The position numbers and the translations under genes are program-made. DNA of 64,000 nt from Proteiniphilum propionicum (GTDB lineage: Bacteria > Bacteroidota > Bacteroidia > Bacteroidales > Dysgonomonadaceae), in NCBI RefSeq assembly GCF_022267555.1, contig NZ_CP073586.1, positions 2,832,501-2,896,500 on the forward strand, in the 5' to 3' direction. This document shows, piece by piece, positions 1 to 64,000 of this stretch. The notes below the pieces were generated by a model. That model was not told where the DNA came from. It ran no database searches and was given only the letters and a program-made list of their open reading frames with translations. Every line of letters starts with the position of its first letter. Within the stretch, counting starts at the first letter, position 1.

Positions 1-148
1 AAACAGGTTGATTGCCCTGAACCCTTTCAACGGTAGAAAACTGGAATAGATGATCTTCATATTTACCCTGTTTTGTACATTATCACAGGTCTATCCTCTT
101 TTTAGAACCTTTCTTAATACCAAAGGTAAAAACATTCCGTAATTTTTG

Positions 149-156
149 TAACTTTG
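149..156 (+). promoter_or_regulatory. Bacteroidetes -7 element of ahcY
   Basis: TAACTTTG matches the TAnnTTTG element of the main Bacteroidetes sigma factor and lies 36 bp before the ahcY start. I see no clear -33 TTTG at 19-21 bp upstream. The first 148 bases of the window show no gene I can support. Confidence 0.55.
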
Positions 157-192
157 CATCCTTAAAAATTGATAAATCAAAGATGAACTGAT

Positions 193-1611
193 ATGAATAA
201 TAATTATTCCCCCGATCTTCCGTATAAAGTGGCGGATATTAATCTAGCTGATTTTGGAAGGAAAGAGATAGATATTGCTGAGCATGAGATGCCCGGCTTA
301 ATGTCGATACGTAAAAAATATGCATCGGAAAAACCGTTGAAGGGCGCTCGTGTGACAGGTTCGCTGCATATGACCATTCAGACTGCTGTACTAATTGAGA
401 CTCTGGTAGAGTTGGGTGCTGATGTGCGTTGGGCCAGCTGCAATATCTTTTCCACCCAGGATCATGCCGCTGCAGCAATTGCAGCAGCGGGAGTTCCAGT
501 GTTTGCATGGAAAGGTGAAACACTGGAGGAGTACTGGTGGTGCACGGAGATGGCATTGCGTTTCCCTGGCGGCAAGGGACCTAACCTGATTGTTGATGAT
601 GGTGGGGATGCATCACTTTTGGTACATATGGGATATAGGGCCGAAAATGATTCCTCCACTATAGACAGGAAAGGAGCCAATCGTGAAGAGCAGGCTATCC
701 TCGATACCTTGAACCGGATTCTGAAAGAGGACAACCAGCGTTGGCACAAGACTGTGGCTGAGATGAAGGGAATCTCCGAGGAGACCACTACCGGAGTGCA
801 CCGGCTTTACCAGATGATGGAAAGAGGTGAACTGCTGGTTCCAGCCATTAATGTAAACGACTCGGTTACCAAGTCGAAGTTCGACAACCTTTATGGTTGC
901 CGCGAATCGCTTGCCGACGGTATTAAAAGGGCTACCGATGTGATGATTGCCGGCAAGGTTGTTGTTGTACTCGGATATGGGGATGTGGGAAAGGGATGTG
1001 CCCACTCAATGCGTTCATACGGCGCAAGAGTGATTGTAACCGAAATAGATCCTATCTGTGCATTACAGGCCGCTATGGAGGGGTTTGAAGTGACCACCAT
1101 GGAGGAAGCTGTAAAAGAAGGTAATATTTTTGTAACCACTACCGGTAACCGTGATGTGGTGACCATTGAACATATGCTGCAGATGAAGGATCAGGCTATT
1201 GTATGCAACATAGGTCATTTTGATAATGAGATTCAGGTTGACAAGTTGGTTAATTACCCGGGAATTGTACATCTGAATATTAAACCACAAGTGGATAAAT
1301 ACACTTTTCCTGCAGGTAATTCACTGTTCCTGCTTGCCGAAGGCCGTCTGGTTAATTTAGGATGCGCCACCGGCCATCCTTCTTTTGTGATGAGCAACTC
1401 GTTCTCTAACCAGACTCTTGCACAAATGGACCTCTGGAAGAATAATTACGAAACGGGTGTATATCGCTTGCCTAAGCATCTTGATGAAGAGGTAGCGAGG
1501 CTGCATCTGGAACGGATAGGCGTGAAACTTACTACACTTACACAGGAGCAGGCCAAATATATTGGAGTGCATTTGGAAGGTCCCTATAAACCGGAACATT
1601 ACAGGTACTGA
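193..1611 (+). CDS. ahcY: Adenosylhomocysteinase (S-adenosyl-L-homocysteine hydrolase)
   Basis: This cytosolic NAD-dependent enzyme splits S-adenosylhomocysteine into adenosine and homocysteine, clearing the product inhibitor of methyltransferases and feeding the methionine cycle. The 472 residues are full length for the bacterial form. The NAD-binding Rossmann motif GYGDVGKG lies at residues 261-268, the substrate-domain segment around [11 protein letters not shown] at about 222-232, and the C-terminus ends PYKPEHYRY as is usual for the family. The ATG at 193 fits the family N-terminus and a TAACTTTG promoter element upstream. It stands alone, with tRNA-Lys 139 bp downstream. Identification is secure from motif content and length. 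Confidence 0.97.
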
Positions 1612-1614
1612 TAC

Positions 1615-1643
1615 GCGCCATTAATATTTTGAATATAAGGCGC
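1615..1643 (+). terminator. Possible hairpin after ahcY
   Basis: GCGCC (1615-1619) pairs with GGCGC (1639-1643) and the loop contains AATATT/AATAT that can extend the stem. No T-run follows, so this is a weak terminator candidate only. Confidence 0.3.
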
Positions 1644-1689
1644 ATAGCCGTATGTGTGCAAAATAAACCGTTTTTTATTGCATTAACAG

Positions 1690-1720
1690 TTGGAAAATTA
1701 AAATAAAGATTTTATCTTTG
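1690..1720 (+). promoter_or_regulatory. tRNA-Lys promoter
   Basis: TTG at 1690-1692 and TATCTTTG at 1713-1720 are separated by 20 bp, a good fit to the Bacteroidetes TTG/TAnnTTTG promoter. The tRNA begins 31 bp downstream. Confidence 0.6.
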
Positions 1721-1750
1721 CACTCGCTTTTGCAAGAAAGCATTTAGGCT

Positions 1751-1823
1751 GATTCGCTAGCTCAGCAGGTAGAGCACATCCCTTTTAAGGATGGGGTCCT
1801 GGGTTCGAGCCCCAGGCGGATCA
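1751..1823 (+). tRNA. tRNA-Lys (anticodon TTT)
   Basis: A 73-base cloverleaf folds completely. The acceptor stem GATTCGC pairs with GCGGATC, the D arm is GCTC/GAGC, the anticodon stem CATCC/GGATG encloses loop CTTTTAA, and the T arm CTGGG/CCCAG encloses TTCGAGC. The anticodon TTT reads lysine AAA/AAG. CCA is not encoded, as is common in Bacteroidetes. A terminator follows within 10 bp. Confidence 0.95.
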
Positions 1824-1829
1824 CTGCGC

Positions 1830-1857
1830 AACCCGCCATCAAAGCGGGTTTTTCTTT
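1830..1857 (+). terminator. Rho-independent terminator after tRNA-Lys
   Basis: AACCCGC (1830-1836) pairs with GCGGGTT (1844-1850) around a seven-base loop and is followed by TTTCTTT. Confidence 0.85.
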
Positions 1858-2055
1858 GTTTAAGCCGATTGTAAGCCATTTAAACAGTTCCTCATTTAGT
1901 CGTTATTAGTCCAAAATAGTGCTATTTTTGTATCAAACACCCAAACGGTACAAAAATATTAAGATTATGAATAAAGGGAAGTCCAGACTATCAATGATAG
2001 TTGGGATTTTTTCGTTTTTGGGGTAAAAGCAGAAAATAGCTATTTTAGGCATATT
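1858..2055. other. Intergenic stretch after tRNA-Lys, no gene supported
   Basis: This stretch between the tRNA terminator and the HTH scrap holds only very short open frames, for example a 19-codon frame from the ATG at 1967. Its position directly behind a tRNA and next to an excisionase-like fragment suggests decayed integrase-proximal sequence. I found no duplicate of the tRNA 3' end within the window, so no attachment-site pair can be claimed. Confidence 0.3.
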
Positions 2056-2163
2056 TCACAGGTACAGATCGTGGAGCTGTTTGATATCGGAGGCCTTATA
2101 AAGAATCTTATCGTCTAATTTGATAAATGACAGTTTTCCCGTTTCCCAATAATCTTCAGGAGC
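2056..2163 (-). pseudogene. Scrap of an excisionase-like HTH protein
   Basis: Read on the minus strand, this frame runs from just after an in-frame stop (2164-2166) to a stop at 2056-2058. It encodes about 35 residues including EDYWETGKLSFIKLDDKILY followed by KASDIKQLHDLYL. That pattern (short helix, GKL-I-KL, then YKxSDI) is what I expect at the C-terminal end of the MerR/excisionase-type helix-turn-helix proteins carried by Bacteroidetes integrative elements. There is no start codon and the N-terminal half is missing, so I call it a remnant. A 43-codon plus-strand frame at 2127-2258 overlaps it and the end of the kinase gene; I cannot tell whether it is real. Confidence 0.4.
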
Positions 2164-2218
2164 TCAACGAATACTACCAGACCAAAATCCGGGAGAAAGA
2201 ATCGGGAAAAGCCAATTT

Positions 2219-3514
2219 TCAAAACCTTATTACAAATCTCGTCAATCCATCGGGATAAGTGCGTAGCGAGTATTGGCAATTATGCTGCGATAGAACTTCA
2301 CGAATGAAAAGCAGTCCGATTCCTTGTCCAGAAGGTTTACTCGAAAAAAACGGATTAAATAGCTTATTTTCAATATCCTTACTTATGCCTTTGCCATTAT
2401 CGGCAATTTCGAGTGAGTTAGATTCGGCATCGGTTTTAATAATAATTTCGCCGTCTTTATCGATACTTTCGACTGAGTTTTTGATAATATTTAGCAATGC
2501 TTGTTCAAAAAGCGACGCATCCAATTGCAACGGTTGTAGGTTTCTGTCGGGATGAAGAGTGAGTTTTATGTTTCGATTATGGCACATAACTTCCATAAAT
2601 CGGGTCATTGATTGGATTAAACCGTTCAAATCGGTTGGAACAAGCTCCGCTTTGGGTATTTTTACCACATCGGCAAAGTTGGTGATAAAATGGCTCATGC
2701 TATAACAACGCTCCACACAAACCTGCATGGTTTGTAGCAAATCTTGAGTTTTGGCGATGTCTTCCAGTTCCTTTCCAACGGTATCGAGCGTGGAAGTGAT
2801 GCCGGCCGTGGTGTTATTCACTTCGTGCGAAATCATACGGATGACTTTTTCATAAGCCTTTTTCTCGGCACGCCGCACTTCTTCCGTAAGACTTTCGAGA
2901 AGATAGAAAGGGCGCGGGAAACCACGGTCGATAAACGATTCCAGTGTGCACTTGTACACTGCACCGTCGTTCAGGCTGATGGTTCGGGTTTCGTGCATCG
3001 GGATGCGGGTAAGGTCGATGAGGACATCGGTTTTCACGTCCGACAGAGTGCGTCCTTTTACGTCTTCCGGACGCTTTATTCCCATTATTTTTAGAGCAGC
3101 GGGATTGAGTTCTGCTATCCGATGGTCGTAATCTAGCACAATAACACCCATGGGTGATGCCTTAATGAGCAAATCGAGAAATTCGTTTTGCTCCCGGAGC
3201 CTGAGTCGCTCGTTTTTCAACTGCTCCATCATTTTGTTGAAAATTTCCACCACGCGGTCGGCTTCAAGCTGACCTACTTTACGCAGGCGTGAACTGAAAT
3301 CCTGCTCGCGCAACAAATCCATACCGCTACCGATATTTTGCAACGGACGAACCGTTTTTCCGTAGAAAAAAAAGAGATAAGAGAGCGTGCCCAATATTAT
3401 CACTTCAACGGCAACTGCTTTCCATGAAAAGCTGCTCAGCGTTTCGTAAAAAGTAACCCCGAAAATCAGAAGCAATAGAATTGCCAAAATATAGAAATAG
3501 CCACGTAGCTTCAT
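2219..3514 (-). CDS. NtrB-like sensor histidine kinase
   Basis: An inner-membrane kinase predicted to phosphorylate the NtrC-type regulator encoded just upstream at 3582-4937. Two N-terminal membrane helices cover residues 5-22 and 32-51 with a very short periplasmic loop. A HAMP-like stretch at 52-105 follows, then a PAS domain at about 110-210. The phosphoacceptor is His230 in RMISHEVNNT. The ATPase domain has N-box NIIKNSVES (342-350), G1 box ADNGKGIS (371-378) and G2 box SGQGIGL (395-401). Length 431 fits small NtrB-like Bacteroidetes kinases. The HEVNN form of the H-box is typical of kinases paired with sigma54 activators. The gap from the regulator is 67 bp and the pair is probably cotranscribed. 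Confidence 0.9.
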   Translation of the reverse strand: MKLRGYFYILAILLLLIFGVTFYETLSSFSWKAVAVEVIILGTLSYLFFFYGKTVRPLQNIGSGMDLLREQDFSSRLRKVGQLEADRVVEIFNKMMEQLKNERLRLREQNEFLDLLIKASPMGVIVLDYDHRIAELNPAALKIMGIKRPEDVKGRTLSDVKTDVLIDLTRIPMHETRTISLNDGAVYKCTLESFIDRGFPRPFYLLESLTEEVRRAEKKAYEKVIRMISHEVNNTTAGITSTLDTVGKELEDIAKTQDLLQTMQVCVERCYSMSHFITNFADVVKIPKAELVPTDLNGLIQSMTRFMEVMCHNRNIKLTLHPDRNLQPLQLDASLFEQALLNIIKNSVESIDKDGEIIIKTDAESNSLEIADNGKGISKDIENKLFNPFFSSKPSGQGIGLLFIREVLSQHNCQYSLRTYPDGLTRFVIRF

Positions 3515-3581
3515 TTTAATTTACGATTTTAGATTTACGATGTACGAATTAGCCCAATCTCCAAATCCACCAGTCACACCA

Positions 3582-4937
3582 TCACAACCCATATTTCTCC
3601 ATTCTTCGATACAATGCCGCGCGACTTATTCCAAGTGTACGCGCCACTTTCGACAGATTTCCGCCACATTGCTCCATAGCTTGCAAAATGGATTGCATTT
3701 CCATTTCTTCCAGCGTTAAACCAAGGGGAATTGTTTGCAGCGAATTTGAAAGCACCGCATCGTCTTGCAGCTGAATATCGGCAGCATCAATCATCGATTT
3801 ACCGCTTACGAGGATAGTACGGTCTATAAGATTCTTTAACTCGCGGATATTGCCCCGAAAAGGCATTTTCTCCAGCAATTCGAAAGCTGCCGACGTGAAC
3901 TCGACTTTTGACAGACGATTTTGCAACGACTGCCGGTCGGCAAAAAATTGCGCCAAGAGCGGAATATCTTCGGTTCGCTCGCGAAGCGCCGGCAAATGTA
4001 TCTGGATGAGATTGATGCGGTAAAAGAGGTCTTCGCGAAACGTTTTTTCATGAACCATTTTCGCTAAATCGGCATTGGTGGCGCTTAACACACGCACATC
4101 AACCTTGCGCGGAAGGCTATCACCCAACACCTCGAAGGTTTGGTCTTGTAACACGCGCAACAGTTTCACTTGACAAGCCTTGTCCAATTCGCCAATCTCA
4201 TCGAGAAAAATGGTGCCGTTATCGGCCAATTCAAAACGTCCGGTGCGGTCGGTATGAGCATCAGTGAAAGCGCCTTTTTTATGTCCGAACATTTCACTTT
4301 CAAACAAACTTTGCGATACGCCGCCCAAATTTACTTTCACGAAACGACTGCTTCGGCGTGCGCTGTTTTTGTGAATAGCCTCCGCAATAAGTTCTTTTCC
4401 TGTTCCGGTTTCGCCCGTGATTAGCACCGAAGCGTTTGTATCGGCAATCCGGGCAACGGTGGAAAGCACGTTCAGCATTGAATCGGATTTGCCGATAATT
4501 GCTGAAAAATCGTACATAGAGTCAAGTTCTTTACGTGTTTTAGGCACATCGTCAAGCACCGATTTCTTGCATCCCAAATCGAGCGCGGTTTCTACCGATT
4601 TCAGCAGTTGGCGGTTGTTCCATGGTTTCGTCATAAAATCGAACGCTCCCAGCTGCATCCCTTTCACAGCCAATGCTATGGAGCCCCACGCCGTGATAAG
4701 TATAACGGGAATACCGGGACAAAAAACCTGCATTTTCTGCAGCAAATCCAATCCTTCATCGCCTTTGGTGGTCAGTGAAAAGTTCATATCCATCAGCATC
4801 ACATCGGGCGTGGTATGGCGTACGAAAGCCAGAGCGGCTTCAGGTGAGGCCACACAATGGAATTCGTGTCCCGCACGTTTCAGCAAAAGCGAAAGCGAAG
4901 ATCGGACGGCAGCATCGTCATCAATAATGAGAATCAT
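3582..4937 (-). CDS. NtrC-family sigma54-dependent response regulator
   Basis: A cytoplasmic enhancer-binding protein. The receiver domain spans residues 1-120 with phosphoacceptor Asp50 (VMLMD). The AAA+ domain spans about 145-375 with Walker A GETGTGKE (175-182), sigma54-contact loop GAFTDA (222-227) and Walker B IFLDE (243-247). The Fis-type HTH at about 425-451 contains GGNLSKVARTLGISRAALYR. The contact loop is GAFTDA rather than the textbook GAFTGA. Length 451 is standard. Its genomic partners are the kinase at 2219-3514 and, past hipBA, the efflux operon, whose first gene carries a sigma54-type promoter with dyad upstream sites at 20542-20577. I infer that this protein binds there. Confidence 0.95.
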   Translation of the reverse strand: MILIIDDDAAVRSSLSLLLKRAGHEFHCVASPEAALAFVRHTTPDVMLMDMNFSLTTKGDEGLDLLQKMQVFCPGIPVILITAWGSIALAVKGMQLGAFDFMTKPWNNRQLLKSVETALDLGCKKSVLDDVPKTRKELDSMYDFSAIIGKSDSMLNVLSTVARIADTNASVLITGETGTGKELIAEAIHKNSARRSSRFVKVNLGGVSQSLFESEMFGHKKGAFTDAHTDRTGRFELADNGTIFLDEIGELDKACQVKLLRVLQDQTFEVLGDSLPRKVDVRVLSATNADLAKMVHEKTFREDLFYRINLIQIHLPALRERTEDIPLLAQFFADRQSLQNRLSKVEFTSAAFELLEKMPFRGNIRELKNLIDRTILVSGKSMIDAADIQLQDDAVLSNSLQTIPLGLTLEEMEMQSILQAMEQCGGNLSKVARTLGISRAALYRRMEKYGL

Positions 4938-5188
4938 AGTTGTTTTTTTAGCGTCAAGTATTCCGAAACGACTTTGCGTTCAAAAAATGGGATGATACAC
5001 TTTTAACATAGTCCGCTCCCTATCTTGTGCCTGACTTTCGGCAAACAGGGGGTGGCTTGTAAGGGGTTGCCAAACAATACCTAAAAGTAAGTGTCAAAAT
5101 TACAAATAATAATCGAAAAAAGTATGGTTTGTCATTCAAAAATACCTATCTTTATAATTATTCATATAATATCACTTAGTGCTTATTT
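4938..5188. other. Divergent intergenic region between ntrC-like gene and hipB
   Basis: It must hold the leftward promoter of the regulator and the rightward promoter of hipB. TATCTTTA at 5147-5154, 35 bp before hipB, is a near match to a TAnnTTTG -7 element. TTTCGGCAAACAGG and GGGTTGCCAAACAA (about 5036-5092) look like loosely repeated GGCAAAC/GCCAAAC words. I see no sigma54 element here. Confidence 0.3.
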
Positions 5189-5518
5189 ATGCGTAGTTTT
5201 GATAATATATTATCAGTTATTGACCGAAATGCCGACACAATATTAAAAAACATATCGGCAAAAGTGAAAGTCAGAAGATTGGAAATGAACCTTACGCAAG
5301 AAGGACTTGCTTCACGTGCGGGCATCAGCTACGGTACGTATCGTCGTTTTGAAACTTCGGGTGACATATCGTTACGAAATCTTGTTATGGTGGCGATGGC
5401 GCTAAACTCTGTTGACGATTTCGACAAACTCTTTCCCGAGCCTACCTACCGAAGTATCAGTGATTTAAGCGAACGCAATATAATTTCCACCCGAAAAAGA
5501 GGCAAAAGAAATGAATAA
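5189..5518 (+). CDS. hipB: HipB-like antitoxin, XRE-family HTH
   Basis: A small DNA-binding antitoxin expected to neutralise the adjacent HipA kinase and repress the pair. The XRE helix-turn-helix spans about residues 28-80, with RRLEMNLTQEGLASRAGISY followed by GTYRRFETSGDIS as recognition region. The basic tail TRKRGKRNE ends inside the hipA start: the hipA ATG at 5511 overlaps the last codons by 8 bp, the usual sign of translational coupling. At 109 residues it is slightly longer than E. coli HipB. The pair lies on the plus strand between the minus-strand regulator and efflux genes, so it looks like a separate inserted module. Confidence 0.85.
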   Translation: MRSFDNILSVIDRNADTILKNISAKVKVRRLEMNLTQEGLASRAGISYGTYRRFETSGDISLRNLVMVAMALNSVDDFDKLFPEPTYRSISDLSERNIISTRKRGKRNE

Positions 5519-6619
5519 TACCTCATCCATCGTATCCGTCTTCTGGAATCAACGCTTGGTCGGACAATTGGCACTGACACCCGAAGGACGCTGCGCTTTT
5601 GAATACAATCCAGCATTTGTTTCGAAGGGAACGTCCATATCGCCATTTTTTTGCCGTTGCGTCAAGAATTGTTTCTCGCTAAAGTAACTCCCTTCCCGGG
5701 CGGATTCGGCGTGTTCGACGACAGTCTTCCCGATGGTTGGGGACAATTACTTCTTGACCGCTACCTGCATTCAGTAGGTGTTGATGTACGCCGATTGACC
5801 CTCTTGCAGCGTTTATCGCTCGTGGGTTCCAACGGGCGGGGAGCATTGGAATACGTGCCCGACAAATCGGTTTTTGCCGAATATCCAGATTCGGATTTAC
5901 ACGTAATTTCTAAAGAAATACGAGAAATGCTTTCCGGCAACGACGACAAAAACAGTCTTGAGGAGCTTTATGTTCGTGGCGGTTCACCCGGTGGCGCCCG
6001 CCCAAAAATCTTCTATTGTCACGACGGAAAGGAGTGGCTCGTGAAATTTCGGGCAAGTAATGACCCTGCAAATATGGTAGAAACAGAATACCGCTATTCG
6101 CTTTTGGCGAGAAAATGCGGTATCGAGATGCCCGAAACACGTCTCTTTGAAAACAAATACTTTGGCGTAGAACGATTCGACCGCACACTTGCGGGTCAAA
6201 AAATTCACGTTCATAGTGATGCCGGAATGCTTCACGCCGATTACCGCATTCCGAGTCTGGATTATATCGATTTGCTCAAACTTTGCCGCTACATCACTTC
6301 CGATATGGAAGAGGTGAAAAAGTTATTTCGCCAAATGGTTTTCAATGTTGTAATCGAAAACAAGGACGATCACGCAAAAAACTTCGCCTTTGTATATTCA
6401 GACAACCGTTGGAAGTTATCGCCCGCTTATGATTTACTGCCATCTGACGGATTTAACGGTTTTCATACCACAACCGTAAACGGCAACGGTTTGCCTACGG
6501 CCGACGATATGCTGGTTGCCGGAAAAGAGGTGGATTTGAGCGTTTCGGTCTGCAAACAGATAATTGAAGAAGTGACGGATATTTGTGGTAATATCGCAAC
6601 GTCAGATGTTCTATCGTAA
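5511..6619 (+). pseudogene. hipA: HipA-like Ser/Thr kinase toxin, frameshifted at a T7 tract
   Basis: The family phosphorylates aminoacyl-tRNA synthetases such as GltX and induces dormancy. The first frame starts at ATG 5511 and gives the N-terminal strand region (VSVFWNQRLVGQLALTPEGR, then FEYNPAF, then SPFF). It then hits TTTTTTT (5646-5652), after which the family sequence continues in the -1 frame as LPLRQELFLAKVTPFPGGFG. Read in the first frame it stops at 5685. The downstream part carries GSPGGARPK, a lysine in VKFRAS, the catalytic loop NKDDHAKNF and the metal-binding SPAYDLLPS. The rejoined protein would be about 369 residues, somewhat short of 430-440 for E. coli HipA. One missing T, a -1 slip or transcriptional slippage would restore it; a sequencing error is also possible. 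Confidence 0.8.
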
Positions 6620-6640
6620 AATTTCATTTCAGTCTTATTT

Positions 6641-6675
6641 AACGCAACAGTCATTACGGTAATGTGTGTCGCGTT
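6641..6675. terminator. Hairpin between convergent hipA and tolC-like genes
   Basis: AACGC (6641-6645) pairs with GCGTT (6671-6675), and inside it CATTAC pairs with GTAATG around a single G. The place between convergent genes suits a bidirectional terminator, but no T-run follows. Confidence 0.35.
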
Positions 6676-6741
6676 AGCGAAGATATTTGTAAATTCAAAA
6701 TAAGCAAAGAATAGGGATATTTTTATCCATACATAACATTC

Positions 6742-8295
6742 TTAACGATTTACCAATTTTTCGAACTCGGCATCCAAGTCCGTTTCTTTTTCAAAATCGT
6801 ACAACGTAAGGCTGCGCAACTGATAGAGATAGTACCAGTACAAATGCATTTCCGAAACATATTTTGCCCGGGCATTGTCCTTTGAGAGCTGCGCGTCGTT
6901 GAGATCGAGGGTATTGATTTTACCGATCATAAACGATTCTACCGAAGTCTTGTACCGCTGTTGCGCTATTTCGTCGGCCTCGCGGGCGATGCGCAACTGT
7001 TCCGTCTGGTTGTTGTATTGCTCCACCAACAGGAAAATATCTTGATTGAAATTCATCTGCTCCTGTTTCAACCGGCTGGCAATCACTTCCCGGTTGGATT
7101 CCGCCACTTTCACGCGTCCCCGCCGCTTTCCCCAGTCGAGAATGGGGATTTTTACGCCCACCTGCACTATCTGGTAGTCCATCAGAATTTGGTATGCCGA
7201 TTTAAAATACTGTTCTTGTCCGGTATAGCCAACCGATGCGAAAAGGTCTATTTCGCGTTGTGCGCCTTTTGCTTGTGCCACTTCATAGTCGGCTTCCAGT
7301 TGACGATGACGGATATTTTGAGCGAATGGGTTGTTTTCCTGTGCTTTAGCAAGTACATCCTGGTAATTTATAACGGGATAATTAAGCATTTCGGGAATTA
7401 TTGGATCGATACTGTCCGATTCGCTTAATCCCAAAAACGAGCGCAGACGGAACATCGCACCGTTGAGTGACGATTGTTCCTTGGTAAGGTTCGATGCAGC
7501 TTTCAGTGCCGATAGTTTCAATTGTAGCAATTCGTTTTCCGATATTTGCCCCATTTGCCGCCGTGCTTGTGCGATTTCAAAAATGCGGTCGGCATTCTCC
7601 TTGTTTTGCATAGCAATGTTCAAGTTTTCTTTAGCCAGCAGTAACTGAAAGTAATACATAATAGCTCTGAGTGTTACCGTCTCTACATTTTCCAGGTAAG
7701 CTGCTTGCGCTTCCTTGTATCGAATGGGTTCGATACGTCGTTTCCATTTCATGTTGTTGACGGCAAATATCGGCTGTGAGAGTGTTACACCTACCGGAAC
7801 GGTCATATAATAACGGTTTGCACCAGCCGTGTTGAGCGGATCGACAAATTGCATCGATGTGTTTACCGATAATTTCCCGCCCGTAAACCAGATGTTTTGG
7901 TCGATAGAAACATTACCTGTTACTCGTAACGAGTTGTTTCGTACGTATTTGTATGTCCCGTCTTCGGATTGATATAAGTTGTAGCTTTTTCGATAATCGG
8001 GCAACGTGGCGCTAAAATTAACTTCAGGCAGCAGGTCGGCACGATACGTGCGGTATTCCCAATACGATGTTTTAAGCTGATTGAGCGCCACGGCAGCATC
8101 TACCGATTGCAAACGCGCCAGTTCAATGGCTTCGGGAAGCGTCAGCGTTTGTTGCGCCGATGCTCCCGTTGCCATGATGAACACAAAAAGTAGAGTTATT
8201 AAGTATTTGGGATTTGCTATCTGGAATTTGGTATTTTCCCTAAATCCAAAAATCTGAAATATCTTTTGAGTACTATGAATAATTGTTGAGTGCAT
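6742..8295 (-). CDS. TolC-family outer-membrane efflux protein
   Basis: The outer-membrane exit duct of the efflux system encoded upstream on the same strand. The mature protein starts near QQTLTLPEAIELARLQSVDA, the usual first helix of OEP-family proteins. Two long coiled-coil helical repeats cover roughly residues 190-280 and 400-490, and QVGVKIPILDWGKRRGRVKVAES is the conserved membrane-barrel strand with a D-WG motif. A signal peptide (LITLLFVFIMATGASA) ends near residue 48, but the 30 residues before it, from the ATG at 8295, look like translated noncoding AT-rich repeats. The start is therefore uncertain and may lie further in. The last gene of the operon, 59 bp after a permease gene. 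Typical length is about 430-480, which also argues for a later start. Confidence 0.9.
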   Translation of the reverse strand: MHSTIIHSTQKIFQIFGFRENTKFQIANPKYLITLLFVFIMATGASAQQTLTLPEAIELARLQSVDAAVALNQLKTSYWEYRTYRADLLPEVNFSATLPDYRKSYNLYQSEDGTYKYVRNNSLRVTGNVSIDQNIWFTGGKLSVNTSMQFVDPLNTAGANRYYMTVPVGVTLSQPIFAVNNMKWKRRIEPIRYKEAQAAYLENVETVTLRAIMYYFQLLLAKENLNIAMQNKENADRIFEIAQARRQMGQISENELLQLKLSALKAASNLTKEQSSLNGAMFRLRSFLGLSESDSIDPIIPEMLNYPVINYQDVLAKAQENNPFAQNIRHRQLEADYEVAQAKGAQREIDLFASVGYTGQEQYFKSAYQILMDYQIVQVGVKIPILDWGKRRGRVKVAESNREVIASRLKQEQMNFNQDIFLLVEQYNNQTEQLRIAREADEIAQQRYKTSVESFMIGKINTLDLNDAQLSKDNARAKYVSEMHLYWYYLYQLRSLTLYDFEKETDLDAEFEKLVNR

Positions 8296-8354
8296 AATTT
8301 ATCTTTTTATTTTTTATTTTTTATTTGGTATTGTAGAGATTTAGCACATCACTA

Positions 8355-9503
8355 CTATTCTGATTTCAATAATTCAGAAATATCCAACTGTTTGATTTTG
8401 CGTGAAGGAATCCATATTCCGATCCAAAGGAAAATCAGCATCAGAAATGCGGTTACTGCAATAGCAGGCAAAGTGAGTTTGGCGGTAAATGTTTCTACTC
8501 CAAAATAACGAATGGCAAAAAATACCACAAGGGCAAAAACAAAAGCTCCCATCAATATCACCAAGTTTTCGAGAAAAATGTAACCGATTAGCTGCGGTTT
8601 CGAACGCCCTAAGGCGTATCGAATACTCCATTCCTGTTTTCGGCGTTCGGAGGTAAACCAAATAACGGCCACAAACGAAAGCAACGCGACCAAAAGCATA
8701 AACACGCGCGATAATAGAAACTGAAGCAGAAACATATATGCATAGAGGTTTACGGCTAATTCTTTATCGGAAATGGTTTCATAAGAAATAATATAATTGT
8801 TGATGCCGTAAGCCGATGCCAACAGATTTTCGAGCGAACGGGAAAAAGCCGGTTCCTCTCCTGTTTTTGTGCGAATGGTAAAAGCACCGTCTGGCTTTTC
8901 GTAATAGAAGAAAGACGGCGAAAAATTACTTTGCTTACTTTGCCGGATAGAGTTGCATACTCCCACAATAGCATATTTATTATCTTCATATTCAAATGAT
9001 TTCCCTGTCACATTTTCTTCGTGGAAAAGAAGTTTCGCCATTTCGGGTGTAACCACTATACCATTAGAAATATGGTCGGACGGCCGCAACCAACGACCGT
9101 GTAACATCCTGATCCCCATCAAGTCTGCCATTTCTTCATCGCCACGTCGCGGATATGCCGAGAAAATGGTGTCGCTGTGTCCTTTTATGCTGATTCTGTT
9201 GTAATTGTAAATTAAATTGGGTGTTCCGAAAGACACTTTTTCCACGTAAGGTGATGCTTTCAACCGATTATACAACTCCACGTCCCGGATACTATCTGTT
9301 GCCTGATCTTTATTTTTGGTTCCGGCATATAGAATACCGATGTTGTCTAGTTCATACCCGCGGGGCAGGAAGTAATACTGCAGCCGCTGCATCATTCCGC
9401 CGATTGACAGGATGTTTACCAATACGGCTGCCGAAAGCAGTAGAAACGACAAAAGAGTTGTTACTTTGTTGCGGCTGATAATTCGCAGGATGTGTGAAAT
9501 CAT
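8355..9503 (-). CDS. MacB/FtsX-type ABC permease (pair 3, B type)
   Basis: An inner-membrane permease with one N-terminal helix (about residues 14-36), a large periplasmic MacB-type domain, and three C-terminal helices. I place the start at the ATG at 9503 (MISHILRIISRNK), not the longer open frame. GGAGA lies just upstream, and the ATG overlaps the stop of the preceding permease gene as ATGA, indicating translational coupling. The C-terminus has RRKQEWSIRYALGRSKPQLI, the cytosolic coupling segment of the family, and ends IPSRKIKQLDISELLKSE. It resembles the permeases at 10940-12187 and 16638-17837 in having LPRGYELDN after the first helix, which marks the B-type member of each pair. No ATPase accompanies this pair. 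Confidence 0.88.
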   Translation of the reverse strand: MISHILRIISRNKVTTLLSFLLLSAAVLVNILSIGGMMQRLQYYFLPRGYELDNIGILYAGTKNKDQATDSIRDVELYNRLKASPYVEKVSFGTPNLIYNYNRISIKGHSDTIFSAYPRRGDEEMADLMGIRMLHGRWLRPSDHISNGIVVTPEMAKLLFHEENVTGKSFEYEDNKYAIVGVCNSIRQSKQSNFSPSFFYYEKPDGAFTIRTKTGEEPAFSRSLENLLASAYGINNYIISYETISDKELAVNLYAYMFLLQFLLSRVFMLLVALLSFVAVIWFTSERRKQEWSIRYALGRSKPQLIGYIFLENLVILMGAFVFALVVFFAIRYFGVETFTAKLTLPAIAVTAFLMLIFLWIGIWIPSRKIKQLDISELLKSE

Positions 9504-10780
9504 AATTCGTCTCCTTTCAATAGGTTTAAAACAGATTGACGATTGACGCGTACGATGGGCAGTGCCACACTGGCGGCTAAAAATACCACGAGCGTGAGCA
9601 GCAAGTGCGACAGCATACGCCAAGTGAATGAGAGCCACGCGCCGCCTTCAAAATTACCGGCATCGGCTCCGCTGATAAAGACTACCGGATAGAGATACAC
9701 GGTCAAGTAAGCCAGAAAAACACCCAACACAATCCCGATTGAGATAATGACCGCGTTTTCGATAATCAGTTCGCCGTTAATTTCAAGTCTTCCCGCACCT
9801 ACCATCCGGCGGATACCTATCTCGGTGCTGCTTTCGTTGGCACGCGCAAAATTCAGGCACATCAGTGCCAGTAGCGGAACCAGTAACAACCCCAAAGTGG
9901 ACAGGTAGTTTCGCCAGATATCGGCTGCCGAAAATTGATATTTGTCCCGGTTTTTGTTTTTCCCGAAAAAATCGTTCATCCGGGTACTTATCATCGCCCG
10001 TGTTATTTTCATTTCGGGCTCCATTTCCTTGTTTAGTCCGGCAATGAGAGAGTTGTACTCCCGATGAATTTGGGCAAAATCCGACCGTTTGCGGGCAAGC
10101 GTTTGAACGAGATACAAGCCTTGTACTGCATTTTCGTCGTACGCCGAACTGTCGCCGTGAATTTTTCCGCCCCACGCCGTGTAAGGCATCCAAAATTCGC
10201 CAAAGGCATACGTGGACGAATAGGGTACATTTTCTACTACACCGCAAACGGTAAGCCGAAGTCCTTCTATTTCAATCTGCCTTCCAACAACCTGTGTCTC
10301 ATTACCAAAGAACCGTTTTCGCGATGTTTCGGAAATAACCACCAACGGCTTATTTTCGGCAACGTCTTTCTCGGAATAAGGCAACCCTTCCACGAAACGA
10401 AACTTCATAACGTCCCAATAAACGCCATCGGTAGCGCGAAACGGAATCCGGTTTATTCTTCCGTTCTCAAACACCTCCCAATAACGCACCCACGTGAAAA
10501 AAGATACCTTTTCGGGCGATTTCATCGCTTTCATCCTTTTACAGAGTTTTAATCCGGCAAAAATCGTTTGCGTGCGGTTATCGGGATACATTATTTCTAC
10601 GCTCGCAAGATATAAACTGCGATTCACAAACGGTTCATTCGGGTTGTTGGCGCCAATGCTGTCTATCCGAAGTTGTTGCTGCGCCACAAACATTACGGTA
10701 AGTGCTATGAGCACAATGTAGGCAATTACCAAAAATCGCTTTTGGAAGATACTTTTTAGAATGTGGTATAAGTTGTTCAT
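9500..10780 (-). CDS. MacB/FtsX-type ABC permease (pair 3, A type)
   Basis: An inner-membrane protein of 426 residues with the family layout: one N-terminal helix (about 15-33), a periplasmic domain with FVNRSLYLAS near the start and VDVMKF-like MacB segments, then three C-terminal helices. The cytosolic coupling segment is ESSTEIGIRRMVGAGRLEING, and the end is ALPIVRVNRQSVLNLLKGDEL. The NRS motif after the first helix is shared with the other A-type permeases at 12192 and 17849. Start at ATG 10780; the 20 bases upstream of that ATG are nearly identical to those upstream of the A-type gene at 13460. It overlaps the following B-type gene by 4 bp, so A and B members are probably made in equal amounts as a heterodimer (inference). 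Confidence 0.88.
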   Translation of the reverse strand: MNNLYHILKSIFQKRFLVIAYIVLIALTVMFVAQQQLRIDSIGANNPNEPFVNRSLYLASVEIMYPDNRTQTIFAGLKLCKRMKAMKSPEKVSFFTWVRYWEVFENGRINRIPFRATDGVYWDVMKFRFVEGLPYSEKDVAENKPLVVISETSRKRFFGNETQVVGRQIEIEGLRLTVCGVVENVPYSSTYAFGEFWMPYTAWGGKIHGDSSAYDENAVQGLYLVQTLARKRSDFAQIHREYNSLIAGLNKEMEPEMKITRAMISTRMNDFFGKNKNRDKYQFSAADIWRNYLSTLGLLLVPLLALMCLNFARANESSTEIGIRRMVGAGRLEINGELIIENAVIISIGIVLGVFLAYLTVYLYPVVFISGADAGNFEGGAWLSFTWRMLSHLLLTLVVFLAASVALPIVRVNRQSVLNLLKGDEL

Positions 10781-10810
10781 ATCGGGTGATGCGAATTCTA
10801 AATCGCATAA
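10778..10810. repeat. Leader repeat copy 1 upstream of A-type permease
   Basis: CATATCGGGTGATGCGA followed by a small imperfect dyad (TGCGAATTCTAAATCGCA). The same sequence recurs at 13458-13490. On the coding strand it reads TCGCATCACCCGAT directly before the ATG. Confidence 0.6.
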
Positions 10811-10939
10811 ATTTTATTTTTACTTTGTATCATATAAGGACGTTAAGACGTTGTAACAACTCTGCGGAAATTGCGGACTGTGAATGTTGTAACATTCGGT
10901 TGATGCTCTCTCCAAGTTGCCCAGTCTCCACGTCGTATA

Positions 10940-12187
10940 TTACTCCTCCCTCAACGCCTCCACCGGATGCACCCGCGATGCCCGGCGGGCGGGAATCAGG
11001 ACACCCAGCAGGATGATCCCGGCCATGATTGCGGCGGTAAAAAGCTGGGTGATCCAAAACCGGCTTCGGGTGTAGTCCATGGCATCGTTGAACGTGTAGG
11101 TCACATCCCAGAAAGCGAGATTGGCGCACACGATAAACGCGGGAATAAATGCCGACGCGAATACAATCATGCTCTCCAACAGGATGTAGTTCAACACCCC
11201 TTTGCGGCTTGCTCCCAACGCCATGCGCAGCCCGATTTCGGCGCGCCGCGATTCCATCCGGAACCAGAACGTCCCCAACATTCCCAGAAAGACGATAAAC
11301 AAAAAGAAAACGAGCAAGCCGGTAATGATGCGTACGTAGCTGCTGATCCCGCTATGGATATCTGCCACTTCGGAACGGAAATCGTAGGACATGAAGCCGA
11401 AAAGGTAGTAAGGACCGATATTGAGTTTGCTTTTCATATCGTCCGTAAACTGCCGGGCAAATCCGGGAACATCGGCTGCGGGGCTCACCCGAACGGCGAT
11501 GGCCGGAACGGAGTAGGCAAACCTTTTGTAATTGAGCGGGGTGTAAATGAGCGGTTCGTAACGTCCGTACCTGTCGTATTTCATCGGCGCCGATACGCCG
11601 GTTGCCCGATAGGTCAAATCGGGTTCGTAATAATCGCGGAACGTTTTGCCGATCACCGATGGCGAATGAAACAGCGAGTCCGCCAACTCGGGCGAGACCA
11701 CCGCTCCTTGCGGCGAGGTGGCGATATTCCAACCGGTAAAACCGCCGTCGCGCATCTTTACTTTAAAAACCTTGTCGTAGCCCTCGCTCACGTACCTGAT
11801 TTTGGCTCCGTAAGCGTTTTTTTCGTCCGCCGTATAACCCTGGAATATGGCGTTTTGACTGAAAATACTTGTGCCGGTATAATAAGCCGTTGCCTCCACG
11901 CCCGGATAGGCTTCCACCAGCTTTCTCACTTGCAGGAAAGGGTCTATCCAGTAATAATCGATGCTGTCGGTATTGTTTCTGTCGAACTGCCTTGTCTGGT
12001 GCGCCCCTAAGTTCAGCCGATAGACGTGTTCGGTGTTGACACCCATCGGCTCCAGGTTTTTGCGGATAACCACGTACATAAAATCCACGCAGTACCACAA
12101 CAAAACCGATACAACCCATATTTCGACGAATATCCAGAAATTTGATTTCCGGTTTTTCCAGATTTGTTTGAATGCTGATTTCCACAT
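10940..12187 (-). CDS. MacB/FtsX-type ABC permease (pair 2, B type)
   Basis: A 415-residue inner-membrane permease. It starts MWKSAFKQIWKNRKSNFWIF, with the first helix at about 19-40, the periplasmic domain to about 275, and three C-terminal helices. The coupling segment ESRRAEIGLRMALGASRKGV and the terminal IPARRASRVHPVEALREE are near copies of those in the B-type gene at 16638-17837. The gene is markedly richer in G and C than its neighbours, which is why several long antisense open frames appear here; I regard those as shadows. It lies 4 bp after its A-type partner (12192). Substrates cannot be told from sequence. Confidence 0.9.
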   Translation of the reverse strand: MWKSAFKQIWKNRKSNFWIFVEIWVVSVLLWYCVDFMYVVIRKNLEPMGVNTEHVYRLNLGAHQTRQFDRNNTDSIDYYWIDPFLQVRKLVEAYPGVEATAYYTGTSIFSQNAIFQGYTADEKNAYGAKIRYVSEGYDKVFKVKMRDGGFTGWNIATSPQGAVVSPELADSLFHSPSVIGKTFRDYYEPDLTYRATGVSAPMKYDRYGRYEPLIYTPLNYKRFAYSVPAIAVRVSPAADVPGFARQFTDDMKSKLNIGPYYLFGFMSYDFRSEVADIHSGISSYVRIITGLLVFFLFIVFLGMLGTFWFRMESRRAEIGLRMALGASRKGVLNYILLESMIVFASAFIPAFIVCANLAFWDVTYTFNDAMDYTRSRFWITQLFTAAIMAGIILLGVLIPARRASRVHPVEALREE

Positions 12188-12191
12188 ACGA

Positions 12192-13460
12192 TTATGCTCC
12201 TTTTATGGTTTCGATGATGGTTGTCCGCGATGCGTTCCACACGGGAACAATGGCCGACAACAGATTGATGAACAGACAGAACAGCAGCATCAGCACAAAC
12301 AGCCACGGGTTGAAAAAAGCCGACGCGGGCAGGCTGAAACTTTCCGAGGCGTTTACTGTCATCAGATCTGCCAGTAACCTGTTTTTGAACAGCGCTACCG
12401 CGGCGAAGGAGAGCAGCAGGCCGGCCACGCCGCCAACGAGCGTGAGCATCAGGTTCTCGAACAGTAACTGCCTGCCCACCTGCCCATTGCTTGCACCGTA
12501 CGCTTTGCGGACACCGATCTCTTCGTTCCGCTTTTTCATTTGCGTGGAGAGCAAGCCCGACATGTTGATCGCCGGGACAACGAGCAGGATAAGGATGAGA
12601 ATCACGATGATTCTTGCCGGATGGGCTATATTGTCGCCGAAAAAACTGGCTTGCGGATGGGAACTCATTTTCAACTCGAAAGTGAAGTCGCGCAAGCCGT
12701 CGTTCAGTTTCTTGATGTTTTCCTCTATCTCCGCCCGCAGTTTGCCGGGTGACACCCCCTTTTTGGCAAGAACCACCACCCGGCACATCCCGCGCAGCCC
12801 TTCGGAGTATTCCTGTCCCCAGTCCATGGAAAGCTTGTCGGCCACAATCCACACGTCGCTGTATGCCTTGTTGAACAGCGAGCTGACGGATTTTACCACG
12901 CCCACCACACGATGGTCGTTAAAGCCGATGGTGATGGTTTTACCCATCGCCTCGTCCACGCCGCCGAATAAACCCAGAGCGAGCTTATCGGTTATGACGG
13001 CCACTTTCGATTGGGCGTCGAATTGCTCGTCCGTCAACGGATTTCCCGCCAGGAAGTCGAACCTGAAAATCCGGAAATAGTCAGGGTCCACCGGACTGAC
13101 GATGCGCTTTTCGCGATTGGCGGGGCTTGTGCCCACAAAACCGACACCTTCGCCCTTGTTGACGATATAGCTCACGGTTTCGGCATTTTTCAGATTACCA
13201 AAAATCTTTTCCGCCACGCTTTTCGACATTCCCCTATTGGCGTTCGAACGGTCTTTGGTCAGATAAGAATAACCGTCGCCCGAATAGAATGTGCGGCTGC
13301 GGTTGATTTCAGGTGCCATATCCGCCGTGCGAAAAGCATAGACCATATACAGCGTCATCACGAAAGCGATGGTGAACGCCGTTGCCAATACCGAAATAAG
13401 GCTGAAAAGCGGATTGGATTTCCAGAGTTGGATAATTTGTTTGAAATATTGTTTTATCAT
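12192..13460 (-). CDS. MacB/FtsX-type ABC permease (pair 2, A type)
   Basis: An inner-membrane permease, 422 residues from the ATG at 13460 (MIKQYFKQIIQLWKSNPLFS). I choose this start over an upstream one seven codons earlier because MIKQYFKQ aligns with MIRQYFKQ of the A-type gene at 19165. The first helix is at about 16-38, the periplasmic domain contains APEINRSRTFYSG, and three helices follow. The coupling segment is KRNEEIGVRKAYGASNGQVG and the C-terminus VPVWNASRTTIIETIKGA. High G+C like its partner. The leader shares the TCGCATCACCCGAT sequence with the gene at 10780. Pair 2 may have been acquired separately from pairs 1 and 3 (inference from composition). Confidence 0.9.
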   Translation of the reverse strand: MIKQYFKQIIQLWKSNPLFSLISVLATAFTIAFVMTLYMVYAFRTADMAPEINRSRTFYSGDGYSYLTKDRSNANRGMSKSVAEKIFGNLKNAETVSYIVNKGEGVGFVGTSPANREKRIVSPVDPDYFRIFRFDFLAGNPLTDEQFDAQSKVAVITDKLALGLFGGVDEAMGKTITIGFNDHRVVGVVKSVSSLFNKAYSDVWIVADKLSMDWGQEYSEGLRGMCRVVVLAKKGVSPGKLRAEIEENIKKLNDGLRDFTFELKMSSHPQASFFGDNIAHPARIIVILILILLVVPAINMSGLLSTQMKKRNEEIGVRKAYGASNGQVGRQLLFENLMLTLVGGVAGLLLSFAAVALFKNRLLADLMTVNASESFSLPASAFFNPWLFVLMLLFCLFINLLSAIVPVWNASRTTIIETIKGA

Positions 13461-13490
13461 ATCGGGTGATGCGATTTCCAAATCGCGTTA
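13458..13490. repeat. Leader repeat copy 2 upstream of A-type permease
   Basis: CATATCGGGTGATGCGA followed by the better dyad GCGATTTCCAAATCGC (13471-13486), and a further GGGTGATGCG at 13497-13506. Matches copy 1 at 10778. Confidence 0.6.
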
Positions 13491-13693
13491 ATTTTGGGTG
13501 ATGCGAAATACCGTTCGGCCTTAGCCAATTCCGATTCGCCTTTTTATTGTTCGTATTTTATTTCTCACTTCATGATACGGCGATAGGGAATTGAAGTCAA
13601 CGTAGTTAAATCGCCGCTTCTCGTCATTCATTTGCGGGCCCGAAAATGTTTTATATTCATATTTTGAGTCCCCTCCGAAAAGTCTTTTTTGCC

Positions 13694-13742
13694 AAAAGCT
13701 TCTGTTATAATTGAAACTTTTGGTATATTTGCCGAAAGTTTC
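13694..13742 (+). promoter_or_regulatory. Promoter and evenly spaced operator-like repeats of the DUF4143 ATPase gene
   Basis: AAAAGCTTC (13694-13702), its near reverse GAAACTTTT (13713-13721) and GAAAGTTTC (13734-13742) occur about 20 bp apart. TATATTTG (13724-13731) sits between the last two as a -7 element. Copies 1 and 3 extend to a direct repeat that adds TGTTATAA after each. The even two-turn spacing suggests a bound dimeric repressor (inference). Confidence 0.5.
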
Positions 13743-13759
13743 TGTTATAAATTACAAAA

Positions 13760-14965
13760 ATGACAAAGAGATATATTTCACGTCCTTTATATTTAGAGAA
13801 AATCCGTCCCTTCGTCAATAAATCCCTTATAAAAGTTCTTGTGGGGCAACGCAGAACAGGGAAAAGCTATATGCTGCTGCAGCTTATGGACGAAGTGCGG
13901 AATGAAAACTCGCATATCATTTATATTGACAAAGAGCTTGAGGGATTTTCCCCGATTAATAACGACAAAGAACTATATAACTACGTTTTGTCTCAACTGA
14001 ATCCGCAAAAGGACAATTACTTGTTTGTTGACGAAATTCAAGAAATAAGCTCTTTTGAGCGTTGTTTGCGAAGCCTGCTCAATGAAGAGCGATGCGATAT
14101 ATATTGCACCGGGAGCAACGCAAACCTGCTTTCGGGCGAGCTGGCAACTCTCCTGTCCGGACGGTACATAGAATTTAAAATACACTCGCTGGGCTATACA
14201 GAATTTCTCAAATTCAACAACATAGAGAATAGCGATGAAAGTCTTACCCATTTTCTCACCTTGGGCGGAATGCCTTTTCTGGACAATTTTGACTTGCAAC
14301 AACAACCATCGTTTGAATACCTAAAGAACGTGTATTCTTCCATTTTGCTGAAAGACGTTGTAGCGCGCGAAAATATCCGCAATGTCGCTTTTCTCGAAAA
14401 CTTGGTAATTTACCTCATTGACAACGTGGGTAATCTGTTTTCGGCAGCCAATATCAGCAAATATCTCAAATCGCAAAAAATAAATATGCCCACACAAACC
14501 GTACTCAATTACCTGCGGGCCCTGAGCAACGCTTTTTTTGTGTACCCCACCCGGCGGATAGATATTAACGGATTGAAAGTGTTTGAGATTGGTGAGAAAT
14601 ACTATTTTGAAGATTTGGGCCTGCGAAACGCCATTCGCGGCTTTAATATGCAAAACGAAATTAACAAGTTGATGGAAAACGCCGTTTTTCTGCATCTTTT
14701 GCACCATGATTATTCTGTTTACGTGGGGAATACCCATGGCAAGGAGATTGATTTCGTGGCGCAACGCGGCAATGAGCGCATTTACATTCAGGTTGCTTAT
14801 ATGCTGTATGATGATGCCGCCGTCAGGCGCGAATTTGGCAACTTGATGGAAATAGCGGACCATTATCCCAAATATGTGGTAACAATGGATTCGCTGCCAA
14901 TGCAGTCGAGTTATAAGGGTATTCATCAAGTTCATTTGCGCACGTTTTTAAGCAACAAAATATAA
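13760..14965 (+). CDS. AAA-family ATPase with DUF4143 C-terminal domain
   Basis: A 401-residue cytosolic protein with Walker A GQRRTGKS (29-36) and Walker B YLFVDEIQE (88-96), then a helical C-terminal half with a PD-(D/E)XK-like tail (GKEIDFVAQRGNERIYIQVA) as in DUF4143 proteins. The biological role of this widespread bacterial and archaeal family is not established; some resemble mobile-element or defence ATPases. It is on the plus strand inside an otherwise minus-strand efflux operon, has its own promoter and three spaced half-sites, and ends 17 bp before the convergent DUF2807 gene. I read it as an independent mobile-like cargo gene that interrupts the operon. Confidence 0.88.
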   Translation: MTKRYISRPLYLEKIRPFVNKSLIKVLVGQRRTGKSYMLLQLMDEVRNENSHIIYIDKELEGFSPINNDKELYNYVLSQLNPQKDNYLFVDEIQEISSFERCLRSLLNEERCDIYCTGSNANLLSGELATLLSGRYIEFKIHSLGYTEFLKFNNIENSDESLTHFLTLGGMPFLDNFDLQQQPSFEYLKNVYSSILLKDVVARENIRNVAFLENLVIYLIDNVGNLFSAANISKYLKSQKINMPTQTVLNYLRALSNAFFVYPTRRIDINGLKVFEIGEKYYFEDLGLRNAIRGFNMQNEINKLMENAVFLHLLHHDYSVYVGNTHGKEIDFVAQRGNERIYIQVAYMLYDDAAVRREFGNLMEIADHYPKYVVTMDSLPMQSSYKGIHQVHLRTFLSNKI

Positions 14966-14981
14966 TTTTTGGCGCAGCAAC

Positions 14982-15824
14982 TTATTTTATTTTCAGCGAA
15001 CTGCTTCTATGAACCGTTTTGGTAACATTTTTCGGATTCCCATACACAACCACATCGCTTCCGCCGCTTACCGATACCTCGAGACTGTTTGTGACGCGAA
15101 TATTGCCATCAGCCGCTCCCGAAAAATCGGCTGTACAATTCTGCGCGTTAAACTCGGCTGCCGACACATCGCTTCCGCCACCGGCACTGATGTTAAGTTC
15201 TGCGGTTTTTCCCGTCAGCGTAACATCGCTGCCACCATTCGAAACAACCCGGCATTTTTGTGCATTTATGTTTGTGAAGTCCACATCACTGCCGCCGCTC
15301 ATATCGGCTTTCAGGTTTTGCATTGGCGATGAAAAAACGATTTCGGCATCGCTGCCGCCCGAAAAGTTTCCGGTAAAATTGTCGCAACTTAGCGTAAGGT
15401 TTTCCAAATCTGTCCCTCCGCTCATGGATAAATCAAAATCGTTTGTCTCCAACGGCGTTTCAAAACGAATATCCACGCCGCCCGACGCGGTTATTTTCTT
15501 CAAATCGGTAACGGTTACGTAAGCTTTTTGTGTTATGTTGCGCATATTGCGAAACGAGAATACATGGTTTTGGCTTTTATTGTAGATGTGTAACGTGCCG
15601 TTTTTCACTTCGATAACCGCACGGTCTAATATTTCTCGGCTCACTTCGGTAGTTACCGATTGGCGGTTGCCTTGCCGGATGATTATATCCCATCCGCCGG
15701 TTGCGCTGATGGACGAAAATGCCGCCACCCGACGGTTTTGTTTTACAACTCTGTTGCTTTGTGCCGATGTGCCTGCAATTGTTGTTGCAATAATTAATAA
15801 TGTAAGAAATATTTTTGTTCTCAT
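14982..15824 (-). CDS. DUF2807 head-GIN-domain secreted protein
   Basis: A 280-residue exported protein with signal peptide MRTKIFLTLLIIATTIAGTSA. The rest is a right-handed beta-helix-like DUF2807 (head GIN) domain in which a G-G-S/T-D-V/A motif recurs about every 20-22 residues (SGGVDI, SGGTDL, SGGSDA, SGGSDV, NGGSDV, GGGSDV, SGAADG, SGGSDV). The family is common in Bacteroidetes and annotated as putative autotransporter adhesin head, but its function is unknown. It follows the ATPase gene of the efflux operon by about 100 bp on the same strand and is convergent with the DUF4143 gene. A role in the efflux system is possible only by location. Confidence 0.85.
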   Translation of the reverse strand: MRTKIFLTLLIIATTIAGTSAQSNRVVKQNRRVAAFSSISATGGWDIIIRQGNRQSVTTEVSREILDRAVIEVKNGTLHIYNKSQNHVFSFRNMRNITQKAYVTVTDLKKITASGGVDIRFETPLETNDFDLSMSGGTDLENLTLSCDNFTGNFSGGSDAEIVFSSPMQNLKADMSGGSDVDFTNINAQKCRVVSNGGSDVTLTGKTAELNISAGGGSDVSAAEFNAQNCTADFSGAADGNIRVTNSLEVSVSGGSDVVVYGNPKNVTKTVHRSSSLKIK

Positions 15825-15923
15825 ATTTGTAAATGTTTAATATTTAAAGTTTAAGGTTCAAAGTTCAGGGTTTGAAGTTGAGCGGAAATCATATTCACGC
15901 CAAAACTCGCAACCCGAAACTTA

Positions 15924-16598
15924 TCAAGATATCTGCCTTCCGTCCAAGAACCGTATGGTGCGGCCGGTCTCCTTGGCTTTACTCTCGTCGTGGGTAACCA
16001 TCACGATGGTGCGCCCCTCTTCGCGGTTGAGCCGGTGCAGCAACTCCATCACCTCGGCACCCATTTTCGAGTCTAAGTTTCCGGTCGGCTCGTCGGCAAG
16101 AATGATGTGCGGATTGCCGATCACGGCGCGGGCTATGGCCACGCGCTGGCACTGTCCGCCCGACAGCTGGGTGGGAAAATGGCGCATCCGGTGCGAAAGG
16201 CCCACCTTTTCCAGCACCGTTTCGGCCAGCCGGCGCCGCTCGCGGGCGCCCACCTGACGGTATAGCAGCGGCAGTTCCACGTTGTCCAACACGTTGAGCG
16301 AGTTGATCAGGTGAAAGCTCTGGAACACGAACCCCAAGTTTTCGTTCCGGAATTTGGCCAGCGCCTTGTCTTTCATCGTTGCCGTCTCTTTCCCGGCGAT
16401 AATCACATTTCCGCTGGTGGGCGAATCCAACAGCCCCATCACATTGAGCAGGGTGGATTTTCCGCATCCCGACGGCCCCATTACGGCAAGAAACTCGCCT
16501 TTCTTCACTTCTAAGTTCACGTTTTCCAACGCCACGGTTTCAATTTCTTCGGTACGGTATATCTTATGTACCTGGTTGAGTTGAATCATTGTTTCCAT
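15924..16598 (-). CDS. ABC transporter ATPase, LolD/MacB type
   Basis: A 224-residue cytosolic ATP-binding subunit. Walker A GPSGCGKS (41-48), Q-loop VFQSFHL (91-97), signature LSGGQ (145-149, followed by CQRVAIARA), Walker B IILADEP (165-171) and D-loop NLD (174-176) are all intact. It is the only ATPase in the locus and lies directly downstream of permease pair 1 (39 bp after the B-type gene), so it probably powers all three permease pairs or is shared among them. The subfamily drives mechanotransmission in MacB- and LolCDE-type systems. Start at the ATG at 16598; an internal ATG three codons later (MIQLNQVHKIY) is equally plausible. Confidence 0.95.
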   Translation of the reverse strand: METMIQLNQVHKIYRTEEIETVALENVNLEVKKGEFLAVMGPSGCGKSTLLNVMGLLDSPTSGNVIIAGKETATMKDKALAKFRNENLGFVFQSFHLINSLNVLDNVELPLLYRQVGARERRRLAETVLEKVGLSHRMRHFPTQLSGGQCQRVAIARAVIGNPHIILADEPTGNLDSKMGAEVMELLHRLNREEGRTIVMVTHDESKAKETGRTIRFLDGRQIS

Positions 16599-16637
16599 AT
16601 TTGTTCCAATTATTAATTGCTCATTGTTAATTGTTAA

Positions 16638-17837
16638 TTACTCCTCCCTCAACGCCTCCACCGGCTGCACCCGCGATGCCCGGTATGCCGGAATCCATAC
16701 GCTAAGCGCAACGACTATTGCCAGTAAAATAAAAGTAATTGCATTGGTGATGAAAAAGCGCAGCCATTTGTTATTGGTAATGTATCCGCTGTTGGCAACT
16801 TGCTGTCCCACCACTTCTATCACATCGGCTTGAACAAGAAAAGCGTTCACGCAAAAAGCGGGAATGGCGGCAAGGGTAAGCAACAAAATGGCTTCGGCTA
16901 TGTATTGCGCCTGGAGTTTGTTTCGCGAACTTCCCAACGCCATACGCAAGCCAATTTCATTTCTTCGTGCCTGATTCCGAAACCAAAACGTACCGATAAT
17001 TCCCAAAGCGATATTGAGCAAAAAGAAAATCATTACCCCGGAACGCATACGTATATTGTTGGTTGTTCCGTCCATAGCCTCCATATTGTATTTAACTGCC
17101 TTGTAGCTAACAATACTGCCGGTAATGTCGTTCTTGAAATTTTGGAGCGAGAAATTTTCACCCACCCGTATTGCTATTTCGGGTTCCCTGACAGTGCTGT
17201 CATTGCGCTGATAGAAAAAAGAATAACAGTGCTGTTCGTAATCGTATCGTTTCTGGCTTGCCACCACATCCGATACCACATACGGGGATGTGCCCACAAA
17301 AACAGTTTTGCCGTAAGCCGGTTCATCTTTAAACAGAGCTTTTGCCAAATTTTCGGACAACACGATGGAATTTTTATCCGAAAAATTCAAATGTCCCAAC
17401 TTATCGGGGTTAATGACGGATTTAACTTTAAAAATTGAGAAATAATTTTCCGAGCCGACCGGTTTCGATTGCGCTCCGAAACCTTCGGAAGCGCTTGTTG
17501 TATCGGTCTTCACGGTATATCCCGAAAAAGAGTTACAAAAAGGGGTTGTTCCCGAGTATTTCCCGGTTAAAAAAGCGGTTTGCACGCCCGGATACCGTTT
17601 TACTTTATCGTAAAAAATACGGAAGGCTTCTTTGTCGGCATCCGTTGTCAGATCCCTGTGCTTCACGCGATACGTGTTTTCCATATCGAATCCTCGCGGC
17701 AGCAATCTGTTGTAAACCATCATAAAGCCATAATCTATGATGTACCAGGCCAAAACAAAGACGATGAAAAGCTCGGCAAAGATCCACGCGTTGCGGCGGC
17801 GTTGCGTCCAGATCTGTTTTAAAATATGTAGAATCAT
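16638..17837 (-). CDS. MacB/FtsX-type ABC permease (pair 1, B type)
   Basis: A 399-residue inner-membrane permease beginning MILHILKQIWTQRRRNAWIF. The first helix lies at about 18-40, LPRGFDMENTYRV follows it as in the other B-type members, then the periplasmic domain and three C-terminal helices. The coupling segment is QARRNEIGLRMALGSSRNKL and the C-terminus IPAYRASRVQPVEALREE. It lies 11 bp downstream of its A-type partner and 39 bp upstream of the ATPase, a compact adaptor-permease-permease-ATPase core. Confidence 0.9.
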   Translation of the reverse strand: MILHILKQIWTQRRRNAWIFAELFIVFVLAWYIIDYGFMMVYNRLLPRGFDMENTYRVKHRDLTTDADKEAFRIFYDKVKRYPGVQTAFLTGKYSGTTPFCNSFSGYTVKTDTTSASEGFGAQSKPVGSENYFSIFKVKSVINPDKLGHLNFSDKNSIVLSENLAKALFKDEPAYGKTVFVGTSPYVVSDVVASQKRYDYEQHCYSFFYQRNDSTVREPEIAIRVGENFSLQNFKNDITGSIVSYKAVKYNMEAMDGTTNNIRMRSGVMIFFLLNIALGIIGTFWFRNQARRNEIGLRMALGSSRNKLQAQYIAEAILLLTLAAIPAFCVNAFLVQADVIEVVGQQVANSGYITNNKWLRFFITNAITFILLAIVVALSVWIPAYRASRVQPVEALREE

Positions 17838-17848
17838 GAGGGTTGAAT

Positions 17849-19165
17849 TTATTTGTAATGGTCGAAAAGGGCGTCGATGATGTTCTTTCGGGTAAACCTG
17901 TAAGCCGGCACGAGGGACGAGAGCAGATTCATCAGCAGCACCGCCAACAAGGCTCCTATAAATACCCGTATGTTGAACAGCATGGCCGGGGTCACACCGA
18001 CCGCGTCGCCCAATTGCGCCGACATGTCGGTAATGTTATAAAGGATGCTGCTTGGAACAAGCCACTGGCTCGAAAAGTAAACGAGCAGGTAAGACAGCAT
18101 CAAACCAACCGCTCCGCCCAAAAAAGTAAGCAGGAAGTTTTCAGTCACCACCTGTCGGACAAGCACCGTTCGGGTGGCACCAAATGCTTTACGTATGCCC
18201 AATTCAGGTAATCGTTTTTCCATGCGGCTGCTGTTTAATCCCGATAGATTAAGTACCGGAACCAGCAAAAAAACAAGCAACAGCGCCGCAAATGATCTTC
18301 TGATTTTGTGGATGGATAACGGTCTGTTCCCTTTGCGAAAGGATGCTGTGAAGGCATCATCGGGTTGTCCTAAAAGATTCATTTTCCACGTAAGGTTAGC
18401 CTCGTATTTGGCTATATTTTCTGCCACTTCTTTTCGTATTTTGGAAAAATGTTTTTCAGACGGCGCCAAAATAAATACCAAATAATTTCCCAAAATACCT
18501 TCGGCACCAAACGATTTCTCATAATTCTCGTTGGTTGTGTAGGGAATCCAGATATTGGCATACGTGTGGGAGAGAATATACGAAACGTCTTTTACCACGC
18601 CCGAAACCCGGTATTCCGCATCGTTCAGCAACACGGTTTTGCCAATGGCGGAATTCCCGCCGAAAAGTCTTTTCGCGGTGGATGCATCAATCACCGCTAT
18701 CCGTATGCCCGAAGCAAATTCCTCCTTATTATACGGTTTCCCTTCCACAAACCGGAAACGAAACAGATTCCAGTAATTTGCATCCGTGTATTTGACCGTC
18801 ATGGGCAACTCAAACTTCTGTCCCGGCAATGACAAAAGATTATCATCGCCAAAGGCATTGAATACCGCCGTGACCGTTTCGGCCGACTTTAAAGGATAGA
18901 ACACGCTTTTTACCGTTTGTAGCGAAAGGTTGGAAGCCGACATTCCCCGTTGGGTGGTGTCTTTCGGATAAATTTCGACAGAACCTACATAGAGCATTCT
19001 GCTGCGATTGACTTCGGGCGGAATATTCCCGCTTTTTATGTACAAATACACCGACACAATCATTACCATTGTTATGGCCAGCGCGGTTCCCAGAATATAG
19101 ATCACGCTGTAGAGTTTATTGTCTTTCAGCAGCTTCCACGCTTGTTTGAAGTATTGTCTGATCAT
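17849..19165 (-). CDS. MacB/FtsX-type ABC permease (pair 1, A type)
   Basis: A 438-residue inner-membrane permease beginning MIRQYFKQAWKLLKDNKLYS. The first helix is at about 18-42, PPEVNRSRMLYVG follows, then a periplasmic domain with RLFGGNSAIGKTV, the MacB-domain strand that is conserved across A members, and three C-terminal helices. The coupling segment is EKRLPELGIRKAFGATRTVL and the end VPAYRFTRKNIIDALFDHYK. It is the second gene of the operon, 40 bp after the adaptor gene. Confidence 0.9.
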   Translation of the reverse strand: MIRQYFKQAWKLLKDNKLYSVIYILGTALAITMVMIVSVYLYIKSGNIPPEVNRSRMLYVGSVEIYPKDTTQRGMSASNLSLQTVKSVFYPLKSAETVTAVFNAFGDDNLLSLPGQKFELPMTVKYTDANYWNLFRFRFVEGKPYNKEEFASGIRIAVIDASTAKRLFGGNSAIGKTVLLNDAEYRVSGVVKDVSYILSHTYANIWIPYTTNENYEKSFGAEGILGNYLVFILAPSEKHFSKIRKEVAENIAKYEANLTWKMNLLGQPDDAFTASFRKGNRPLSIHKIRRSFAALLLVFLLVPVLNLSGLNSSRMEKRLPELGIRKAFGATRTVLVRQVVTENFLLTFLGGAVGLMLSYLLVYFSSQWLVPSSILYNITDMSAQLGDAVGVTPAMLFNIRVFIGALLAVLLMNLLSSLVPAYRFTRKNIIDALFDHYK

Positions 19166-19205
19166 TTTTTCGTTTTTAAACCTTATCCATCCTAATGTAA
19201 TTTCC

Positions 19206-20453
19206 TTAATATGAGACCTTTAACTTACTTTTATTTCGATACTGACTCATATCCGAAACCACAACCTTGTCGCCCGAATTCAGGCCTGAAATAACCTCCA
19301 CCCGTTCGTAGTTGCTTTCGCCGAGTTGTATTTTGCGTCTTTCCAGCGAGTTGCCGTTCAACACGAACAGTTCGTAAGTGCCCGGTCCGCTGTAATAGGG
19401 ACCGTTGGCAATGCGCATTACATCGTCCTTTACGGCGTTCATCACATAGACATCGGTTTTCAGTCCTGAACGAAGACGACTGTGGCTGTCATCTTCCAAT
19501 TGTACGGCAAACTGGATAACACCGTTTTTCGATAATGGAGTAACGCTGCTTACGACACCCCTAAGTTCATCGCTTCCGATACGTACCACCACTTTGTTTC
19601 CGGTAGAGATACGGTCGCCGTAGCTGTCGGCAATCTCACCGTCGATGCGGAAATGGGATAAATCGGAAAGAATGGCTACCTGTGTCCCTTGCGCCACACG
19701 CGCTCCCACCTGGCTGTTGATGTAAGTCAGGATGGCTTTTCGCGGCGAACGTATCTGCGCATCTTCGAGGATGCGTTTGGTTTCTGCCAGTGTTTTGCGG
19801 AATATTTCGAGTTCCAGCTCCTGTACCCGCAGTTCGGAGTCGGCAACCTGCTTGTCATTTTCGAATTTCTTGCGCGACTGTTCCTGTTCTAATTTTGCCA
19901 CGTTGTAGCTAAGTTCCACCTCACGTACTTTGTCGGTAGTACCCGCGCCGATGCTGTCTAAATATTTTTCGTTGCGTACTTCTACCTGCATCTTGTCTAT
20001 TTGCATATCGTTTACCTTCAGTTGCATTTCGGTATTGCTGATGGTGCTGTTGTTTTTGATGCGTTGTTGCTCAATGCGGTATTGTCGCATTTGCAACTCA
20101 TCGAGCATCTTGCGGTAATCGGTTTCGATGCTTTGCAAATCCAGTCTCAGAAGCGGTGTGCCTACATCTACCGAGTCGCCCGCTTTCTTGTACACTTCCA
20201 CAATGCGGCTTTCGATAGGTGTGTTGATGATTTCTTCGAACGCCGGCGCTACCTTCCCCGACGCGCTTACCGATACTTCAATGGTTCCGGTATCCACGGT
20301 TGAAAGTTGAATGTTTCTTAGATTGATGCTTTCACGCAAAAGCGAAATAATAATTGCTATCACAACAACGAAAACCAATATTACGGCTCCAAACTTGATG
20401 AGTTTTATGTTTCGTTCTTTGCGCAGAACTTCGTTGGGGATTTTTCTATCCAT
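19206..20453 (-). CDS. HlyD/MacA-type periplasmic adaptor of the efflux system
   Basis: A 415-residue membrane-fusion protein bridging inner-membrane permeases and the TolC-like duct. One N-terminal helix (LIKFGAVILVFVVVIAIIIS, about 18-42) anchors it. A lipoyl half-motif (VSASGKVAPAFEEIINTPIE) follows, then a long coiled-coil hairpin at about 105-225, the second lipoyl half (RSPRKAILTYINSQVGARVA) at about 230, and beta-barrel and membrane-proximal domains with a C-terminal VISGLNSGDKVVVSD. Length and order are standard for the family. It is the first gene of the minus-strand efflux operon and carries the sigma54-type promoter 28 bp upstream of its ATG. Confidence 0.93.
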   Translation of the reverse strand: MDRKIPNEVLRKERNIKLIKFGAVILVFVVVIAIIISLLRESINLRNIQLSTVDTGTIEVSVSASGKVAPAFEEIINTPIESRIVEVYKKAGDSVDVGTPLLRLDLQSIETDYRKMLDELQMRQYRIEQQRIKNNSTISNTEMQLKVNDMQIDKMQVEVRNEKYLDSIGAGTTDKVREVELSYNVAKLEQEQSRKKFENDKQVADSELRVQELELEIFRKTLAETKRILEDAQIRSPRKAILTYINSQVGARVAQGTQVAILSDLSHFRIDGEIADSYGDRISTGNKVVVRIGSDELRGVVSSVTPLSKNGVIQFAVQLEDDSHSRLRSGLKTDVYVMNAVKDDVMRIANGPYYSGPGTYELFVLNGNSLERRKIQLGESNYERVEVISGLNSGDKVVVSDMSQYRNKSKLKVSY

Positions 20454-20480
20454 AGTCTTTTGTTATTTCTGACAAACAAT

Positions 20481-20497
20481 TGTCAAAACGCGTGCCA
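20481..20497 (-). promoter_or_regulatory. Sigma54-type promoter of the efflux operon
   Basis: On the minus strand the sequence TGGCACGCGTTTTGACA matches TGGCAC-N5-TTGCA at all but one of the core bases (TTGA for TTGC). The predicted start is near 20470, leaving a 5' leader of under 20 bases before the adaptor ATG at 20453. An NtrC-type activator is encoded in the same locus. Confidence 0.75.
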
Positions 20498-20541
20498 GAA
20501 ATATAAATTATTGATATTTAGCGATATAATAAAAATATAAC

Positions 20542-20557
20542 TGCCCGATATCGAACA
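20542..20557. promoter_or_regulatory. Upstream activator site 1, dyad
   Basis: TGCCCGATATCGAACA is a 16-bp imperfect dyad of the form TGtcCGA-TA-TCGgACA. Its centre is about 80 bp upstream of the predicted start, a usual place for an enhancer-binding protein. Confidence 0.6.
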
Positions 20558-20561
20558 ATTG

Positions 20562-20577
20562 TGTTCACTATCGGACA
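20562..20577. promoter_or_regulatory. Upstream activator site 2, dyad
   Basis: TGTTCACTATCGGACA has the same 16-bp dyad form as site 1 and its centre is 20 bp away, so both face the same side of the helix. Together the outer halves form the long inverted repeat AACTGCCCGATA / TATCGGACAGTT at 20539-20580. Confidence 0.6.
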
Positions 20578-20599
20578 GTTTTGAAGTAGGAGTAATTAG

Positions 20600-21283
20600 C
20601 AAAAATTCAAACATTCTTTGAATAACTTTTAAAACTATCAAACTACTGGATAAATTATTTGCTCTCAATTCATAGTTATTTTCAAAAATAATAGCTACCT
20701 CTACGCCCATATTTTCACGACAGATGAAAATTAATGCAAAACATTGCACAAATTCACTGGTATAAATCGTGGAATATGTTTAAAACATAAAGTTCAACGC
20801 CTTGATAATCAAAAGGAATATTGAATTTTTGAAATCCCGGGCAGATCACGAAAAACAGACTCAGGATTTAATTCATTGGTTAGCATTGTTTTGCATTGTT
20901 TTGCATAGTTCGATTTTGAGGTGAAAAAATAATTTTGTCTCACTAAAATTTCATACCCTACAAGATAGTTTTGGTCTCTCAGGGTGGAGTACGTTTGTTC
21001 GATGATAACATGCGTTTCAAGACAACACGTTATTTACCGAAAAGTTGTACAGTTTCCCTTATTCTTGAAAACATTTTAATTATGAGTCTGCTCCGAAAGC
21101 CCCAAAACCCGATTTAAGGAGGTCGCAACTCGCTGGGAATCAGTGGTGATTTTTGTAGGATTTTCAGCAAAAAAGACTTATCGGAGGGGATTCTATTATG
21201 GAGTAGAAACATTATTTTTATACTACTGCTTTACGGGCAGATGGACAGCCATCGTCCATTATTGCACCGGGCTATTTCTACTT
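20600..21283. other. Intergenic stretch upstream of the efflux operon
   Basis: No gene I can support. It contains ATGCAAAACATTGCA (20734-20748) and an inverted, tandem version at 20883-20906 made of 10-bp GCATTGTTTT units, which may be operator sites. A GTG-started 66-codon plus-strand frame at 21143-21343 overlaps the AraC gene end and shows no recognisable domain. Confidence 0.4.
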
Positions 21284-21781
21284 CTATTGCTGACTTTTTT
21301 TGCCCTTTCTTATATCTTCGGGGCGCATACCTGTTTTTTTTAGGCAAAAATCGGAGAGATGTGACACATTTGAAAACCCCAGATCATCAGCAATCTGTTT
21401 TATTGTATTATCTGAATTTTGTAGCTGGGCAATCATCTCCTCTTTTTTTATGGAAAGTATCCACTGTTTAGGGGTGATGTTGAAATTCTTCTTAAAGTGC
21501 CTTGTGAATGTTTTTATACTGTTGAACCCACACCGGGCAGCAAAATCCTCTAGTGTTTTTGAATGTTTGTAGTTGTTTAAGACTGATTCCACAAAACTGT
21601 TCTCAATGACTTGATTAAGTACATTCACTGTCATCAAGCCTCTGTTTTCTTTTTTTGATATTATCTTTTGTGTACCGTTCTCAAAGTTCAGGATACACTC
21701 TCTCACATTACCGTAAATATTGGTAGTTCTGTTTTTTTTCCTTGTAGAAGAATGATTCCTTAATACGGACTTTGTCATCAT
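21284..21781 (-). CDS. AraC-family transcriptional regulator
   Basis: A 165-residue cytosolic protein with only a short N-terminal segment (about 1-60, basic and without a sugar-binding cupin) and a C-terminal AraC-type double HTH at about 62-158. It contains TLEDFAARCGFNSIKTFTRH and KKNFNITPKQW in the first half and IKQIADDLGFSNVSHLSDFC, then KKTGMRPEDIRKG, in the second. It lies 39 bp after the last fimbrial gene on the same strand and is probably cotranscribed, so local regulation of the fimbrial locus is a fair inference. Confidence 0.85.
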   Translation of the reverse strand: MMTKSVLRNHSSTRKKNRTTNIYGNVRECILNFENGTQKIISKKENRGLMTVNVLNQVIENSFVESVLNNYKHSKTLEDFAARCGFNSIKTFTRHFKKNFNITPKQWILSIKKEEMIAQLQNSDNTIKQIADDLGFSNVSHLSDFCLKKTGMRPEDIRKGKKSQQ

Positions 21782-21820
21782 ATCGCAATAATTTGTGATA
21801 AATTAAATAATCGCTATCTG

Positions 21821-23677
21821 TCACTTACTAATCCGCAATACCATGCTTTCTTCGCGGGTATCCACTGCATTGCGGGTTGTTGCCTGAGCGTTTGAAGCAT
21901 CCTGTGCCCACTGTTGAAGTGCATGAACCGAAAATTTATACTCGTGGTTGCGATAAATGTTGTAATCTATGGGATCGGCCGGGGTATTTCGTACAGGAAG
22001 TAAAAAATCTTTTTTATAATCACTGTCAGTTATATTCTGAAATTTTTTACCTTGAAGTGTTCCTTTGGCATGGCCTTTATGATAACGAATTAAACCACTC
22101 CAGTAATGACGGACAATATGATGGGTGCCTTTGTTTTTTCCCGAGGGAACCGTAATAACATCCAAGATAGATCCATGAATTCCTTTCATAGCATTGATGA
22201 AATTAATCCCGGTTAATTTTTCGAAATCTATTCCCCCCGGACCCACTGAGTAGATCCAGTCTTCCCAGGAGGTTTCATTCCAGACGATTTTTGTACTCTC
22301 TTCTCTTGATATAGTATCAGGTAATGAAGCCTTTGCTGCTTTCACATACAGTTTGGTGGCGTTTGCAGCACTTGTTTTGTCTTGTAAAATATGTTCAGGA
22401 ACATAAAAAGAGATATTTTTATCTTTCAGTGACCAATAACCACCTGTCACCTGTGGATTTAAATCATACGGTTCAATAAGTACGTAATATGTAGGATAAA
22501 AATTACTTCCAGTAGTATCGCTGTATATTTTTCTGACCTCGGTGGCAAAATTTCCTGCGTTCAATTCCAAGGGAGTCGGATCCACAAGCCCGTCACCATC
22601 GGTATCTGTATAATATGATTGGTAGCATTCATTAGCGATTTGTGCTCCGGCAATAAAATTACTATCCAGCTTATTTTTATAAATAGAATAAGCATTGTTC
22701 CCTTTACCATCGCCTGTGTACCATATTCTTGTATCCTTTGCTTCTTGCACTTCATATGCTTCAGCATCGATATTTAATAAAATACTCCCACTCCAGTCCC
22801 GGTCGTAATAGCCCAGTTTTGGGTCTTCAAGCCCGAAATCGATTTTCTGGTATGCTCCGCTATAATAGGAAGGGGGGACTGTATATGGGTTAGGATTTGG
22901 AGGTGTAGTCTGTAACCGGTTTGGTGACCAGTTATACTCCATCGGCACGTTGACCAGTCCCATTTCCAGAATAAAGATAAAGCTGGTCTCCACATTGTTA
23001 GTGGCCGGACCTCCTGTTATCGGATAATTGGATATACTGTCTATAGTTACTTTTGCCATGGTACGGTCCAGTTCAAAACCTTTCTGGTTTTCACCCGGGC
23101 CACGCATATCGGCCAGATAAGGTGATTCATATGGATGTCCGGGCGGTATATCGAACTCATCGAAGGTGGACATGATAAAAGGCGGTTCATCTGGTACCCC
23201 GCTCGTATAGGTCACCCTTAACGGGGTATTGTATGAGAGTGGTGTTTTCACCAGCGCCTCCATCTGTGCGAGTGTGGAAAGCGTATTAAGCTGCCCTGTA
23301 AGCGATGTGCCACTAACTGCATAAACATCTTCATTGAGAACGACATATACGATGCTTGGCCCAGGTTGCGTAGATACCACTATTTTGCTGAAATCGACCG
23401 TCCAGTTGTTTTCTGCTGTTGGCGGTGGATATTCTGATATGTCGAATAATTGATTGGTAACCACTTTGCCGGTAGTTTTTGAAAATACGATAATGCGTAG
23501 AGATTTGAGAGTGATTGATTCAGGCTGGTTATCCTTCACGGGAAACGTAATCTTTGAAGATCTGAAGCCGAGGTAGGTTTCGGCTGATTTACACTCATCG
23601 CAATCAGTAGGCATGTCGTAGATACAACTAACCCAAAGCGGAATTAAAACCATCAATAGAACTATAATATTTTTCAT
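21821..23677 (-). CDS. Large fimbrial-locus lipoprotein, probable minor subunit
   Basis: A 618-residue predicted lipoprotein with signal peptide and lipobox (IPLWVSC, Cys17). I do not recognise a named family with certainty. The N-terminal region (ITLKSLRIIVFSKTTGKVVT, FSKIVVSTQPGPSIVYVVLN) resembles the N-terminal fimbrillin fold of Mfa- and FimA-type proteins, in which a strand for donor exchange is preceded by a cleavable segment. Later sequence contains DTDGDGLVDPTPLE, a Ca-binding-like aspartate-rich loop, in the middle of a long extracellular domain. It lies 61 bp after the Mfa2/FimB-like gene. Position and size fit a tip or accessory subunit such as Mfa3-5 or FimC-E of Porphyromonas, but that is inference. 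Confidence 0.65.
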   Translation of the reverse strand: MKNIIVLLMVLIPLWVSCIYDMPTDCDECKSAETYLGFRSSKITFPVKDNQPESITLKSLRIIVFSKTTGKVVTNQLFDISEYPPPTAENNWTVDFSKIVVSTQPGPSIVYVVLNEDVYAVSGTSLTGQLNTLSTLAQMEALVKTPLSYNTPLRVTYTSGVPDEPPFIMSTFDEFDIPPGHPYESPYLADMRGPGENQKGFELDRTMAKVTIDSISNYPITGGPATNNVETSFIFILEMGLVNVPMEYNWSPNRLQTTPPNPNPYTVPPSYYSGAYQKIDFGLEDPKLGYYDRDWSGSILLNIDAEAYEVQEAKDTRIWYTGDGKGNNAYSIYKNKLDSNFIAGAQIANECYQSYYTDTDGDGLVDPTPLELNAGNFATEVRKIYSDTTGSNFYPTYYVLIEPYDLNPQVTGGYWSLKDKNISFYVPEHILQDKTSAANATKLYVKAAKASLPDTISREESTKIVWNETSWEDWIYSVGPGGIDFEKLTGINFINAMKGIHGSILDVITVPSGKNKGTHHIVRHYWSGLIRYHKGHAKGTLQGKKFQNITDSDYKKDFLLPVRNTPADPIDYNIYRNHEYKFSVHALQQWAQDASNAQATTRNAVDTREESMVLRISK

Positions 23678-23738
23678 CTTATGCGATGTTTTATTTTGTT
23701 TTACTAATGATACATTATGACATGAATATTATCTCATT

Positions 23739-24710
23739 TTAACCATCTGCATCAACTCCGGTCTGATAGGAGTGAATAAGCCAGTCGTTTACCCATACTT
23801 CGGTCACAACGTATGTATCAATGTGCTCCTTCACCTTGAAACGAATAATAAAGTCGTGATCACATCTCAGGTTCACATTCGGGTTTTGCAACAGCAGTGT
23901 TCCCAGTAGGTCCTCATTATAGAGAACTTCCCCGGCTTCTCCAACACCTTTTATAGTAAGCCGGTCGTCATGCCCGGTCTCTAATTTAAGTGTGTTGAAT
24001 TTTGCCGTAAGGGTGCTGTCGATATACGTGTACTCCGCCGGGTAATTCATAACATCGCTGTTCAGGATTACCTCTCCATTAACGGAGTAATGACCGTTTC
24101 TAATCTTGATATCCACCATAAAGTCTTCGGGATTACGAAACCCCTCAACAATTACCTCAATCCTGTTGGTATATTCCCACATGTTTATGGAAGTATGATC
24201 GTAATATGGGCCACCAATGCTTTCCGGATCGGGAAGAAAAACATAGTTGCTATTTCCTTCATAGAGCTTTTGATTCTTAAGGCCGGCTGCATATCCGCTT
24301 GTCTGCTTCAAATGTAGGAGCAGATCCCCTTTTGTGGTAATCCCCTTCTTCAGGTTCTTCTGTTCAAAACTGCCGTTGCTATTGTTATTCGCCCATGCCA
24401 CAAACGAATATTTACCCGGCGATGCAAAGGGAATAAGCAGTTCATAGCTTTTAGACAGGTTTACATTTTCGGCCGGCCACTCCATATAGAATTTGTCTCC
24501 GGCATCGAAAACATAAACAGTAATATTACTGATATCTGCCGGATATAGCGTATCTGCATCACAGGGTGTTTTGGTGTAAAATTTCAGATAAACCCCCTGG
24601 GGACAATTCAGCATATCTTCGTATATCAGTGCATCGCAACCGCTTCCAGCAATGATCCCGGTGAGGAATAACATTGCTGCGACTATCCTAATGTGCAGAT
24701 TTTTCTTCAT
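23739..24710 (-). CDS. FimB/Mfa2-family fimbrial anchor lipoprotein
   Basis: A 323-residue lipoprotein with signal peptide and lipobox GIIAGSGC (Cys25), followed by DALIYEDMLNCPQGVYLKFY, the characteristic start of the FimB/Mfa2 family. Strand segments ISNITVYVFDAGDKFY and KYSFVAWANNNSN are also family hallmarks. In Porphyromonas gingivalis these proteins terminate and anchor the fimbrium at the outer membrane and control its length. It follows the Mfa1-like subunit gene by 198 bp and precedes the third lipoprotein gene. Confidence 0.88.
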   Translation of the reverse strand: MKKNLHIRIVAAMLFLTGIIAGSGCDALIYEDMLNCPQGVYLKFYTKTPCDADTLYPADISNITVYVFDAGDKFYMEWPAENVNLSKSYELLIPFASPGKYSFVAWANNNSNGSFEQKNLKKGITTKGDLLLHLKQTSGYAAGLKNQKLYEGNSNYVFLPDPESIGGPYYDHTSINMWEYTNRIEVIVEGFRNPEDFMVDIKIRNGHYSVNGEVILNSDVMNYPAEYTYIDSTLTAKFNTLKLETGHDDRLTIKGVGEAGEVLYNEDLLGTLLLQNPNVNLRCDHDFIIRFKVKEHIDTYVVTEVWVNDWLIHSYQTGVDADG

Positions 24711-24908
24711 AATTCAATCAATTATTTGTTTTTTGTGCGAAGAGGAAAAACAAATCTCCTCTCCGCTGATCATGCGCTATGGAACATCCCCTCTTTTTTA
24801 CCATTTATATTTTTTGCAAAAAAAGTACTTTATCACGCGATAACCTTTAGAGGCATCTTACATAGCACAATTTTTAAAAGAGCACTTCTTCCTTTTATAA
24901 ACCGAAAA

Positions 24909-26447
24909 TTAATACATTGTACCCGGATCGTCTAGGTTGTATTTGTAAGTGTGGATAGTCCATGGAAGAACCTTCACCGAGACAGATAGGTATGTGTAGT
25001 CTGTCTTCAACGGATCTTCCGCATTGATAGGATTATCAGGATTACCTTCTTTATCCGGATCATCAGGATTGAGCGGATTGTTAGGCAATCCCATGCGCAG
25101 GAACTTATCTATATGGGCATGATATACCTGATTCCGTACTGTCGGAGATACTTTCGGGTTGAGATCCGATGGTGTAGATGCCAATGCATTTGGGTTGAGC
25201 CATAGAACATACTTCATTACTCCATCTATAAACTCGGTAGCTTTTTGTCCCTGAGCTATTGCCAAATCACGGGTCTTGTAGAACTTCTTGTCGTTTTCGC
25301 CCCAGAACACTGTAGCAGCTGTAGTGGGTACTTCTACTCCTCCTTCTGAATTTATGATCACCTCATTAGGGATGAACTGTGCCCGAATCTCAAAATAGGT
25401 GGTGTTTCCTTTTTTATAAGAACCCCTTGCTATATCCAGGTCAGTCACATTTACCACATGGTTCACCGGAAGCACAAATTTGCTCGTTGTTTCTGCTGCA
25501 AGAGGAGTGCTTACATTAGCAGCATCATAAGCCCATTGCGTTACAGTTGTGAAGGAGGTGAGCCCTGAATAATCGAAATTAGTATTATTAGCTGCGGCCC
25601 AGGCTGCAAAATCGGCAGGAACGAACGTGTAAACCGGATCAGGCACTGCAAAGTCAGTTCTCTTCATTATATAGAACTTTTTATTGCTTTGCCCCACGGC
25701 GTAAGATACACCCTTTACTGTCGCTATTTGCGTTTCAGTTCCGCCAATCAAGGCATTTACAGGCCAGCCGTTTCCTTCTGTTTCCTCAGGAACTACAGTC
25801 ATAAAGGCACGCGAAACCACTCTTTCAACATTTACCCGAATATTGTTGTTAACACCTGTCTTTGCATCTTCTTCAGAAATATAAGGCAAAACTGTTAAGG
25901 CATATGCATCCTGGTCGTTGGTCATCATAATGGTTTCTGTTCCTTTTGTTGCCGGTGCAACAGGACTATTATACCATGCTACCTGAGAGGCTATTTTGTT
26001 AGCCTCTGCAGCAAAGGCAGTGGCAAAGTTAGCAGCAGAAGTAGCTTTTAATGTATTTAATATGTCCTCCACACCATTGATAACAACATATGCTCTAACG
26101 TTTTCGCCGGCTGTTGCTTTCAGTGCAAGGTTAGGATGCAGCACACCATTTATGTCGATCTCAGCAAATGCGCTTTTAGAGAAAAAGTTGTAATCTACCA
26201 CCCCTTTTGTCTCATTAACCAGGAATACGGTAACCGTTTCCAGATTGTCGCGTCCCATCCATGTTCCGTTTTCATTATAGTCGCCAGGTAGTGCCCTTGT
26301 GGAAACTTTACCAGGGAATTTAATTGTAATACTGGCGTAGGAATCGGTTGTCTTATTTTCAACTACAGGCTGTTCATCCGCATTACAGGCCATAAATCCC
26401 AAGCCTATAACAGCAACTAAAAATAACTTAAATAGTTTCATACTCAA
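24909..26447 (-). CDS. Mfa1-family major fimbrial subunit
   Basis: A 512-residue fimbrillin. It has signal peptide and lipobox GLGFMAC (Cys21), then the fimbrillin N-terminus SYASITIKFPGKVSTRALPG, with an arginine in STRALP matching the position where Arg-specific proteases mature such subunits. LETVTVFLVN, ENVRAYVVINGVEDI and NVERVVSRAFMTV are typical of Mfa1/FimA N-terminal domains. The C-terminal YTYLSVSVKVLPWTIHTYKY is the usual end strand with a P-W motif. In type V fimbriae the lipoprotein precursor goes to the outer membrane, is cut and then polymerises by strand exchange (established for the family). Start at ATG 26447; an ATG two codons later is equally possible. Confidence 0.88.
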   Translation of the reverse strand: MSMKLFKLFLVAVIGLGFMACNADEQPVVENKTTDSYASITIKFPGKVSTRALPGDYNENGTWMGRDNLETVTVFLVNETKGVVDYNFFSKSAFAEIDINGVLHPNLALKATAGENVRAYVVINGVEDILNTLKATSAANFATAFAAEANKIASQVAWYNSPVAPATKGTETIMMTNDQDAYALTVLPYISEEDAKTGVNNNIRVNVERVVSRAFMTVVPEETEGNGWPVNALIGGTETQIATVKGVSYAVGQSNKKFYIMKRTDFAVPDPVYTFVPADFAAWAAANNTNFDYSGLTSFTTVTQWAYDAANVSTPLAAETTSKFVLPVNHVVNVTDLDIARGSYKKGNTTYFEIRAQFIPNEVIINSEGGVEVPTTAATVFWGENDKKFYKTRDLAIAQGQKATEFIDGVMKYVLWLNPNALASTPSDLNPKVSPTVRNQVYHAHIDKFLRMGLPNNPLNPDDPDKEGNPDNPINAEDPLKTDYTYLSVSVKVLPWTIHTYKYNLDDPGTMY

Positions 26448-26504
26448 TAAAGTTTAAAATGTTAATGGAATGTATATTTAAAAATTAAATTAAACGTAGT
26501 TATA

Positions 26505-27998
26505 TCACTTCTGATCTCTTTGTTTCTCCAATTCTCCCAGATTGGCTGATGCCCTGTTATCACCGGCTTCTGCAGCTTTTTGGAAGTACTCTTTTGCTTT
26601 TTTCAATTCTCCGGCCTTTGCATATGCAACACCGATATTGTTCCAGCTCCTTGGATCATCCTTTACTTTTTCGAGGCGCTCAAGAGCAGCAGTACTGTTT
26701 CCACCCTCAAGGTCGGTTGCCGAACTATTGATAATGGCAATGGGATCATCAGGATAGAGCCGTGCTGCGATGTCGAACACTTGCCTGAAATCTTTACTTT
26801 CTTTCGGATATGATTCGGCAACCAGATACATTTCGTTGAGACTTAATAGCTTTGGGTTTGTTTTGATTAACTCTCTGGCCTCTCCCACTGAGAAATTTCT
26901 CACGTTAAAAGCTATGGTATAGTCGGTGCGCCGGAGCGATGGATAATATTGATCCAGCAGCATCCGATAGGTATTTCCGCCGGAGAGCTTCATTAGTACG
27001 GCATCGCGGGCATCGGGAGGAAAAACATCGTTGATAACGCGAATTATATTGCTCTTATCGTTTAATGAGGAAGCTTCCACTGCCTTGCGCAATCCCGCCC
27101 AGTCTTCACCCAAACCTTCGATCTTCTTCATCTGGTTACGCTTGATGTTGTGTGCCGATTCCAGATATTCTGCAAAAGAGTTAGCTCTTTTACCAGAAAG
27201 TGTACGGTTGTAGTCGAATCCACCTTCGGGCGAGGCATAACCCTCTATCACAAAATCTGTGATGGAGAGGTCAGTGTTCCCTTGAATCTCTTTGATCACT
27301 TTATCAACTTTATTAAATTCAGCGGCGTTATTTTTATAATTGCGCTGCAGTTCATAGCTGTTTAACTGATAATTAAACGATGCACTGTATTTTTCGCTGC
27401 GCTCCTTCACCGATTCGGGTTCCGGCACTATATAAGTGAGTTGATAGCTGGGTACATATTCTTCCGGAATGGCTTGAGCAAGGAGTAAAATCTTATCATC
27501 TTCAAGAGAGCATTCGGCACATCCGTTGTATTCGACTGCCAGAAGCAGCGAAGCATCATTCATCCAGCTTTTAAAAGGCAGCGTGTAATGATATTTGATA
27601 ACCTGTTCCGATCTGTTATCTCTTTTCACAATAGCATATGGATTTAGTTTGTCAGCAGAGTTTTTTGATTGAAGTGTTATCTGTCTGTTAACAACCTTAT
27701 GCCTAAGTGAACCATTGACAATTACCGGAGGAAGGGTAAAGATATTAAAATTGGTGCTATCAGAATTGGATTTCAAGACAGGGGTCACAATCATCATTTC
27801 GTTCCTTCCAATCTTTGTCTGCCCCACATTAATATTCATGTCGAGCCGGACAAGTTCACCTTGTCGATCTGCCTGCAGGTTAATAACCTTTAGTTGACTG
27901 GTATAACTCTTTTGAGCTGAAATATTATAAACAGCAGGCGCAAAACAGAGAAGTATGGATATTATGAAAAGCGACAGGTATAATTTTTTTGTTGACAT
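26505..27998 (-). CDS. DUF3868 / OmpA-like protein with TPR tail
   Basis: A 497-residue exported protein. The signal peptide ends near residue 29 (YNISAQ). DUF3868 covers about 30-190, with a CAECS motif near 160. An OmpA-type peptidoglycan-binding domain lies at about 220-330 (ITDFVIEGYASPEGGFDYNR, LSGKRANSFAEYL). A short TPR segment follows at about 440-490 (RSWNNIGVAYAKAGELKKAK). DUF3868 OmpA proteins are encoded beside Mfa/FimA-type fimbriae in many Bacteroidetes and probably fix the apparatus to the cell wall (inference). It ends 57 bp before the Mfa1 gene and starts 7 bp after the DUF3575 gene. Confidence 0.85.
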   Translation of the reverse strand: MSTKKLYLSLFIISILLCFAPAVYNISAQKSYTSQLKVINLQADRQGELVRLDMNINVGQTKIGRNEMMIVTPVLKSNSDSTNFNIFTLPPVIVNGSLRHKVVNRQITLQSKNSADKLNPYAIVKRDNRSEQVIKYHYTLPFKSWMNDASLLLAVEYNGCAECSLEDDKILLLAQAIPEEYVPSYQLTYIVPEPESVKERSEKYSASFNYQLNSYELQRNYKNNAAEFNKVDKVIKEIQGNTDLSITDFVIEGYASPEGGFDYNRTLSGKRANSFAEYLESAHNIKRNQMKKIEGLGEDWAGLRKAVEASSLNDKSNIIRVINDVFPPDARDAVLMKLSGGNTYRMLLDQYYPSLRRTDYTIAFNVRNFSVGEARELIKTNPKLLSLNEMYLVAESYPKESKDFRQVFDIAARLYPDDPIAIINSSATDLEGGNSTAALERLEKVKDDPRSWNNIGVAYAKAGELKKAKEYFQKAAEAGDNRASANLGELEKQRDQK

Positions 27999-28005
27999 TT
28001 CTCTT

Positions 28006-28575
28006 TTATTTTATAATGTAAATAATTGAAATAGCTCCTTTAGTTGGCCCAAAGTAGTTTTTATCAGCCTTACCCAGTGATTCACCACATTTCAAACATG
28101 GATACCTTTCATAATGGAAGCGCGCATAACCCCCGCCTGCAGTAATTTCGAGGTTCCATCTATTATTGAGCACCCACTGGTACCCGTAGCTTATTCCCGC
28201 ACCATACTCATATCCCTGGTAGCGCCTTTCTTTTAGATTTTTAAAATGCCAGAAAGGAATATCCCATCCCCCAACATTATATTGGGCGCCCAAACCATGA
28301 AGCCCAAAGAAGTGGCCATTGAACTTCTCGCAGGTCCAGTACCGCAATTCACCATAAGCCAGCCAGTGTTTCAAGTATCTGTTTTCTGATATGTTAAACG
28401 GATTGAATCCTGCCGTGGCTTCTAACGTTATCTTCTTGCTGAGTGCAAACTCTAATCCTATGTTAGGGGTTGTTGTTGCTAAATAGGGTAGGTTGGTCTT
28501 GATTCCGATATTTTGAGATGTCAGCATCGTGGAGAATAATACCGTTCCTATAAATACAAAAATGAACTTGTTCAT
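28006..28575 (-). CDS. DUF3575 outer-membrane beta-barrel-like protein
   Basis: A 189-residue protein from the ATG at 28575 (MNKFIFVFIGTVLFSTMLTS), which gives a clean signal peptide; a longer open frame adds 22 unlikely residues. The mature part begins QNIGIKTNLPYLATTTPNIG, the DUF3575 signature, and has aromatic-rich alternating strands (YLKHWLAYGELRYWTCEKF, GAGISYGYQWVL) that suggest an eight-strand barrel. DUF3575 genes regularly open Bacteroidetes fimbrial operons. It is the first gene here; on the minus strand a TTATTTTG element lies about 20 bp before the ATG as a possible -7 box. Confidence 0.82.
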   Translation of the reverse strand: MNKFIFVFIGTVLFSTMLTSQNIGIKTNLPYLATTTPNIGLEFALSKKITLEATAGFNPFNISENRYLKHWLAYGELRYWTCEKFNGHFFGLHGLGAQYNVGGWDIPFWHFKNLKERRYQGYEYGAGISYGYQWVLNNRWNLEITAGGGYARFHYERYPCLKCGESLGKADKNYFGPTKGAISIIYIIK

Positions 28576-29249
28576 ATCATCATAATTTTTTATTGCAAAA
28601 TAAAGACATGTTTTAAAAATTTGTTTGTCCCTAAAATGCAACTATTATAACTTAATCGGCATTAACCTTGGTTAAATTATAACAATACGTGCATATACGA
28701 CCGTTATAATATTGATAGACAGTACCTAAGAAAGTCAAAATATATTATTGAAAAAGATGTTGAAATGGGAGAAAAAGATAAATAATTGGTAAAAATTATG
28801 TAAAAACAGGGACAAAATGGGACAAATATTATCCATTATTTACTGAATTAATGTCCATATTATTACATAATGTAGATATGGGGAAGAGATTGTTCTATTG
28901 AGACAAGTATTTGTAAATAACAGACACGCATTAATCCTGGTTCTATTATTAATATGTCAGGTTTTTTTAAGCAAATATCAGGTCATGGGCATGTGGTTAA
29001 TTCTTCAAATTCCACTTCTGTTACAGTTACAGATGAATCTTTTATATCTATTATTACAATACTTCGGAAATTATTTTAAAATAGTTCTTATAATTCGCTG
29101 AATATCAATCGAGTATGACGCTTTTTAGGAGTATGACATAAATTATTGACTGTCAGTATTATAAATGAAGTTTTAACGAAGCATTATTATTAATGAAACT
29201 GCATCCTTTACATCAGTTATGGTAATAGTATATTCTTTCGGCTGATTAA
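28576..29249. other. Intergenic stretch before the fimbrial operon
   Basis: AT-rich, no supported gene. It holds the leftward fimbrial promoter region and TTACATAATGT at 28865-28875. A 67-codon plus-strand frame at 28898-29101 is leucine-rich low complexity with no homology I can name. Confidence 0.35.
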
Positions 29250-32135
29250 TTAACTGCTGAGGCGGGGCATCCGCTGGAAAGAGGTGGGAGTCATTCCGAA
29301 TTCCTTTTTAAAGGAACGTGAAAAATAGGCAAAATCGCTAAAGCCACAACTCAAGGCAATTTCTCCAATTGGTTTCTGTGATTGTGCAAGCATCTTTCCG
29401 GCTTTATTCAGCTTAATCTTTAATATATAGTTTGAGGTTGTCATTCCTGTGATTGCTTTTATCTTGCGGTTTAGCTGCGATGAACTAAGGCAGGCTTCGG
29501 CAGCAATTTTTTCAATGATGTTTTCGGTATTACTTGCCTCTTTGTATATTAGATCTGTAATCTGTTTAAGAAATGCCACCGAGGGATCGTTTTTTACTGT
29601 TGCATATTCCCTTTTGCTACCTGTATGTGTAATCATGATCGCATATTTGTCCCTGATCTGTTTTCTAGCATTCAATACTTGTTCTAACACTGCCAGCAAT
29701 TCATCTTCATATACTGGTTTAGAGAGGAAAACATCAGCACCGCATTTGAATCCTCTTATTCGTTCTTCTTTTGAATGGAAAGCTGAAAGCAAAATAACCG
29801 GTATATGTGCGGTAACATTTGAGTCTTTTATTGCTTTACAAAAGTCGAAACCATTCATATGATACATTTTTGTGTCGGCAATAATGATATCTGGTATTAT
29901 TTCATTTGCTGTTTGAATAGCACTTTCTGAATTATCGTCCGTCAGGATATGATAATTATCTCCTAATACAGATGATAGATAGTAGCTCATATTTTTGTTC
30001 CCATCAACTATTAAAACGGTAGGATTCTCTATGGTTGCCTGACGTTTTAGCAAGGAAGGGAAATTAGTGGCTTCATCGTTTTTCAATTCATTATTGTTAT
30101 TATCTGAGTGTCCATTGCTTCCGCAACGTTCATTGATTATTGGAAGTATTACTCTAAAAGTTGTATCTTTTAAAGGTTCGCTCCTAACATCTATGCTGCC
30201 GTTGAACTTTTCTATAAATATTTTTGTGAAGGGTAATCCGGCACCGTTGCCGTTATTTTTTGTTTCGTTTCCTGAAATCCTGTGACTTAGTTCAAAAATA
30301 TTTGTCAGATCTTCTTTTTGAATACTTTTTCCGTTATGTGAGACTGTAATAGCACAGGTCTTCTCATCCCTGTTGCAGCTTACCTGAACAGCGATCCTGT
30401 CGTTTTCATGGCAATAATTGAAAGCACTGTTTACCAGGTTGTTGATAATAAGACGTAAGAATTCAGGTTGATAATCCATAACAAGTTCTCCGGTATTACT
30501 CCGGAAGTTGTAATCAATTTTTTTACTTTTTGCAAATGCCGAGAAATTTTCACACAGATAATTTAGATATCCGATTATGTTGCCATTTACTGTTTTAGAT
30601 GATTTCACTATTTCAAGTATACTTGCAGTTGACGACATCTCATCTATAAGTGTAAGCAGATCTTTTGACTGACGTGAAAGTATATCCAGATCATTCAGGC
30701 CGTTGTGTAAATTGTTTTGTTCCAGATTATTCCTTATTCGTTCAATTAATCCTGCTATAATTGTAACGGGAGTTTTAAATTCGTGTGAGAAGTTTATATA
30801 AAAGTTAGATTTCAATCTTTCCTGTTGAAGGGATGACTCTACTTTTCGTTTTCTGTGTTTAATGTATTGGAAATAGAGTAAGGCAAAGCTGAATAATACA
30901 ACAGCAGAGAGCAGGATAATATAAATTGTCTTCTGCTTGTTTCTTTCTAATTTTTCAAGCTGTAGAGCCAACACTATTAATTTTTCTTCATTCAGCCCAT
31001 TTTCATAATTCAACCTGTTAGTCATAATCCGGATTATATTCCGCTTGTTCCTGAAAACGTTTGCCAATGAGTCGCTCAAATTGTATGTTTCCAGAGCTGC
31101 AACCGTATTTCCCTGTTTTATGTATAGTTCCGAGAGAAGTGAGTATGCTTTTTCAAGTCCGTTAGTCAAATTCAGTTCTTTTGATACTGTTAATCCTTCC
31201 AGGATTATGGTTTCCGCTTCATGATAGTTGCCTTTTTTGATGTTAAGGCTACCAAGTGAAAAACAGGTATTTAACCAGTTCAACCTGTCAGTTGACCAAT
31301 ATAATGAGTTGTATGCACTTTCAAAGTACACCGTTGCGCTTTCATAATCTCCCTTAAGCATATAAATGTTGCCAATGCGTTCAAAACAATAGTTCATTCC
31401 AGATAGTGAATTTGCTTTGATATAGTAAGACAATGAGAGATCGAAAAAATAGAAGGCAGAATCGTAGTCCAATTTGTTTTCATATGCTGACCCGATACTT
31501 GCCAGATTTTCAGCTTCTCCTATAATATTATTGTTCTTTTTATCTATCTGATGTGCTTCTTGCAGAAAAGCCATAGCTTCATCTGGCTGATTCATTTTTA
31601 AGTATATATTTCCCAGTCCGTTAAGTGTTTTCGCCTTCTCTTGTTTTATTTTTTCATTATCGTTGTTCTGCAGTTTATTTAACAATGCCAATGCTTCATA
31701 GTAGTGTGCAGATGATTCATTCAGGTCATCTATTTTAAAATAATTGTATGCCAGCATGTTTAATGCTTCTAGCTCACTGATTGAGTAATGCCCTTTTTTT
31801 GCAACATCGAGGTACTGTTCGTGATATTGCGTTGCTTTCAGAAAATTGTAATTATTGAAATAGTAGACCCCTAGTTGTTTATAGGTTTTCATCTCCGCAT
31901 ACTGATCACCGATTGACTGAGATAATTTAAGGTAACTGGTAAGAGCAACTGTATCTTTGGAAATTCGGGACACAAGTGAATCAATTACATTTTGATTCTT
32001 TTCTCTGTTTAAATTGTTACGGGTTAATTCCATATCTCCGTTAATTCCCTGGTTACATGCCAGAAAAGCAAAAGATACCATCATAATTAACCATTTATGG
32101 ATATCCCGGTTAAATGTAAATATTCTCCGCGACAT
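29250..32135 (-). CDS. TPR-hybrid two-component regulator (sensor kinase, receiver, AraC HTH), FimS-like layout
   Basis: A 961-residue one-protein signalling system. An N-terminal membrane signal has a lipobox-like LAC at Cys27. Periplasmic TPRs cover about 65-380, a membrane helix about 403-424, the HisKA segment about 435-505 with His451 (FSHEFKTP), an ATPase domain about 545-667, a receiver about 703-825 with Asp754 and Lys806, and an AraC HTH about 850-955. In the ATPase domain the usual D-x-G-x-G of the G1 box reads HNGKS (600-604), so the adenine-binding aspartate is His600; the G2 box NGAGL is intact. TPR-containing FimS controls fimbriae in Porphyromonas, and the neighbouring fimbrial operon makes a similar role likely (inference). 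Confidence 0.88.
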   Translation of the reverse strand: MSRRIFTFNRDIHKWLIMMVSFAFLACNQGINGDMELTRNNLNREKNQNVIDSLVSRISKDTVALTSYLKLSQSIGDQYAEMKTYKQLGVYYFNNYNFLKATQYHEQYLDVAKKGHYSISELEALNMLAYNYFKIDDLNESSAHYYEALALLNKLQNNDNEKIKQEKAKTLNGLGNIYLKMNQPDEAMAFLQEAHQIDKKNNNIIGEAENLASIGSAYENKLDYDSAFYFFDLSLSYYIKANSLSGMNYCFERIGNIYMLKGDYESATVYFESAYNSLYWSTDRLNWLNTCFSLGSLNIKKGNYHEAETIILEGLTVSKELNLTNGLEKAYSLLSELYIKQGNTVAALETYNLSDSLANVFRNKRNIIRIMTNRLNYENGLNEEKLIVLALQLEKLERNKQKTIYIILLSAVVLFSFALLYFQYIKHRKRKVESSLQQERLKSNFYINFSHEFKTPVTIIAGLIERIRNNLEQNNLHNGLNDLDILSRQSKDLLTLIDEMSSTASILEIVKSSKTVNGNIIGYLNYLCENFSAFAKSKKIDYNFRSNTGELVMDYQPEFLRLIINNLVNSAFNYCHENDRIAVQVSCNRDEKTCAITVSHNGKSIQKEDLTNIFELSHRISGNETKNNGNGAGLPFTKIFIEKFNGSIDVRSEPLKDTTFRVILPIINERCGSNGHSDNNNNELKNDEATNFPSLLKRQATIENPTVLIVDGNKNMSYYLSSVLGDNYHILTDDNSESAIQTANEIIPDIIIADTKMYHMNGFDFCKAIKDSNVTAHIPVILLSAFHSKEERIRGFKCGADVFLSKPVYEDELLAVLEQVLNARKQIRDKYAIMITHTGSKREYATVKNDPSVAFLKQITDLIYKEASNTENIIEKIAAEACLSSSQLNRKIKAITGMTTSNYILKIKLNKAGKMLAQSQKPIGEIALSCGFSDFAYFSRSFKKEFGMTPTSFQRMPRLSS

Positions 32136-32516
32136 AGGAAATTTGCTGTTAATCCGTATTTCTATCTGATATAAAACATTAATAATGTAATATAACGGAC
32201 TGGAATATGCATAAAACAGACACCTCTGTTTATTTTAAAAAAAATGTCATAGTTAGGTTTTAATAACTAATAATGTGTCGCAAATATGCATTAAATGTTC
32301 CGTAAATATAGTAAAGTTAAATGAAAAAGAGATATGAAATTATTTAATTTCACTTTTTTTTTACCACAAAAATAAAAAAAATACTATTTCCTATTTTTCT
32401 TGAAGAAAACGGACTTCTGCTTAAAGAGGTTAATGGATGTATTTCAGTATTATATGATTTAATGTGCCTTTTTGGCATTGTGGATATGGCGTACTCTGAA
32501 TTTTTCACGAAAATAT
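32136..32516. other. Intergenic stretch between the two TPR regulators
   Basis: Very AT-rich; both flanking genes are on the minus strand, so it holds the promoter of the hybrid regulator and the end of the preceding transcript. No gene, repeat or terminator with a convincing T-run was seen. Confidence 0.3.
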
Positions 32517-34382
32517 TTACATTTCAGGTGAATCAGATTCTTGGTACGCGATAATATCAACATCGGAAAATTTAACATAACGGATATATTCTCTAAACTG
32601 ATGAGGTGTCATTCCTGTCTCTTTACGGAATGAATCGAAAAATACGGATTTGGTATTAAAGCCTACTTCAGATGCAATTTTTTCGAGATTATATTCACTT
32701 CTTTGATCGTTTTCATCTTTGAAAATCTTGATTGTTTCCAAAATCCGGTATTTATTGATAATCTCAGTGAATTTTAATCCTCTGGAGTTTATAGCTCTGG
32801 AGAGGTAACTACGGTTTGTACCTATCTCCCTTGCAGCCATGTTTAAATCGAGTTCAGGTTGCAGATATTTTTTATCTTTCTCAAGCCAGGTCTTGAAATC
32901 ACTGAACAACAAGGACTCTTTCTGTTCGGCTGATAGCTGTGAAATGCTGTCTTTATTGATTATTTGATGCTGTTGGTTGATGATTTCATCCATTTTTTGA
33001 ATCTGATTCACATGGGTTAGATTTTTTCTCACTAACAACAACAAAGCTTGACTCAATCGTTTTCTCATATTGGAGAACAGAATAAAAACAAAACTAACCA
33101 ATAATAATAAGGTGAACGTGGCATAGAACAAGAGACGATTCCTTTTTTTATCGCTTTGGAGTATGTCTATCTTGCGGATTGCCCGTTCCAGTTCCAATTG
33201 CGTTTCGATAAAATTTATTGTTTCGGTAGTGGATAAACGATTATATTTTTCCAGATTGACTTGTGCCGAATCCAGATAATTACTTGCTTTTAATGGATCG
33301 GTCGTAATGAATGCACTAAAAAGTTCCTTGTAGGCATCATATTTTAAGTTGTCGAGCACATCGTTGTCAATGATTTCTATTGCATGTTTAGCACAGTCGG
33401 TCGCTTTTTTATGATTGTTTAGAATATTGTAAACTGAAGCCAGGTTAATATATGCTTCTGCCTGGCGTCTTTTCGCACCAAAGTAATCATCACCTATCTG
33501 AATCACTCGCTCGAAGGATGCTATTGCAGCGGTGTAGTTTCCCTGAAAACTTTCAATGGTTCCCAGATGATTGAAAATGGATGCCCGCATTTGCTTGTCT
33601 TGTGTAAAATCTGCAGTCTCCATAGCCTGTTTTACATAATATTTAGCTGTATCTATACTGTTATAACTCAAATATGTTTTTACACCTATTACGTAGAGAT
33701 AAAAAAGTTCATCTCTATCGTTATATTCTTTCAATGTTATCTCAGCTTCTTTGATTTTTTCCACCGCATCGGTGAAAGCTCCTAATTGAGCGTAAAGACT
33801 TGCCAGAAACTTTAGATTCACGGCTGCACTTTTGTGTAATCCTGATTCACGATAATGTTCACCGGATCTATAAAACATACTAATTGCATGATCATATTGC
33901 TCATAGTATGTCATAATCCTTGCCATCATACGCTCTGTGAGAGCTTGAGCTCTGAGGTCATAAGTATTGCTTTCAAGAACACCTGCAGCTACCTGGAAAG
34001 CTTTTTGGTAATGTCCGGATCGAAATTTAATTAAGCCCAGAATACAGTTGTAATAGTAGAGGTCGCGCTGTTGTAATGGCTCTGGACAGACTTCTTGTAA
34101 CACAACTTTTGCACTGTCGATATTACCTGTTTCACAAAGAGATGCGGCCTTGAAGATAGTTTTAACATAACGGATGTTTTCAGGTAGTGATACGGTTTCA
34201 GGATTGTCTAGTATTTTCAATACACTTTCGTATTCATTTTCAATAAAAAAAAGATCAATAGCTCTCTCTAATTGAGCAGGATAGCCGGTTTCTGATTTTT
34301 GCCTACAAGTTACAAACAATAATAAAACTTCAATCAATAAAATTGAAATTGCTGTTGTTTTTATGTATTTGTCAACAGACAT
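32517..34382 (-). CDS. TPR, transmembrane and AraC-HTH regulator
   Basis: A 621-residue membrane-bound transcription regulator without kinase domains. The N-terminal signal has a lipobox-like FVTC (Cys26), TPR repeats fill about 35-400, a membrane helix lies at about 413-433 (LLFYATFTLLLLVSFVFILF), and an AraC-type HTH covers about 505-605, with LNMAAREIGTNRSYLSRAIN then LEKIASEVGFNTKSVFFDSF and RKETGMTPHQFREY. This one-component layout (periplasmic TPR, cytosolic HTH) is common in Bacteroidetes. It lies upstream of the hybrid regulator on the same strand, 381 bp apart, and probably also acts on surface-structure genes (inference). Confidence 0.85.
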   Translation of the reverse strand: MSVDKYIKTTAISILLIEVLLLFVTCRQKSETGYPAQLERAIDLFFIENEYESVLKILDNPETVSLPENIRYVKTIFKAASLCETGNIDSAKVVLQEVCPEPLQQRDLYYYNCILGLIKFRSGHYQKAFQVAAGVLESNTYDLRAQALTERMMARIMTYYEQYDHAISMFYRSGEHYRESGLHKSAAVNLKFLASLYAQLGAFTDAVEKIKEAEITLKEYNDRDELFYLYVIGVKTYLSYNSIDTAKYYVKQAMETADFTQDKQMRASIFNHLGTIESFQGNYTAAIASFERVIQIGDDYFGAKRRQAEAYINLASVYNILNNHKKATDCAKHAIEIIDNDVLDNLKYDAYKELFSAFITTDPLKASNYLDSAQVNLEKYNRLSTTETINFIETQLELERAIRKIDILQSDKKRNRLLFYATFTLLLLVSFVFILFSNMRKRLSQALLLLVRKNLTHVNQIQKMDEIINQQHQIINKDSISQLSAEQKESLLFSDFKTWLEKDKKYLQPELDLNMAAREIGTNRSYLSRAINSRGLKFTEIINKYRILETIKIFKDENDQRSEYNLEKIASEVGFNTKSVFFDSFRKETGMTPHQFREYIRYVKFSDVDIIAYQESDSPEM

Positions 34383-34547
34383 GCCTCGATAATTGGTTAA
34401 TTGGTTTATATTTAATTACTTGCTCTTTTAGTTCTTGTTCCCAGACTTTAATGATAAGTGCAATAATTATCTTTATTTTGTCAAATATATTAAATTTTAA
34501 ATATAACTACAAATAATTGACCATTTAGTTCTGAGTTCAATACTAAG

Positions 34548-34566
34548 TTCAAGATAGAAGTGCAAA
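34548..34566. repeat. Likely left terminal inverted repeat of the IS30 element
   Basis: TTCAAGATAGAAGTGCAAA matches the right end (34 bp past the transposase stop region) with TCAA and AAGTGCAA conserved and a variable middle of five bases. Confidence 0.5.
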
Positions 34567-34655
34567 AGATTTGATTACATTACACTTCTTATCTTAATTG
34601 TTTTTTTCCAAAATCCCCTTTCAAAAGTGCTTAAGGGGTTTTGAAAAAAACAATT
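34551..34655. other. Two consecutive hairpins at the left end of the IS
   Basis: AAGATAGAAGTG (34551-34562) pairs with CACTTCTTATCTT (34583-34595). Directly after it, AATTGTTTTTTTCCAAAA plus TCCCCTT (34596-34620) pairs with AAGGGG plus TTTTGAAAAAAACAATT (34633-34655) in a nearly perfect stem of about 23 bp. The second has T-rich and A-rich arms and could act as a terminator in both directions, shielding the transposase gene from outside transcription (inference). Confidence 0.6.
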
Positions 34656-34685
34656 AGTCAATCAGCAACATAAAAAAATAAAAAA

Positions 34686-34701
34686 GGAGACCGAAGTCTC
34701 C
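34686..34701 (+). promoter_or_regulatory. Hairpin enclosing a GGAG ahead of the transposase start
   Basis: GGAGAC, loop CGAA, GTCTCC forms a perfect six-base-pair stem 15 bases before the ATG at 34717. It would hide the GGAG, a typical way to keep transposase translation low (inference). Confidence 0.5.
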
Positions 34702-34716
34702 CTAAAATTAACTATT

Positions 34717-35676
34717 ATGTTGCTTATGAAAAAATACAAACAGTTAACTTCAGAACAAAGATATGCTATTTATTTAGGCTTACAAAACGGAACAAGCAAG
34801 TCTGAAATAGCCAAGCAGATAAAGGTAAATATTTCTACGGTTTATAGGGAATTAAGCCGTAACAAAAACAAAACTGGAGGCTACTCATGGCGTTTGGCAC
34901 AAGAGATGGCCCAAGAGCGCAAAGAACGTTTACCGGGCAATAGATCGACATCGGAGTGGATTAAACAGAAAATAATCCGTCTCATTCGCAAAGATTGGTC
35001 GCCCAAACAAATCAGCGGATATCTCGCAAAATATGATCAAATATCGATCTCTCACGAGACTATTTATCAATGGATCAGGCAAGATAAGAAATCGGGAGGA
35101 AACCTTTACAAGCACTGCCGCCACAAGCTCAAATACAGAAAAAGACCCGTAGGTTCTGCCACTAACATACCCAACAGAAAAAGTATTCGCCAAAGGCCAA
35201 AAGAGGCCGACGGAAGCCGGTTTGGAGATTTTGAAATGGACACCATAATAGGAAACGGACAAAAGGAAATAATACTGACAATGACAGAAAGAAATACAAA
35301 CTTTATAATGATGAGAAAACTGCCTATGGGCAAAGACTCTAAGCAGGTTTGCAAGGAAGTCATTGCTATGTTGCTGCCTTATAAGGACAAACTGAAAACC
35401 ATTACAACAGATAACGGATCCGAGTTTGCAGCACACGAACTGATAACAAAAAAGTTGAAAGTACCGGTATATTTCACTGATCCTTATTCATCGTGGCAAA
35501 AAGGAGCTGTTGAAAATGCCAATAAATTAATCCGGCAATACATCCCAAAAGGAGCAACATTTAAAGATTATTCTGATGAGAAAGTAAAAGAAATACAGCA
35601 TAAACTAAACAGAAGACCAAGAGAAAAATTAGACTTTAGCAATCCTAAAATAGAGTTTTACAAAAATTATTACTAA
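34717..35676 (+). CDS. IS30-family transposase
   Basis: A 319-residue DDE transposase. The N-terminal HTH (TSEQRYAIYLGLQNGTSKSE, IAKQIKVNISTVYRELSRNK) is the IS30 hallmark. The catalytic triad is Asp175 (DFEMDTIIG), Asp232 (TTDNGSEF) and Glu266 (GAVENANKLIRQYIPKG). The protein is full length and uninterrupted, so the element may still be active. It may start at the ATG at 34717 or at 34726 (MKKYKQLTSEQ), the latter fitting the family better. Confidence 0.95.
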   Translation: MLLMKKYKQLTSEQRYAIYLGLQNGTSKSEIAKQIKVNISTVYRELSRNKNKTGGYSWRLAQEMAQERKERLPGNRSTSEWIKQKIIRLIRKDWSPKQISGYLAKYDQISISHETIYQWIRQDKKSGGNLYKHCRHKLKYRKRPVGSATNIPNRKSIRQRPKEADGSRFGDFEMDTIIGNGQKEIILTMTERNTNFIMMRKLPMGKDSKQVCKEVIAMLLPYKDKLKTITTDNGSEFAAHELITKKLKVPVYFTDPYSSWQKGAVENANKLIRQYIPKGATFKDYSDEKVKEIQHKLNRRPREKLDFSNPKIEFYKNYY

Positions 35677-35677
35677 A

Positions 35678-35694
35678 TTGCACTTGCTGGTTGA
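35678..35694. repeat. Likely right terminal inverted repeat of the IS30 element
   Basis: TTGCACTTGCTGGTTGA; its reverse complement shares TCAA and AAGTGCAA with the left end. It begins 2 bp after the transposase stop. Confidence 0.5.
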
Positions 35695-35725
35695 CTCTAG
35701 GAATGCGTTTTTTTGTGAGACATGC

Positions 35726-35756
35726 TTTGTAAAGAATAAAATAATTTCTACCTTTG
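35726..35756 (+). promoter_or_regulatory. rpsP promoter
   Basis: TTTG (35726-35729), a spacer of exactly 19 bp and TACCTTTG (35749-35756) match the consensus of the main Bacteroidetes sigma factor. The rpsP ATG is 42 bp downstream. Confidence 0.8.
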
Positions 35757-35797
35757 CACTCGCAAATACAAATTATTAATTTCAATAGAACTACTAA

Positions 35798-36442
35798 ATG
35801 GCAACAAAACTACGTTTACAGAGGAGAGGGCGCAAAAATCATCCCTTTTACCAGATTATTGTTGCAGATAGCAGAGCACCACGAGATGGAAAGTATATTG
35901 AGAGGATAGGTTCATACAATCCGAACACAAATCCTGCTACGATCACTTTAGATTTCGACAGAGCTTTGTATTGGCTGCAGACAGGCGCACAACCTTCAGA
36001 TACTGTGCGAAACATTTTATCACGCGAAGGGGTATTAATGAAAAAACACCTATTGGGAGGTGTTGCAAAAGGAGCTTTTGACGAAGCAGAAGCAGAGAAA
36101 AGATTCAATGCATGGAAAAATTCTAAAATAGAAGCTGCTCAGACGATCAAAAATAAAGAAGAAGAGAAAAAACGTGCTGAAGAAAAAATCCGCCTTGATG
36201 CCGAAAAAGAGATAAACAAGGCTAAAGCTGATGCTTTAGCAAAGAAGAGAGCAGAAGAGGACGCTGCAAATGCTCCTGTAGCTGAGGAATCGGCAGAAGC
36301 AGTAGATACAGTCGCTCCTAATGTTAAAGAAGTGTCGGCTCCAGCAGAAGAACCCAAGGCTGAGAAACTTGTTAAAGAAGATACTCTCAAATCAGCTGAA
36401 GAGTCCAAGGAAGCTGAACAGGCTTCAGATAATAAGAAATAG
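35798..36442 (+). CDS. rpsP: 30S ribosomal protein S16 with long charged tail
   Basis: Residues 1-85 are the conserved S16 fold that binds 16S rRNA in the 30S body ([40 protein letters not shown]). The C-terminal extension of about 130 residues is first a Lys/Glu/Ala coiled-coil-like segment (100-155), then an acidic Ala/Glu/Pro-rich segment to residue 214. Bacteroidetes S16 proteins commonly have an extension of roughly this kind; E. coli S16 is about 82 residues. It is a single-gene unit with a strong promoter and terminator. Confidence 0.97.
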
Positions 36443-36484
36443 GGAATTGCTTATTAAAAAAATGAAACATACTCAAATAAAAAA

Positions 36485-36515
36485 CCCGGTGCATCCGTAC
36501 CGGGATTTTTATTTT
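36485..36515 (+). terminator. Rho-independent terminator of rpsP
   Basis: CCCGGT (36485-36490) pairs with ACCGGG (36499-36504), preceded by an A-run and followed by ATTTTTATTTT. Confidence 0.85.
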
Positions 36516-36845
36516 CAGTAATCTATTAAATACTCAATACTTCGCGTTGAATGTTTTTTTAACCTTACAATCAGAAAAAAGTGTTTAGCTTCGCTCAGGT
36601 TTATTCTACAGATATTTAATGTATTACGAATAGATTTGGAGCTATTTCCCGGACTGTTTTCTCTTCATCCCGGCTAAAAATATTATATTTCAAGACAATA
36701 GTACCGCCGATTGAGTGAATAATAATTTATAGTTACATTGAGAATATAGGAAAGTCCCATTGAATAATATAGAATCATTCTAAAAAAAGACATGCATCTA
36801 TAATCCTTTATGTAAAATAGTTACAATGTTTTTTATGAGAAATAT
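36516..36845. other. Intergenic stretch after rpsP
   Basis: About 330 bp of AT-rich sequence without a supported gene, between the rpsP terminator and the promoter of the first PAS-LuxR regulator. Confidence 0.4.
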
Positions 36846-36911
36846 GTAATATATTGTAAGTAAATTATTAAGATGTTTGTGTGATTTCAGATGCTTGTTA
36901 TTATATATTTG
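36846..36911 (+). promoter_or_regulatory. Promoter of the first PAS-LuxR regulator, variant of the shared module (P1)
   Basis: GTAATATATTGTAA (36846-36859) differs at two adjacent bases from GTAATATTATGTAA of the two module promoters described at 39992 and 47475, and is followed by GTAAA as in the first of them. The -7 element TATATTTG is at 36904-36911, 58 bp from the start of the box, 10 bp more than in the other two. The palindrome is absent. Autoregulation is possible (inference). Confidence 0.45.
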
Positions 36912-36935
36912 TGATGACATTAAAATTACAGCAAT

Positions 36936-37730
36936 ATGTACACACAAAAATTAGAAGTAAGGATTGAAAAAAAATATCAGTTCAAAGATAACATTGTGAT
37001 CGATATCAATGAAATGCCTTATCCGACGGCAATCTTTATTCCTTCGGTTAAGGAGGTGATATTAAACAATCTTGCATATAAAATACTTGGGATGGAAGTG
37101 TCCGAATTGTTTGATCTGGCCGCATGGAGAAGGATAAACCCTTATTTGGAGGATGAGGTAAAAAAGATTAATAAAGACGTTATCATTGATCAGAAGATAC
37201 ACGTTGTATTATTTAATGGCAAGCATGAGATTATGAATTATTCGCTGAAACGGATTTATGATAACAAGTTTGGAAATATTTGCATTATCCATTTCTCCAA
37301 AGCTTCAGAAAAATACTCGGTGGCTTCAATATCGTCGCTCTATTCAATAAAGGATGAAGTGGCGAAATTGAAACCCTATCTTAACCGGACCGGGAAAATG
37401 ATGCATGAGGCTACCATGAGAAAGTATTTTAGAGAGGGGAACAATCTGAAACTGACGTTGAACGATTTGGTTTATTATGAAAAAGAGTTGAGGATCATTC
37501 AAAAAGCATACCCTTCGCTGTCCAATCGTGAAGTAATTCTTTGCGGATTGCTTGTAAACGATATGGACAGCAAGGATATAGCCTCAATCACCAACAGGAC
37601 ACCTGATTCGGTGTTTGTAACTATTCATCGCATCAACAAGAAGCTTGATTTACTCAACAAAAAACAGTTGGTAGATAAGTTGAAAGAACTTTTGAATTCG
37701 ACAGGTAAAAATCAGCCTGTTACCACTTAG
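36936..37730 (+). CDS. PAS-like / LuxR-HTH transcription regulator (paralog 1)
   Basis: A 264-residue soluble regulator. The N-terminal half (about 20-135) looks like a PAS fold (IDINEMPYPTAIFIPSVKEV, ILGMEVSELFDLAAWRRINP, GKHEIMNYSLKR). The C-terminal third is a LuxR-type HTH at about 195-255 (YPSLSNREVILCGLLVNDMD, SKDIASITNRTPDSVFVTIH, RINKKL). The segment IHFSKASEKYSVAS-SSLYSI is nearly identical in the paralog at 46332-47132, and the two share well over half their residues by eye. It has no receiver domain, so it likely binds a ligand or a protein signal directly. It is convergent with the lipoprotein gene (17 bp apart). Confidence 0.8.
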   Translation: MYTQKLEVRIEKKYQFKDNIVIDINEMPYPTAIFIPSVKEVILNNLAYKILGMEVSELFDLAAWRRINPYLEDEVKKINKDVIIDQKIHVVLFNGKHEIMNYSLKRIYDNKFGNICIIHFSKASEKYSVASISSLYSIKDEVAKLKPYLNRTGKMMHEATMRKYFREGNNLKLTLNDLVYYEKELRIIQKAYPSLSNREVILCGLLVNDMDSKDIASITNRTPDSVFVTIHRINKKLDLLNKKQLVDKLKELLNSTGKNQPVTT

Positions 37731-37746
37731 GAGGGTGGCCTCTAAA

Positions 37747-38196
37747 CTAATTAATAGTTCTGTGGCCCTTAAGAATATAGGTATTGCAGTATGGTGTTAT
37801 ATCGTCTTCAAACTGTATTTCAAAACTGATACTGTCGGGAGTGACAATTTTTCCGTTAGCAATCTTAATTCCTATTCCTTCTTCGCACTGTTCGCAGTTT
37901 GATTGTCTCGTCTGAAAGGTACCATCTTTCTCATTCAACAAAGCCTTTACACTAAAATTCCAGAACTTCATTTCAGAATCCTGAATGGTGATGGAGTCGT
38001 TATTTGATGAGTTATCCTTAAAAGTTATTACCCTGAAGGGGCCAAATACTGATACGGTATCGATGTATGCAGTTATTTCCCATTGACCTGTAGCTGAAAA
38101 TGAAGGCTCGGGGAGTGATATCCTTTCCACTTCGTTTTCGCATGCTGCTAGTAGAGTGAAAGCAATAAATCCAAATAAATATATTATTTTTTTCAT
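37747..38196 (-). CDS. Small lipoprotein of the lipid-binding (PF12888-like) type
   Basis: A 149-residue predicted lipoprotein with signal peptide and lipobox TLLAAC (Cys19). The fold pattern (GQWEITAYIDTVSVFGPFRV, MKFWNFSVKAL, DSISFEIQFEDDITPYCNTY) resembles the Bacteroidetes lipid-binding putative hydrolase family, a small beta-sandwich or calycin-like domain. Four cysteines besides the lipid cysteine include a CEQC pair. It follows the beta-helix protein gene by 101 bp on the same strand and may be cotranscribed with it. Function unknown. Confidence 0.6.
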   Translation of the reverse strand: MKKIIYLFGFIAFTLLAACENEVERISLPEPSFSATGQWEITAYIDTVSVFGPFRVITFKDNSSNNDSITIQDSEMKFWNFSVKALLNEKDGTFQTRQSNCEQCEEGIGIKIANGKIVTPDSISFEIQFEDDITPYCNTYILKGHRTIN

Positions 38197-38297
38197 ACTG
38201 TTTTGCTGTTTTTTTATTAGATAATTTTGAAATGAACTTACAGTTATACACTGGCTGTTGCCATGTCATGATGTATATGTTTATCCATATGGCTTGT

Positions 38298-39698
38298 TTA
38301 TTTAATGTATATTGTTTTTAAGTTCGCTTTTTCGCCATTCCTTACAAGTATATAATATTTTCCTGTAGTGGGCCTGTATGGGAGCACGTTATGAAAACGG
38401 TTTATCTTTTTTTGATAGGCAACATTACCAGTGTTGTCATAAACAGTAGCTGTTGCAGTCTTTAATATTCGTCCTGTAATATTGATACAAATCCGGTTAA
38501 AACTGTCAAGATAGATTATTATAGAGGGATGGTTTATTATATCAGGCAGCTGAAAACCCAGTTGTTCTGTTTCTCCAGTCTGAGCAGTTTCTCCGGTTCC
38601 GCCAGTTTGGTCAGTTCCGCCGGTTTGGTCAGTTCCGCCAGTTTCTCCGGTTCCCCCGGTTTTATCATCAGGAATAACTACTGTTCCTCCCCCTGGATTC
38701 GGATCTGTAGGAGTGGTTGATGATATGGCTCTTCCGATGATTTTATCGGGTAGAATTGATTCATTTATGCTTGAATCATACCTGTTGGTCTCTTTGCCGG
38801 AAACTGGTTCCATGTTTGTCGCAATCCACCAGTTATTCACATAACCATCCTTATTAGTGTAATTGATGCTGTTGTTTGCAGCTGTGATATTATATGATGC
38901 TCCTAAATTCCCGTACCAATTACACATAGTCATTCCCACATTGGTAAAGTAATTTCGTGTACCATACACTTTATTGTTTCTCAGGGTCATATTGTTGCCT
39001 CCTGAAATAGCAATTCCGTACTGCCCAGGGTTTACCAATACATTATCTTCGGCAATCTGATAAGAGCCGCCAATGTCACCAAGATTGATTCCTCCACCCG
39101 AACCTGAAGGGCCTCCGCCTCTAATCCAGTTTCCTCTGACCACAATAGGGCTTTCGGCAGTGCCGTTCGACTGGTTTATGTTGATGAGGTCTTCGGGAGA
39201 ACTGTCCCCGGGAAAGTTCTCGCACACATTGTAACTAATGCTGCTGCCCGCACCCGATACCTGAATAAATTGAGCCATCACTCCAAACTCATCGGAACCC
39301 TTTAATTTTCCAAGTATGTTTGTAAGATCGTTGTACTCAAATTTAATTTCCTGAGAGGTAGATGCCAGCATTCCCGACTGCACGTTTTCAAACGTATTAT
39401 CGATGATGGTCACATTTTTGCACATCCATAAATAGATGCCTCTTTTCAGCGGGCTTGGCCCCAGCTTGCAATTTCTGATAGTTACATTTTCGCAATTATA
39501 TAAGGCAATGCAGATTTCGCTGGCGCTCGAAATTTCCAATCCTTCAATTACGAAATTACTTTTGCCGATATATTTTATCGGCGCCGATTTGGTGTAATTC
39601 CCGGTATAACGGGATCCTTGCCCATAAGAATTGTGCAATGGAAAGGCAATGCATATCATAGCAAAGATGATATGACAGAGAGTGGAGTTTAGTTTCAT
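38298..39698 (-). CDS. Secreted right-handed beta-helix protein with repeat linker and T9SS-like C-terminus
   Basis: A 466-residue exported protein with a signal peptide ending near LHNSYGQ (27). A parallel beta-helix fills about 45-330, with repeated N-V-T-I rungs (CENVTIRNCKLG, CKNVTIIDNTFENV, GNNMTLRNNKVYG) as in pectate-lyase-like proteins. A flexible linker at about 345-385 contains tandem GGTDQT/GGTGET hexapeptides, encoded by an 18-bp DNA repeat. The last 75 residues (ATATVYDNTGNVAYQKKINR then TGKYYILVRNGEK and KTIYIK) match the type A C-terminal sorting signal of the type IX secretion system. I infer a cell-surface polysaccharide-binding or -cleaving protein; no catalytic residues could be assigned. 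Confidence 0.72.
   Translation of the reverse strand: MKLNSTLCHIIFAMICIAFPLHNSYGQGSRYTGNYTKSAPIKYIGKSNFVIEGLEISSASEICIALYNCENVTIRNCKLGPSPLKRGIYLWMCKNVTIIDNTFENVQSGMLASTSQEIKFEYNDLTNILGKLKGSDEFGVMAQFIQVSGAGSSISYNVCENFPGDSSPEDLININQSNGTAESPIVVRGNWIRGGGPSGSGGGINLGDIGGSYQIAEDNVLVNPGQYGIAISGGNNMTLRNNKVYGTRNYFTNVGMTMCNWYGNLGASYNITAANNSINYTNKDGYVNNWWIATNMEPVSGKETNRYDSSINESILPDKIIGRAISSTTPTDPNPGGGTVVIPDDKTGGTGETGGTDQTGGTDQTGGTGETAQTGETEQLGFQLPDIINHPSIIIYLDSFNRICINITGRILKTATATVYDNTGNVAYQKKINRFHNVLPYRPTTGKYYILVRNGEKANLKTIYIK
38575..38660. repeat. 18-bp tandem repeat encoding Gly-Gly-Thr hexapeptides
   Basis: Units of the type TTCCGCCGGTTTGGTCAG repeat about four times with small changes. They encode the linker of the beta-helix protein. 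Such arrays can change length by slippage. Confidence 0.7.
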
Positions 39699-39991
39699 TT
39701 AAAAAAAAAATTAATGATTAGGCGTTCATCCATGGCAGCTTAATCGATAAAATTATGGAGTGGTGGAATAAATTAAACGTTAGCTGTTGCATGATGATTG
39801 TTTTACAAATATAGTCGATTTTATTTATACTATCATGTTAAAAAACAATCAAATATATGATCATTTTATTGAAATTAAAAAGAATTAATTTGAGTTAACC
39901 ACCACACTGAGATTATTTATAATTATTATAAATAGAGATCATTATCAAAGATAATCTCATAAACAATTTTCCAATATTCTTAACTTATAAT
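39699..39991. other. Intergenic stretch with leftward promoter and palindromes
   Basis: On the minus strand TATATTTG at 39806-39813 is a good -7 element for the beta-helix gene. At 39915-39931 TTTATAATTATTATAAA is a perfect palindrome, flanked by GAGATTAT (39908-39915) and ATAATCTC (39950-39957). No gene is supported. Confidence 0.5.
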
Positions 39992-40071
39992 GTAATATTA
40001 TGTAAGTAAAAAATAGAAAGAATTGAGAAAATGCAGGTATAATTTTGCTACACTTAACTATTTAAGTTAAG
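39992..40071 (+). promoter_or_regulatory. Shared promoter module, copy 1 (P2)
   Basis: GTAATATTATGTAA (39992-40005), -7 element TAATTTTG (40040-40047) and the near-palindrome CTTAACTATTTAAGTTAAG (40053-40071). The same three parts with the same spacing (48 bp and 13 bp) occur at 47475-47554 before the polysaccharide operon. The palindrome would cover the transcription start, a usual operator position. It reads toward the gene at 40428, leaving a leader of about 370 bases in which I see no gene. Confidence 0.7.
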
Positions 40072-40427
40072 TAAAATATTGTAACAGCATAACAATATCT
40101 GTAAAATATATCGTTTTTAAATTAATATATGGGTGATAAATGTAAAAATAATTAAAGCGCACTTAATAATAAAAAGATTCAGTTTCTTCTTTATTATTAC
40201 ATTTTTTACCATTTAATGTTCTCAGGTGAATGATATTTGCTTTTCAGTGTTGGATATTCCAGAAACAAAAAAATATTATTTATCAACTTATCAGGTATGC
40301 AGGATGTGATATTTATTTTTACGTAAATTTAGTAAGTCAAGATGGTTAACTGCATATTTATACGGGTTATTAAATATTATGTTGCTATTACGATATTATC
40401 AGAGGTTATTCATTAAAAACAAATGAG

Positions 40428-41351
40428 ATGCTGATAGAGGTTTCAAAAGAGGAATACAGAAAACATTTCTCTACAGACTCAAGTCCTTTTATCACAGAAC
40501 AGTTTGTAGAACTGGTAGAAAACAAACAGGACAAGATTCTCCGGTTGATGAAGGATGATAATCCTTCTATTGGCTTGTTGGCCGGCACAAAAGATGGGAT
40601 TATGCGATCTCCTTTTTCAGCCCCGTTTGGCGGGTTCCATTATAAGTATGAGCATATGTTGCTGCGTGTGGTCTATGTATTCATTTCTGAGCTGAAGGAT
40701 TATATTTCTAAAAATGGGCTCAAACAGCTATATATTACACTTCCCCCGAATCTATATCAGGCCAGTATGAACGCCAAATTGGTGAACGCGTTTATTAGCC
40801 TGGGATTCACGATGGAAACGCCAGATATAAACAACTGGATTAATTTAAAAGAGTTCAATGGAGAATGGGTGAAAAGTGTGGTGCTGCAGAACTATAGAAA
40901 AGCTATGAAACATGGCCTGACATGGTGTGAGGTTTCTTGCAGGAGTGAGATGGAGGAGGCCTACAGAGTTATCAGGAGAAATCGGGAAGAAAAGGGGCGC
41001 GATATTTATATGACCCTTGACGATCTGTTGAAAGTTAAAGAAATTTTTCCGGTAGAATTCTTCATTATCAGGGACAAGAACGCCAAATGCGTAGGAGCCG
41101 GGATATTCTACCGAGGACATGAAAATATTGTTCAATGTATTTTCCTGGGTGATGATATGGAAAACAGAAGCTTAGGCGTCATGAACCTGATGTATATTAA
41201 TTGCTACAATTACTATAAAAAACTGGGTTTCGATTATATTGATATGGGTGCCTCGAGCCTGAGAGGAGAACCAAATTCAGGTTTGATTAGGTTCAAGGAA
41301 CTACACAATTGTGTTACATCGCTCCGCTATACGTTTACATGGAAATCGTAA
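40428..41351 (+). CDS. GNAT/FemAB-like acyl- or aminoacyltransferase, satellite copy
   Basis: A 307-residue soluble protein. The C-terminal half has a GNAT-type pattern typical of the FemAB-like and capsule-associated acyltransferases: VLQNYRKAMKHGLTW, then VEFFIIRDKNAKCVGAGIFY, and FDYIDMGASSLRGEPNSGLI with FKELHN, the motif where FemAB-like proteins end. The N-terminal half carries the striking SPFSAPFGGFHY. A second copy, about 60% identical over its first 106 residues, begins at 63682 inside the polysaccharide operon. The two genes therefore probably act on the same surface glycan (inference). It stands alone, with the A1S_2505-like gene convergent 46 bp away. Confidence 0.72.
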   Translation: MLIEVSKEEYRKHFSTDSSPFITEQFVELVENKQDKILRLMKDDNPSIGLLAGTKDGIMRSPFSAPFGGFHYKYEHMLLRVVYVFISELKDYISKNGLKQLYITLPPNLYQASMNAKLVNAFISLGFTMETPDINNWINLKEFNGEWVKSVVLQNYRKAMKHGLTWCEVSCRSEMEEAYRVIRRNREEKGRDIYMTLDDLLKVKEIFPVEFFIIRDKNAKCVGAGIFYRGHENIVQCIFLGDDMENRSLGVMNLMYINCYNYYKKLGFDYIDMGASSLRGEPNSGLIRFKELHNCVTSLRYTFTWKS

Positions 41352-41397
41352 CAATTAAGAGGGGTATGTAATCATGAAGATTCTGCCCGGAAAATCA

Positions 41398-41805
41398 TTA
41401 TCTGTGCAGAAGCACATTCCAGAAGCTTTCCGGAAGCATTATATTGGATATATCTGCGGCACGGGAAAAAAGAGGCGCGATTTCTGAATCACGGAAACCT
41501 GCAATGCCGCAGCCTACACGTGTCACAAGAAAAGTAAGTTCGGGATTTGCAATAGCGAAATCGATAAACTCTTCAACATAGGGCTTTATCTCTTCAGTAC
41601 CACCGTGCATAGTAGGTATTCCGTATGATTGTCCCTGTAATCCAGTACCTTTTCCCCAGACAGCGCCAAACTTCTTATAGGCAGTCAAGGCAGCCCCCCC
41701 ACGGTGATTCCCTTCTAAATTGCTGCCATATACAAATATCTCATTTTCCTTCAAATCGGAAATGTATCCCGGTGTAGTTCTTTTGTTAAACAGTAAATTA
41801 TTCAT
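41398..41805 (-). CDS. A1S_2505-type (macrodomain-like) small protein
   Basis: A 135-residue cytosolic protein. EIFVYGSNLEGNHRGGAALT, then GAVWGKGTGLQGQSYGIPT and FLVTRVGCGIAGFRDSEIAP, match the small family first noted as a phage-associated A1S_2505-type protein, whose glycine-rich loops resemble macrodomain folds that bind ADP-ribose. Activity is unknown. It is the last gene of a minus-strand run, 17 bp after the porin gene. Confidence 0.7.
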   Translation of the reverse strand: MNNLLFNKRTTPGYISDLKENEIFVYGSNLEGNHRGGAALTAYKKFGAVWGKGTGLQGQSYGIPTMHGGTEEIKPYVEEFIDFAIANPELTFLVTRVGCGIAGFRDSEIAPLFSRAADISNIMLPESFWNVLLHR

Positions 41806-41822
41806 TTCATCGATTTTTAAAT

Positions 41823-42827
41823 TTAAAACGTAAACAGGAGTTCCATCGTGATCTTGTTAGAATCCATCTCTCTGTTTTTTGCGAATATATCCATGCTGTT
41901 ATTCACGAAATACCATTCGTAATCTAATCTAAGCAAGGAAGAATATCGTTTGTTGTTATATCCGAACCCCAGTCCCGCAGTCAAACGGTTCACATCCCAT
42001 CCGCTCTTATCAGAACTTTCATCAATGCCATCCCAGCGAATGGCAGGTTTTATAAACTCGAACATTTTTGTCTTGACAGGAAAGAGATATGCACCCTGCA
42101 CATAATATGATAGCATATTGTTGTGATATTCTGTCTTACTCTTTCTTTTCATGATTTCCGTCTCAATCTTCCACCTGTCACCTTTGTAACGAAAGTCAGC
42201 TCCGTAAAAGACAAAATGGGTGGAATCGCTTTTCGGATAGTTATAAATTTTGGCTGTTACACGCGCACCCTGCATTTTTCCCAGCTCAACGCGTCCTCCG
42301 TAAGCCATATCTTCTTTCCAAACAGGATTATTTATTGTATTTCCATTGAACATTCCGAACTCCAATTTGGCGGGAACTGTACCAAGCAAAAGATTATATT
42401 TAGCCATAACCCCTAGATCTCTGGTGCTAAGGAAATATTTCCCCAAAAACGCCCGGTTGGCGAACATCATTTCACCAGGGCTTACAACATATGAGTTAAA
42501 CAATGGTATGCTTGTCTGTCCTAAGGTAAGAGAGAGCCCGTTAACCGGCATTAAAGTACCACTAAGATCCAGCACACTGAACTTCCCTTCGTTACTGAGC
42601 TCTACCTGAACCTTGTATGCAGAGTAGGTATTAATGTTTCCCGAAACGCCTATGCGTGAGTTCCGTACCGAAAAACGATACATACCTGTCTCAGATGCAT
42701 ATTCGAATTTATTTTTTAATGTTCCGTCCACTTTGAAGTTCGGATATAATATACTGTCTGATTCTTGCGCACTCAAACAAAATGTTAATGTGCCAATTGA
42801 CAATATTGTAAACAGAAGATTACGCAT
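41823..42827 (-). CDS. Phosphate-selective porin O/P-like outer-membrane protein
   Basis: A 334-residue predicted beta-barrel starting at the ATG at 42827 (MRNLLFTILSIGTLTFCLSA), which yields a proper signal peptide; the longer open frame adds 44 residues that read as noncoding. Strands include MYRFSVRNSRIGVSGNINTY, YKVQVELSNEGKFSVLDLSG and a long run of alternating aromatic/polar segments to the C-terminal MELLFTF, whose final Phe is typical of BAM substrates. Family resemblance is to OprO/OprP porins; the transported solute is not evident. It lies 35 bp after the MGMT gene. Confidence 0.75.
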   Translation of the reverse strand: MRNLLFTILSIGTLTFCLSAQESDSILYPNFKVDGTLKNKFEYASETGMYRFSVRNSRIGVSGNINTYSAYKVQVELSNEGKFSVLDLSGTLMPVNGLSLTLGQTSIPLFNSYVVSPGEMMFANRAFLGKYFLSTRDLGVMAKYNLLLGTVPAKLEFGMFNGNTINNPVWKEDMAYGGRVELGKMQGARVTAKIYNYPKSDSTHFVFYGADFRYKGDRWKIETEIMKRKSKTEYHNNMLSYYVQGAYLFPVKTKMFEFIKPAIRWDGIDESSDKSGWDVNRLTAGLGFGYNNKRYSSLLRLDYEWYFVNNSMDIFAKNREMDSNKITMELLFTF

Positions 42828-42862
42828 GATTATAAAATAATATTTTCTATCGATTAAAGTAA

Positions 42863-43417
42863 TTATATTGCTGATTCGTTTTTCAACATCATCTCTTTTA
42901 TGCCTAAACCCCAGTGATATCCACCCAGGCTTTTGTCTGAACTTATTACCCGGTGACATGGGATAATGTATGAAATAGGATTCTCTTTCACTGCAGAGCC
43001 AACAGCCCGAAAAGCCTTGGGGTTACCTGTATTTTCCGCGATAATTTTGTAGGTAGTTGTTTCCCCGTATGGGATATTAAGCAGCTCTTCCCATACTCTC
43101 AGCTGAAAACTGGTTCCTTTTATATGTAGGGGAAGGAAGTCGTCGGCAACTTTACCGTCAATAAGGGAAAGAGCTGTATCGTGTACTTTCTCGCTCTCTT
43201 TTATGTGAATGGCTGCGGAGTATCTTTTTTTTAGTTCGTACTCCATATTTTTCTCGTTGCCAAAGGCTATATAACAGATACCGGTATTGGTAGAAGCAAT
43301 AAGAACTTTACCGTACAACGAATAATAAATATTATACTTTATTTTAATTCTGTTTTCCTCATGTGGTGACATTACGGTAATATACAGAATATTATTATTT
43401 CTATCTTGTTGGCTCAT
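42863..43417 (-). CDS. ogt: Methylated-DNA--protein-cysteine methyltransferase
   Basis: A suicide repair enzyme that moves the alkyl group of O6-methylguanine onto its own cysteine. The active site is IIPCHRVI with Cys154; the helix-turn-helix segment PYGETTTYKIIAENTGNPKA and the asparagine hinge KENPISYIIP are present. Length 184 is near normal for Ogt. The start may be the ATG at 43417 or a later one (MSPHEENRIKIKYNIYYSLY, 14 codons in). It lies in the minus-strand group with ApbE and a porin; no functional link is obvious. Confidence 0.93.
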   Translation of the reverse strand: MSQQDRNNNILYITVMSPHEENRIKIKYNIYYSLYGKVLIASTNTGICYIAFGNEKNMEYELKKRYSAAIHIKESEKVHDTALSLIDGKVADDFLPLHIKGTSFQLRVWEELLNIPYGETTTYKIIAENTGNPKAFRAVGSAVKENPISYIIPCHRVISSDKSLGGYHWGLGIKEMMLKNESAI

Positions 43418-43479
43418 CTCAGGTTATATTATTTGTAATCAGCAACGCAGATAAGTATGTACAATTTATAAAGCATACA

Positions 43480-44517
43480 TTAATTGGATAAAAACTGTTC
43501 AAAACCATCGGAATATTTTATGCCGAAGGTGCTGTCCTGCTTTTCGTAAATGAAATAGTAGTACAGCCCGGGAAGTTTACTGGCTACTTCAATCGATCTC
43601 TCCATTCCCATTGCCATGAAGGCTGTCGCATATGCATCGGCAGTCATGCAGTCATCGGCAATAACTGTAGCCCCAAGAATATCCAGTTGTGAGGGATATC
43701 CCGTTTGTGGATCTATGGTGTGTGCATATTTTTTCCCATCTTTTATATAGTAATTACGGTAATTGCCCGATGTTGCCATTGATTTGTTGCATAGTGACAG
43801 AATTACCTGCAGGTCGTGCTGAATACCTGTAAAATCGTCAATTGGCTTATCCACTCCAATTCGCCAGCACTCACCCTTCTCGTTCACTCCTTTTGCAGTA
43901 ATCTCTCCGCCAATCTCAACCATGTAGTTATCAATTCCGTAACTCTCCAGTAGGTCTGCTATCACATCACATGCATATCCTTTGGCAATGGCAGATGCAT
44001 TTATCTGTACTCTGGGATCGCTTTTCAAAATGTATCCATCACTGTCTATGCTTATTTTTTCGTAACCTACAAAGCTTTTGAGGCTGTCGATAATTTCAGG
44101 TGTTACACTGTCGATATTCTTAAATCCGAAACCCCATGCATTGATAAGCGGTGATACGGTGATATCAAATTTTCCTCCGGTATTTCGTGAAACCTCTTCC
44201 GATTTCAGGAATACGTTCAAGAAAAAAGAGTCGGGTTTCACCTGCTCATTACGATTTACTTTTGATATTATTGAGCTATCTTTAAAAGGATTTAATGACA
44301 TATCGAACTTGTGGAGTTCGGCCACAATCTCCTCTTTAAGTGAATGGCTGTATGAATATTTTATATTATAGCCGGTTGTGAAGATCTCTCCTTGATCATG
44401 ATGATATGTATAATTCTCTTTTTTATTCACTGAATTACATGACAGGACCAGTGAAACTAAAACCAAAGAAAGTGTATTTATATATTGAACTCTCATCTGT
44501 TTGGTTATTTTCATCAT
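43480..44517 (-). CDS. apbE: ApbE-family FAD:protein FMN transferase
   Basis: A 345-residue lipoprotein of the periplasmic face, with lipobox VSLVLSC (Cys26 or 27 from the first ATG). It covalently attaches FMN to threonine residues of redox proteins such as Nqr/Rnf subunits. Family motifs are FDITVSPLINAWGFGF, INASAIAKGYACDVIADLLE, YMVEIGGEITAKG, the HTIDPQTGYP box and the Mg-binding DDCMTADAYATAFMAMG. Full length. Two ATGs in a row at the start leave a one-codon ambiguity. Confidence 0.95.
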   Translation of the reverse strand: MMKITKQMRVQYINTLSLVLVSLVLSCNSVNKKENYTYHHDQGEIFTTGYNIKYSYSHSLKEEIVAELHKFDMSLNPFKDSSIISKVNRNEQVKPDSFFLNVFLKSEEVSRNTGGKFDITVSPLINAWGFGFKNIDSVTPEIIDSLKSFVGYEKISIDSDGYILKSDPRVQINASAIAKGYACDVIADLLESYGIDNYMVEIGGEITAKGVNEKGECWRIGVDKPIDDFTGIQHDLQVILSLCNKSMATSGNYRNYYIKDGKKYAHTIDPQTGYPSQLDILGATVIADDCMTADAYATAFMAMGMERSIEVASKLPGLYYYFIYEKQDSTFGIKYSDGFEQFLSN

Positions 44518-44590
44518 TCACACAATTAAAATATTAATGAACAGTCTTAAATTCTAAATCGACTTTTTGCAGGTGACTTTTTTCTTATTC

Positions 44591-45541
44591 TTAAAATTCT
44601 TCTTCAATCCGGTAATAGTTCCTTTCGGGCGAATTCCTTGAAATTAGCTCACCCAAAAATCCCGCCAGAAAGAGAAGCGTTCCCAGTATCATCATTGTTA
44701 GAGAGATATAGAAATATGGCGACTCGGTAACCAGGCGGTAAGGGTTCCCATGGTGCATGTCGTACAGTTTCATTGAACCTACGAGAATGGTTGCGATGAA
44801 ACCGATAAAGAACATCACGCTTCCCCACAACCCGAAGAAGTGCATTGGCTTTTTCCCGAACCTGTTAAGGAACCATAAAGTCATTAGGTCGAGGTAACCA
44901 TTAACGAACCTGTCGGCACCGAATTTACTCCTTCCATATTTACGTGCCTGGTGGTGTACTGCCATTTCACCGATTTTAGTATATCCTGCATTCTTGGCCA
45001 GTACCGGGATATAGCGATGCATATCGTTATACACCTCTATGCTTTTTGCCAGTGATTTGCTATAAGCTTTTAATCCGCAATTAAAATCGTGAAGTTTTAT
45101 TCCTGACACTTTTCTGGCTGTTGCGTTAAACAATTTGGACGGCAGGTTCTTTGTCAGTTTATCGTCGTACCTCTTTTTTTTCCATCCTGAAACCAGATCG
45201 TAGCCATCTTCCCTGATCATACGGTAAAGCTCCGGTATTTCATCTGGACTATCCTGAAGATCGGCATCCATTGTGATGATAACATCGCCTTCTGCTTTTT
45301 GAAAAGCACAATGCAGTGCTGGCGATTTGCCATAATTCCGTCTAAACTTTATTGCTTTTACCATATTGGAGCCGTTCTTCAGCTTTTTTATGATCTCCCA
45401 GGAGCCATCAGTGCTTCCATCGTCTACAAAAATAATTTCGTATGAAAAACCATTCTCCTGCATAACACGTTTTATCCAGTCGTGCAGCTCTTGAAGCGAG
45501 TCTTCTTCGTTAAATAACGGTATTACAACTGATATATCCAT
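44591..45541 (-). CDS. Membrane-anchored family 2 glycosyltransferase (DPM1/GtrB type)
   Basis: A 316-residue enzyme with a cytosolic GT-A domain (1-225) and two C-terminal membrane helices at about 232-256 and 268-293. Motifs are VVIPLFNEEDSLQEL, FVDDGSTDGSW, DADLQDSP (the metal-binding DxD region) and LHDFNCGLKAYSK. Members such as GtrB, ArnC and Dpm1 transfer a sugar from a nucleotide donor to the polyprenyl-phosphate carrier. It is followed after 73 bp by apbE and preceded at 24 bp by the DUF4199 gene. It could supply a lipid-linked sugar for the neighbouring glycan, or modify lipid A or phospholipid (inference). Confidence 0.92.
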   Translation of the reverse strand: MDISVVIPLFNEEDSLQELHDWIKRVMQENGFSYEIIFVDDGSTDGSWEIIKKLKNGSNMVKAIKFRRNYGKSPALHCAFQKAEGDVIITMDADLQDSPDEIPELYRMIREDGYDLVSGWKKKRYDDKLTKNLPSKLFNATARKVSGIKLHDFNCGLKAYSKSLAKSIEVYNDMHRYIPVLAKNAGYTKIGEMAVHHQARKYGRSKFGADRFVNGYLDLMTLWFLNRFGKKPMHFFGLWGSVMFFIGFIATILVGSMKLYDMHHGNPYRLVTESPYFYISLTMMILGTLLFLAGFLGELISRNSPERNYYRIEEEF

Positions 45542-45565
45542 CGATTTGAAAAAACATTAAATATT

Positions 45566-46081
45566 TTACAGTTTTTTTAAACGCATCGCCGTGGGAACTA
45601 CAATAAGAGAGAGAATGAAACCCAGGAAAACATCCGCCAGGATTACATTGCTTATGATATAAGAAAATATTGATGGGAGGGGTTGCTCTGCCAGGCGTGA
45701 TGCGAAGGATTTACCTATATTTATTGTCTGAGCCATCTCTATCATTTTCTCATAAAGATTCGATATATAAGCAGGTTCGATCCATTTAACATGAATGAAC
45801 ACTACAAGAGATTCGAGTATGGAGGCGAAAAAAAACAACAATATTGAAAATTGAACCCCATGCCAGAAACTCATTTTGTTCTGCATTAAACAAGTATTGT
45901 ATTTTACAAGAAAATAAAACAGCAACAGGGGAGTGCCAAAACTCAGTATCGAACCAATTGTGTTGAATATCCGATAGCTATTCCCTGCAATTACAAACAG
46001 GTATTTAAAAACCCAGAATAACCCAAGGTAAATACCTGCATACGTAGTATAATTCAACAATTGATTTCTGTTCTCTTCCAT
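45566..46081 (-). CDS. DUF4199 membrane protein
   Basis: A 171-residue integral membrane protein with four helices at about 13-33, 38-60, 71-95 and 142-163. The family is Bacteroidetes-specific, of unknown function, and often encoded beside a GtrB-type glycosyltransferase as here. Start at ATG 46081; the divergent regulator gene begins 251 bp away. Confidence 0.8.
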   Translation of the reverse strand: MEENRNQLLNYTTYAGIYLGLFWVFKYLFVIAGNSYRIFNTIGSILSFGTPLLLFYFLVKYNTCLMQNKMSFWHGVQFSILLFFFASILESLVVFIHVKWIEPAYISNLYEKMIEMAQTINIGKSFASRLAEQPLPSIFSYIISNVILADVFLGFILSLIVVPTAMRLKKL

Positions 46082-46297
46082 TTAGTACAATTTATCATAC
46101 AAAAGTAATCAAAAATATTAAAAAGTAGAAAATGAAGATTTTTGAATAAAATTTGACTGCCCGGACTCATTGGTTATAATCAATATAATTTATTGTTAAT
46201 TCTATAATCCCATGCAAATCAAATAGTGCTACTAAAAAATCCACGTTAAATTAAGATTTATTAAACAAAAAAGTATCGAAGTAATGACAATACATTT

Positions 46298-46305
46298 TAT
46301 ATTTG
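46298..46305 (+). promoter_or_regulatory. -7 element of the second PAS-LuxR regulator
   Basis: TATATTTG at 46298-46305, followed by TGACAT. The same TATATTTGTGA core is found in the promoter of the paralog at 36904. I see no GTAATATTATGTAA box here. Confidence 0.5.
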
Positions 46306-46331
46306 TGACATGTTTTAAAGATCACAACAGT

Positions 46332-47132
46332 ATGGAATCCCCAAAATTGGAGATAGGGAGGAGTGGATTGTTTCAATCAGATGGGAAAATTTTGATTGAT
46401 ATAGATGATATACCTTATCCCACAGCTGTTTATTTTATTGATAATGATGAGGTTGCTTTGAATAAGTGTGCATATGAAATTCTTGGAATGAAGGATGACG
46501 CAGTTTTTGACCTTAATTCGTGGAGAAAAATTAATCCATACGTTGAAGATATTCTAAAAAAAATAACCCCCGGAATTGTAACAGACCAAAAAATTCATGT
46601 AATACTTTTTGATGGAAAACATGAAATTATGAACTACTCATTCTCTTGTTTTTCAAATCCTTTAATAGGTAAAATTACTATTATTCATTTTTCAAAAGCT
46701 TCTGAAAAATATTCCGTTGCCTCATTATCTTCTTTATATTCTATAAGGGAGGAATTGACAAAGTTAAAACCTTATCTGAACAGGCCCGGTAAAATAATAC
46801 ATGATGAAATAATGACAAAGTATTTCAGAGAGGGGAATCAAAAACTCACATTAGATGATTTAGTATATTATGAGAAGGAGCTTCGCATTATCCAGAGAAC
46901 ATATCCATCTTTATCACATCGTGAAGTAATTTTGTGCGGATTACTTGTAAATGATGTTGACACAAAGGATATAGCGGTTATTACCAACAGGTCGTTGGTC
47001 TCTGTATTTGTTACAATCCATCGCATCAACAAAAAACTGGGAATATTAAATAAGAAAGAATTGATTCTTATGCTGAAAAATCTTGTAAGAAAGAAGGAAA
47101 AACAACATAAAATAACTATAGCCGGCTTCTGA
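46332..47132 (+). CDS. PAS-like / LuxR-HTH transcription regulator (paralog 2)
   Basis: A 266-residue soluble regulator. I start it at ATG 46332 (MESPKLEIGRSGLFQSDGKI) because this aligns with the start of the paralog at 36936; a longer frame adds 16 residues. The PAS-like half covers about 20-140 (IDIDDIPYPTAVYFIDNDEV, ILGMKDDAVFDLNSWRKINP) and the LuxR HTH about 195-255 (YPSLSHREVILCGLLVNDVD, TKDIAVITNRSLVSVFVTIH, RINKKLGIL). It lies directly upstream of the polysaccharide operon, with the same orientation, so it is the most likely specific regulator of the promoter at 47475-47554 (inference). Confidence 0.8.
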   Translation: MESPKLEIGRSGLFQSDGKILIDIDDIPYPTAVYFIDNDEVALNKCAYEILGMKDDAVFDLNSWRKINPYVEDILKKITPGIVTDQKIHVILFDGKHEIMNYSFSCFSNPLIGKITIIHFSKASEKYSVASLSSLYSIREELTKLKPYLNRPGKIIHDEIMTKYFREGNQKLTLDDLVYYEKELRIIQRTYPSLSHREVILCGLLVNDVDTKDIAVITNRSLVSVFVTIHRINKKLGILNKKELILMLKNLVRKKEKQHKITIAGF

Positions 47133-47474
47133 TTCATTTTGAATGAAAATAGCAGTAACGTAATCATTACACTCCATCTCACGTAATCAGCAAAATATTT
47201 AAATATTAACCACCATGCCTGCCTTTGCTGCCAGATATATTTAATGCATTTTAATCTGTAAGCTAATTCCTGAATAGCTAACATCATTTCAGCTACAATG
47301 TACTTTATTTATATTGCTATAGTATTGAAACATTGCTGTACTGGTTTCAAACATGCCCGGTTTTGGAAACAGAGCAATGTTTAACAATATTTATTATGCA
47401 ATTTATAGCAATTCCAATTAAAATATCAGCAACAGCGTTAAACAGTCGTTTATGAAATATAGTCCATCTGTTTT
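47133..47474. other. Intergenic stretch with a 67-bp inverted repeat
   Basis: TATTGAAACATTGCT (47323-47337) pairs with AGCAATGTTTAACAATA (47373-47389) with a two-base bulge, and an inner GTTTC/GAAAC pair extends the structure. No T-run follows. No gene is supported here. Confidence 0.6.
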
Positions 47475-47554
47475 GTAATATTATGTAATTAAAATTTTAA
47501 TAATAACGATAAATTGAAAATATATATTTGCAGCACTTAACTAATTTAGTTAAG
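47475..47554 (+). promoter_or_regulatory. Shared promoter module, copy 2 (P3), polysaccharide operon
   Basis: GTAATATTATGTAA (47475-47488), -7 element TATATTTG (47523-47530) and the perfect 19-bp palindrome CTTAACTAATTTAGTTAAG (47536-47554). The distances between the starts of the parts, 48 and 13 bp, are identical to those of the module at 39992-40071. The first gene begins about 150 bp downstream. Confidence 0.72.
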
Positions 47555-47705
47555 AACAATGCAACGTACTTTTTCTTTTATTCGGGAATAACATTTATGT
47601 GGAAAATAATATTTAGGCTGAAACATTATCATTTTAAAATTCGATCCTGATATTTTCCTAGTGTGATAAAGCGTGTTTTATGTAGTGTTTCTAACTTCTA
47701 TTGAA

Positions 47706-48500
47706 ATGAATAAAATTATTTACACTCTGATATTAATTATGATATCCATATCTTGTTCTCAAGTTAAGGATATTTCATATTTTCAGAATATTGAGCAGAT
47801 AATGACTTTACCCGGCAGTAACGGTAACGGGCACGATGCGAGAATAAAACCTAAAGATATTTTGTCTATCACCGTTGTTAGCAGTGAACCTGCCGCATCG
47901 AGAAGATACAACCTTTTTACACCGCAAACTGAAACTGGCGGTACGTTCTACTCCCAGGCAGTGCTTCAAAACTATTTGGTGGACAGCGATGGAAAAATTA
48001 ATTTTCCATCTTTGGGGTCTCTGAAGGTAGAAGGGTTAAATACCAAAGAGCTGGAATTGCATATCAACAATCTGCTTGCTCCGTTCTTCACTGAAGAGAA
48101 GCCGGTTGTCACTGTCAGAATTGTTAATTATTCGGTCAATATAATGGGTGAAGTTCTCAGGCCGGGGAAATATGAATCAATGAGCGGCCGGATGACAATC
48201 TTAGATGGATTGGCAATGGCGGGCGATATGACTATTTACGGACGCAGAGATAATGTGAAAGTGCTAAGGGATGATGGAAATGGAGAGCTAATTATATACA
48301 CGCTTAATCTGACTGATAAAAACATGTTTTATTCCCCCGCATTTTTTTTGGAGCAAAATGATGTTGTGTATGTCGAACCCAACAAGTCGAAGGCAAATTC
48401 TTCAAAATATGGAGCCGCTGAATCTTTCAGGATTTCTACTTTGTCGGTATTGATCTCTCTGATAACTATGACTACAACAATTTTCGGATTGTTGAGGTGA
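47706..48500 (+). CDS. Wza/BexD-type polysaccharide export lipoprotein
   Basis: A 264-residue outer-membrane lipoprotein from the ATG at 47706 (MNKIIYTLILIMISISCSQV), lipobox ISISC (Cys17). An earlier ATG at 47673 would add 11 residues before the signal peptide. The polysaccharide export domain lies at about 45-150 (ARIKPKDILSITVVSSEPAA, LVDSDGKINFPSLGSLKVEG) and an SLBB domain at about 155-230 (NYSVNIMGEVLRPGKYESMS, TILDGLAMAGDM), followed by a C-terminal membrane-spanning segment. It forms the outer-membrane channel for the glycan, working with the Wzc-type kinase encoded 35 bp downstream. Confidence 0.92.
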   Translation: MNKIIYTLILIMISISCSQVKDISYFQNIEQIMTLPGSNGNGHDARIKPKDILSITVVSSEPAASRRYNLFTPQTETGGTFYSQAVLQNYLVDSDGKINFPSLGSLKVEGLNTKELELHINNLLAPFFTEEKPVVTVRIVNYSVNIMGEVLRPGKYESMSGRMTILDGLAMAGDMTIYGRRDNVKVLRDDGNGELIIYTLNLTDKNMFYSPAFFLEQNDVVYVEPNKSKANSSKYGAAESFRISTLSVLISLITMTTTIFGLLR

Positions 48501-48535
48501 ATATTTTATAACCACATTTATACTACAGCTTTACA

Positions 48536-50914
48536 ATGTATAAATATTCTGAAGTTGAAGAGGAATTTTCGGCGCTTGCAGAAAAGAGGATCGATCTGAT
48601 TGATATTATAATGAAATATCTGTCTTACTGGAAATGGTTTTTGCTCTCGATAATATTATCTCTGGCCATTGCAGTATCTTATATCTATATAACGTTGCCT
48701 AAATACAAGGTGGCGACTTCAATACTATTCAAAGACGACCAAAAAGGGGGGTTAACCGAGATGAACATCTTTAGAGAGATGGGGGTAGTAAACAGAAAAA
48801 ACAATGTAGATAATGAGATAGAGATACTAAAAAAATCATTGATTGTAGAGAGTGTTGTCAGGAAGCTGAATCTGTATGTTACATATACAAAACTGAATCC
48901 ATTTGAGTTTATTCATCAAACAGGAATTGATAAGGTTTTTCCAAAACTTACATATTTAAGATCGAAAGTAATTTACGGGAAACAATGCCCCATAATAATA
49001 GTGATCCCTGAAAATATTCTGAATAATATGACGAATAACATCGAATTAGATGTTCGGGTAAACAGTGACGGGCATTATCTTTTTTCAGGTATGCATGAAG
49101 GGAAAAAATATTATGTCGGTGGAACTTTTGCCAACAGTACCGCTAATCTGCCTTTTGGTGAAATAAATGTGTTAAAGGGTAATGCCGTTCCAGAAAAAAG
49201 CATGGTCATACGACTTCAGATAAACCATCCGGTGAATGTTGCCGATCAGTTTCTAAATGCCCTTGAGATAGAGCTGACATCGAAAACATCATCGGTAGCG
49301 ACACTTTCTCTGGAATGCATGAATGGTGAATTGGGAAGGACCTTTTTAAAAGAATACATCGAGACATTTAATGAAAAGGTAATAAACGAGCAGATGGAGC
49401 TGGCTGAAAAAACAGCAATACTTATTGATAAACATCTCACAAAACTTAGCAATGAACTAAGCGAAATGGAGTCTCAGGTGCAGGATTACAAGCAGTCACA
49501 AGGGTTGACCGATATTTCTTCACAGGCTGATCTCTTTAATGTTCAGTCGGCAAATATGAGACAAAGGAAGATGGAGGTTGAATCGCAATATGCAATTGTA
49601 TCTGATCTTAATAAATATGTACAGCAGAGGAACGATCATAATCAGCTTATACCTGCCAATCCGGGTATAAAAAGCGAGGTTTTGAATGCACAGATTAACG
49701 CGTATAACAATTTGGTGTTGGAGAGGAATAAACTAGCGCGCATAGCCTCTGGAAGCAACCAGTCGATGATAGACCTGAATAACAGGATTGAATCAACTTT
49801 CAACTCTGTTAAAACAGGACTGCAAAACGAGATGAATAACCTTGTTATACAGCAGCGCGATATCAATGCCTTATATTCTCAAAGCAATGCCAGGATACGG
49901 GCTATACCACGCCAGGAACGTGTCTATTCCGATATTATACGTCAGCAAAACATCAAAGAAGCGTTGTTCCTCTATCTTCTTCAGAAAAAAGAAGAGAGAT
50001 ATATGAATATGACTACTGGTGAACCTACTTCAAGGATTATTGATAATATACGTGTGTTGGGGATAGTTTCGCCAAACAAGAAAATTATCTTTTTTTTATT
50101 TTTTGTCATCGGATCAATATTTCCCGTAGTGGTTATTAAAATCAGAGATCTGCTAAGATACCAGATAGACACTAGGGAGGATATTGAAAAAATCTCTTCT
50201 ATACCGGTACTTGGAGAGATACCAAAATCGGTTCAATCGCAGATAATTGCAGTGAAAGAAGACTGCAACGACAGTTTTAATGAAATGATAAGGCTGTTGA
50301 GGGCAAACCTTTTATTTGTTATTGAAGGTGATAATAAGGTTATAAACATATTGTCGGGAATAAGCGGTGACGGAAAAACGTTTGCTACTCTCAACCTGGG
50401 CATGAGCCTGGCACTACTTGATAAAAACGTGTTGATCATTGAGCTGGATATCAGAAAACCTAAGCTTGCCAAAATTCTTGGATTAGATAGCAAGAAAGGA
50501 GTTACACTTTATTTATCAGGTATTTTAGATAGAAATGAGCTTGTAAAACCTTCCGGTATTCATCCTAATTTGTATGTAATTACTGCTGGAGCGGTTCCTC
50601 CTAATCCTAATGAGATTTTGTCGAAATCAATGCTGGATGAGTTGATAAACAATTATAAGAGCGAATATGATTTCATATTTCTTGATACTGCACCGTTGGG
50701 GCAGGTATCAGACGGATTTGTATTGAACCGGCTTGCAGATGTGAACCTCTACGTTGCCCGTTCAGGATATACGCCTAAAAAATATATTGGCGATGCAGAC
50801 AGGTTTTACCGTGAGAACAGGTTAAAGAAAATATATTTTGTGCTGAACTCTGTTAACATGAACTCAATGGAGTACAGATATGGATTTAGTAAAAAATATG
50901 GATATGGGTATTAA
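48536..50914 (+). CDS. Wzc-type polysaccharide co-polymerase and tyrosine autokinase
   Basis: A 792-residue inner-membrane protein that controls chain length and export. The first membrane helix is at about 33-53, a large Wzz-type periplasmic domain with coiled coils (about 290-420) follows, and the second helix is at about 517-537. The cytosolic BY-kinase domain has Walker A GISGDGKT (about 608-615), Walker A' VLIIELDIRKPKL and Walker B YDFIFLDTAP. The tail YRYGFSKKYGYGY carries five tyrosines (780, 782, 788, 790, 792) for autophosphorylation. Start at ATG 48536. Cycling of this phosphorylation drives assembly in Wzy-dependent systems (established for the family). Confidence 0.94.
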   Translation: MYKYSEVEEEFSALAEKRIDLIDIIMKYLSYWKWFLLSIILSLAIAVSYIYITLPKYKVATSILFKDDQKGGLTEMNIFREMGVVNRKNNVDNEIEILKKSLIVESVVRKLNLYVTYTKLNPFEFIHQTGIDKVFPKLTYLRSKVIYGKQCPIIIVIPENILNNMTNNIELDVRVNSDGHYLFSGMHEGKKYYVGGTFANSTANLPFGEINVLKGNAVPEKSMVIRLQINHPVNVADQFLNALEIELTSKTSSVATLSLECMNGELGRTFLKEYIETFNEKVINEQMELAEKTAILIDKHLTKLSNELSEMESQVQDYKQSQGLTDISSQADLFNVQSANMRQRKMEVESQYAIVSDLNKYVQQRNDHNQLIPANPGIKSEVLNAQINAYNNLVLERNKLARIASGSNQSMIDLNNRIESTFNSVKTGLQNEMNNLVIQQRDINALYSQSNARIRAIPRQERVYSDIIRQQNIKEALFLYLLQKKEERYMNMTTGEPTSRIIDNIRVLGIVSPNKKIIFFLFFVIGSIFPVVVIKIRDLLRYQIDTREDIEKISSIPVLGEIPKSVQSQIIAVKEDCNDSFNEMIRLLRANLLFVIEGDNKVINILSGISGDGKTFATLNLGMSLALLDKNVLIIELDIRKPKLAKILGLDSKKGVTLYLSGILDRNELVKPSGIHPNLYVITAGAVPPNPNEILSKSMLDELINNYKSEYDFIFLDTAPLGQVSDGFVLNRLADVNLYVARSGYTPKKYIGDADRFYRENRLKKIYFVLNSVNMNSMEYRYGFSKKYGYGY

Positions 50915-51055
50915 TGAATAGTTCAATTGTCGCATATGTTATGAGTTCATATTAATTTTTCAATGAAGCTGGATATTATAGCTATATGCTAATTGGATGA
51001 ACAGATGTAAAAGTTAAGCAAATAATATGTGATTCGATTATAAATTTCAGGCATA

Positions 51056-51472
51056 ATGGAGCTCAATGGCGCAAACATAATTCAACTTCCTAAAAAATTT
51101 GACAGAAGGGGAAACCTTTCAGTCATAGAAGAGATAAAAAATATTCCATTTAAGATAAAGCGTACCTATTGGATTTATGATGTTCCGGGGGGAGAGGTAC
51201 GAGGTGGACATGCATATAAGCGCAATCAGGAATTTATTGTAGCACTTTCAGGTAGTTTTGATGTGATTCTGGATAATGGGGAGGAGAGAAAAATATATAC
51301 TCTCAACAGGTCATACTATGGCCTGTATGTACCAAAAGGAGTGTGGAGACAAATGCAAAATTTTTCGACCAATGCGTTAGCTCTCATACTTGCTTCCATC
51401 AAATTTGACATGAAAGACTATATTTATGATTATACTCTGTTTAAAGAACTGACAAAAGAACTAATAACCTGA
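51056..51472 (+). CDS. FdtA/QdtA-like cupin, sugar ketoisomerase-like (copy 1)
   Basis: A 138-residue cupin of the family that isomerises dTDP-4-keto-6-deoxyglucose to the 3-keto sugar. TYWIYDVPGGEVRGGHAYKR, then FIVALSGSFDVILDNGEER and LYVPKGVWRQMQNFS, follow the fold. Where FdtA enzymes have R-G-x-H-A-H this copy reads RGGHAY, so the second of the two histidines is Tyr. It may therefore be altered in activity or specificity, or be a structural partner of copy 2. It lies 141 bp after the kinase gene and 61 bp before copy 2. Confidence 0.82.
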   Translation: MELNGANIIQLPKKFDRRGNLSVIEEIKNIPFKIKRTYWIYDVPGGEVRGGHAYKRNQEFIVALSGSFDVILDNGEERKIYTLNRSYYGLYVPKGVWRQMQNFSTNALALILASIKFDMKDYIYDYTLFKELTKELIT

Positions 51473-51533
51473 TAAATAATTCGAATGTATATTTTTTGGA
51501 GAGCATTCAATTACCGACATTTAAAGAATTATA

Positions 51534-51986
51534 ATGAAAAGGACAAACATATACGACTGTTCAATAATTGAAATTGATAAACATCACAACGAGAAAGGGA
51601 ATATAAGTGTGGTAGAGAACGGTAAAACCATACCCTTCAGAGTAAAGCGTGTTTATTACCTGTATGATGTACCCGGTGGTGAGTCAAGGGGCGGGCATGC
51701 GCATAAGAAACTACATCAGTTGATTGTTGCGGCCAGCGGAAGTTTTGATGTGACGGTTGATGATGGTGAATTAAAAAGGACCTTTACCATCAACAGGCCT
51801 TACAGAGGAGTGTTAATAGTGCCGGGCATTTGGAGAGAGCTGGATAACTTCTCTTCCGGTTCTGTTTGTCTGGTATTGGCATCGACTGAATATTCAGATG
51901 ATGATTATATAAGAGATTACAAGCAATTTAAGGAGTATAAAAATAATTTGTCAAACAAGCGGGGTAAGCCGGAAACTTTAAAATGA
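51534..51986 (+). CDS. FdtA/QdtA-like sugar 3,4-ketoisomerase (copy 2)
   Basis: A 150-residue cupin with the complete RGGHAHKK motif (VYYLYDVPGGESRGGHAHKK), SGSFDVTVDDGELKR and VPGIWRELDNFSSGSVCLVL. The enzyme isomerises a dTDP-4-keto-6-deoxyhexose to the 3-keto form, which the DegT-family aminotransferase encoded next would convert to a 3-amino-3,6-dideoxyhexose (Fuc3N or Qui3N). Whether the product is galacto- or gluco-configured cannot be told from the sequence. The tandem with copy 1 suggests duplication. Confidence 0.88.
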   Translation: MKRTNIYDCSIIEIDKHHNEKGNISVVENGKTIPFRVKRVYYLYDVPGGESRGGHAHKKLHQLIVAASGSFDVTVDDGELKRTFTINRPYRGVLIVPGIWRELDNFSSGSVCLVLASTEYSDDDYIRDYKQFKEYKNNLSNKRGKPETLK

Positions 51987-52064
51987 CAGGTGATGGTAAT
52001 TATATTGTCTTGTATGTGAATGTTTTATATAAGATGAACAAGGTGTGGTTGAAAAACGGTTGAC

Positions 52065-53165
52065 ATGATAAAATTTCTTGATTTGCAGAAATTAACGCAG
52101 AAGTATTCTGCCGAAATACATCAGGCTGCTTCGCGTGTAATAGACTCGGGCTGGTATCTGCTGGGTGAAGAGACCGGTTTATTTGAAAAAAATTATGCTG
52201 AATATATTGGTACCGGATATTGTGTGGGTGTTGCCAACGGCCTCGATGCTTTAAGAATAATTTTACGTGCTTATATAGAGATGGGGGTGATGAGTGAAGG
52301 TGATGAAATTATTGTTCCAGCCAATACGTTTATCGCTTCTATTATAGCCATTACCGATAACCGGTTAGTGCCTGTTTTGGTTGAGCCGGATATAGGGAAT
52401 TATCAGATTGACGACACGAAAATAGAGGCTGCTGTAACCCCAAAAACCAAGGGAATAATGATTGTTCATCTGTACGGACAGTGTGCATATACAAATAAAG
52501 TGGAGGAGCTATGCAAGAGGTACAACCTTAAATTAATAGAAGACAATGCACAGGCATGCGGTTGTAAGTTCAACGGCAACAGAACCGGTTCTTTGGGCGA
52601 TGCAGCAGGACACAGCTTTTACCCTGGAAAAAATCTGGGAGCTCTTGGTGATGGCGGGGCAGTAACAACCAACGATGAGTACTTAGCAGAAAAAGTGAGG
52701 ACTCTTGCCAATTACGGTTCTCGAAAGAAATACATATTTGAGTATCACGGTTATAACAGTCGATTGGATGAAATTCAGGCTGCTATCCTAAATGTGAAAC
52801 TAATTCATCTGGATAAAGATAATCAAAGGCGAAAAGAGATAGCCCAATACTATCTCGATTGCATAACTCAGCCGGAAGTTATTCTACCCGTGATAAACGA
52901 CTGGGATGCCCATGTTTTTCATCTTTTTGTCGTTCGTTCGGAACGCCGCGACGAATTGATTCAATTTATGAATAGCCTGGGTGTTCAAGCGCTTATACAC
53001 TATCCGGTTCCACCTCATAAGCAAAAGGCTTACGAAGAGTGGAACAGTCTCTGTTTCCCGATTACTGAAAAAATACACAGAGAGGTTGTAAGCTTGCCAA
53101 TCAGCCAGGTGATAACGGATGAAGAGGCAGATACTGTTGTTAATGCAATTAATGCTTTTCATTAG
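52065..53165 (+). CDS. DegT/DnrJ/EryC1-family sugar aminotransferase (FdtB/QdtB-like)
   Basis: A 366-residue PLP enzyme. The PLP lysine lies near residue 188 in GHSFYPGKNLGALGDGGAV; IIVPANTFIASIIAITDNRL, LIEDNAQACGCKFNG and NSRLDEIQAAILNVKL are family motifs. It would put an amino group at C3 of the keto-sugar made by the adjacent ketoisomerase, using glutamate. The pairing of FdtA-like and DegT-like genes is the standard order for 3-amino sugar synthesis. No acyltransferase for the amino group is adjacent, but the GNAT-like genes at 40428 and 63682 could do this (inference). Confidence 0.92.
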   Translation: MIKFLDLQKLTQKYSAEIHQAASRVIDSGWYLLGEETGLFEKNYAEYIGTGYCVGVANGLDALRIILRAYIEMGVMSEGDEIIVPANTFIASIIAITDNRLVPVLVEPDIGNYQIDDTKIEAAVTPKTKGIMIVHLYGQCAYTNKVEELCKRYNLKLIEDNAQACGCKFNGNRTGSLGDAAGHSFYPGKNLGALGDGGAVTTNDEYLAEKVRTLANYGSRKKYIFEYHGYNSRLDEIQAAILNVKLIHLDKDNQRRKEIAQYYLDCITQPEVILPVINDWDAHVFHLFVVRSERRDELIQFMNSLGVQALIHYPVPPHKQKAYEEWNSLCFPITEKIHREVVSLPISQVITDEEADTVVNAINAFH

Positions 53166-53188
53166 AAAACATAATCAGTATAAATGAA

Positions 53189-54175
53189 ATGACAGAAAAG
53201 GAAAATTCATACTGGAAGATCATTCAAAAGGTTATGCAACGAATAAAAAAGATACAGATGAATTTAAAAGAGACTCCTTTGGTCTCGGTAGTGCTCGTCA
53301 CGTATAACAGTGCCCAATACGTTATAGAGACACTGGAAAGCATTAAAGCCCAGACATGGCAGCAAATAGAATTGATTGTATCTGACGATTGCTCCACCGA
53401 TAAGACAGTAGAGTTATGTTCGAATTGGATAGATTGTAATAAAGGCCGTTTTAGTAAAACGAAAATGATTACCGTTTTACAAAACAGCGGTATTCCGGCT
53501 AACTGCAACCGCGGTTTAAGAGCTGCGCAGGGAGAATGGGTTAAAATAATTTCTGGAGATGATATACTTATAAAAAATTGTATTTCTGACAATATGGAAT
53601 ATGTAAGACGCTTCCCTGATGCCTCTTTCGTTGTTTCAGATATTCGCGAAATAGATGAAAATGGTGTTTTAATACATGAACGGGTCGTGAATGAGGGATT
53701 GTCTTTTTTTGTTAATATTCCGTCAGCCGGGAAGCAGCTTAAGGCATATTCACGCTGGCCTGCGTTTTTGAATTCACCAACTTTTTTCTACAGGAGAGAG
53801 GTAATGGAGCTGGTGGGGTATTGCGATGAGGAGTTCCGGATATATGAAGATATGGTTACTATTTTCAAAGTTACGGAAAAAGGGATAAAGGTGCATTACT
53901 TGAACAAGGCTACAGTTGATTACAGGATTCACCGCGACTCTATTTCTAGATGCATGAAAGCAGAAATGTTGCGTGAAAATGAGGCTTTAGAAATTTTCAG
54001 GAAATACCGGAGAAGAAACCTGAGTATTTTTAATCCCCTCGACATGTCGGTCTGTTACGAGAGCTGGTTGCAGTTTAAGTATAAGGGGATTAAGGGTTGG
54101 AAAGGAAACTCTATTTTACGAAAATTCAGCCTTTTCTACTGGTATGTGAGGTTTTATGGTGTAAAATCATATTAA
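53189..54175 (+). CDS. Family 2 glycosyltransferase
   Basis: A 328-residue GT-A-fold enzyme with VSVVLVTYNSAQYVIETLES, DDCSTDKTVELC, GDDILI in the metal-binding position and YEDMVTIFKV as the base-containing segment. No membrane helices. The start is uncertain: an internal ATG at residue 16 (MQRIKKIQMN) or 24 (MNLKETPLVSV) would begin closer to the fold. It assembles one linkage of the repeat unit; donor unknown. Confidence 0.88.
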   Translation: MTEKENSYWKIIQKVMQRIKKIQMNLKETPLVSVVLVTYNSAQYVIETLESIKAQTWQQIELIVSDDCSTDKTVELCSNWIDCNKGRFSKTKMITVLQNSGIPANCNRGLRAAQGEWVKIISGDDILIKNCISDNMEYVRRFPDASFVVSDIREIDENGVLIHERVVNEGLSFFVNIPSAGKQLKAYSRWPAFLNSPTFFYRREVMELVGYCDEEFRIYEDMVTIFKVTEKGIKVHYLNKATVDYRIHRDSISRCMKAEMLRENEALEIFRKYRRRNLSIFNPLDMSVCYESWLQFKYKGIKGWKGNSILRKFSLFYWYVRFYGVKSY

Positions 54176-54190
54176 TGTAAAGATAATAGT

Positions 54191-55492
54191 ATGCGCGTTC
54201 TGTGGATTACACATGATCTATTTGAAGTGTTCCTCCCTTTTGTCAAGGGCAAACCCACTAAAGGGGGATCATGGATTGCACCGCTGTTTTATTCAATTCA
54301 GAAAAAAACAAATATAACGCTGGGGTCAGTTACCCCGGTGATAGGCGGTAAGCAACAAAAACAGATAATAGATGATGTAACATATTATTCTGTCGGTATC
54401 GATAAAAACGAAAATAAGACAAAGATGAACAAGAGGCTGGTAAACAGTTACATGTCTGCAATTGATGATTTTAAGCCTGATATTGTTCATGTGCACGGGA
54501 CAGAAAATAATTTTGGCCTTTTGCGTAAATACATTGATGCGAATATAGCTGTTGTTTGTTCCATACAGGGGATAATTACTCCCTGTCTTGACTATTTAAA
54601 ACAGAGTGTTTCGTCAATCAATATCGGGAAATACAGATCAATAAAAAACAGGATGGGTCGTGGAGGAGTAAATAGTAGCATAAGAAAATGGGAAAAATAC
54701 AGTGATATTGAAAAAGATATATTCAAATTAAATCATTACTTTATTGGCAGAACCACCTGGGATAAAGCCTGTTTAATGGAGTTTAATGAAAAAGCTGAAT
54801 TTTTTCACGGGGAAGAGCTCTTGCGTTCACAGTTTTACAGTTCTTCGTGGAGTATTGACCAGTGTGAACGATACAGAATATTTGTATCTTCCGCAGCATA
54901 CCCGCTGAAAGGGTTTCATGTTTTGCTGCATGCATTAGCTATATTGAAAAAGCGTTACCCACATGTAAAAGTTGTAGCACCGCTTTCATCAATTGATCAA
55001 ATGTCATCAAGAGTGAAGGATTTTATGATGGCCGAGGATTATGACAATTATATCAAGAGTGAAATAAAAAAATTAAAATTAGAGGATAATGTCATTTTTC
55101 AAAAAAAATTAAGCGCCGGGGAGATGGCAATTCAATATTGTAAAGCACATGTTTTTGTACTTCCTTCCTTTATCGAAAATAGCCCTAATTCATTAGGAGA
55201 AAGCATGATGATTGGAACCCCCTCTGTTGTAGCCCCGGTAGGTGGTGTGATTTCCATTGTAAGCGACAATGAGAGCTCGTTGTTATTTCCTTGTGGTGAT
55301 CACGCTTCCCTGGCTTTTCAAATCGGCAGAATTTTTGATGACGATAATCTTGCGGTGAAAATTAGTAATAATGCCAGGGAGATAGCCCGGAGACGCCATG
55401 ATGTGCAAAAAGTCACCGATCAATATTTATCAATTTATTCCGAAATAATAAAACTCCATTATGAAAGTAGTACAAATACTCCACGAACTTAA
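54191..55492 (+). CDS. Family 4-type glycosyltransferase (duplicated type a, copy 1)
   Basis: A 433-residue GT-B enzyme. The N-terminal MRVLWITHDLFEVFLPFVKG, then DIVHVHGTENNFGLLRKY, and the C-terminal FVLPSFIENSPNSLGESMMI, GTPSVVAPVGG carry the GT4 donor-binding E-x7-E region (E-N-S-P-N-S-L-G-E). It is a close paralog of the gene at 56786 (about half of residues identical by eye across the whole length). Between the copies lies an unrelated GT4 gene, whose start overlaps this gene's end by 32 bp. Confidence 0.9.
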   Translation: MRVLWITHDLFEVFLPFVKGKPTKGGSWIAPLFYSIQKKTNITLGSVTPVIGGKQQKQIIDDVTYYSVGIDKNENKTKMNKRLVNSYMSAIDDFKPDIVHVHGTENNFGLLRKYIDANIAVVCSIQGIITPCLDYLKQSVSSINIGKYRSIKNRMGRGGVNSSIRKWEKYSDIEKDIFKLNHYFIGRTTWDKACLMEFNEKAEFFHGEELLRSQFYSSSWSIDQCERYRIFVSSAAYPLKGFHVLLHALAILKKRYPHVKVVAPLSSIDQMSSRVKDFMMAEDYDNYIKSEIKKLKLEDNVIFQKKLSAGEMAIQYCKAHVFVLPSFIENSPNSLGESMMIGTPSVVAPVGGVISIVSDNESSLLFPCGDHASLAFQIGRIFDDDNLAVKISNNAREIARRRHDVQKVTDQYLSIYSEIIKLHYESSTNTPRT

Positions 55493-56570
55493 ATTCTCAG
55501 GAGCAGAGATAATGTATGTCGATGCAGCTCCTTTTTTCAGGGAAAAAGGGTGTGATCTGACAGTTATGGCCACAGCACCTGTAGTGGGTGAATACTCTGT
55601 TCATTTTGAGAACGCGGGTTATAAGGTGGTCCATAATCCTTATCCTGCCAGGAGAAATTATTTGTCACGCCTGCTTTATTGGGCCTCCTTTACCAGTTTC
55701 ATCAAGAAAGAAAAATTTGATGTAATTCATATTCATACAAGCGCGATAATGTGGGAAATAGCATTTTGTTCATGGTTGGCAGGAATACGTTCAGTGTTTA
55801 CATTCCATAGTGTTTTTACTTCTCATTTTTACAGTTATCCGTTGCATCTGATACAGCGGTGGACAGCAAAAAAAATATTTGGCTGTAAGTTCCAAAGTAT
55901 CAGTGATTCAGTGTATGAACATGAGTTGGAAAAATACCATAACAACACGATAAAAATTAATAACTGGTATGGGCTGAATCGTTTCTATCCGGCAGGCATT
56001 GAAGAGAAAAAACAGGTAAGGAGGGAGCTGAATATACCTGAGGAGGCACTTGTTTTAATCTCCATAGGCGAATGCAGTCCCATAAAAAGGCATTCTGACA
56101 TTATAATGGCACTTCCAAGAATATGTTTATCACATCCTTCGGTACTATACCTTCATCTGGGCAAAGGGGACATGGAAGAAGTGGAAATTGAACTGGCCGC
56201 AGGATTAGGAGTGAGGAATAACGTTCGTTTTTGTGGAAATAGAAAAGAGGTAAGAATGTTTCTTGTAGCAGCTGATATATATGTGATGACCAGCAAATAT
56301 GAAGGGATATCAATTACAACCATTGAAGCGATGGCATGTGGTGTACCTGCAATTTTGTATGACGTAGCCGGTTTGTGTGATTTCAATAAGACAGGAAAAA
56401 ACTGCATGTTGATAGCTGAGGATTACAACCTGTTGGCGGAGACTGTGATTTATCTTTACACACATCCGGAACTTTCGCAATTACTATCACACAGGGCATT
56501 AGAGCTGGTGAAAAATAGCTACAACCTGAATAAAAATGCATCAGGAATTTATCAACTTTATTCAAATTAA
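55461..56570 (+). CDS. Family 4 glycosyltransferase
   Basis: A 369-residue GT-B enzyme. The start MKVVQILHELKFSGAEIMYV, DVIHIHTSAIMWEIAF, and C-terminal VMTSKYEGISITTIEAMACG, then VPAILYDVAGLCDF, are typical of GT4 with the E-x7-E pair at EGISITTIE. Its first 32 bp overlap the preceding gene, suggesting translational coupling. Confidence 0.9.
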   Translation: MKVVQILHELKFSGAEIMYVDAAPFFREKGCDLTVMATAPVVGEYSVHFENAGYKVVHNPYPARRNYLSRLLYWASFTSFIKKEKFDVIHIHTSAIMWEIAFCSWLAGIRSVFTFHSVFTSHFYSYPLHLIQRWTAKKIFGCKFQSISDSVYEHELEKYHNNTIKINNWYGLNRFYPAGIEEKKQVRRELNIPEEALVLISIGECSPIKRHSDIIMALPRICLSHPSVLYLHLGKGDMEEVEIELAAGLGVRNNVRFCGNRKEVRMFLVAADIYVMTSKYEGISITTIEAMACGVPAILYDVAGLCDFNKTGKNCMLIAEDYNLLAETVIYLYTHPELSQLLSHRALELVKNSYNLNKNASGIYQLYSN

Positions 56571-56785
56571 AAGAAATAAACCTGTAAGAAAATATGAGGT
56601 GTTTTAAGTTAAAAAATGATATGGATAGTACTCTCATTGTACGGATTTTTATGCTCCTGTGTGAGTTTTATAATTGCATTTGCTACAGATTTGACTCGCA
56701 TCCTTCCGTCCCCCCAGGGACTGGTATAAATTGGAATAACTGTAACAGCAACAGATTCTAAAGTCAAATAAATTACAATTCTTGT
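56571..56785. other. Gap inside the glycosyltransferase operon
   Basis: Two short open frames overlap here on opposite strands (37 codons from an ATG at 56618 on the plus strand, and about 55 codons without ATG on the minus strand). Neither has a domain I recognise. Unlike the tight spacing elsewhere in the operon, this looks like sequence left by a gene loss or duplication (inference). Confidence 0.3.
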
Positions 56786-58081
56786 ATGCGTATTTTATGG
56801 ATCACAGTCGATGTTTTTGAGCTTTTCTTCCCCAAAGTAAAAGGCAGGACAACAAAAGGGCGATTTTGGATAGCACCATTGTTTTACAGTATTTATCATC
56901 AGGAAAATGTAAAGCTGGGAGCGGTAATCCCTATTGTTGACGGGAAAGAGCAGAAACAGGAGATTGAAAATGTTGCATACTACTCTGTCAATATCGGCAA
57001 AAAGGAGGTCATGACTAATATGAACAAAGGACTAATTGACAAGTATATAAATGCAATTAATGATTTTAACCCCGATATTATTCATGTACACGGTACGGAG
57101 ATAAATTTTGGCCTGCTTCGCAAATATGTGGATGAAAGGATTCCCATTGTCTGTTCAATACAAGCTATTGTATCACCATGGCTTTCCTTTATGAAACAGA
57201 GTATGGCAGATGCAAGCGTGAAAAGGAGCAAGTCTTTAAAAATCATATTTGGAAGAGGCGGGGTGGATGGAGTATTAAAAAAATGGGAAAAATACCCGCT
57301 AATTGAAAAAGAAATTTTCAGGATAAACAAATATTTTATCGGCCGCACTTTATGGGACAAAGCATATGTTTACATCCACAACCCGAATGCATTATATTAT
57401 CATGGTGAAGAGTTGTTACGCTTTCCTTTCTATAATACTCACTGGGACATCCGCTTTTGCGAAAAGCATAGAATCTTTGTCTCTTCTTCGGTTTATCCGT
57501 TAAATGGTTTTCATACACTTATAAAAGCTGCCGATATATTAAAAAATAAATATCCTGATATAAAACTGGTTGCCCCATTTTCATTAATACGGGAGAACTC
57601 TTCGAGATGTGTTGATCTATTTATATCGAAAGACTATGATATATTCCTGAAAAGAGAGATTGTTAGTCACGGTTTGGAAAGAAATGTAGTGCTGCTTAAA
57701 AATCTTAGTTCGGAAGAAATGGCCAATGAATATAAAAAAGCCCATCTCTTTGCTTTACCCTCCTTCCTTGAAAATAGCCCTTACTCGCTGGGAGAAGCAA
57801 TGATGGTTGGAACCCCTTCTGTCGTTTCCTCTGTTGGTGGTGTGACTTCAATAGTAAAAGATGAAACAAGCGCACTATATTTTGCTCCGGGTGACTTTGT
57901 GATGATGGCATATCAGATTGACCGGTTGTTTTCGGATGATATGCTGGCATTAAAAATAAGTGAAAATGCGCGGATAATTGCAGAAAAAAGGCATAATGTG
58001 GAGGATATAATTGATCAGTATATGAGCATTTATACCGATATCATCTCTAATCACAATCATAATCATATTTTTTATGTTTAA
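56786..58081 (+). CDS. Family 4-type glycosyltransferase (duplicated type a, copy 2)
   Basis: A 431-residue GT-B enzyme paralogous to the one at 54191: MRILWITVDVFELFFPKVKG, DIIHVHGTEINFGLLRKY, HGEELLRFPFYN and FALPSFLENSPYSLGEAMMV all line up, as does VGGVTSIVKDE. It has the same E-x7-E donor site. Two members of one type in one operon fit a glycan with two similar linkages, or a recent duplication on its way to a new specificity (inference). Confidence 0.9.
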   Translation: MRILWITVDVFELFFPKVKGRTTKGRFWIAPLFYSIYHQENVKLGAVIPIVDGKEQKQEIENVAYYSVNIGKKEVMTNMNKGLIDKYINAINDFNPDIIHVHGTEINFGLLRKYVDERIPIVCSIQAIVSPWLSFMKQSMADASVKRSKSLKIIFGRGGVDGVLKKWEKYPLIEKEIFRINKYFIGRTLWDKAYVYIHNPNALYYHGEELLRFPFYNTHWDIRFCEKHRIFVSSSVYPLNGFHTLIKAADILKNKYPDIKLVAPFSLIRENSSRCVDLFISKDYDIFLKREIVSHGLERNVVLLKNLSSEEMANEYKKAHLFALPSFLENSPYSLGEAMMVGTPSVVSSVGGVTSIVKDETSALYFAPGDFVMMAYQIDRLFSDDMLALKISENARIIAEKRHNVEDIIDQYMSIYTDIISNHNHNHIFYV

Positions 58082-58100
58082 TATTTTCAAATAAAACTAA

Positions 58101-59459
58101 ATGAGTACAGTGAATAAACAGATTGTCAGCCATGTTATTCCCGTTACCATATTTCTGATGACGGTTTATACGGTATTGCCCTTTTTGAAGCCAGGTGTTC
58201 CCATGGCCTCCTCTTTGAACAATACTGCTCTGTGGTGGGCAGTTTCAATATTCATACTGATTGTTTTCTTCCTTTCGAGGTTCTATTTTTTCGATAAAAA
58301 AAACGAGGATAATACACTTATTGTATGGATTTATCTTTTTTGGAATGCAGTGTGTATAGTAAGAGGAATATTTGTAGCCGAAATTTACTGGGATTGGAAA
58401 GCTTTGATTAGCAATGCTATGGCACTAATGTTGCCTGTCGTTATTTTTTCAGCTACTAACAAGATGGTGGTACAGTCGCTGCTCTCTTTTTATATGAAGT
58501 ATGCCTTGCCCCTGTTCCTGATTTTTGCAATGATAATAAGAACCGATGCCTTTGGATTCTATCTGATTCCGGTCAGCTTTTTGTTGTTATTCTTGCCCGT
58601 GTTTACAAGGCGCCAGAAAATAATCCTGTTGATTGTTACGGCAGTGGTTTTTTTAGCCGATATGGGGGCGCGGAGCAATGTAATAAAGTTTGGATCTCCA
58701 CTGTTAATACTGCTATTATATTATTTCAGGAAACAGCTTTCCCGTAAAGTCTTAGAAATAACCCGCGTTGCATTATTCACAGCTCCGCTGTTTCTTTTCA
58801 TCATGGGTGTTGCAGGTATTTTCAATGTGTTTAATACCGATGAGTATGTACGGGGTACTTACTCTGCAATGGGTACCGACGAAGAGGGTAACAGAGTAGA
58901 AGTTAATGTAATGGCAGATACCAGGACATTTATTTATATTGAGGTGCTGAATTCAGCTGTAAACAACAACTATTGGTTGTTGGGACGCACACCGGCACGT
59001 GGAAATGATTCAGACACTTTTGGAGTAATTGAAGCCGAATTGACCGGCAGAGATGAGCGTTTGGCTAACGAAATAGGTTTAGCAAACGTGTTTACATGGA
59101 CAGGCGTGGTGGGCGTGATACTTTATCTGCTTATTTTCTACAGAGCTTCATATCTTGCTGTAAACAAATCGGAGAATATATTCGCGAGTATGTTGGGTAT
59201 TTACGTGGCTTTTCGATGGCTCTATTCATGGATAGAAGATGTAAATCAATTCAATATAAACTATTTTATTTTGATGATCATAATTGGATTGTGCTTTTCC
59301 GAATCGTTCAGGAAGATGTCAGATAAAGATATTTTAATTTGGGCTCGTGGTATGTTTGATGCCCGTTATATCAGGCTTCAACAATATCTGTTAAAAAAAA
59401 GAAAATATGAAACACCGGAATATAGCAGTATTGCTGACATGCCACAACAGAAAAGTTAA
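58101..59459 (+). CDS. Wzy-like O-antigen/capsule polymerase
   Basis: A 452-residue integral membrane protein with about ten helices, for example ALWWAVSIFILIVFFLSRFYF, YALPLFLIFAMIIRT, IILLIVTAVVFLADMGARSN and VFTWTGVVGVILYLLIFYRA. A large periplasmic loop (about 240-320) lies between the later helices, as in Wzy and O-antigen ligase proteins. Wzy sequences diverge strongly, so the call rests on topology and operon context. It would join lipid-linked repeat units in the periplasm. A flippase (Wzx) and an initiating sugar-phosphate transferase are not seen in the window. Its end overlaps the next gene by 53 bp. Confidence 0.72.
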   Translation: MSTVNKQIVSHVIPVTIFLMTVYTVLPFLKPGVPMASSLNNTALWWAVSIFILIVFFLSRFYFFDKKNEDNTLIVWIYLFWNAVCIVRGIFVAEIYWDWKALISNAMALMLPVVIFSATNKMVVQSLLSFYMKYALPLFLIFAMIIRTDAFGFYLIPVSFLLLFLPVFTRRQKIILLIVTAVVFLADMGARSNVIKFGSPLLILLLYYFRKQLSRKVLEITRVALFTAPLFLFIMGVAGIFNVFNTDEYVRGTYSAMGTDEEGNRVEVNVMADTRTFIYIEVLNSAVNNNYWLLGRTPARGNDSDTFGVIEAELTGRDERLANEIGLANVFTWTGVVGVILYLLIFYRASYLAVNKSENIFASMLGIYVAFRWLYSWIEDVNQFNINYFILMIIIGLCFSESFRKMSDKDILIWARGMFDARYIRLQQYLLKKRKYETPEYSSIADMPQQKS

Positions 59460-60273
59460 GACGCTTACCTGCCTCTCTTCGCTGTATAATGCAAATATAC
59501 CAACCGGATATGTGCTGGATATCTTTCTTATCGATGATGGTTCTACTGACGGCACGGCAGAGGCTGTAATGTTGCTGTTCCCGGGTGTACACATGGCAAG
59601 AGGTGACGGAAAACTGTTCTGGGCTGGTGGCATGCGCCTGGCATGGGAATCAGCCATGGAAGAGAAGTCCTACGATGCCTATCTTCTTATAAATGATGAT
59701 GTGAAACTCTATTCCGGTTTTTTCAACAATCTGCTAAAGGCTGAAGCCTATTCGATTTCAGTAACAGGTAAAGCCGGTATATATTCCGGAGCTACCGTGG
59801 ATGAAAAGACCGGAATGGTATCTTACGGCGGCTACCGAGTAAAGGACAAAAAGATAGTTGTAAGGATGCAAATAGTTACACCTGTTGAACAACCTCAAAA
59901 GTGCGATGTAGTCAACGCCAACGTATTGTGGGTAAGTAAAGAGGTGGTGGATAGAATTGGAATTTTTGACTACCATTTCACTCATGGTATTGCCGACTTT
60001 GACTATTCTTTGCAGGCGCTTAAAAGAAGTATCCCAATATTTCTGGCACCTAATGTATGTGGCGTTTGTAACGATGACCATGGAAAAAACTGGTTGAGCT
60101 GTACAATACCACTAAAAGAGAGAATAGCTTATATGAAAAGTCCAAAGGGACTTGCCTATGACGAGTATATCTATTATATCAGAAAACATTTTCCGATGTT
60201 TTTGCCATACTCATTCATTATGCTGTGGATGAAAACGTTATTCCCATTTTTATGGGATTATTTTAAAAAATAA
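59407..60273 (+). CDS. Family 2 glycosyltransferase (rhamnosyltransferase-like)
   Basis: A 288-residue GT-A enzyme. It begins MKHRNIAVLLTCHNRKVKTL, with FLIDDGSTDGTAEAV, GKLFWAGGMRLAWESA and YLLINDDVKLYSGF carrying the metal-binding D-D region, and later FTHGIADFDYSLQALKR as the base region. The layout resembles the dTDP-rhamnosyltransferase group. The ATG is at 59407, inside the polymerase gene, a 53-bp overlap in another frame. Confidence 0.87.
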   Translation: MKHRNIAVLLTCHNRKVKTLTCLSSLYNANIPTGYVLDIFLIDDGSTDGTAEAVMLLFPGVHMARGDGKLFWAGGMRLAWESAMEEKSYDAYLLINDDVKLYSGFFNNLLKAEAYSISVTGKAGIYSGATVDEKTGMVSYGGYRVKDKKIVVRMQIVTPVEQPQKCDVVNANVLWVSKEVVDRIGIFDYHFTHGIADFDYSLQALKRSIPIFLAPNVCGVCNDDHGKNWLSCTIPLKERIAYMKSPKGLAYDEYIYYIRKHFPMFLPYSFIMLWMKTLFPFLWDYFKK

Positions 60274-60285
60274 TTCTTCACTGTT

Positions 60286-61431
60286 ATGACAGGTAAAGAA
60301 CAGATTAACAAGAAGAAAATATTAATTTTTCACCCTGCTCTTGCACCGTACAGAATAGATCAGCTAAATGCTCTGGGTGAGCTGTTTGATTTGGAAGTGG
60401 TTTTTCTTTTAGATAAACTGTGGAATTTTAATATCGATAATAGAAAGTTGCAGGAAGAGTGCCGTTTCAAAAATTCATTCCTGTTAAAAGGGTTTCGGCA
60501 CAAGGGGCGATTGTTCCGCTTCGGAATGTATCGAATAATAAGAGAGGTGAAACCTGATATTATTTTTGGATATGAGTATTCTTTCACTACCCAATATCTT
60601 ATTTTATTGAAAACTGTAGGCTTTATCAGACAAAAAGTGGGATCATTTATTGATGACAGCCCTGATATATGTATAAATGTACAGTCTGCTCTGCGTGCTT
60701 TTATAAGGAATAGATCGGTTAGACATCTCGATTTTTTGGTTGTAATGTCTGAAGAAGTGTCACGTTTTTATCAGGAGAGTTTTTCGATTCAGAAAAAACA
60801 GGTGATCGTTTCGCCCATACTTCAATTACCGGAGAGGCTAAGGAGAGATCAGGAGAAGATAGAGTCAATTGCACTTAACCATATCCGGAATTTCCAGTTG
60901 AAAGGGAAAACAACAATTTTATTCGTGGGACGTTTTATTCCCGAAAAAGCATTGCCTCTTTTTATAAGTACAATTTCTAATTTTCTTGCCGAAAGAGAAA
61001 ATTTCTTGCTGGTACTGGTAGGAGAAGGCAGCGACATGGACCAGTTAAAAACCATTGTTAATGAAAAAAAGTTGGAAGGGAAGGTTATTTTTCCCGGAAA
61101 ATACCAAGGAAAAGAGCTTTTTGGATGGTATGCTTGTGTATCGGGATTTGTTTTGCCCAGCCTGTCAGAGACCTTCGGTGCAGTTGTTAATGAAGCTTTG
61201 ATTTTTGGTCTTAAGGTGTTGTGTTCAAAGTTTGCCGGTGCATCGTGCCTTATAAATCCCGGGAATGGAGAAATTTTTAATCCGTTAGACAGTGCGGATA
61301 CATTGGAGAAATTCTCTCGTTTTTCATATAGTTTGCAACCTGTTGGAGAAGTTAATTTGACCAAAAGGCTGCCTTTGATTGATGACCACACACAACAGTT
61401 TATTTATGAATGGAGGAAATTAACTGTATGA
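60286..61431 (+). CDS. Family 4 glycosyltransferase
   Basis: A 381-residue GT-B enzyme: KILIFHPALAPYRIDQLNAL at the start, KTTILFVGRFIPEKALPLFI, LVGEGSDMDQLKTIV, and GFVLPSLSETFGAVVNEALI, which holds the E-x7-E pair. It overlaps the next gene by 4 bp (ATGA). Acceptor and donor unknown. Confidence 0.9.
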   Translation: MTGKEQINKKKILIFHPALAPYRIDQLNALGELFDLEVVFLLDKLWNFNIDNRKLQEECRFKNSFLLKGFRHKGRLFRFGMYRIIREVKPDIIFGYEYSFTTQYLILLKTVGFIRQKVGSFIDDSPDICINVQSALRAFIRNRSVRHLDFLVVMSEEVSRFYQESFSIQKKQVIVSPILQLPERLRRDQEKIESIALNHIRNFQLKGKTTILFVGRFIPEKALPLFISTISNFLAERENFLLVLVGEGSDMDQLKTIVNEKKLEGKVIFPGKYQGKELFGWYACVSGFVLPSLSETFGAVVNEALIFGLKVLCSKFAGASCLINPGNGEIFNPLDSADTLEKFSRFSYSLQPVGEVNLTKRLPLIDDHTQQFIYEWRKLTV

Positions 61432-62552
61432 ACAAAATTTATCAACTTATAACTTCAATTCAGTTAGGTGGTGCCGAGATTATTGCTTTTAACCTGGCTG
61501 AACATTGCGCCGGAGAGCCTGGTAACAACACCGAGATAACGATTGTTGAACTGTATCGCACTAAAAATAATTATGCCAAAGTAAAAAAGAGAGAGCTTAC
61601 CTCAAAAAATATTCGCCTAATTACGTTACACAGGGGTGGAAAACGAATGTTCCCTATATTTGCTACTATTAAATTGATTTATTGTATATGGAAAGATAAG
61701 CCATCTATAGTTCATTCTCATACCGATTTGCCTGATTTTGTTTTATCTATTGCTAAGAGATTTTTTAGTTTTTTTAGGCTAGCGTTCCCTGATGTTGTCC
61801 GGACCATTCATAGCACCCAATTGTGGCATACACATAACAAGCTTGGTAAAATTTCCGAGTCGGCTTTTAACAACGAATCAATTGTAGCCGTATCCTCATT
61901 TGCAATGCATGCCTACGAACAACTGAGAAAAAAATACAATTTGCCGGTCTCTGCCAACAGGCGAATAATTTATAACGGTTCTGTTGTACCTGGACGGCAT
62001 CCACACTTTTTCAGGATTGATAAAAATAAGATAAATATTGCTTTTTGCGGACGTTTTGAAGATTACAAAGGTATGGAAACACTTATTCCTGCAATCTCGG
62101 AGGTAGGGAGAATGTTTCCCAATCATTTTGTGTTTCATATAATAGGCGACGGTTCATATAAGTGCCGTCTGCTTCAACTTTCGCAATTGCTTGACAATGT
62201 TTATATGTATGATCCTATACCTAATGTCTCGTCAATGATCTATGCGTTCGACTATCTTTTTATGCCATCACATTTTGAGGGTCTGCCACTTACTTCAATA
62301 GAAGCTTCATTTTCAGGTGTTCCTGTGATTGCAGCACATGCACCCGGACTAGATGAGACTTTGCCGGAAAATTGGCCACTGAAGTTCCATCTCGAAAATA
62401 ATGATGAATTGTATTCCATTTTTGAGAATATTAAAGAAAAAAGGTACAACAAGAAAGAGCTTCAGCAGCTGGCATACAATTTTATAAGTGAAAGATTTTC
62501 CCTCAACAAAATGGTTCAATCATATAATGCACTATATAACAAAATGTTATGA
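61428..62552 (+). CDS. Family 4 glycosyltransferase
   Basis: A 374-residue GT-B enzyme. I place the start at ATG 61428 (MNKIYQLITSIQLGGAEIIA), which overlaps the previous stop as ATGA; an earlier ATG at 61410 would add six residues before the first strand. Motifs are SIQLGGAEIIAFNLAEHCAG, PSIVHSHTDLPDFVL, FCGRFEDYKGMETLIPAISE and FMPSHFEGLPLTSIEASFSG, with the E-x7-E pair at EGLPLTSIE. The next gene starts in the same ATGA manner. Confidence 0.9.
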   Translation: MNKIYQLITSIQLGGAEIIAFNLAEHCAGEPGNNTEITIVELYRTKNNYAKVKKRELTSKNIRLITLHRGGKRMFPIFATIKLIYCIWKDKPSIVHSHTDLPDFVLSIAKRFFSFFRLAFPDVVRTIHSTQLWHTHNKLGKISESAFNNESIVAVSSFAMHAYEQLRKKYNLPVSANRRIIYNGSVVPGRHPHFFRIDKNKINIAFCGRFEDYKGMETLIPAISEVGRMFPNHFVFHIIGDGSYKCRLLQLSQLLDNVYMYDPIPNVSSMIYAFDYLFMPSHFEGLPLTSIEASFSGVPVIAAHAPGLDETLPENWPLKFHLENNDELYSIFENIKEKRYNKKELQQLAYNFISERFSLNKMVQSYNALYNKML

Positions 62553-63658
62553 GCCAGATTCAGGTAAATATTCTTTTTATGCTTCATCTGCCACCACCGG
62601 TGCATGGTTCATCCATTGTTGGAGAATTGGTAAAAGAGAGCAAAATTATTAACGAATCGTTTCACGCGAGATATTTAAACATTATTATGTCGCGCAAGGT
62701 GGAAGAGACTGGAAAAACCAGCCTGAGGAAGATTGTGCGCCTTGTAGAGATATGGCTCTTATTGTTGGTTAAGCTTATCCATCGAAGGCCGCGGCTCTGT
62801 TATTATTCACTGACAACTACCGGGGCCGGTTTCTTCAAGGATGTAATACTGATCTCTTTGTTACGCTTATTTCATGTGAAGATTATTTATCATATCCATA
62901 ACAAAGGCATTAAACAATTTCAAAAGAAAAAGCTCAATCATATTCTTTATCGATTTGTCTTTAAAAATTCGCGTGTGATACTTCTTTCCAGGCACCTTTA
63001 TTACGACATAGAGACGTGTGTTGCAGAAGAGCATGTTTTTTATTGCCCTAATGGCATAAAGGATTATCAGCCAAAAACTGCTTTTCTCTCATTGCCTGAA
63101 AAGAGAATTTTCAAGATCCTTTTTCTGTCTAATCTTATCAGGGAAAAAGGGGTGTTTGTATTGATTGAGGCTTGCTCAATATTGAGGGATAAAGGATACT
63201 CTTTTCAGTGCGATTTTATTGGGGGTGAGGGGGATGTAACTGAAAAACAGTTGAATTCATTTATTAAACAGAAAGAACTAACAGAACATGTAAAATACCT
63301 TGGTAAGCGGTACGGTAAACTTAAAGAACTGGCTTTTGAGCAAGCTGATGTGTTTGTGCTTCCTTCTCGCTACGATTGTTTCCCATTAGTAATACTAGAA
63401 GCAATGCAGCATAGCCTACCCGTAATTTCCGCCTATGAGGGAGGCATGCCAGATATGGTTGATGATGGAAGCACCGGCTTCCTTATCCCTGTGTATGATG
63501 ATGCGGAAGAACTGGCCAAAAGGATTGAATATTTGCTTTCCAATCCTTTTGAGCGTAAAAAGATGGGAGTTAACGGAAGGATTAAATATGAAAATAATTT
63601 CACCCTTCCCATTTTTGAGAAAAGATTTCTTTCAATATTGCAGGAGGCTGTAAAATAA
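62549..63658 (+). CDS. Family 4 glycosyltransferase
   Basis: A 369-residue GT-B enzyme. The start NILFMLHLPPPVHGSSIVGE is common to GT4 enzymes of capsule loci; FKILFLSNLIREKGVFVLIE, CDFIGGEGDVTEKQLNSFIK and VFVLPSRYDCFPLVILEAMQ complete the fold, with the catalytic pair in the last of these. It overlaps the previous gene by 4 bp and is followed after 23 bp by the partial GNAT/FemAB-like gene. Confidence 0.9.
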   Translation: MSQIQVNILFMLHLPPPVHGSSIVGELVKESKIINESFHARYLNIIMSRKVEETGKTSLRKIVRLVEIWLLLLVKLIHRRPRLCYYSLTTTGAGFFKDVILISLLRLFHVKIIYHIHNKGIKQFQKKKLNHILYRFVFKNSRVILLSRHLYYDIETCVAEEHVFYCPNGIKDYQPKTAFLSLPEKRIFKILFLSNLIREKGVFVLIEACSILRDKGYSFQCDFIGGEGDVTEKQLNSFIKQKELTEHVKYLGKRYGKLKELAFEQADVFVLPSRYDCFPLVILEAMQHSLPVISAYEGGMPDMVDDGSTGFLIPVYDDAEELAKRIEYLLSNPFERKKMGVNGRIKYENNFTLPIFEKRFLSILQEAVK

Positions 63659-63681
63659 ATTAATTTTTTTAAATCACCAAA

Positions 63682-64000
63682 ATGCTTGTCGAAGTTTCAA
63701 AAGAAGTATATCGAAGGTACTTTCTCACCGATTCAAATCCATTCATAACAGAGGCTTTCATTAGTCTGGTAGAAAAAAAATGTGAGAGGGTTATAAGGCT
63801 CATGAAAGATGATGATGTCTCAATCGGGCTCATACTCGGCATGAAAGATGGCATTATCACTTCTCCTTTCTCTGCCCCGTTCGGTGGGTTTCATTATTCG
63901 CATGAACATATGTTTTACGATGTTGTTTTTGGTTTTCTTTCAAATCTTAGGGACTATGTAGCCGGTGAGGATTTTAAAAAGGTATTGATAACACTTCCGC
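63682..64000 (+). CDS. GNAT/FemAB-like acyltransferase, operon copy (cut by window end)
   Basis: The first 106 codons of a gene that runs off the window. It begins MLVEVSKEVYRRYFLTDSNP and contains SPFSAPFGGFHYSHEHMF and VLITLP, lining up without gaps with the gene at 40428 (MLIEVSKEEYRKHFSTDSSP, SPFSAPFGGFHYKYEHML, YITLP), about 60% identity by eye. The tight spacing after the glycosyltransferase genes places it in the polysaccharide operon, which in turn ties the solitary copy at 40428 to the same glycan. Confidence 0.82.
   Translation, partial: MLVEVSKEVYRRYFLTDSNPFITEAFISLVEKKCERVIRLMKDDDVSIGLILGMKDGIITSPFSAPFGGFHYSHEHMFYDVVFGFLSNLRDYVAGEDFKKVLITLP

Follow-up and report, generated by a model that had tools for sequence, protein, structure and literature searches.

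A candidate dually controlled promoter module shared by a polysaccharide operon and a lone acyltransferase-like gene in Proteiniphilum

To our knowledge, few operator sites have been mapped in the Bacteroidota beyond a few model species. Among the Bacteroidales, the invertible capsule promoters of Bacteroides are polysaccharide operon promoters with a pair of inverted repeats, one on each side. Four further systems bear on the locus described here: (i) the TAnnTTTG -7 element of Bacteroidota primary-sigma promoters, placed at -12 to -5 (PMC9723704; PMC7366714), (ii) the CpxR site, GTAAA-N4-8-GTAAA (PMC5063474), (iii) the PAS-LuxR proteins of Streptomyces, which bind the dyad CTVGGGAWWTCCCBAG at their targets (PMC5143413), and (iv) VqmA, which activates an sRNA repressor of biofilm genes (PMC8284805).

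The locus of interest lies in a 64,000-nucleotide stretch of Proteiniphilum propionicum DNA (the whole stretch analysed; hereafter, the window). It contains two copies of a promoter module with the same TAnnTTTG -7 element as Bacteroidota primary-sigma promoters; it differs from these in having no conserved TTTG near -33 in the aligned loci, its other two elements being an upstream repeat at phased spacing and a dyad at the start site. A literature search of limited coverage found no description of this module.

Two control regions with the same three parts

A preliminary description of the window reported two matching control regions, with the same three parts at equal spacings. This is confirmed, and the match is far beyond chance. 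The 14-mer GTAATATTATGTAA occurs exactly at 39992 and 47475; these are the sole zero-mismatch matches on both strands of the window (expectation 0.003 per window, a simple base-composition estimate), and the only exact matches genome-wide. In both copies, the start-to-start spacings are 48 bp from the 14-mer to the -7 element, and 13 bp from the -7 element to an exact CTTAAC-N7-GTTAAG palindrome (40053-40071 and 47536-47554). The spacer and flanking sequences differ between the copies.

The upstream element (the far box) is better taken as 15 bp, TGTAA-N5-TGTAA, a direct repeat with a 10-bp period. All three parts lie on the forward strand. Copy 1 consists of the far box TGTAATATTATGTAA (39991..40005; about -61 to -47), the -7 element TAATTTTG (40040..40047) and the dyad CTTAACTATTTAAGTTAAG (40053..40071), which has two near-centre changes relative to the genus consensus and retains 7-bp perfect arms. 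Copy 2 consists of a far box at 47474..47488, the -7 element TATATTTG (47523..47530) and the dyad CTTAACTAATTTAGTTAAG (47536..47554), a perfect palindrome with 9-bp arms. Placing TAnnTTTG at -12 to -5 (PMC9723704) gives transcript starts at 40052 and 47535, as the preliminary description predicted; the predicted +1 is thus the base preceding the dyad, which occupies approximately +2 to +20. A search of the 3.9-Mb genome for TTTGCNNCACTTAACTANNTNAGTTAAG with up to three mismatches returned exactly two matches, copies 1 and 2 (reversed-pattern control: 0).

Copy 1 precedes a lone GNAT/FemAB-like acyltransferase-like gene (40428..41351, forward; an ORF with a weak FemAB match), the product of which gives a low-confidence fold model (pLDDT 59) resembling FemX/MprF/GNAT folds. 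Divergent from copy 1 is a gene for a right-handed beta-helix protein (38298..39698, reverse); a similar gene is found at the corresponding place in most relatives' loci. The first gene behind copy 2 is a wza-like polysaccharide export gene (47706..48500, forward; Poly_export), with an inferred start codon at 47706 versus the ORF-list start, GTG at 47673. The remainder of the polysaccharide operon within the window (48536..63658, forward; ORFs, part of them profile-searched) encodes a Wzc-like kinase, two FdtA-like proteins, a DegT aminotransferase and glycosyltransferases; ORF 58101-59459 has no Pfam or NCBIfam match. As first described, a paralog of the copy 1 gene lies inside the copy 2 operon: it is 61% identical, starts at 63682 and is cut by the window end (63682..64000, forward), beyond which further genes follow. 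The window also encodes two PAS-LuxR proteins, PAS-LuxR 1 (36936..37730, forward) and PAS-LuxR 2 (46332..47132, forward; start codon inferred from alignment, ORF-list start 46284).

Conservation and distribution of the module

Of the 39 genomes from the window's genus, 13 have the palindrome promoter; it is absent from all 62 other genomes of the family, where a reversed control gave one match (G090). Occurrence beyond the genus was rejected: an order-wide scan (393 genomes, up to two mismatches) found matches in 4 of 392 non-own genomes, which we take as chance because each has two mismatches and the reversed-pattern control gave more than a dozen matches.

All 16 distinct loci selected by the palindrome carry TGTAA-N5-TGTAA, starting either 53 bp (14 loci) or 52 bp (two loci) before TTTG, and all 16 carry the full TAnnTTTG element; the selecting pattern included TTTG, while the far box and the TA of the -7 element played no part. 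An alignment of 17 loci has 32 invariant columns, every one of them within the three elements and none in the spacer (where one is nearly invariant). TTTG near -33 is not conserved in the corresponding columns of the 16 aligned loci. Likewise, a -33 motif was not identified in Flavobacterium johnsoniae (PMC7366714), and so a -33 TTTG appears to be no firm requirement.

This pattern of conservation bears on whether the two copies arose by a recent duplication that carried the promoter along, with its parts under no selection. In favour of this, 7.5 kb separates the copies, and paralogous pairs of PAS-LuxR and acyltransferase genes lie next to them. However, their spacers and flanks differ, the acyltransferases are 61% and the PAS-LuxR proteins 62% identical, and 12 other genomes share the conserved parts; across the genus, the parts are kept and the spacers are not. 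Searches of the copy 1 leader (blastn and translated) against the window's operon and 15 loci, 14 from relatives and one own, detected no operon remnants. With spacers and paralogs this diverged, recent duplication is rejected as the whole explanation, and we consider it very improbable.

A search of the genus for the far box plus TAnnTTTG, permitting gaps of 24-50 bp, gave 28 matches, all with gaps of 33, 34, 43 or 44 bp (reversed-pattern control: four matches). The two classes, 33/34 and 43/44 bp, differ by one helical turn. When only TATATTTG was used as the -7 element, 29 of 32 genus matches had these gaps, versus one of nine outside the genus. In OmpR/CpxR-type regulated promoters, tandem direct repeats recur about every 10-11 bp along one face of the helix; TGTAA-N5-TGTAA has this form, with phased spacing in 28/28 cases. 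Because the spacers are locked to 33/34 or 43/44 bp, the far box is probably an activator-type site, as had been proposed.

At 17 of the 28 sites the dyad is present as well, with 0 to 2 mismatches and always at one offset. These precede wza (11), a collagen-like lipoprotein gene (two), the lone acyltransferase-like gene (one) or genes without a reference match (three). The module lies before 12 of the 13 wza orthologs and before none of the 14 paralogs, which bears out the proposed tie to polysaccharide genes. The suggestion of one shared regulon is supported as well. Taken with the genes in related species, the distribution points to a small shared surface-coat programme, an exopolysaccharide/surface regulon that appears confined to the window's genus within the genomes searched.

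The PAS-LuxR proteins and the start-site dyad

The two PAS-LuxR proteins are 62% identical. They score 21.3 and 22.9 bits against GerE (E 2e-4 and 6.6e-5; Pfam curated cut-off 23.5), and neither matches a Pfam PAS domain. In PAS-LuxR 2, an N-terminal PAS domain is suggested by fold only: PAS/LOV proteins head the Foldseek list and the best matches are the PAS/LOV-LuxR proteins EL222 and VqmA, from a middling model (pLDDT 72.6, pTM 0.43) and at low whole-chain TM-scores (0.26-0.32). The matches of this model to LuxR-type proteins make a LuxR/GerE-type HTH probable.

The far box is found in the promoters of nine of the 17 PAS-LuxR genes in the genus, and in all nine the distance from far-box start to TA is 58-59 bp, versus 48-49 bp in the targets. 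PAS-LuxR 1 is one of these: a far-box variant, TGTAATATATTGTAA (36845..36859, forward), is set back from its TATATTTG (36904-36911) by one additional helical turn, with no CTTAAC dyad. In the other eight promoters, including that of PAS-LuxR 2, no TGTAA box was found at the expected place. The dyad is missing from PAS-LuxR promoters.

The element common to PAS-LuxR and target promoters is therefore the far box, not the dyad, which is what would be seen if PAS-LuxR itself bound the far box and activated its own gene and the targets, leaving the dyad to another factor. Each of the 13 genomes with PAS-LuxR has one or more phased far-box promoters. However, equally phased far-box promoters (gaps 34, 34 and 44 bp) also precede a ~340-aa lipoprotein gene in G054, G057 and G082, where the search found no full-length PAS-LuxR. 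Further, the Streptomyces PAS-LuxR proteins bind a dyad and not a direct repeat (PMC5143413). The idea of PAS-LuxR as far-box binder, raised in the preliminary description, is weakened by these genomes, and we regard it as unlikely. Since the far box also occurs where no PAS-LuxR was found, it is probably bound by a different protein.

The dyad is supported as a separate element just past the predicted start: its sequence is nearly invariant across the genus loci. Among the 39 genomes, 12 have both dyad and full-length PAS-LuxR, one the dyad only, one PAS-LuxR only and 25 neither (Fisher p 4e-8); because the genes are physically linked and the genomes, being related by descent, are not independent, this co-occurrence is inflated. 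The exceptions are G083 (88% complete), with dyad and operon present and no PAS-LuxR found, and G065, with two PAS-LuxR genes and no dyad found. The collagen-like gene, used as an independent test of the PAS-LuxR link, has matches in four of 39 genomes; three of these (G065, G066, G088) have PAS-LuxR, and the fourth (G078), without PAS-LuxR, has a weak match confined to the repeat region. The outcome is mixed, since the 958 bp preceding the G065 match showed no module.

Alternatively, the dyad may work as RNA, as a 5'-end hairpin that shields the mRNA or serves as the binding site of an RNA regulator. The predicted +1 immediately before the dyad fits this, the two leaders have folding energies of -6.7 and -6.0 kcal/mol (z-scores -1.65 and -2.86), and PAS-LuxR and 340-aa lipoprotein transcripts would likewise begin near inverted repeats, of other sequence. 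Yet the hairpin is weak, and the sequence of the dyad is kept beyond pairing: six of eight stem pairs are invariant in 17 loci, none has changed on both sides, and the copy 1 and L079 dyads have uncompensated changes. No covariation supporting an RNA stem was found in the 17 loci, the invariant pairs being neutral on this point. We think an RNA role improbable.

An invertible promoter of the Bacteroides capsule type was also rejected, there being one dyad per promoter. A scan confined to this dyad's sequence found no second dyad with up to four mismatches within 900 bp of a module dyad in the scanned loci; the nearest, with four mismatches, is 951 bp away in locus L072.

A putative two-factor promoter and its described relatives

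From the observed sequence, spacing, distribution and linkage of the parts, we infer the binding events, the identity of both factors, the sign of the dyad's effect and the transcript starts in the following arrangement. Each copy would be one complete, dually controlled housekeeping-type promoter. A putative activator, plausibly an OmpR/CpxR-type response regulator because the TGTAA half-sites stand in tandem every 10 bp, would bind at about -61 to -47 and recruit RNA polymerase to a TAnnTTTG promoter without a recognisable -33 box. A second factor, dimeric and most likely the PAS-LuxR protein whose gene adjoins the operon, would have the 19-bp dyad CTTAACTAANTTAGTTAAG (about +2 to +20) as its operator and gate transcription where it starts. 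An operator inside the transcribed region is not typical of LuxR-type activators. With the activator box also present, one helical turn more distant, at about half of the PAS-LuxR genes, the two regulators would make up a feed-forward arrangement. We give about even chances to this proposal. More tentatively, and somewhat short of even, the module may constitute a genus-specific two-factor gate on exopolysaccharide, collagen-like lipoprotein and acyltransferase genes, with a tandem-repeat activator acting from either of two positions one helical turn apart and PAS-LuxR on the dyad.

The promoter layout is fully specified (two boxes, -7 element and phased spacings), with natural spacing variants and part-losing lineages; together with a candidate regulator, it makes predictions of binding and regulon directly testable. 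It also joins a polysaccharide operon, a collagen-like lipoprotein and an acyltransferase in one probable surface programme.

Like OmpR/CpxR-type sites, the far box lies upstream of a promoter and repeats GTAA in tandem at an interval of about one helical turn; it differs from CpxR sites in its fifth base, its exact 10-bp period and its occurrence in an unrelated phylum. Like PimM/FscRI and VqmA, the PAS-LuxR proteins combine PAS with a LuxR-type fold (here by model comparison) and are encoded beside a gene cluster. Streptomyces PAS-LuxR targets and the module alike have a dyad near the target, although that of the module is unrelated in sequence and lies after the predicted start. Finally, the module shares with the invertible capsule promoters of Bacteroides an inverted repeat at the promoter of a Bacteroidales polysaccharide operon, but a single dyad per promoter takes the place of a flanking pair.

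The promoter module in the genome and in the genus

Two modules with matching parts and the same spacings are present in the window, as the preliminary description stated. The far box, GTAATATTATGTAA, occurs exactly at 39992 (copy 1, upstream of the lone acyltransferase-like gene 40428..41351) and at 47475 (copy 2, upstream of the wza-like export gene and polysaccharide operon, from 47706). It is followed by the -7 element (TAATTTTG at 40040-40047; TATATTTG at 47523-47530) and by the 19-bp palindrome, or dyad, CTTAAC-N7-GTTAAG (40053-40071 and 47536-47554), with identical spacings of 48 and 13 bp. Across the whole genome, a single contig (3,906,720 bases; ≤3 mismatches), the -7/palindrome pattern returned two matches, namely copies 1 and 2, and the reversed control returned none. 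The exact far-box 14-mer is likewise found genome-wide only at these two copies.

Within the window's genus, 13 of 39 genomes carry the palindrome promoter, versus 0 of 62 in the family's other genera (reversed control: one match among 101 genomes). An order-wide scan of 393 genomes gave 2-mismatch matches in four genomes besides the window's own, fewer than the reversed-pattern control. Sixteen loci were chosen by palindrome, with the far box playing no part in the choice; all 16 carry a far box, starting 53 bp (14 loci) or 52 bp (two loci) before TTTG. When 17 loci were aligned, the far box (a direct repeat of TGTAA with a period of 10 bp), the -7 element and the palindrome together accounted for every one of the 32 invariant columns. 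The consensus reads TGTAATRTTATGTAA, 33-34 bp, TATATTTG, 5 bp, CTTAACTAANTTAGTTAAG. The module is a real, conserved promoter unit at the genus level.

By eye, roughly half of the relatives' loci also show, ~8-15 bp past the dyad, a box resembling GAGGTGTC/GAGGTCGAC; it is absent from both window copies.

Spacer phasing and target genes

The 39 genus genomes were searched for TGTAANNTTNTGTAA followed, 24-50 bp on, by TANNTTTG. The gap is 33, 34, 43 or 44 bp in 28/28 matches (reversed pattern: four matches), the two classes being separated by one helical turn. A similar search with TATATTTG across 101 family genomes placed 29 of 32 genus matches, and one of nine non-genus matches, at these gaps.

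The palindrome is present at 17 of the 28 sites, with zero to two mismatches and a constant offset, and all 17 have a gap of 33/34. Eleven precede wza, two a collagen-like lipoprotein gene and one the window's lone acyltransferase-like gene; three are without a reference match (one near a contig end in relative G066, two in relative G074). By eye, the two G074 sites precede putative glycosyltransferase genes. The 11 sites at which the palindrome is absent belong to six PAS-LuxR genes, all with gap 43/44, and five genes for a ~340-aa lipoprotein (loci L157:9997, L158:3018, L159:10105, L160:9593 and L161:2488), one member of which was searched and has no Pfam or NCBIfam match. The lipoprotein orthologs have gaps of either class (33/34 in three, 44 in two), a natural shift by one helical turn.

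The module lies upstream of 12 of 13 wza orthologs (≥60% identity), the thirteenth, in relative G068, having a decayed dyad only, and upstream of 0/14 paralogs (40-48%). Module-bearing collagen-like repeat lipoprotein genes occur in two genomes (loci L070:1567-3729 and L076), apart from the polysaccharide operon; in L070 an OmpA-family gene adjoins.

Locus layout

Most relatives' loci share the order PAS-LuxR, lipoprotein, beta-helix gene, module, wza operon (family names were assigned by a search of the window's proteins only). In the window this arrangement is divided between two complementary halves: one holds PAS-LuxR 1 (36936..37730, +), the lipoprotein, the beta-helix gene (38298..39698, -), module 1 and the acyltransferase; the other, PAS-LuxR 2 (46332..47132, +), module 2 and the full operon, including its own acyltransferase. 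The halves look like two loci that have each lost what the other retained.

A second conserved block (39795-39905), situated in the divergent region that precedes the beta-helix gene, is present in all 10 relatives' loci aligned. It comprises CAAANRTA (a reverse -7), ATCATGTTAAAANACAA, AATTAATAAGAATTAG and ATTAAC, and reads as that gene's own candidate regulated promoter. By eye, a putative IS30-type transposase ORF (34717-35676) lies just upstream of PAS-LuxR 1 and a putative ribosomal protein S16-like (rpsP-like) gene (35798-36442), whose C-terminal tail is long, charged and alanine/glutamate-rich; the S16-like gene also adjoins PAS-LuxR in several relatives.

Candidate regulators and predicted promoter function

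Full-length PAS-LuxR proteins are encoded in 13/39 genus genomes; 11 more have weak matches only, via proteins mostly of ~970 residues, and one distant relative (38%) occurs in another genus. A fold model of PAS-LuxR 2, of middling quality and with EL222 and VqmA as best matches, supports a PAS domain plus a probable LuxR-type HTH. Dyad and full-length PAS-LuxR occur together in 12 of the 39 genomes, the dyad only in one (G083), PAS-LuxR only in one (G065) and neither in 25 (p = 4e-8, a figure that ignores descent and linkage). Phased far-box promoters occur in 13/13 PAS-LuxR genomes and also in G054, G057, G082 and G083; because of these four, the far-box factor is probably a protein other than PAS-LuxR. 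The far box is found at 9/17 genus PAS-LuxR promoters, and none was seen at the PAS-LuxR 2 promoter in the window. In loci L067, L071, L077 and L078 the PAS-LuxR promoters have an inverted repeat of another sequence, GTGAC-N10/12-GTCAC, which overlaps the predicted start as well as the final G of the -7 box; a weaker version lies at 36911-36932.

With TAnnTTTG at -12 to -5, as placed in PMC9723704, the predicted transcript starts are 40052 and 47535, the conserved purine preceding the dyad. On this numbering the dyad spans +2 to +20, with the far box at -61 to -47. The phased upstream repeat and the missing -33 box would fit an activator, the far-box factor, binding at -61 to -47. Lying across the first transcribed bases, the dyad would fit an operator. 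Its stem could also act in RNA, but that stem is weak (-6.0 and -6.7 kcal/mol) and no pair is changed on both sides. The module is built from parts of known kinds in a new arrangement.
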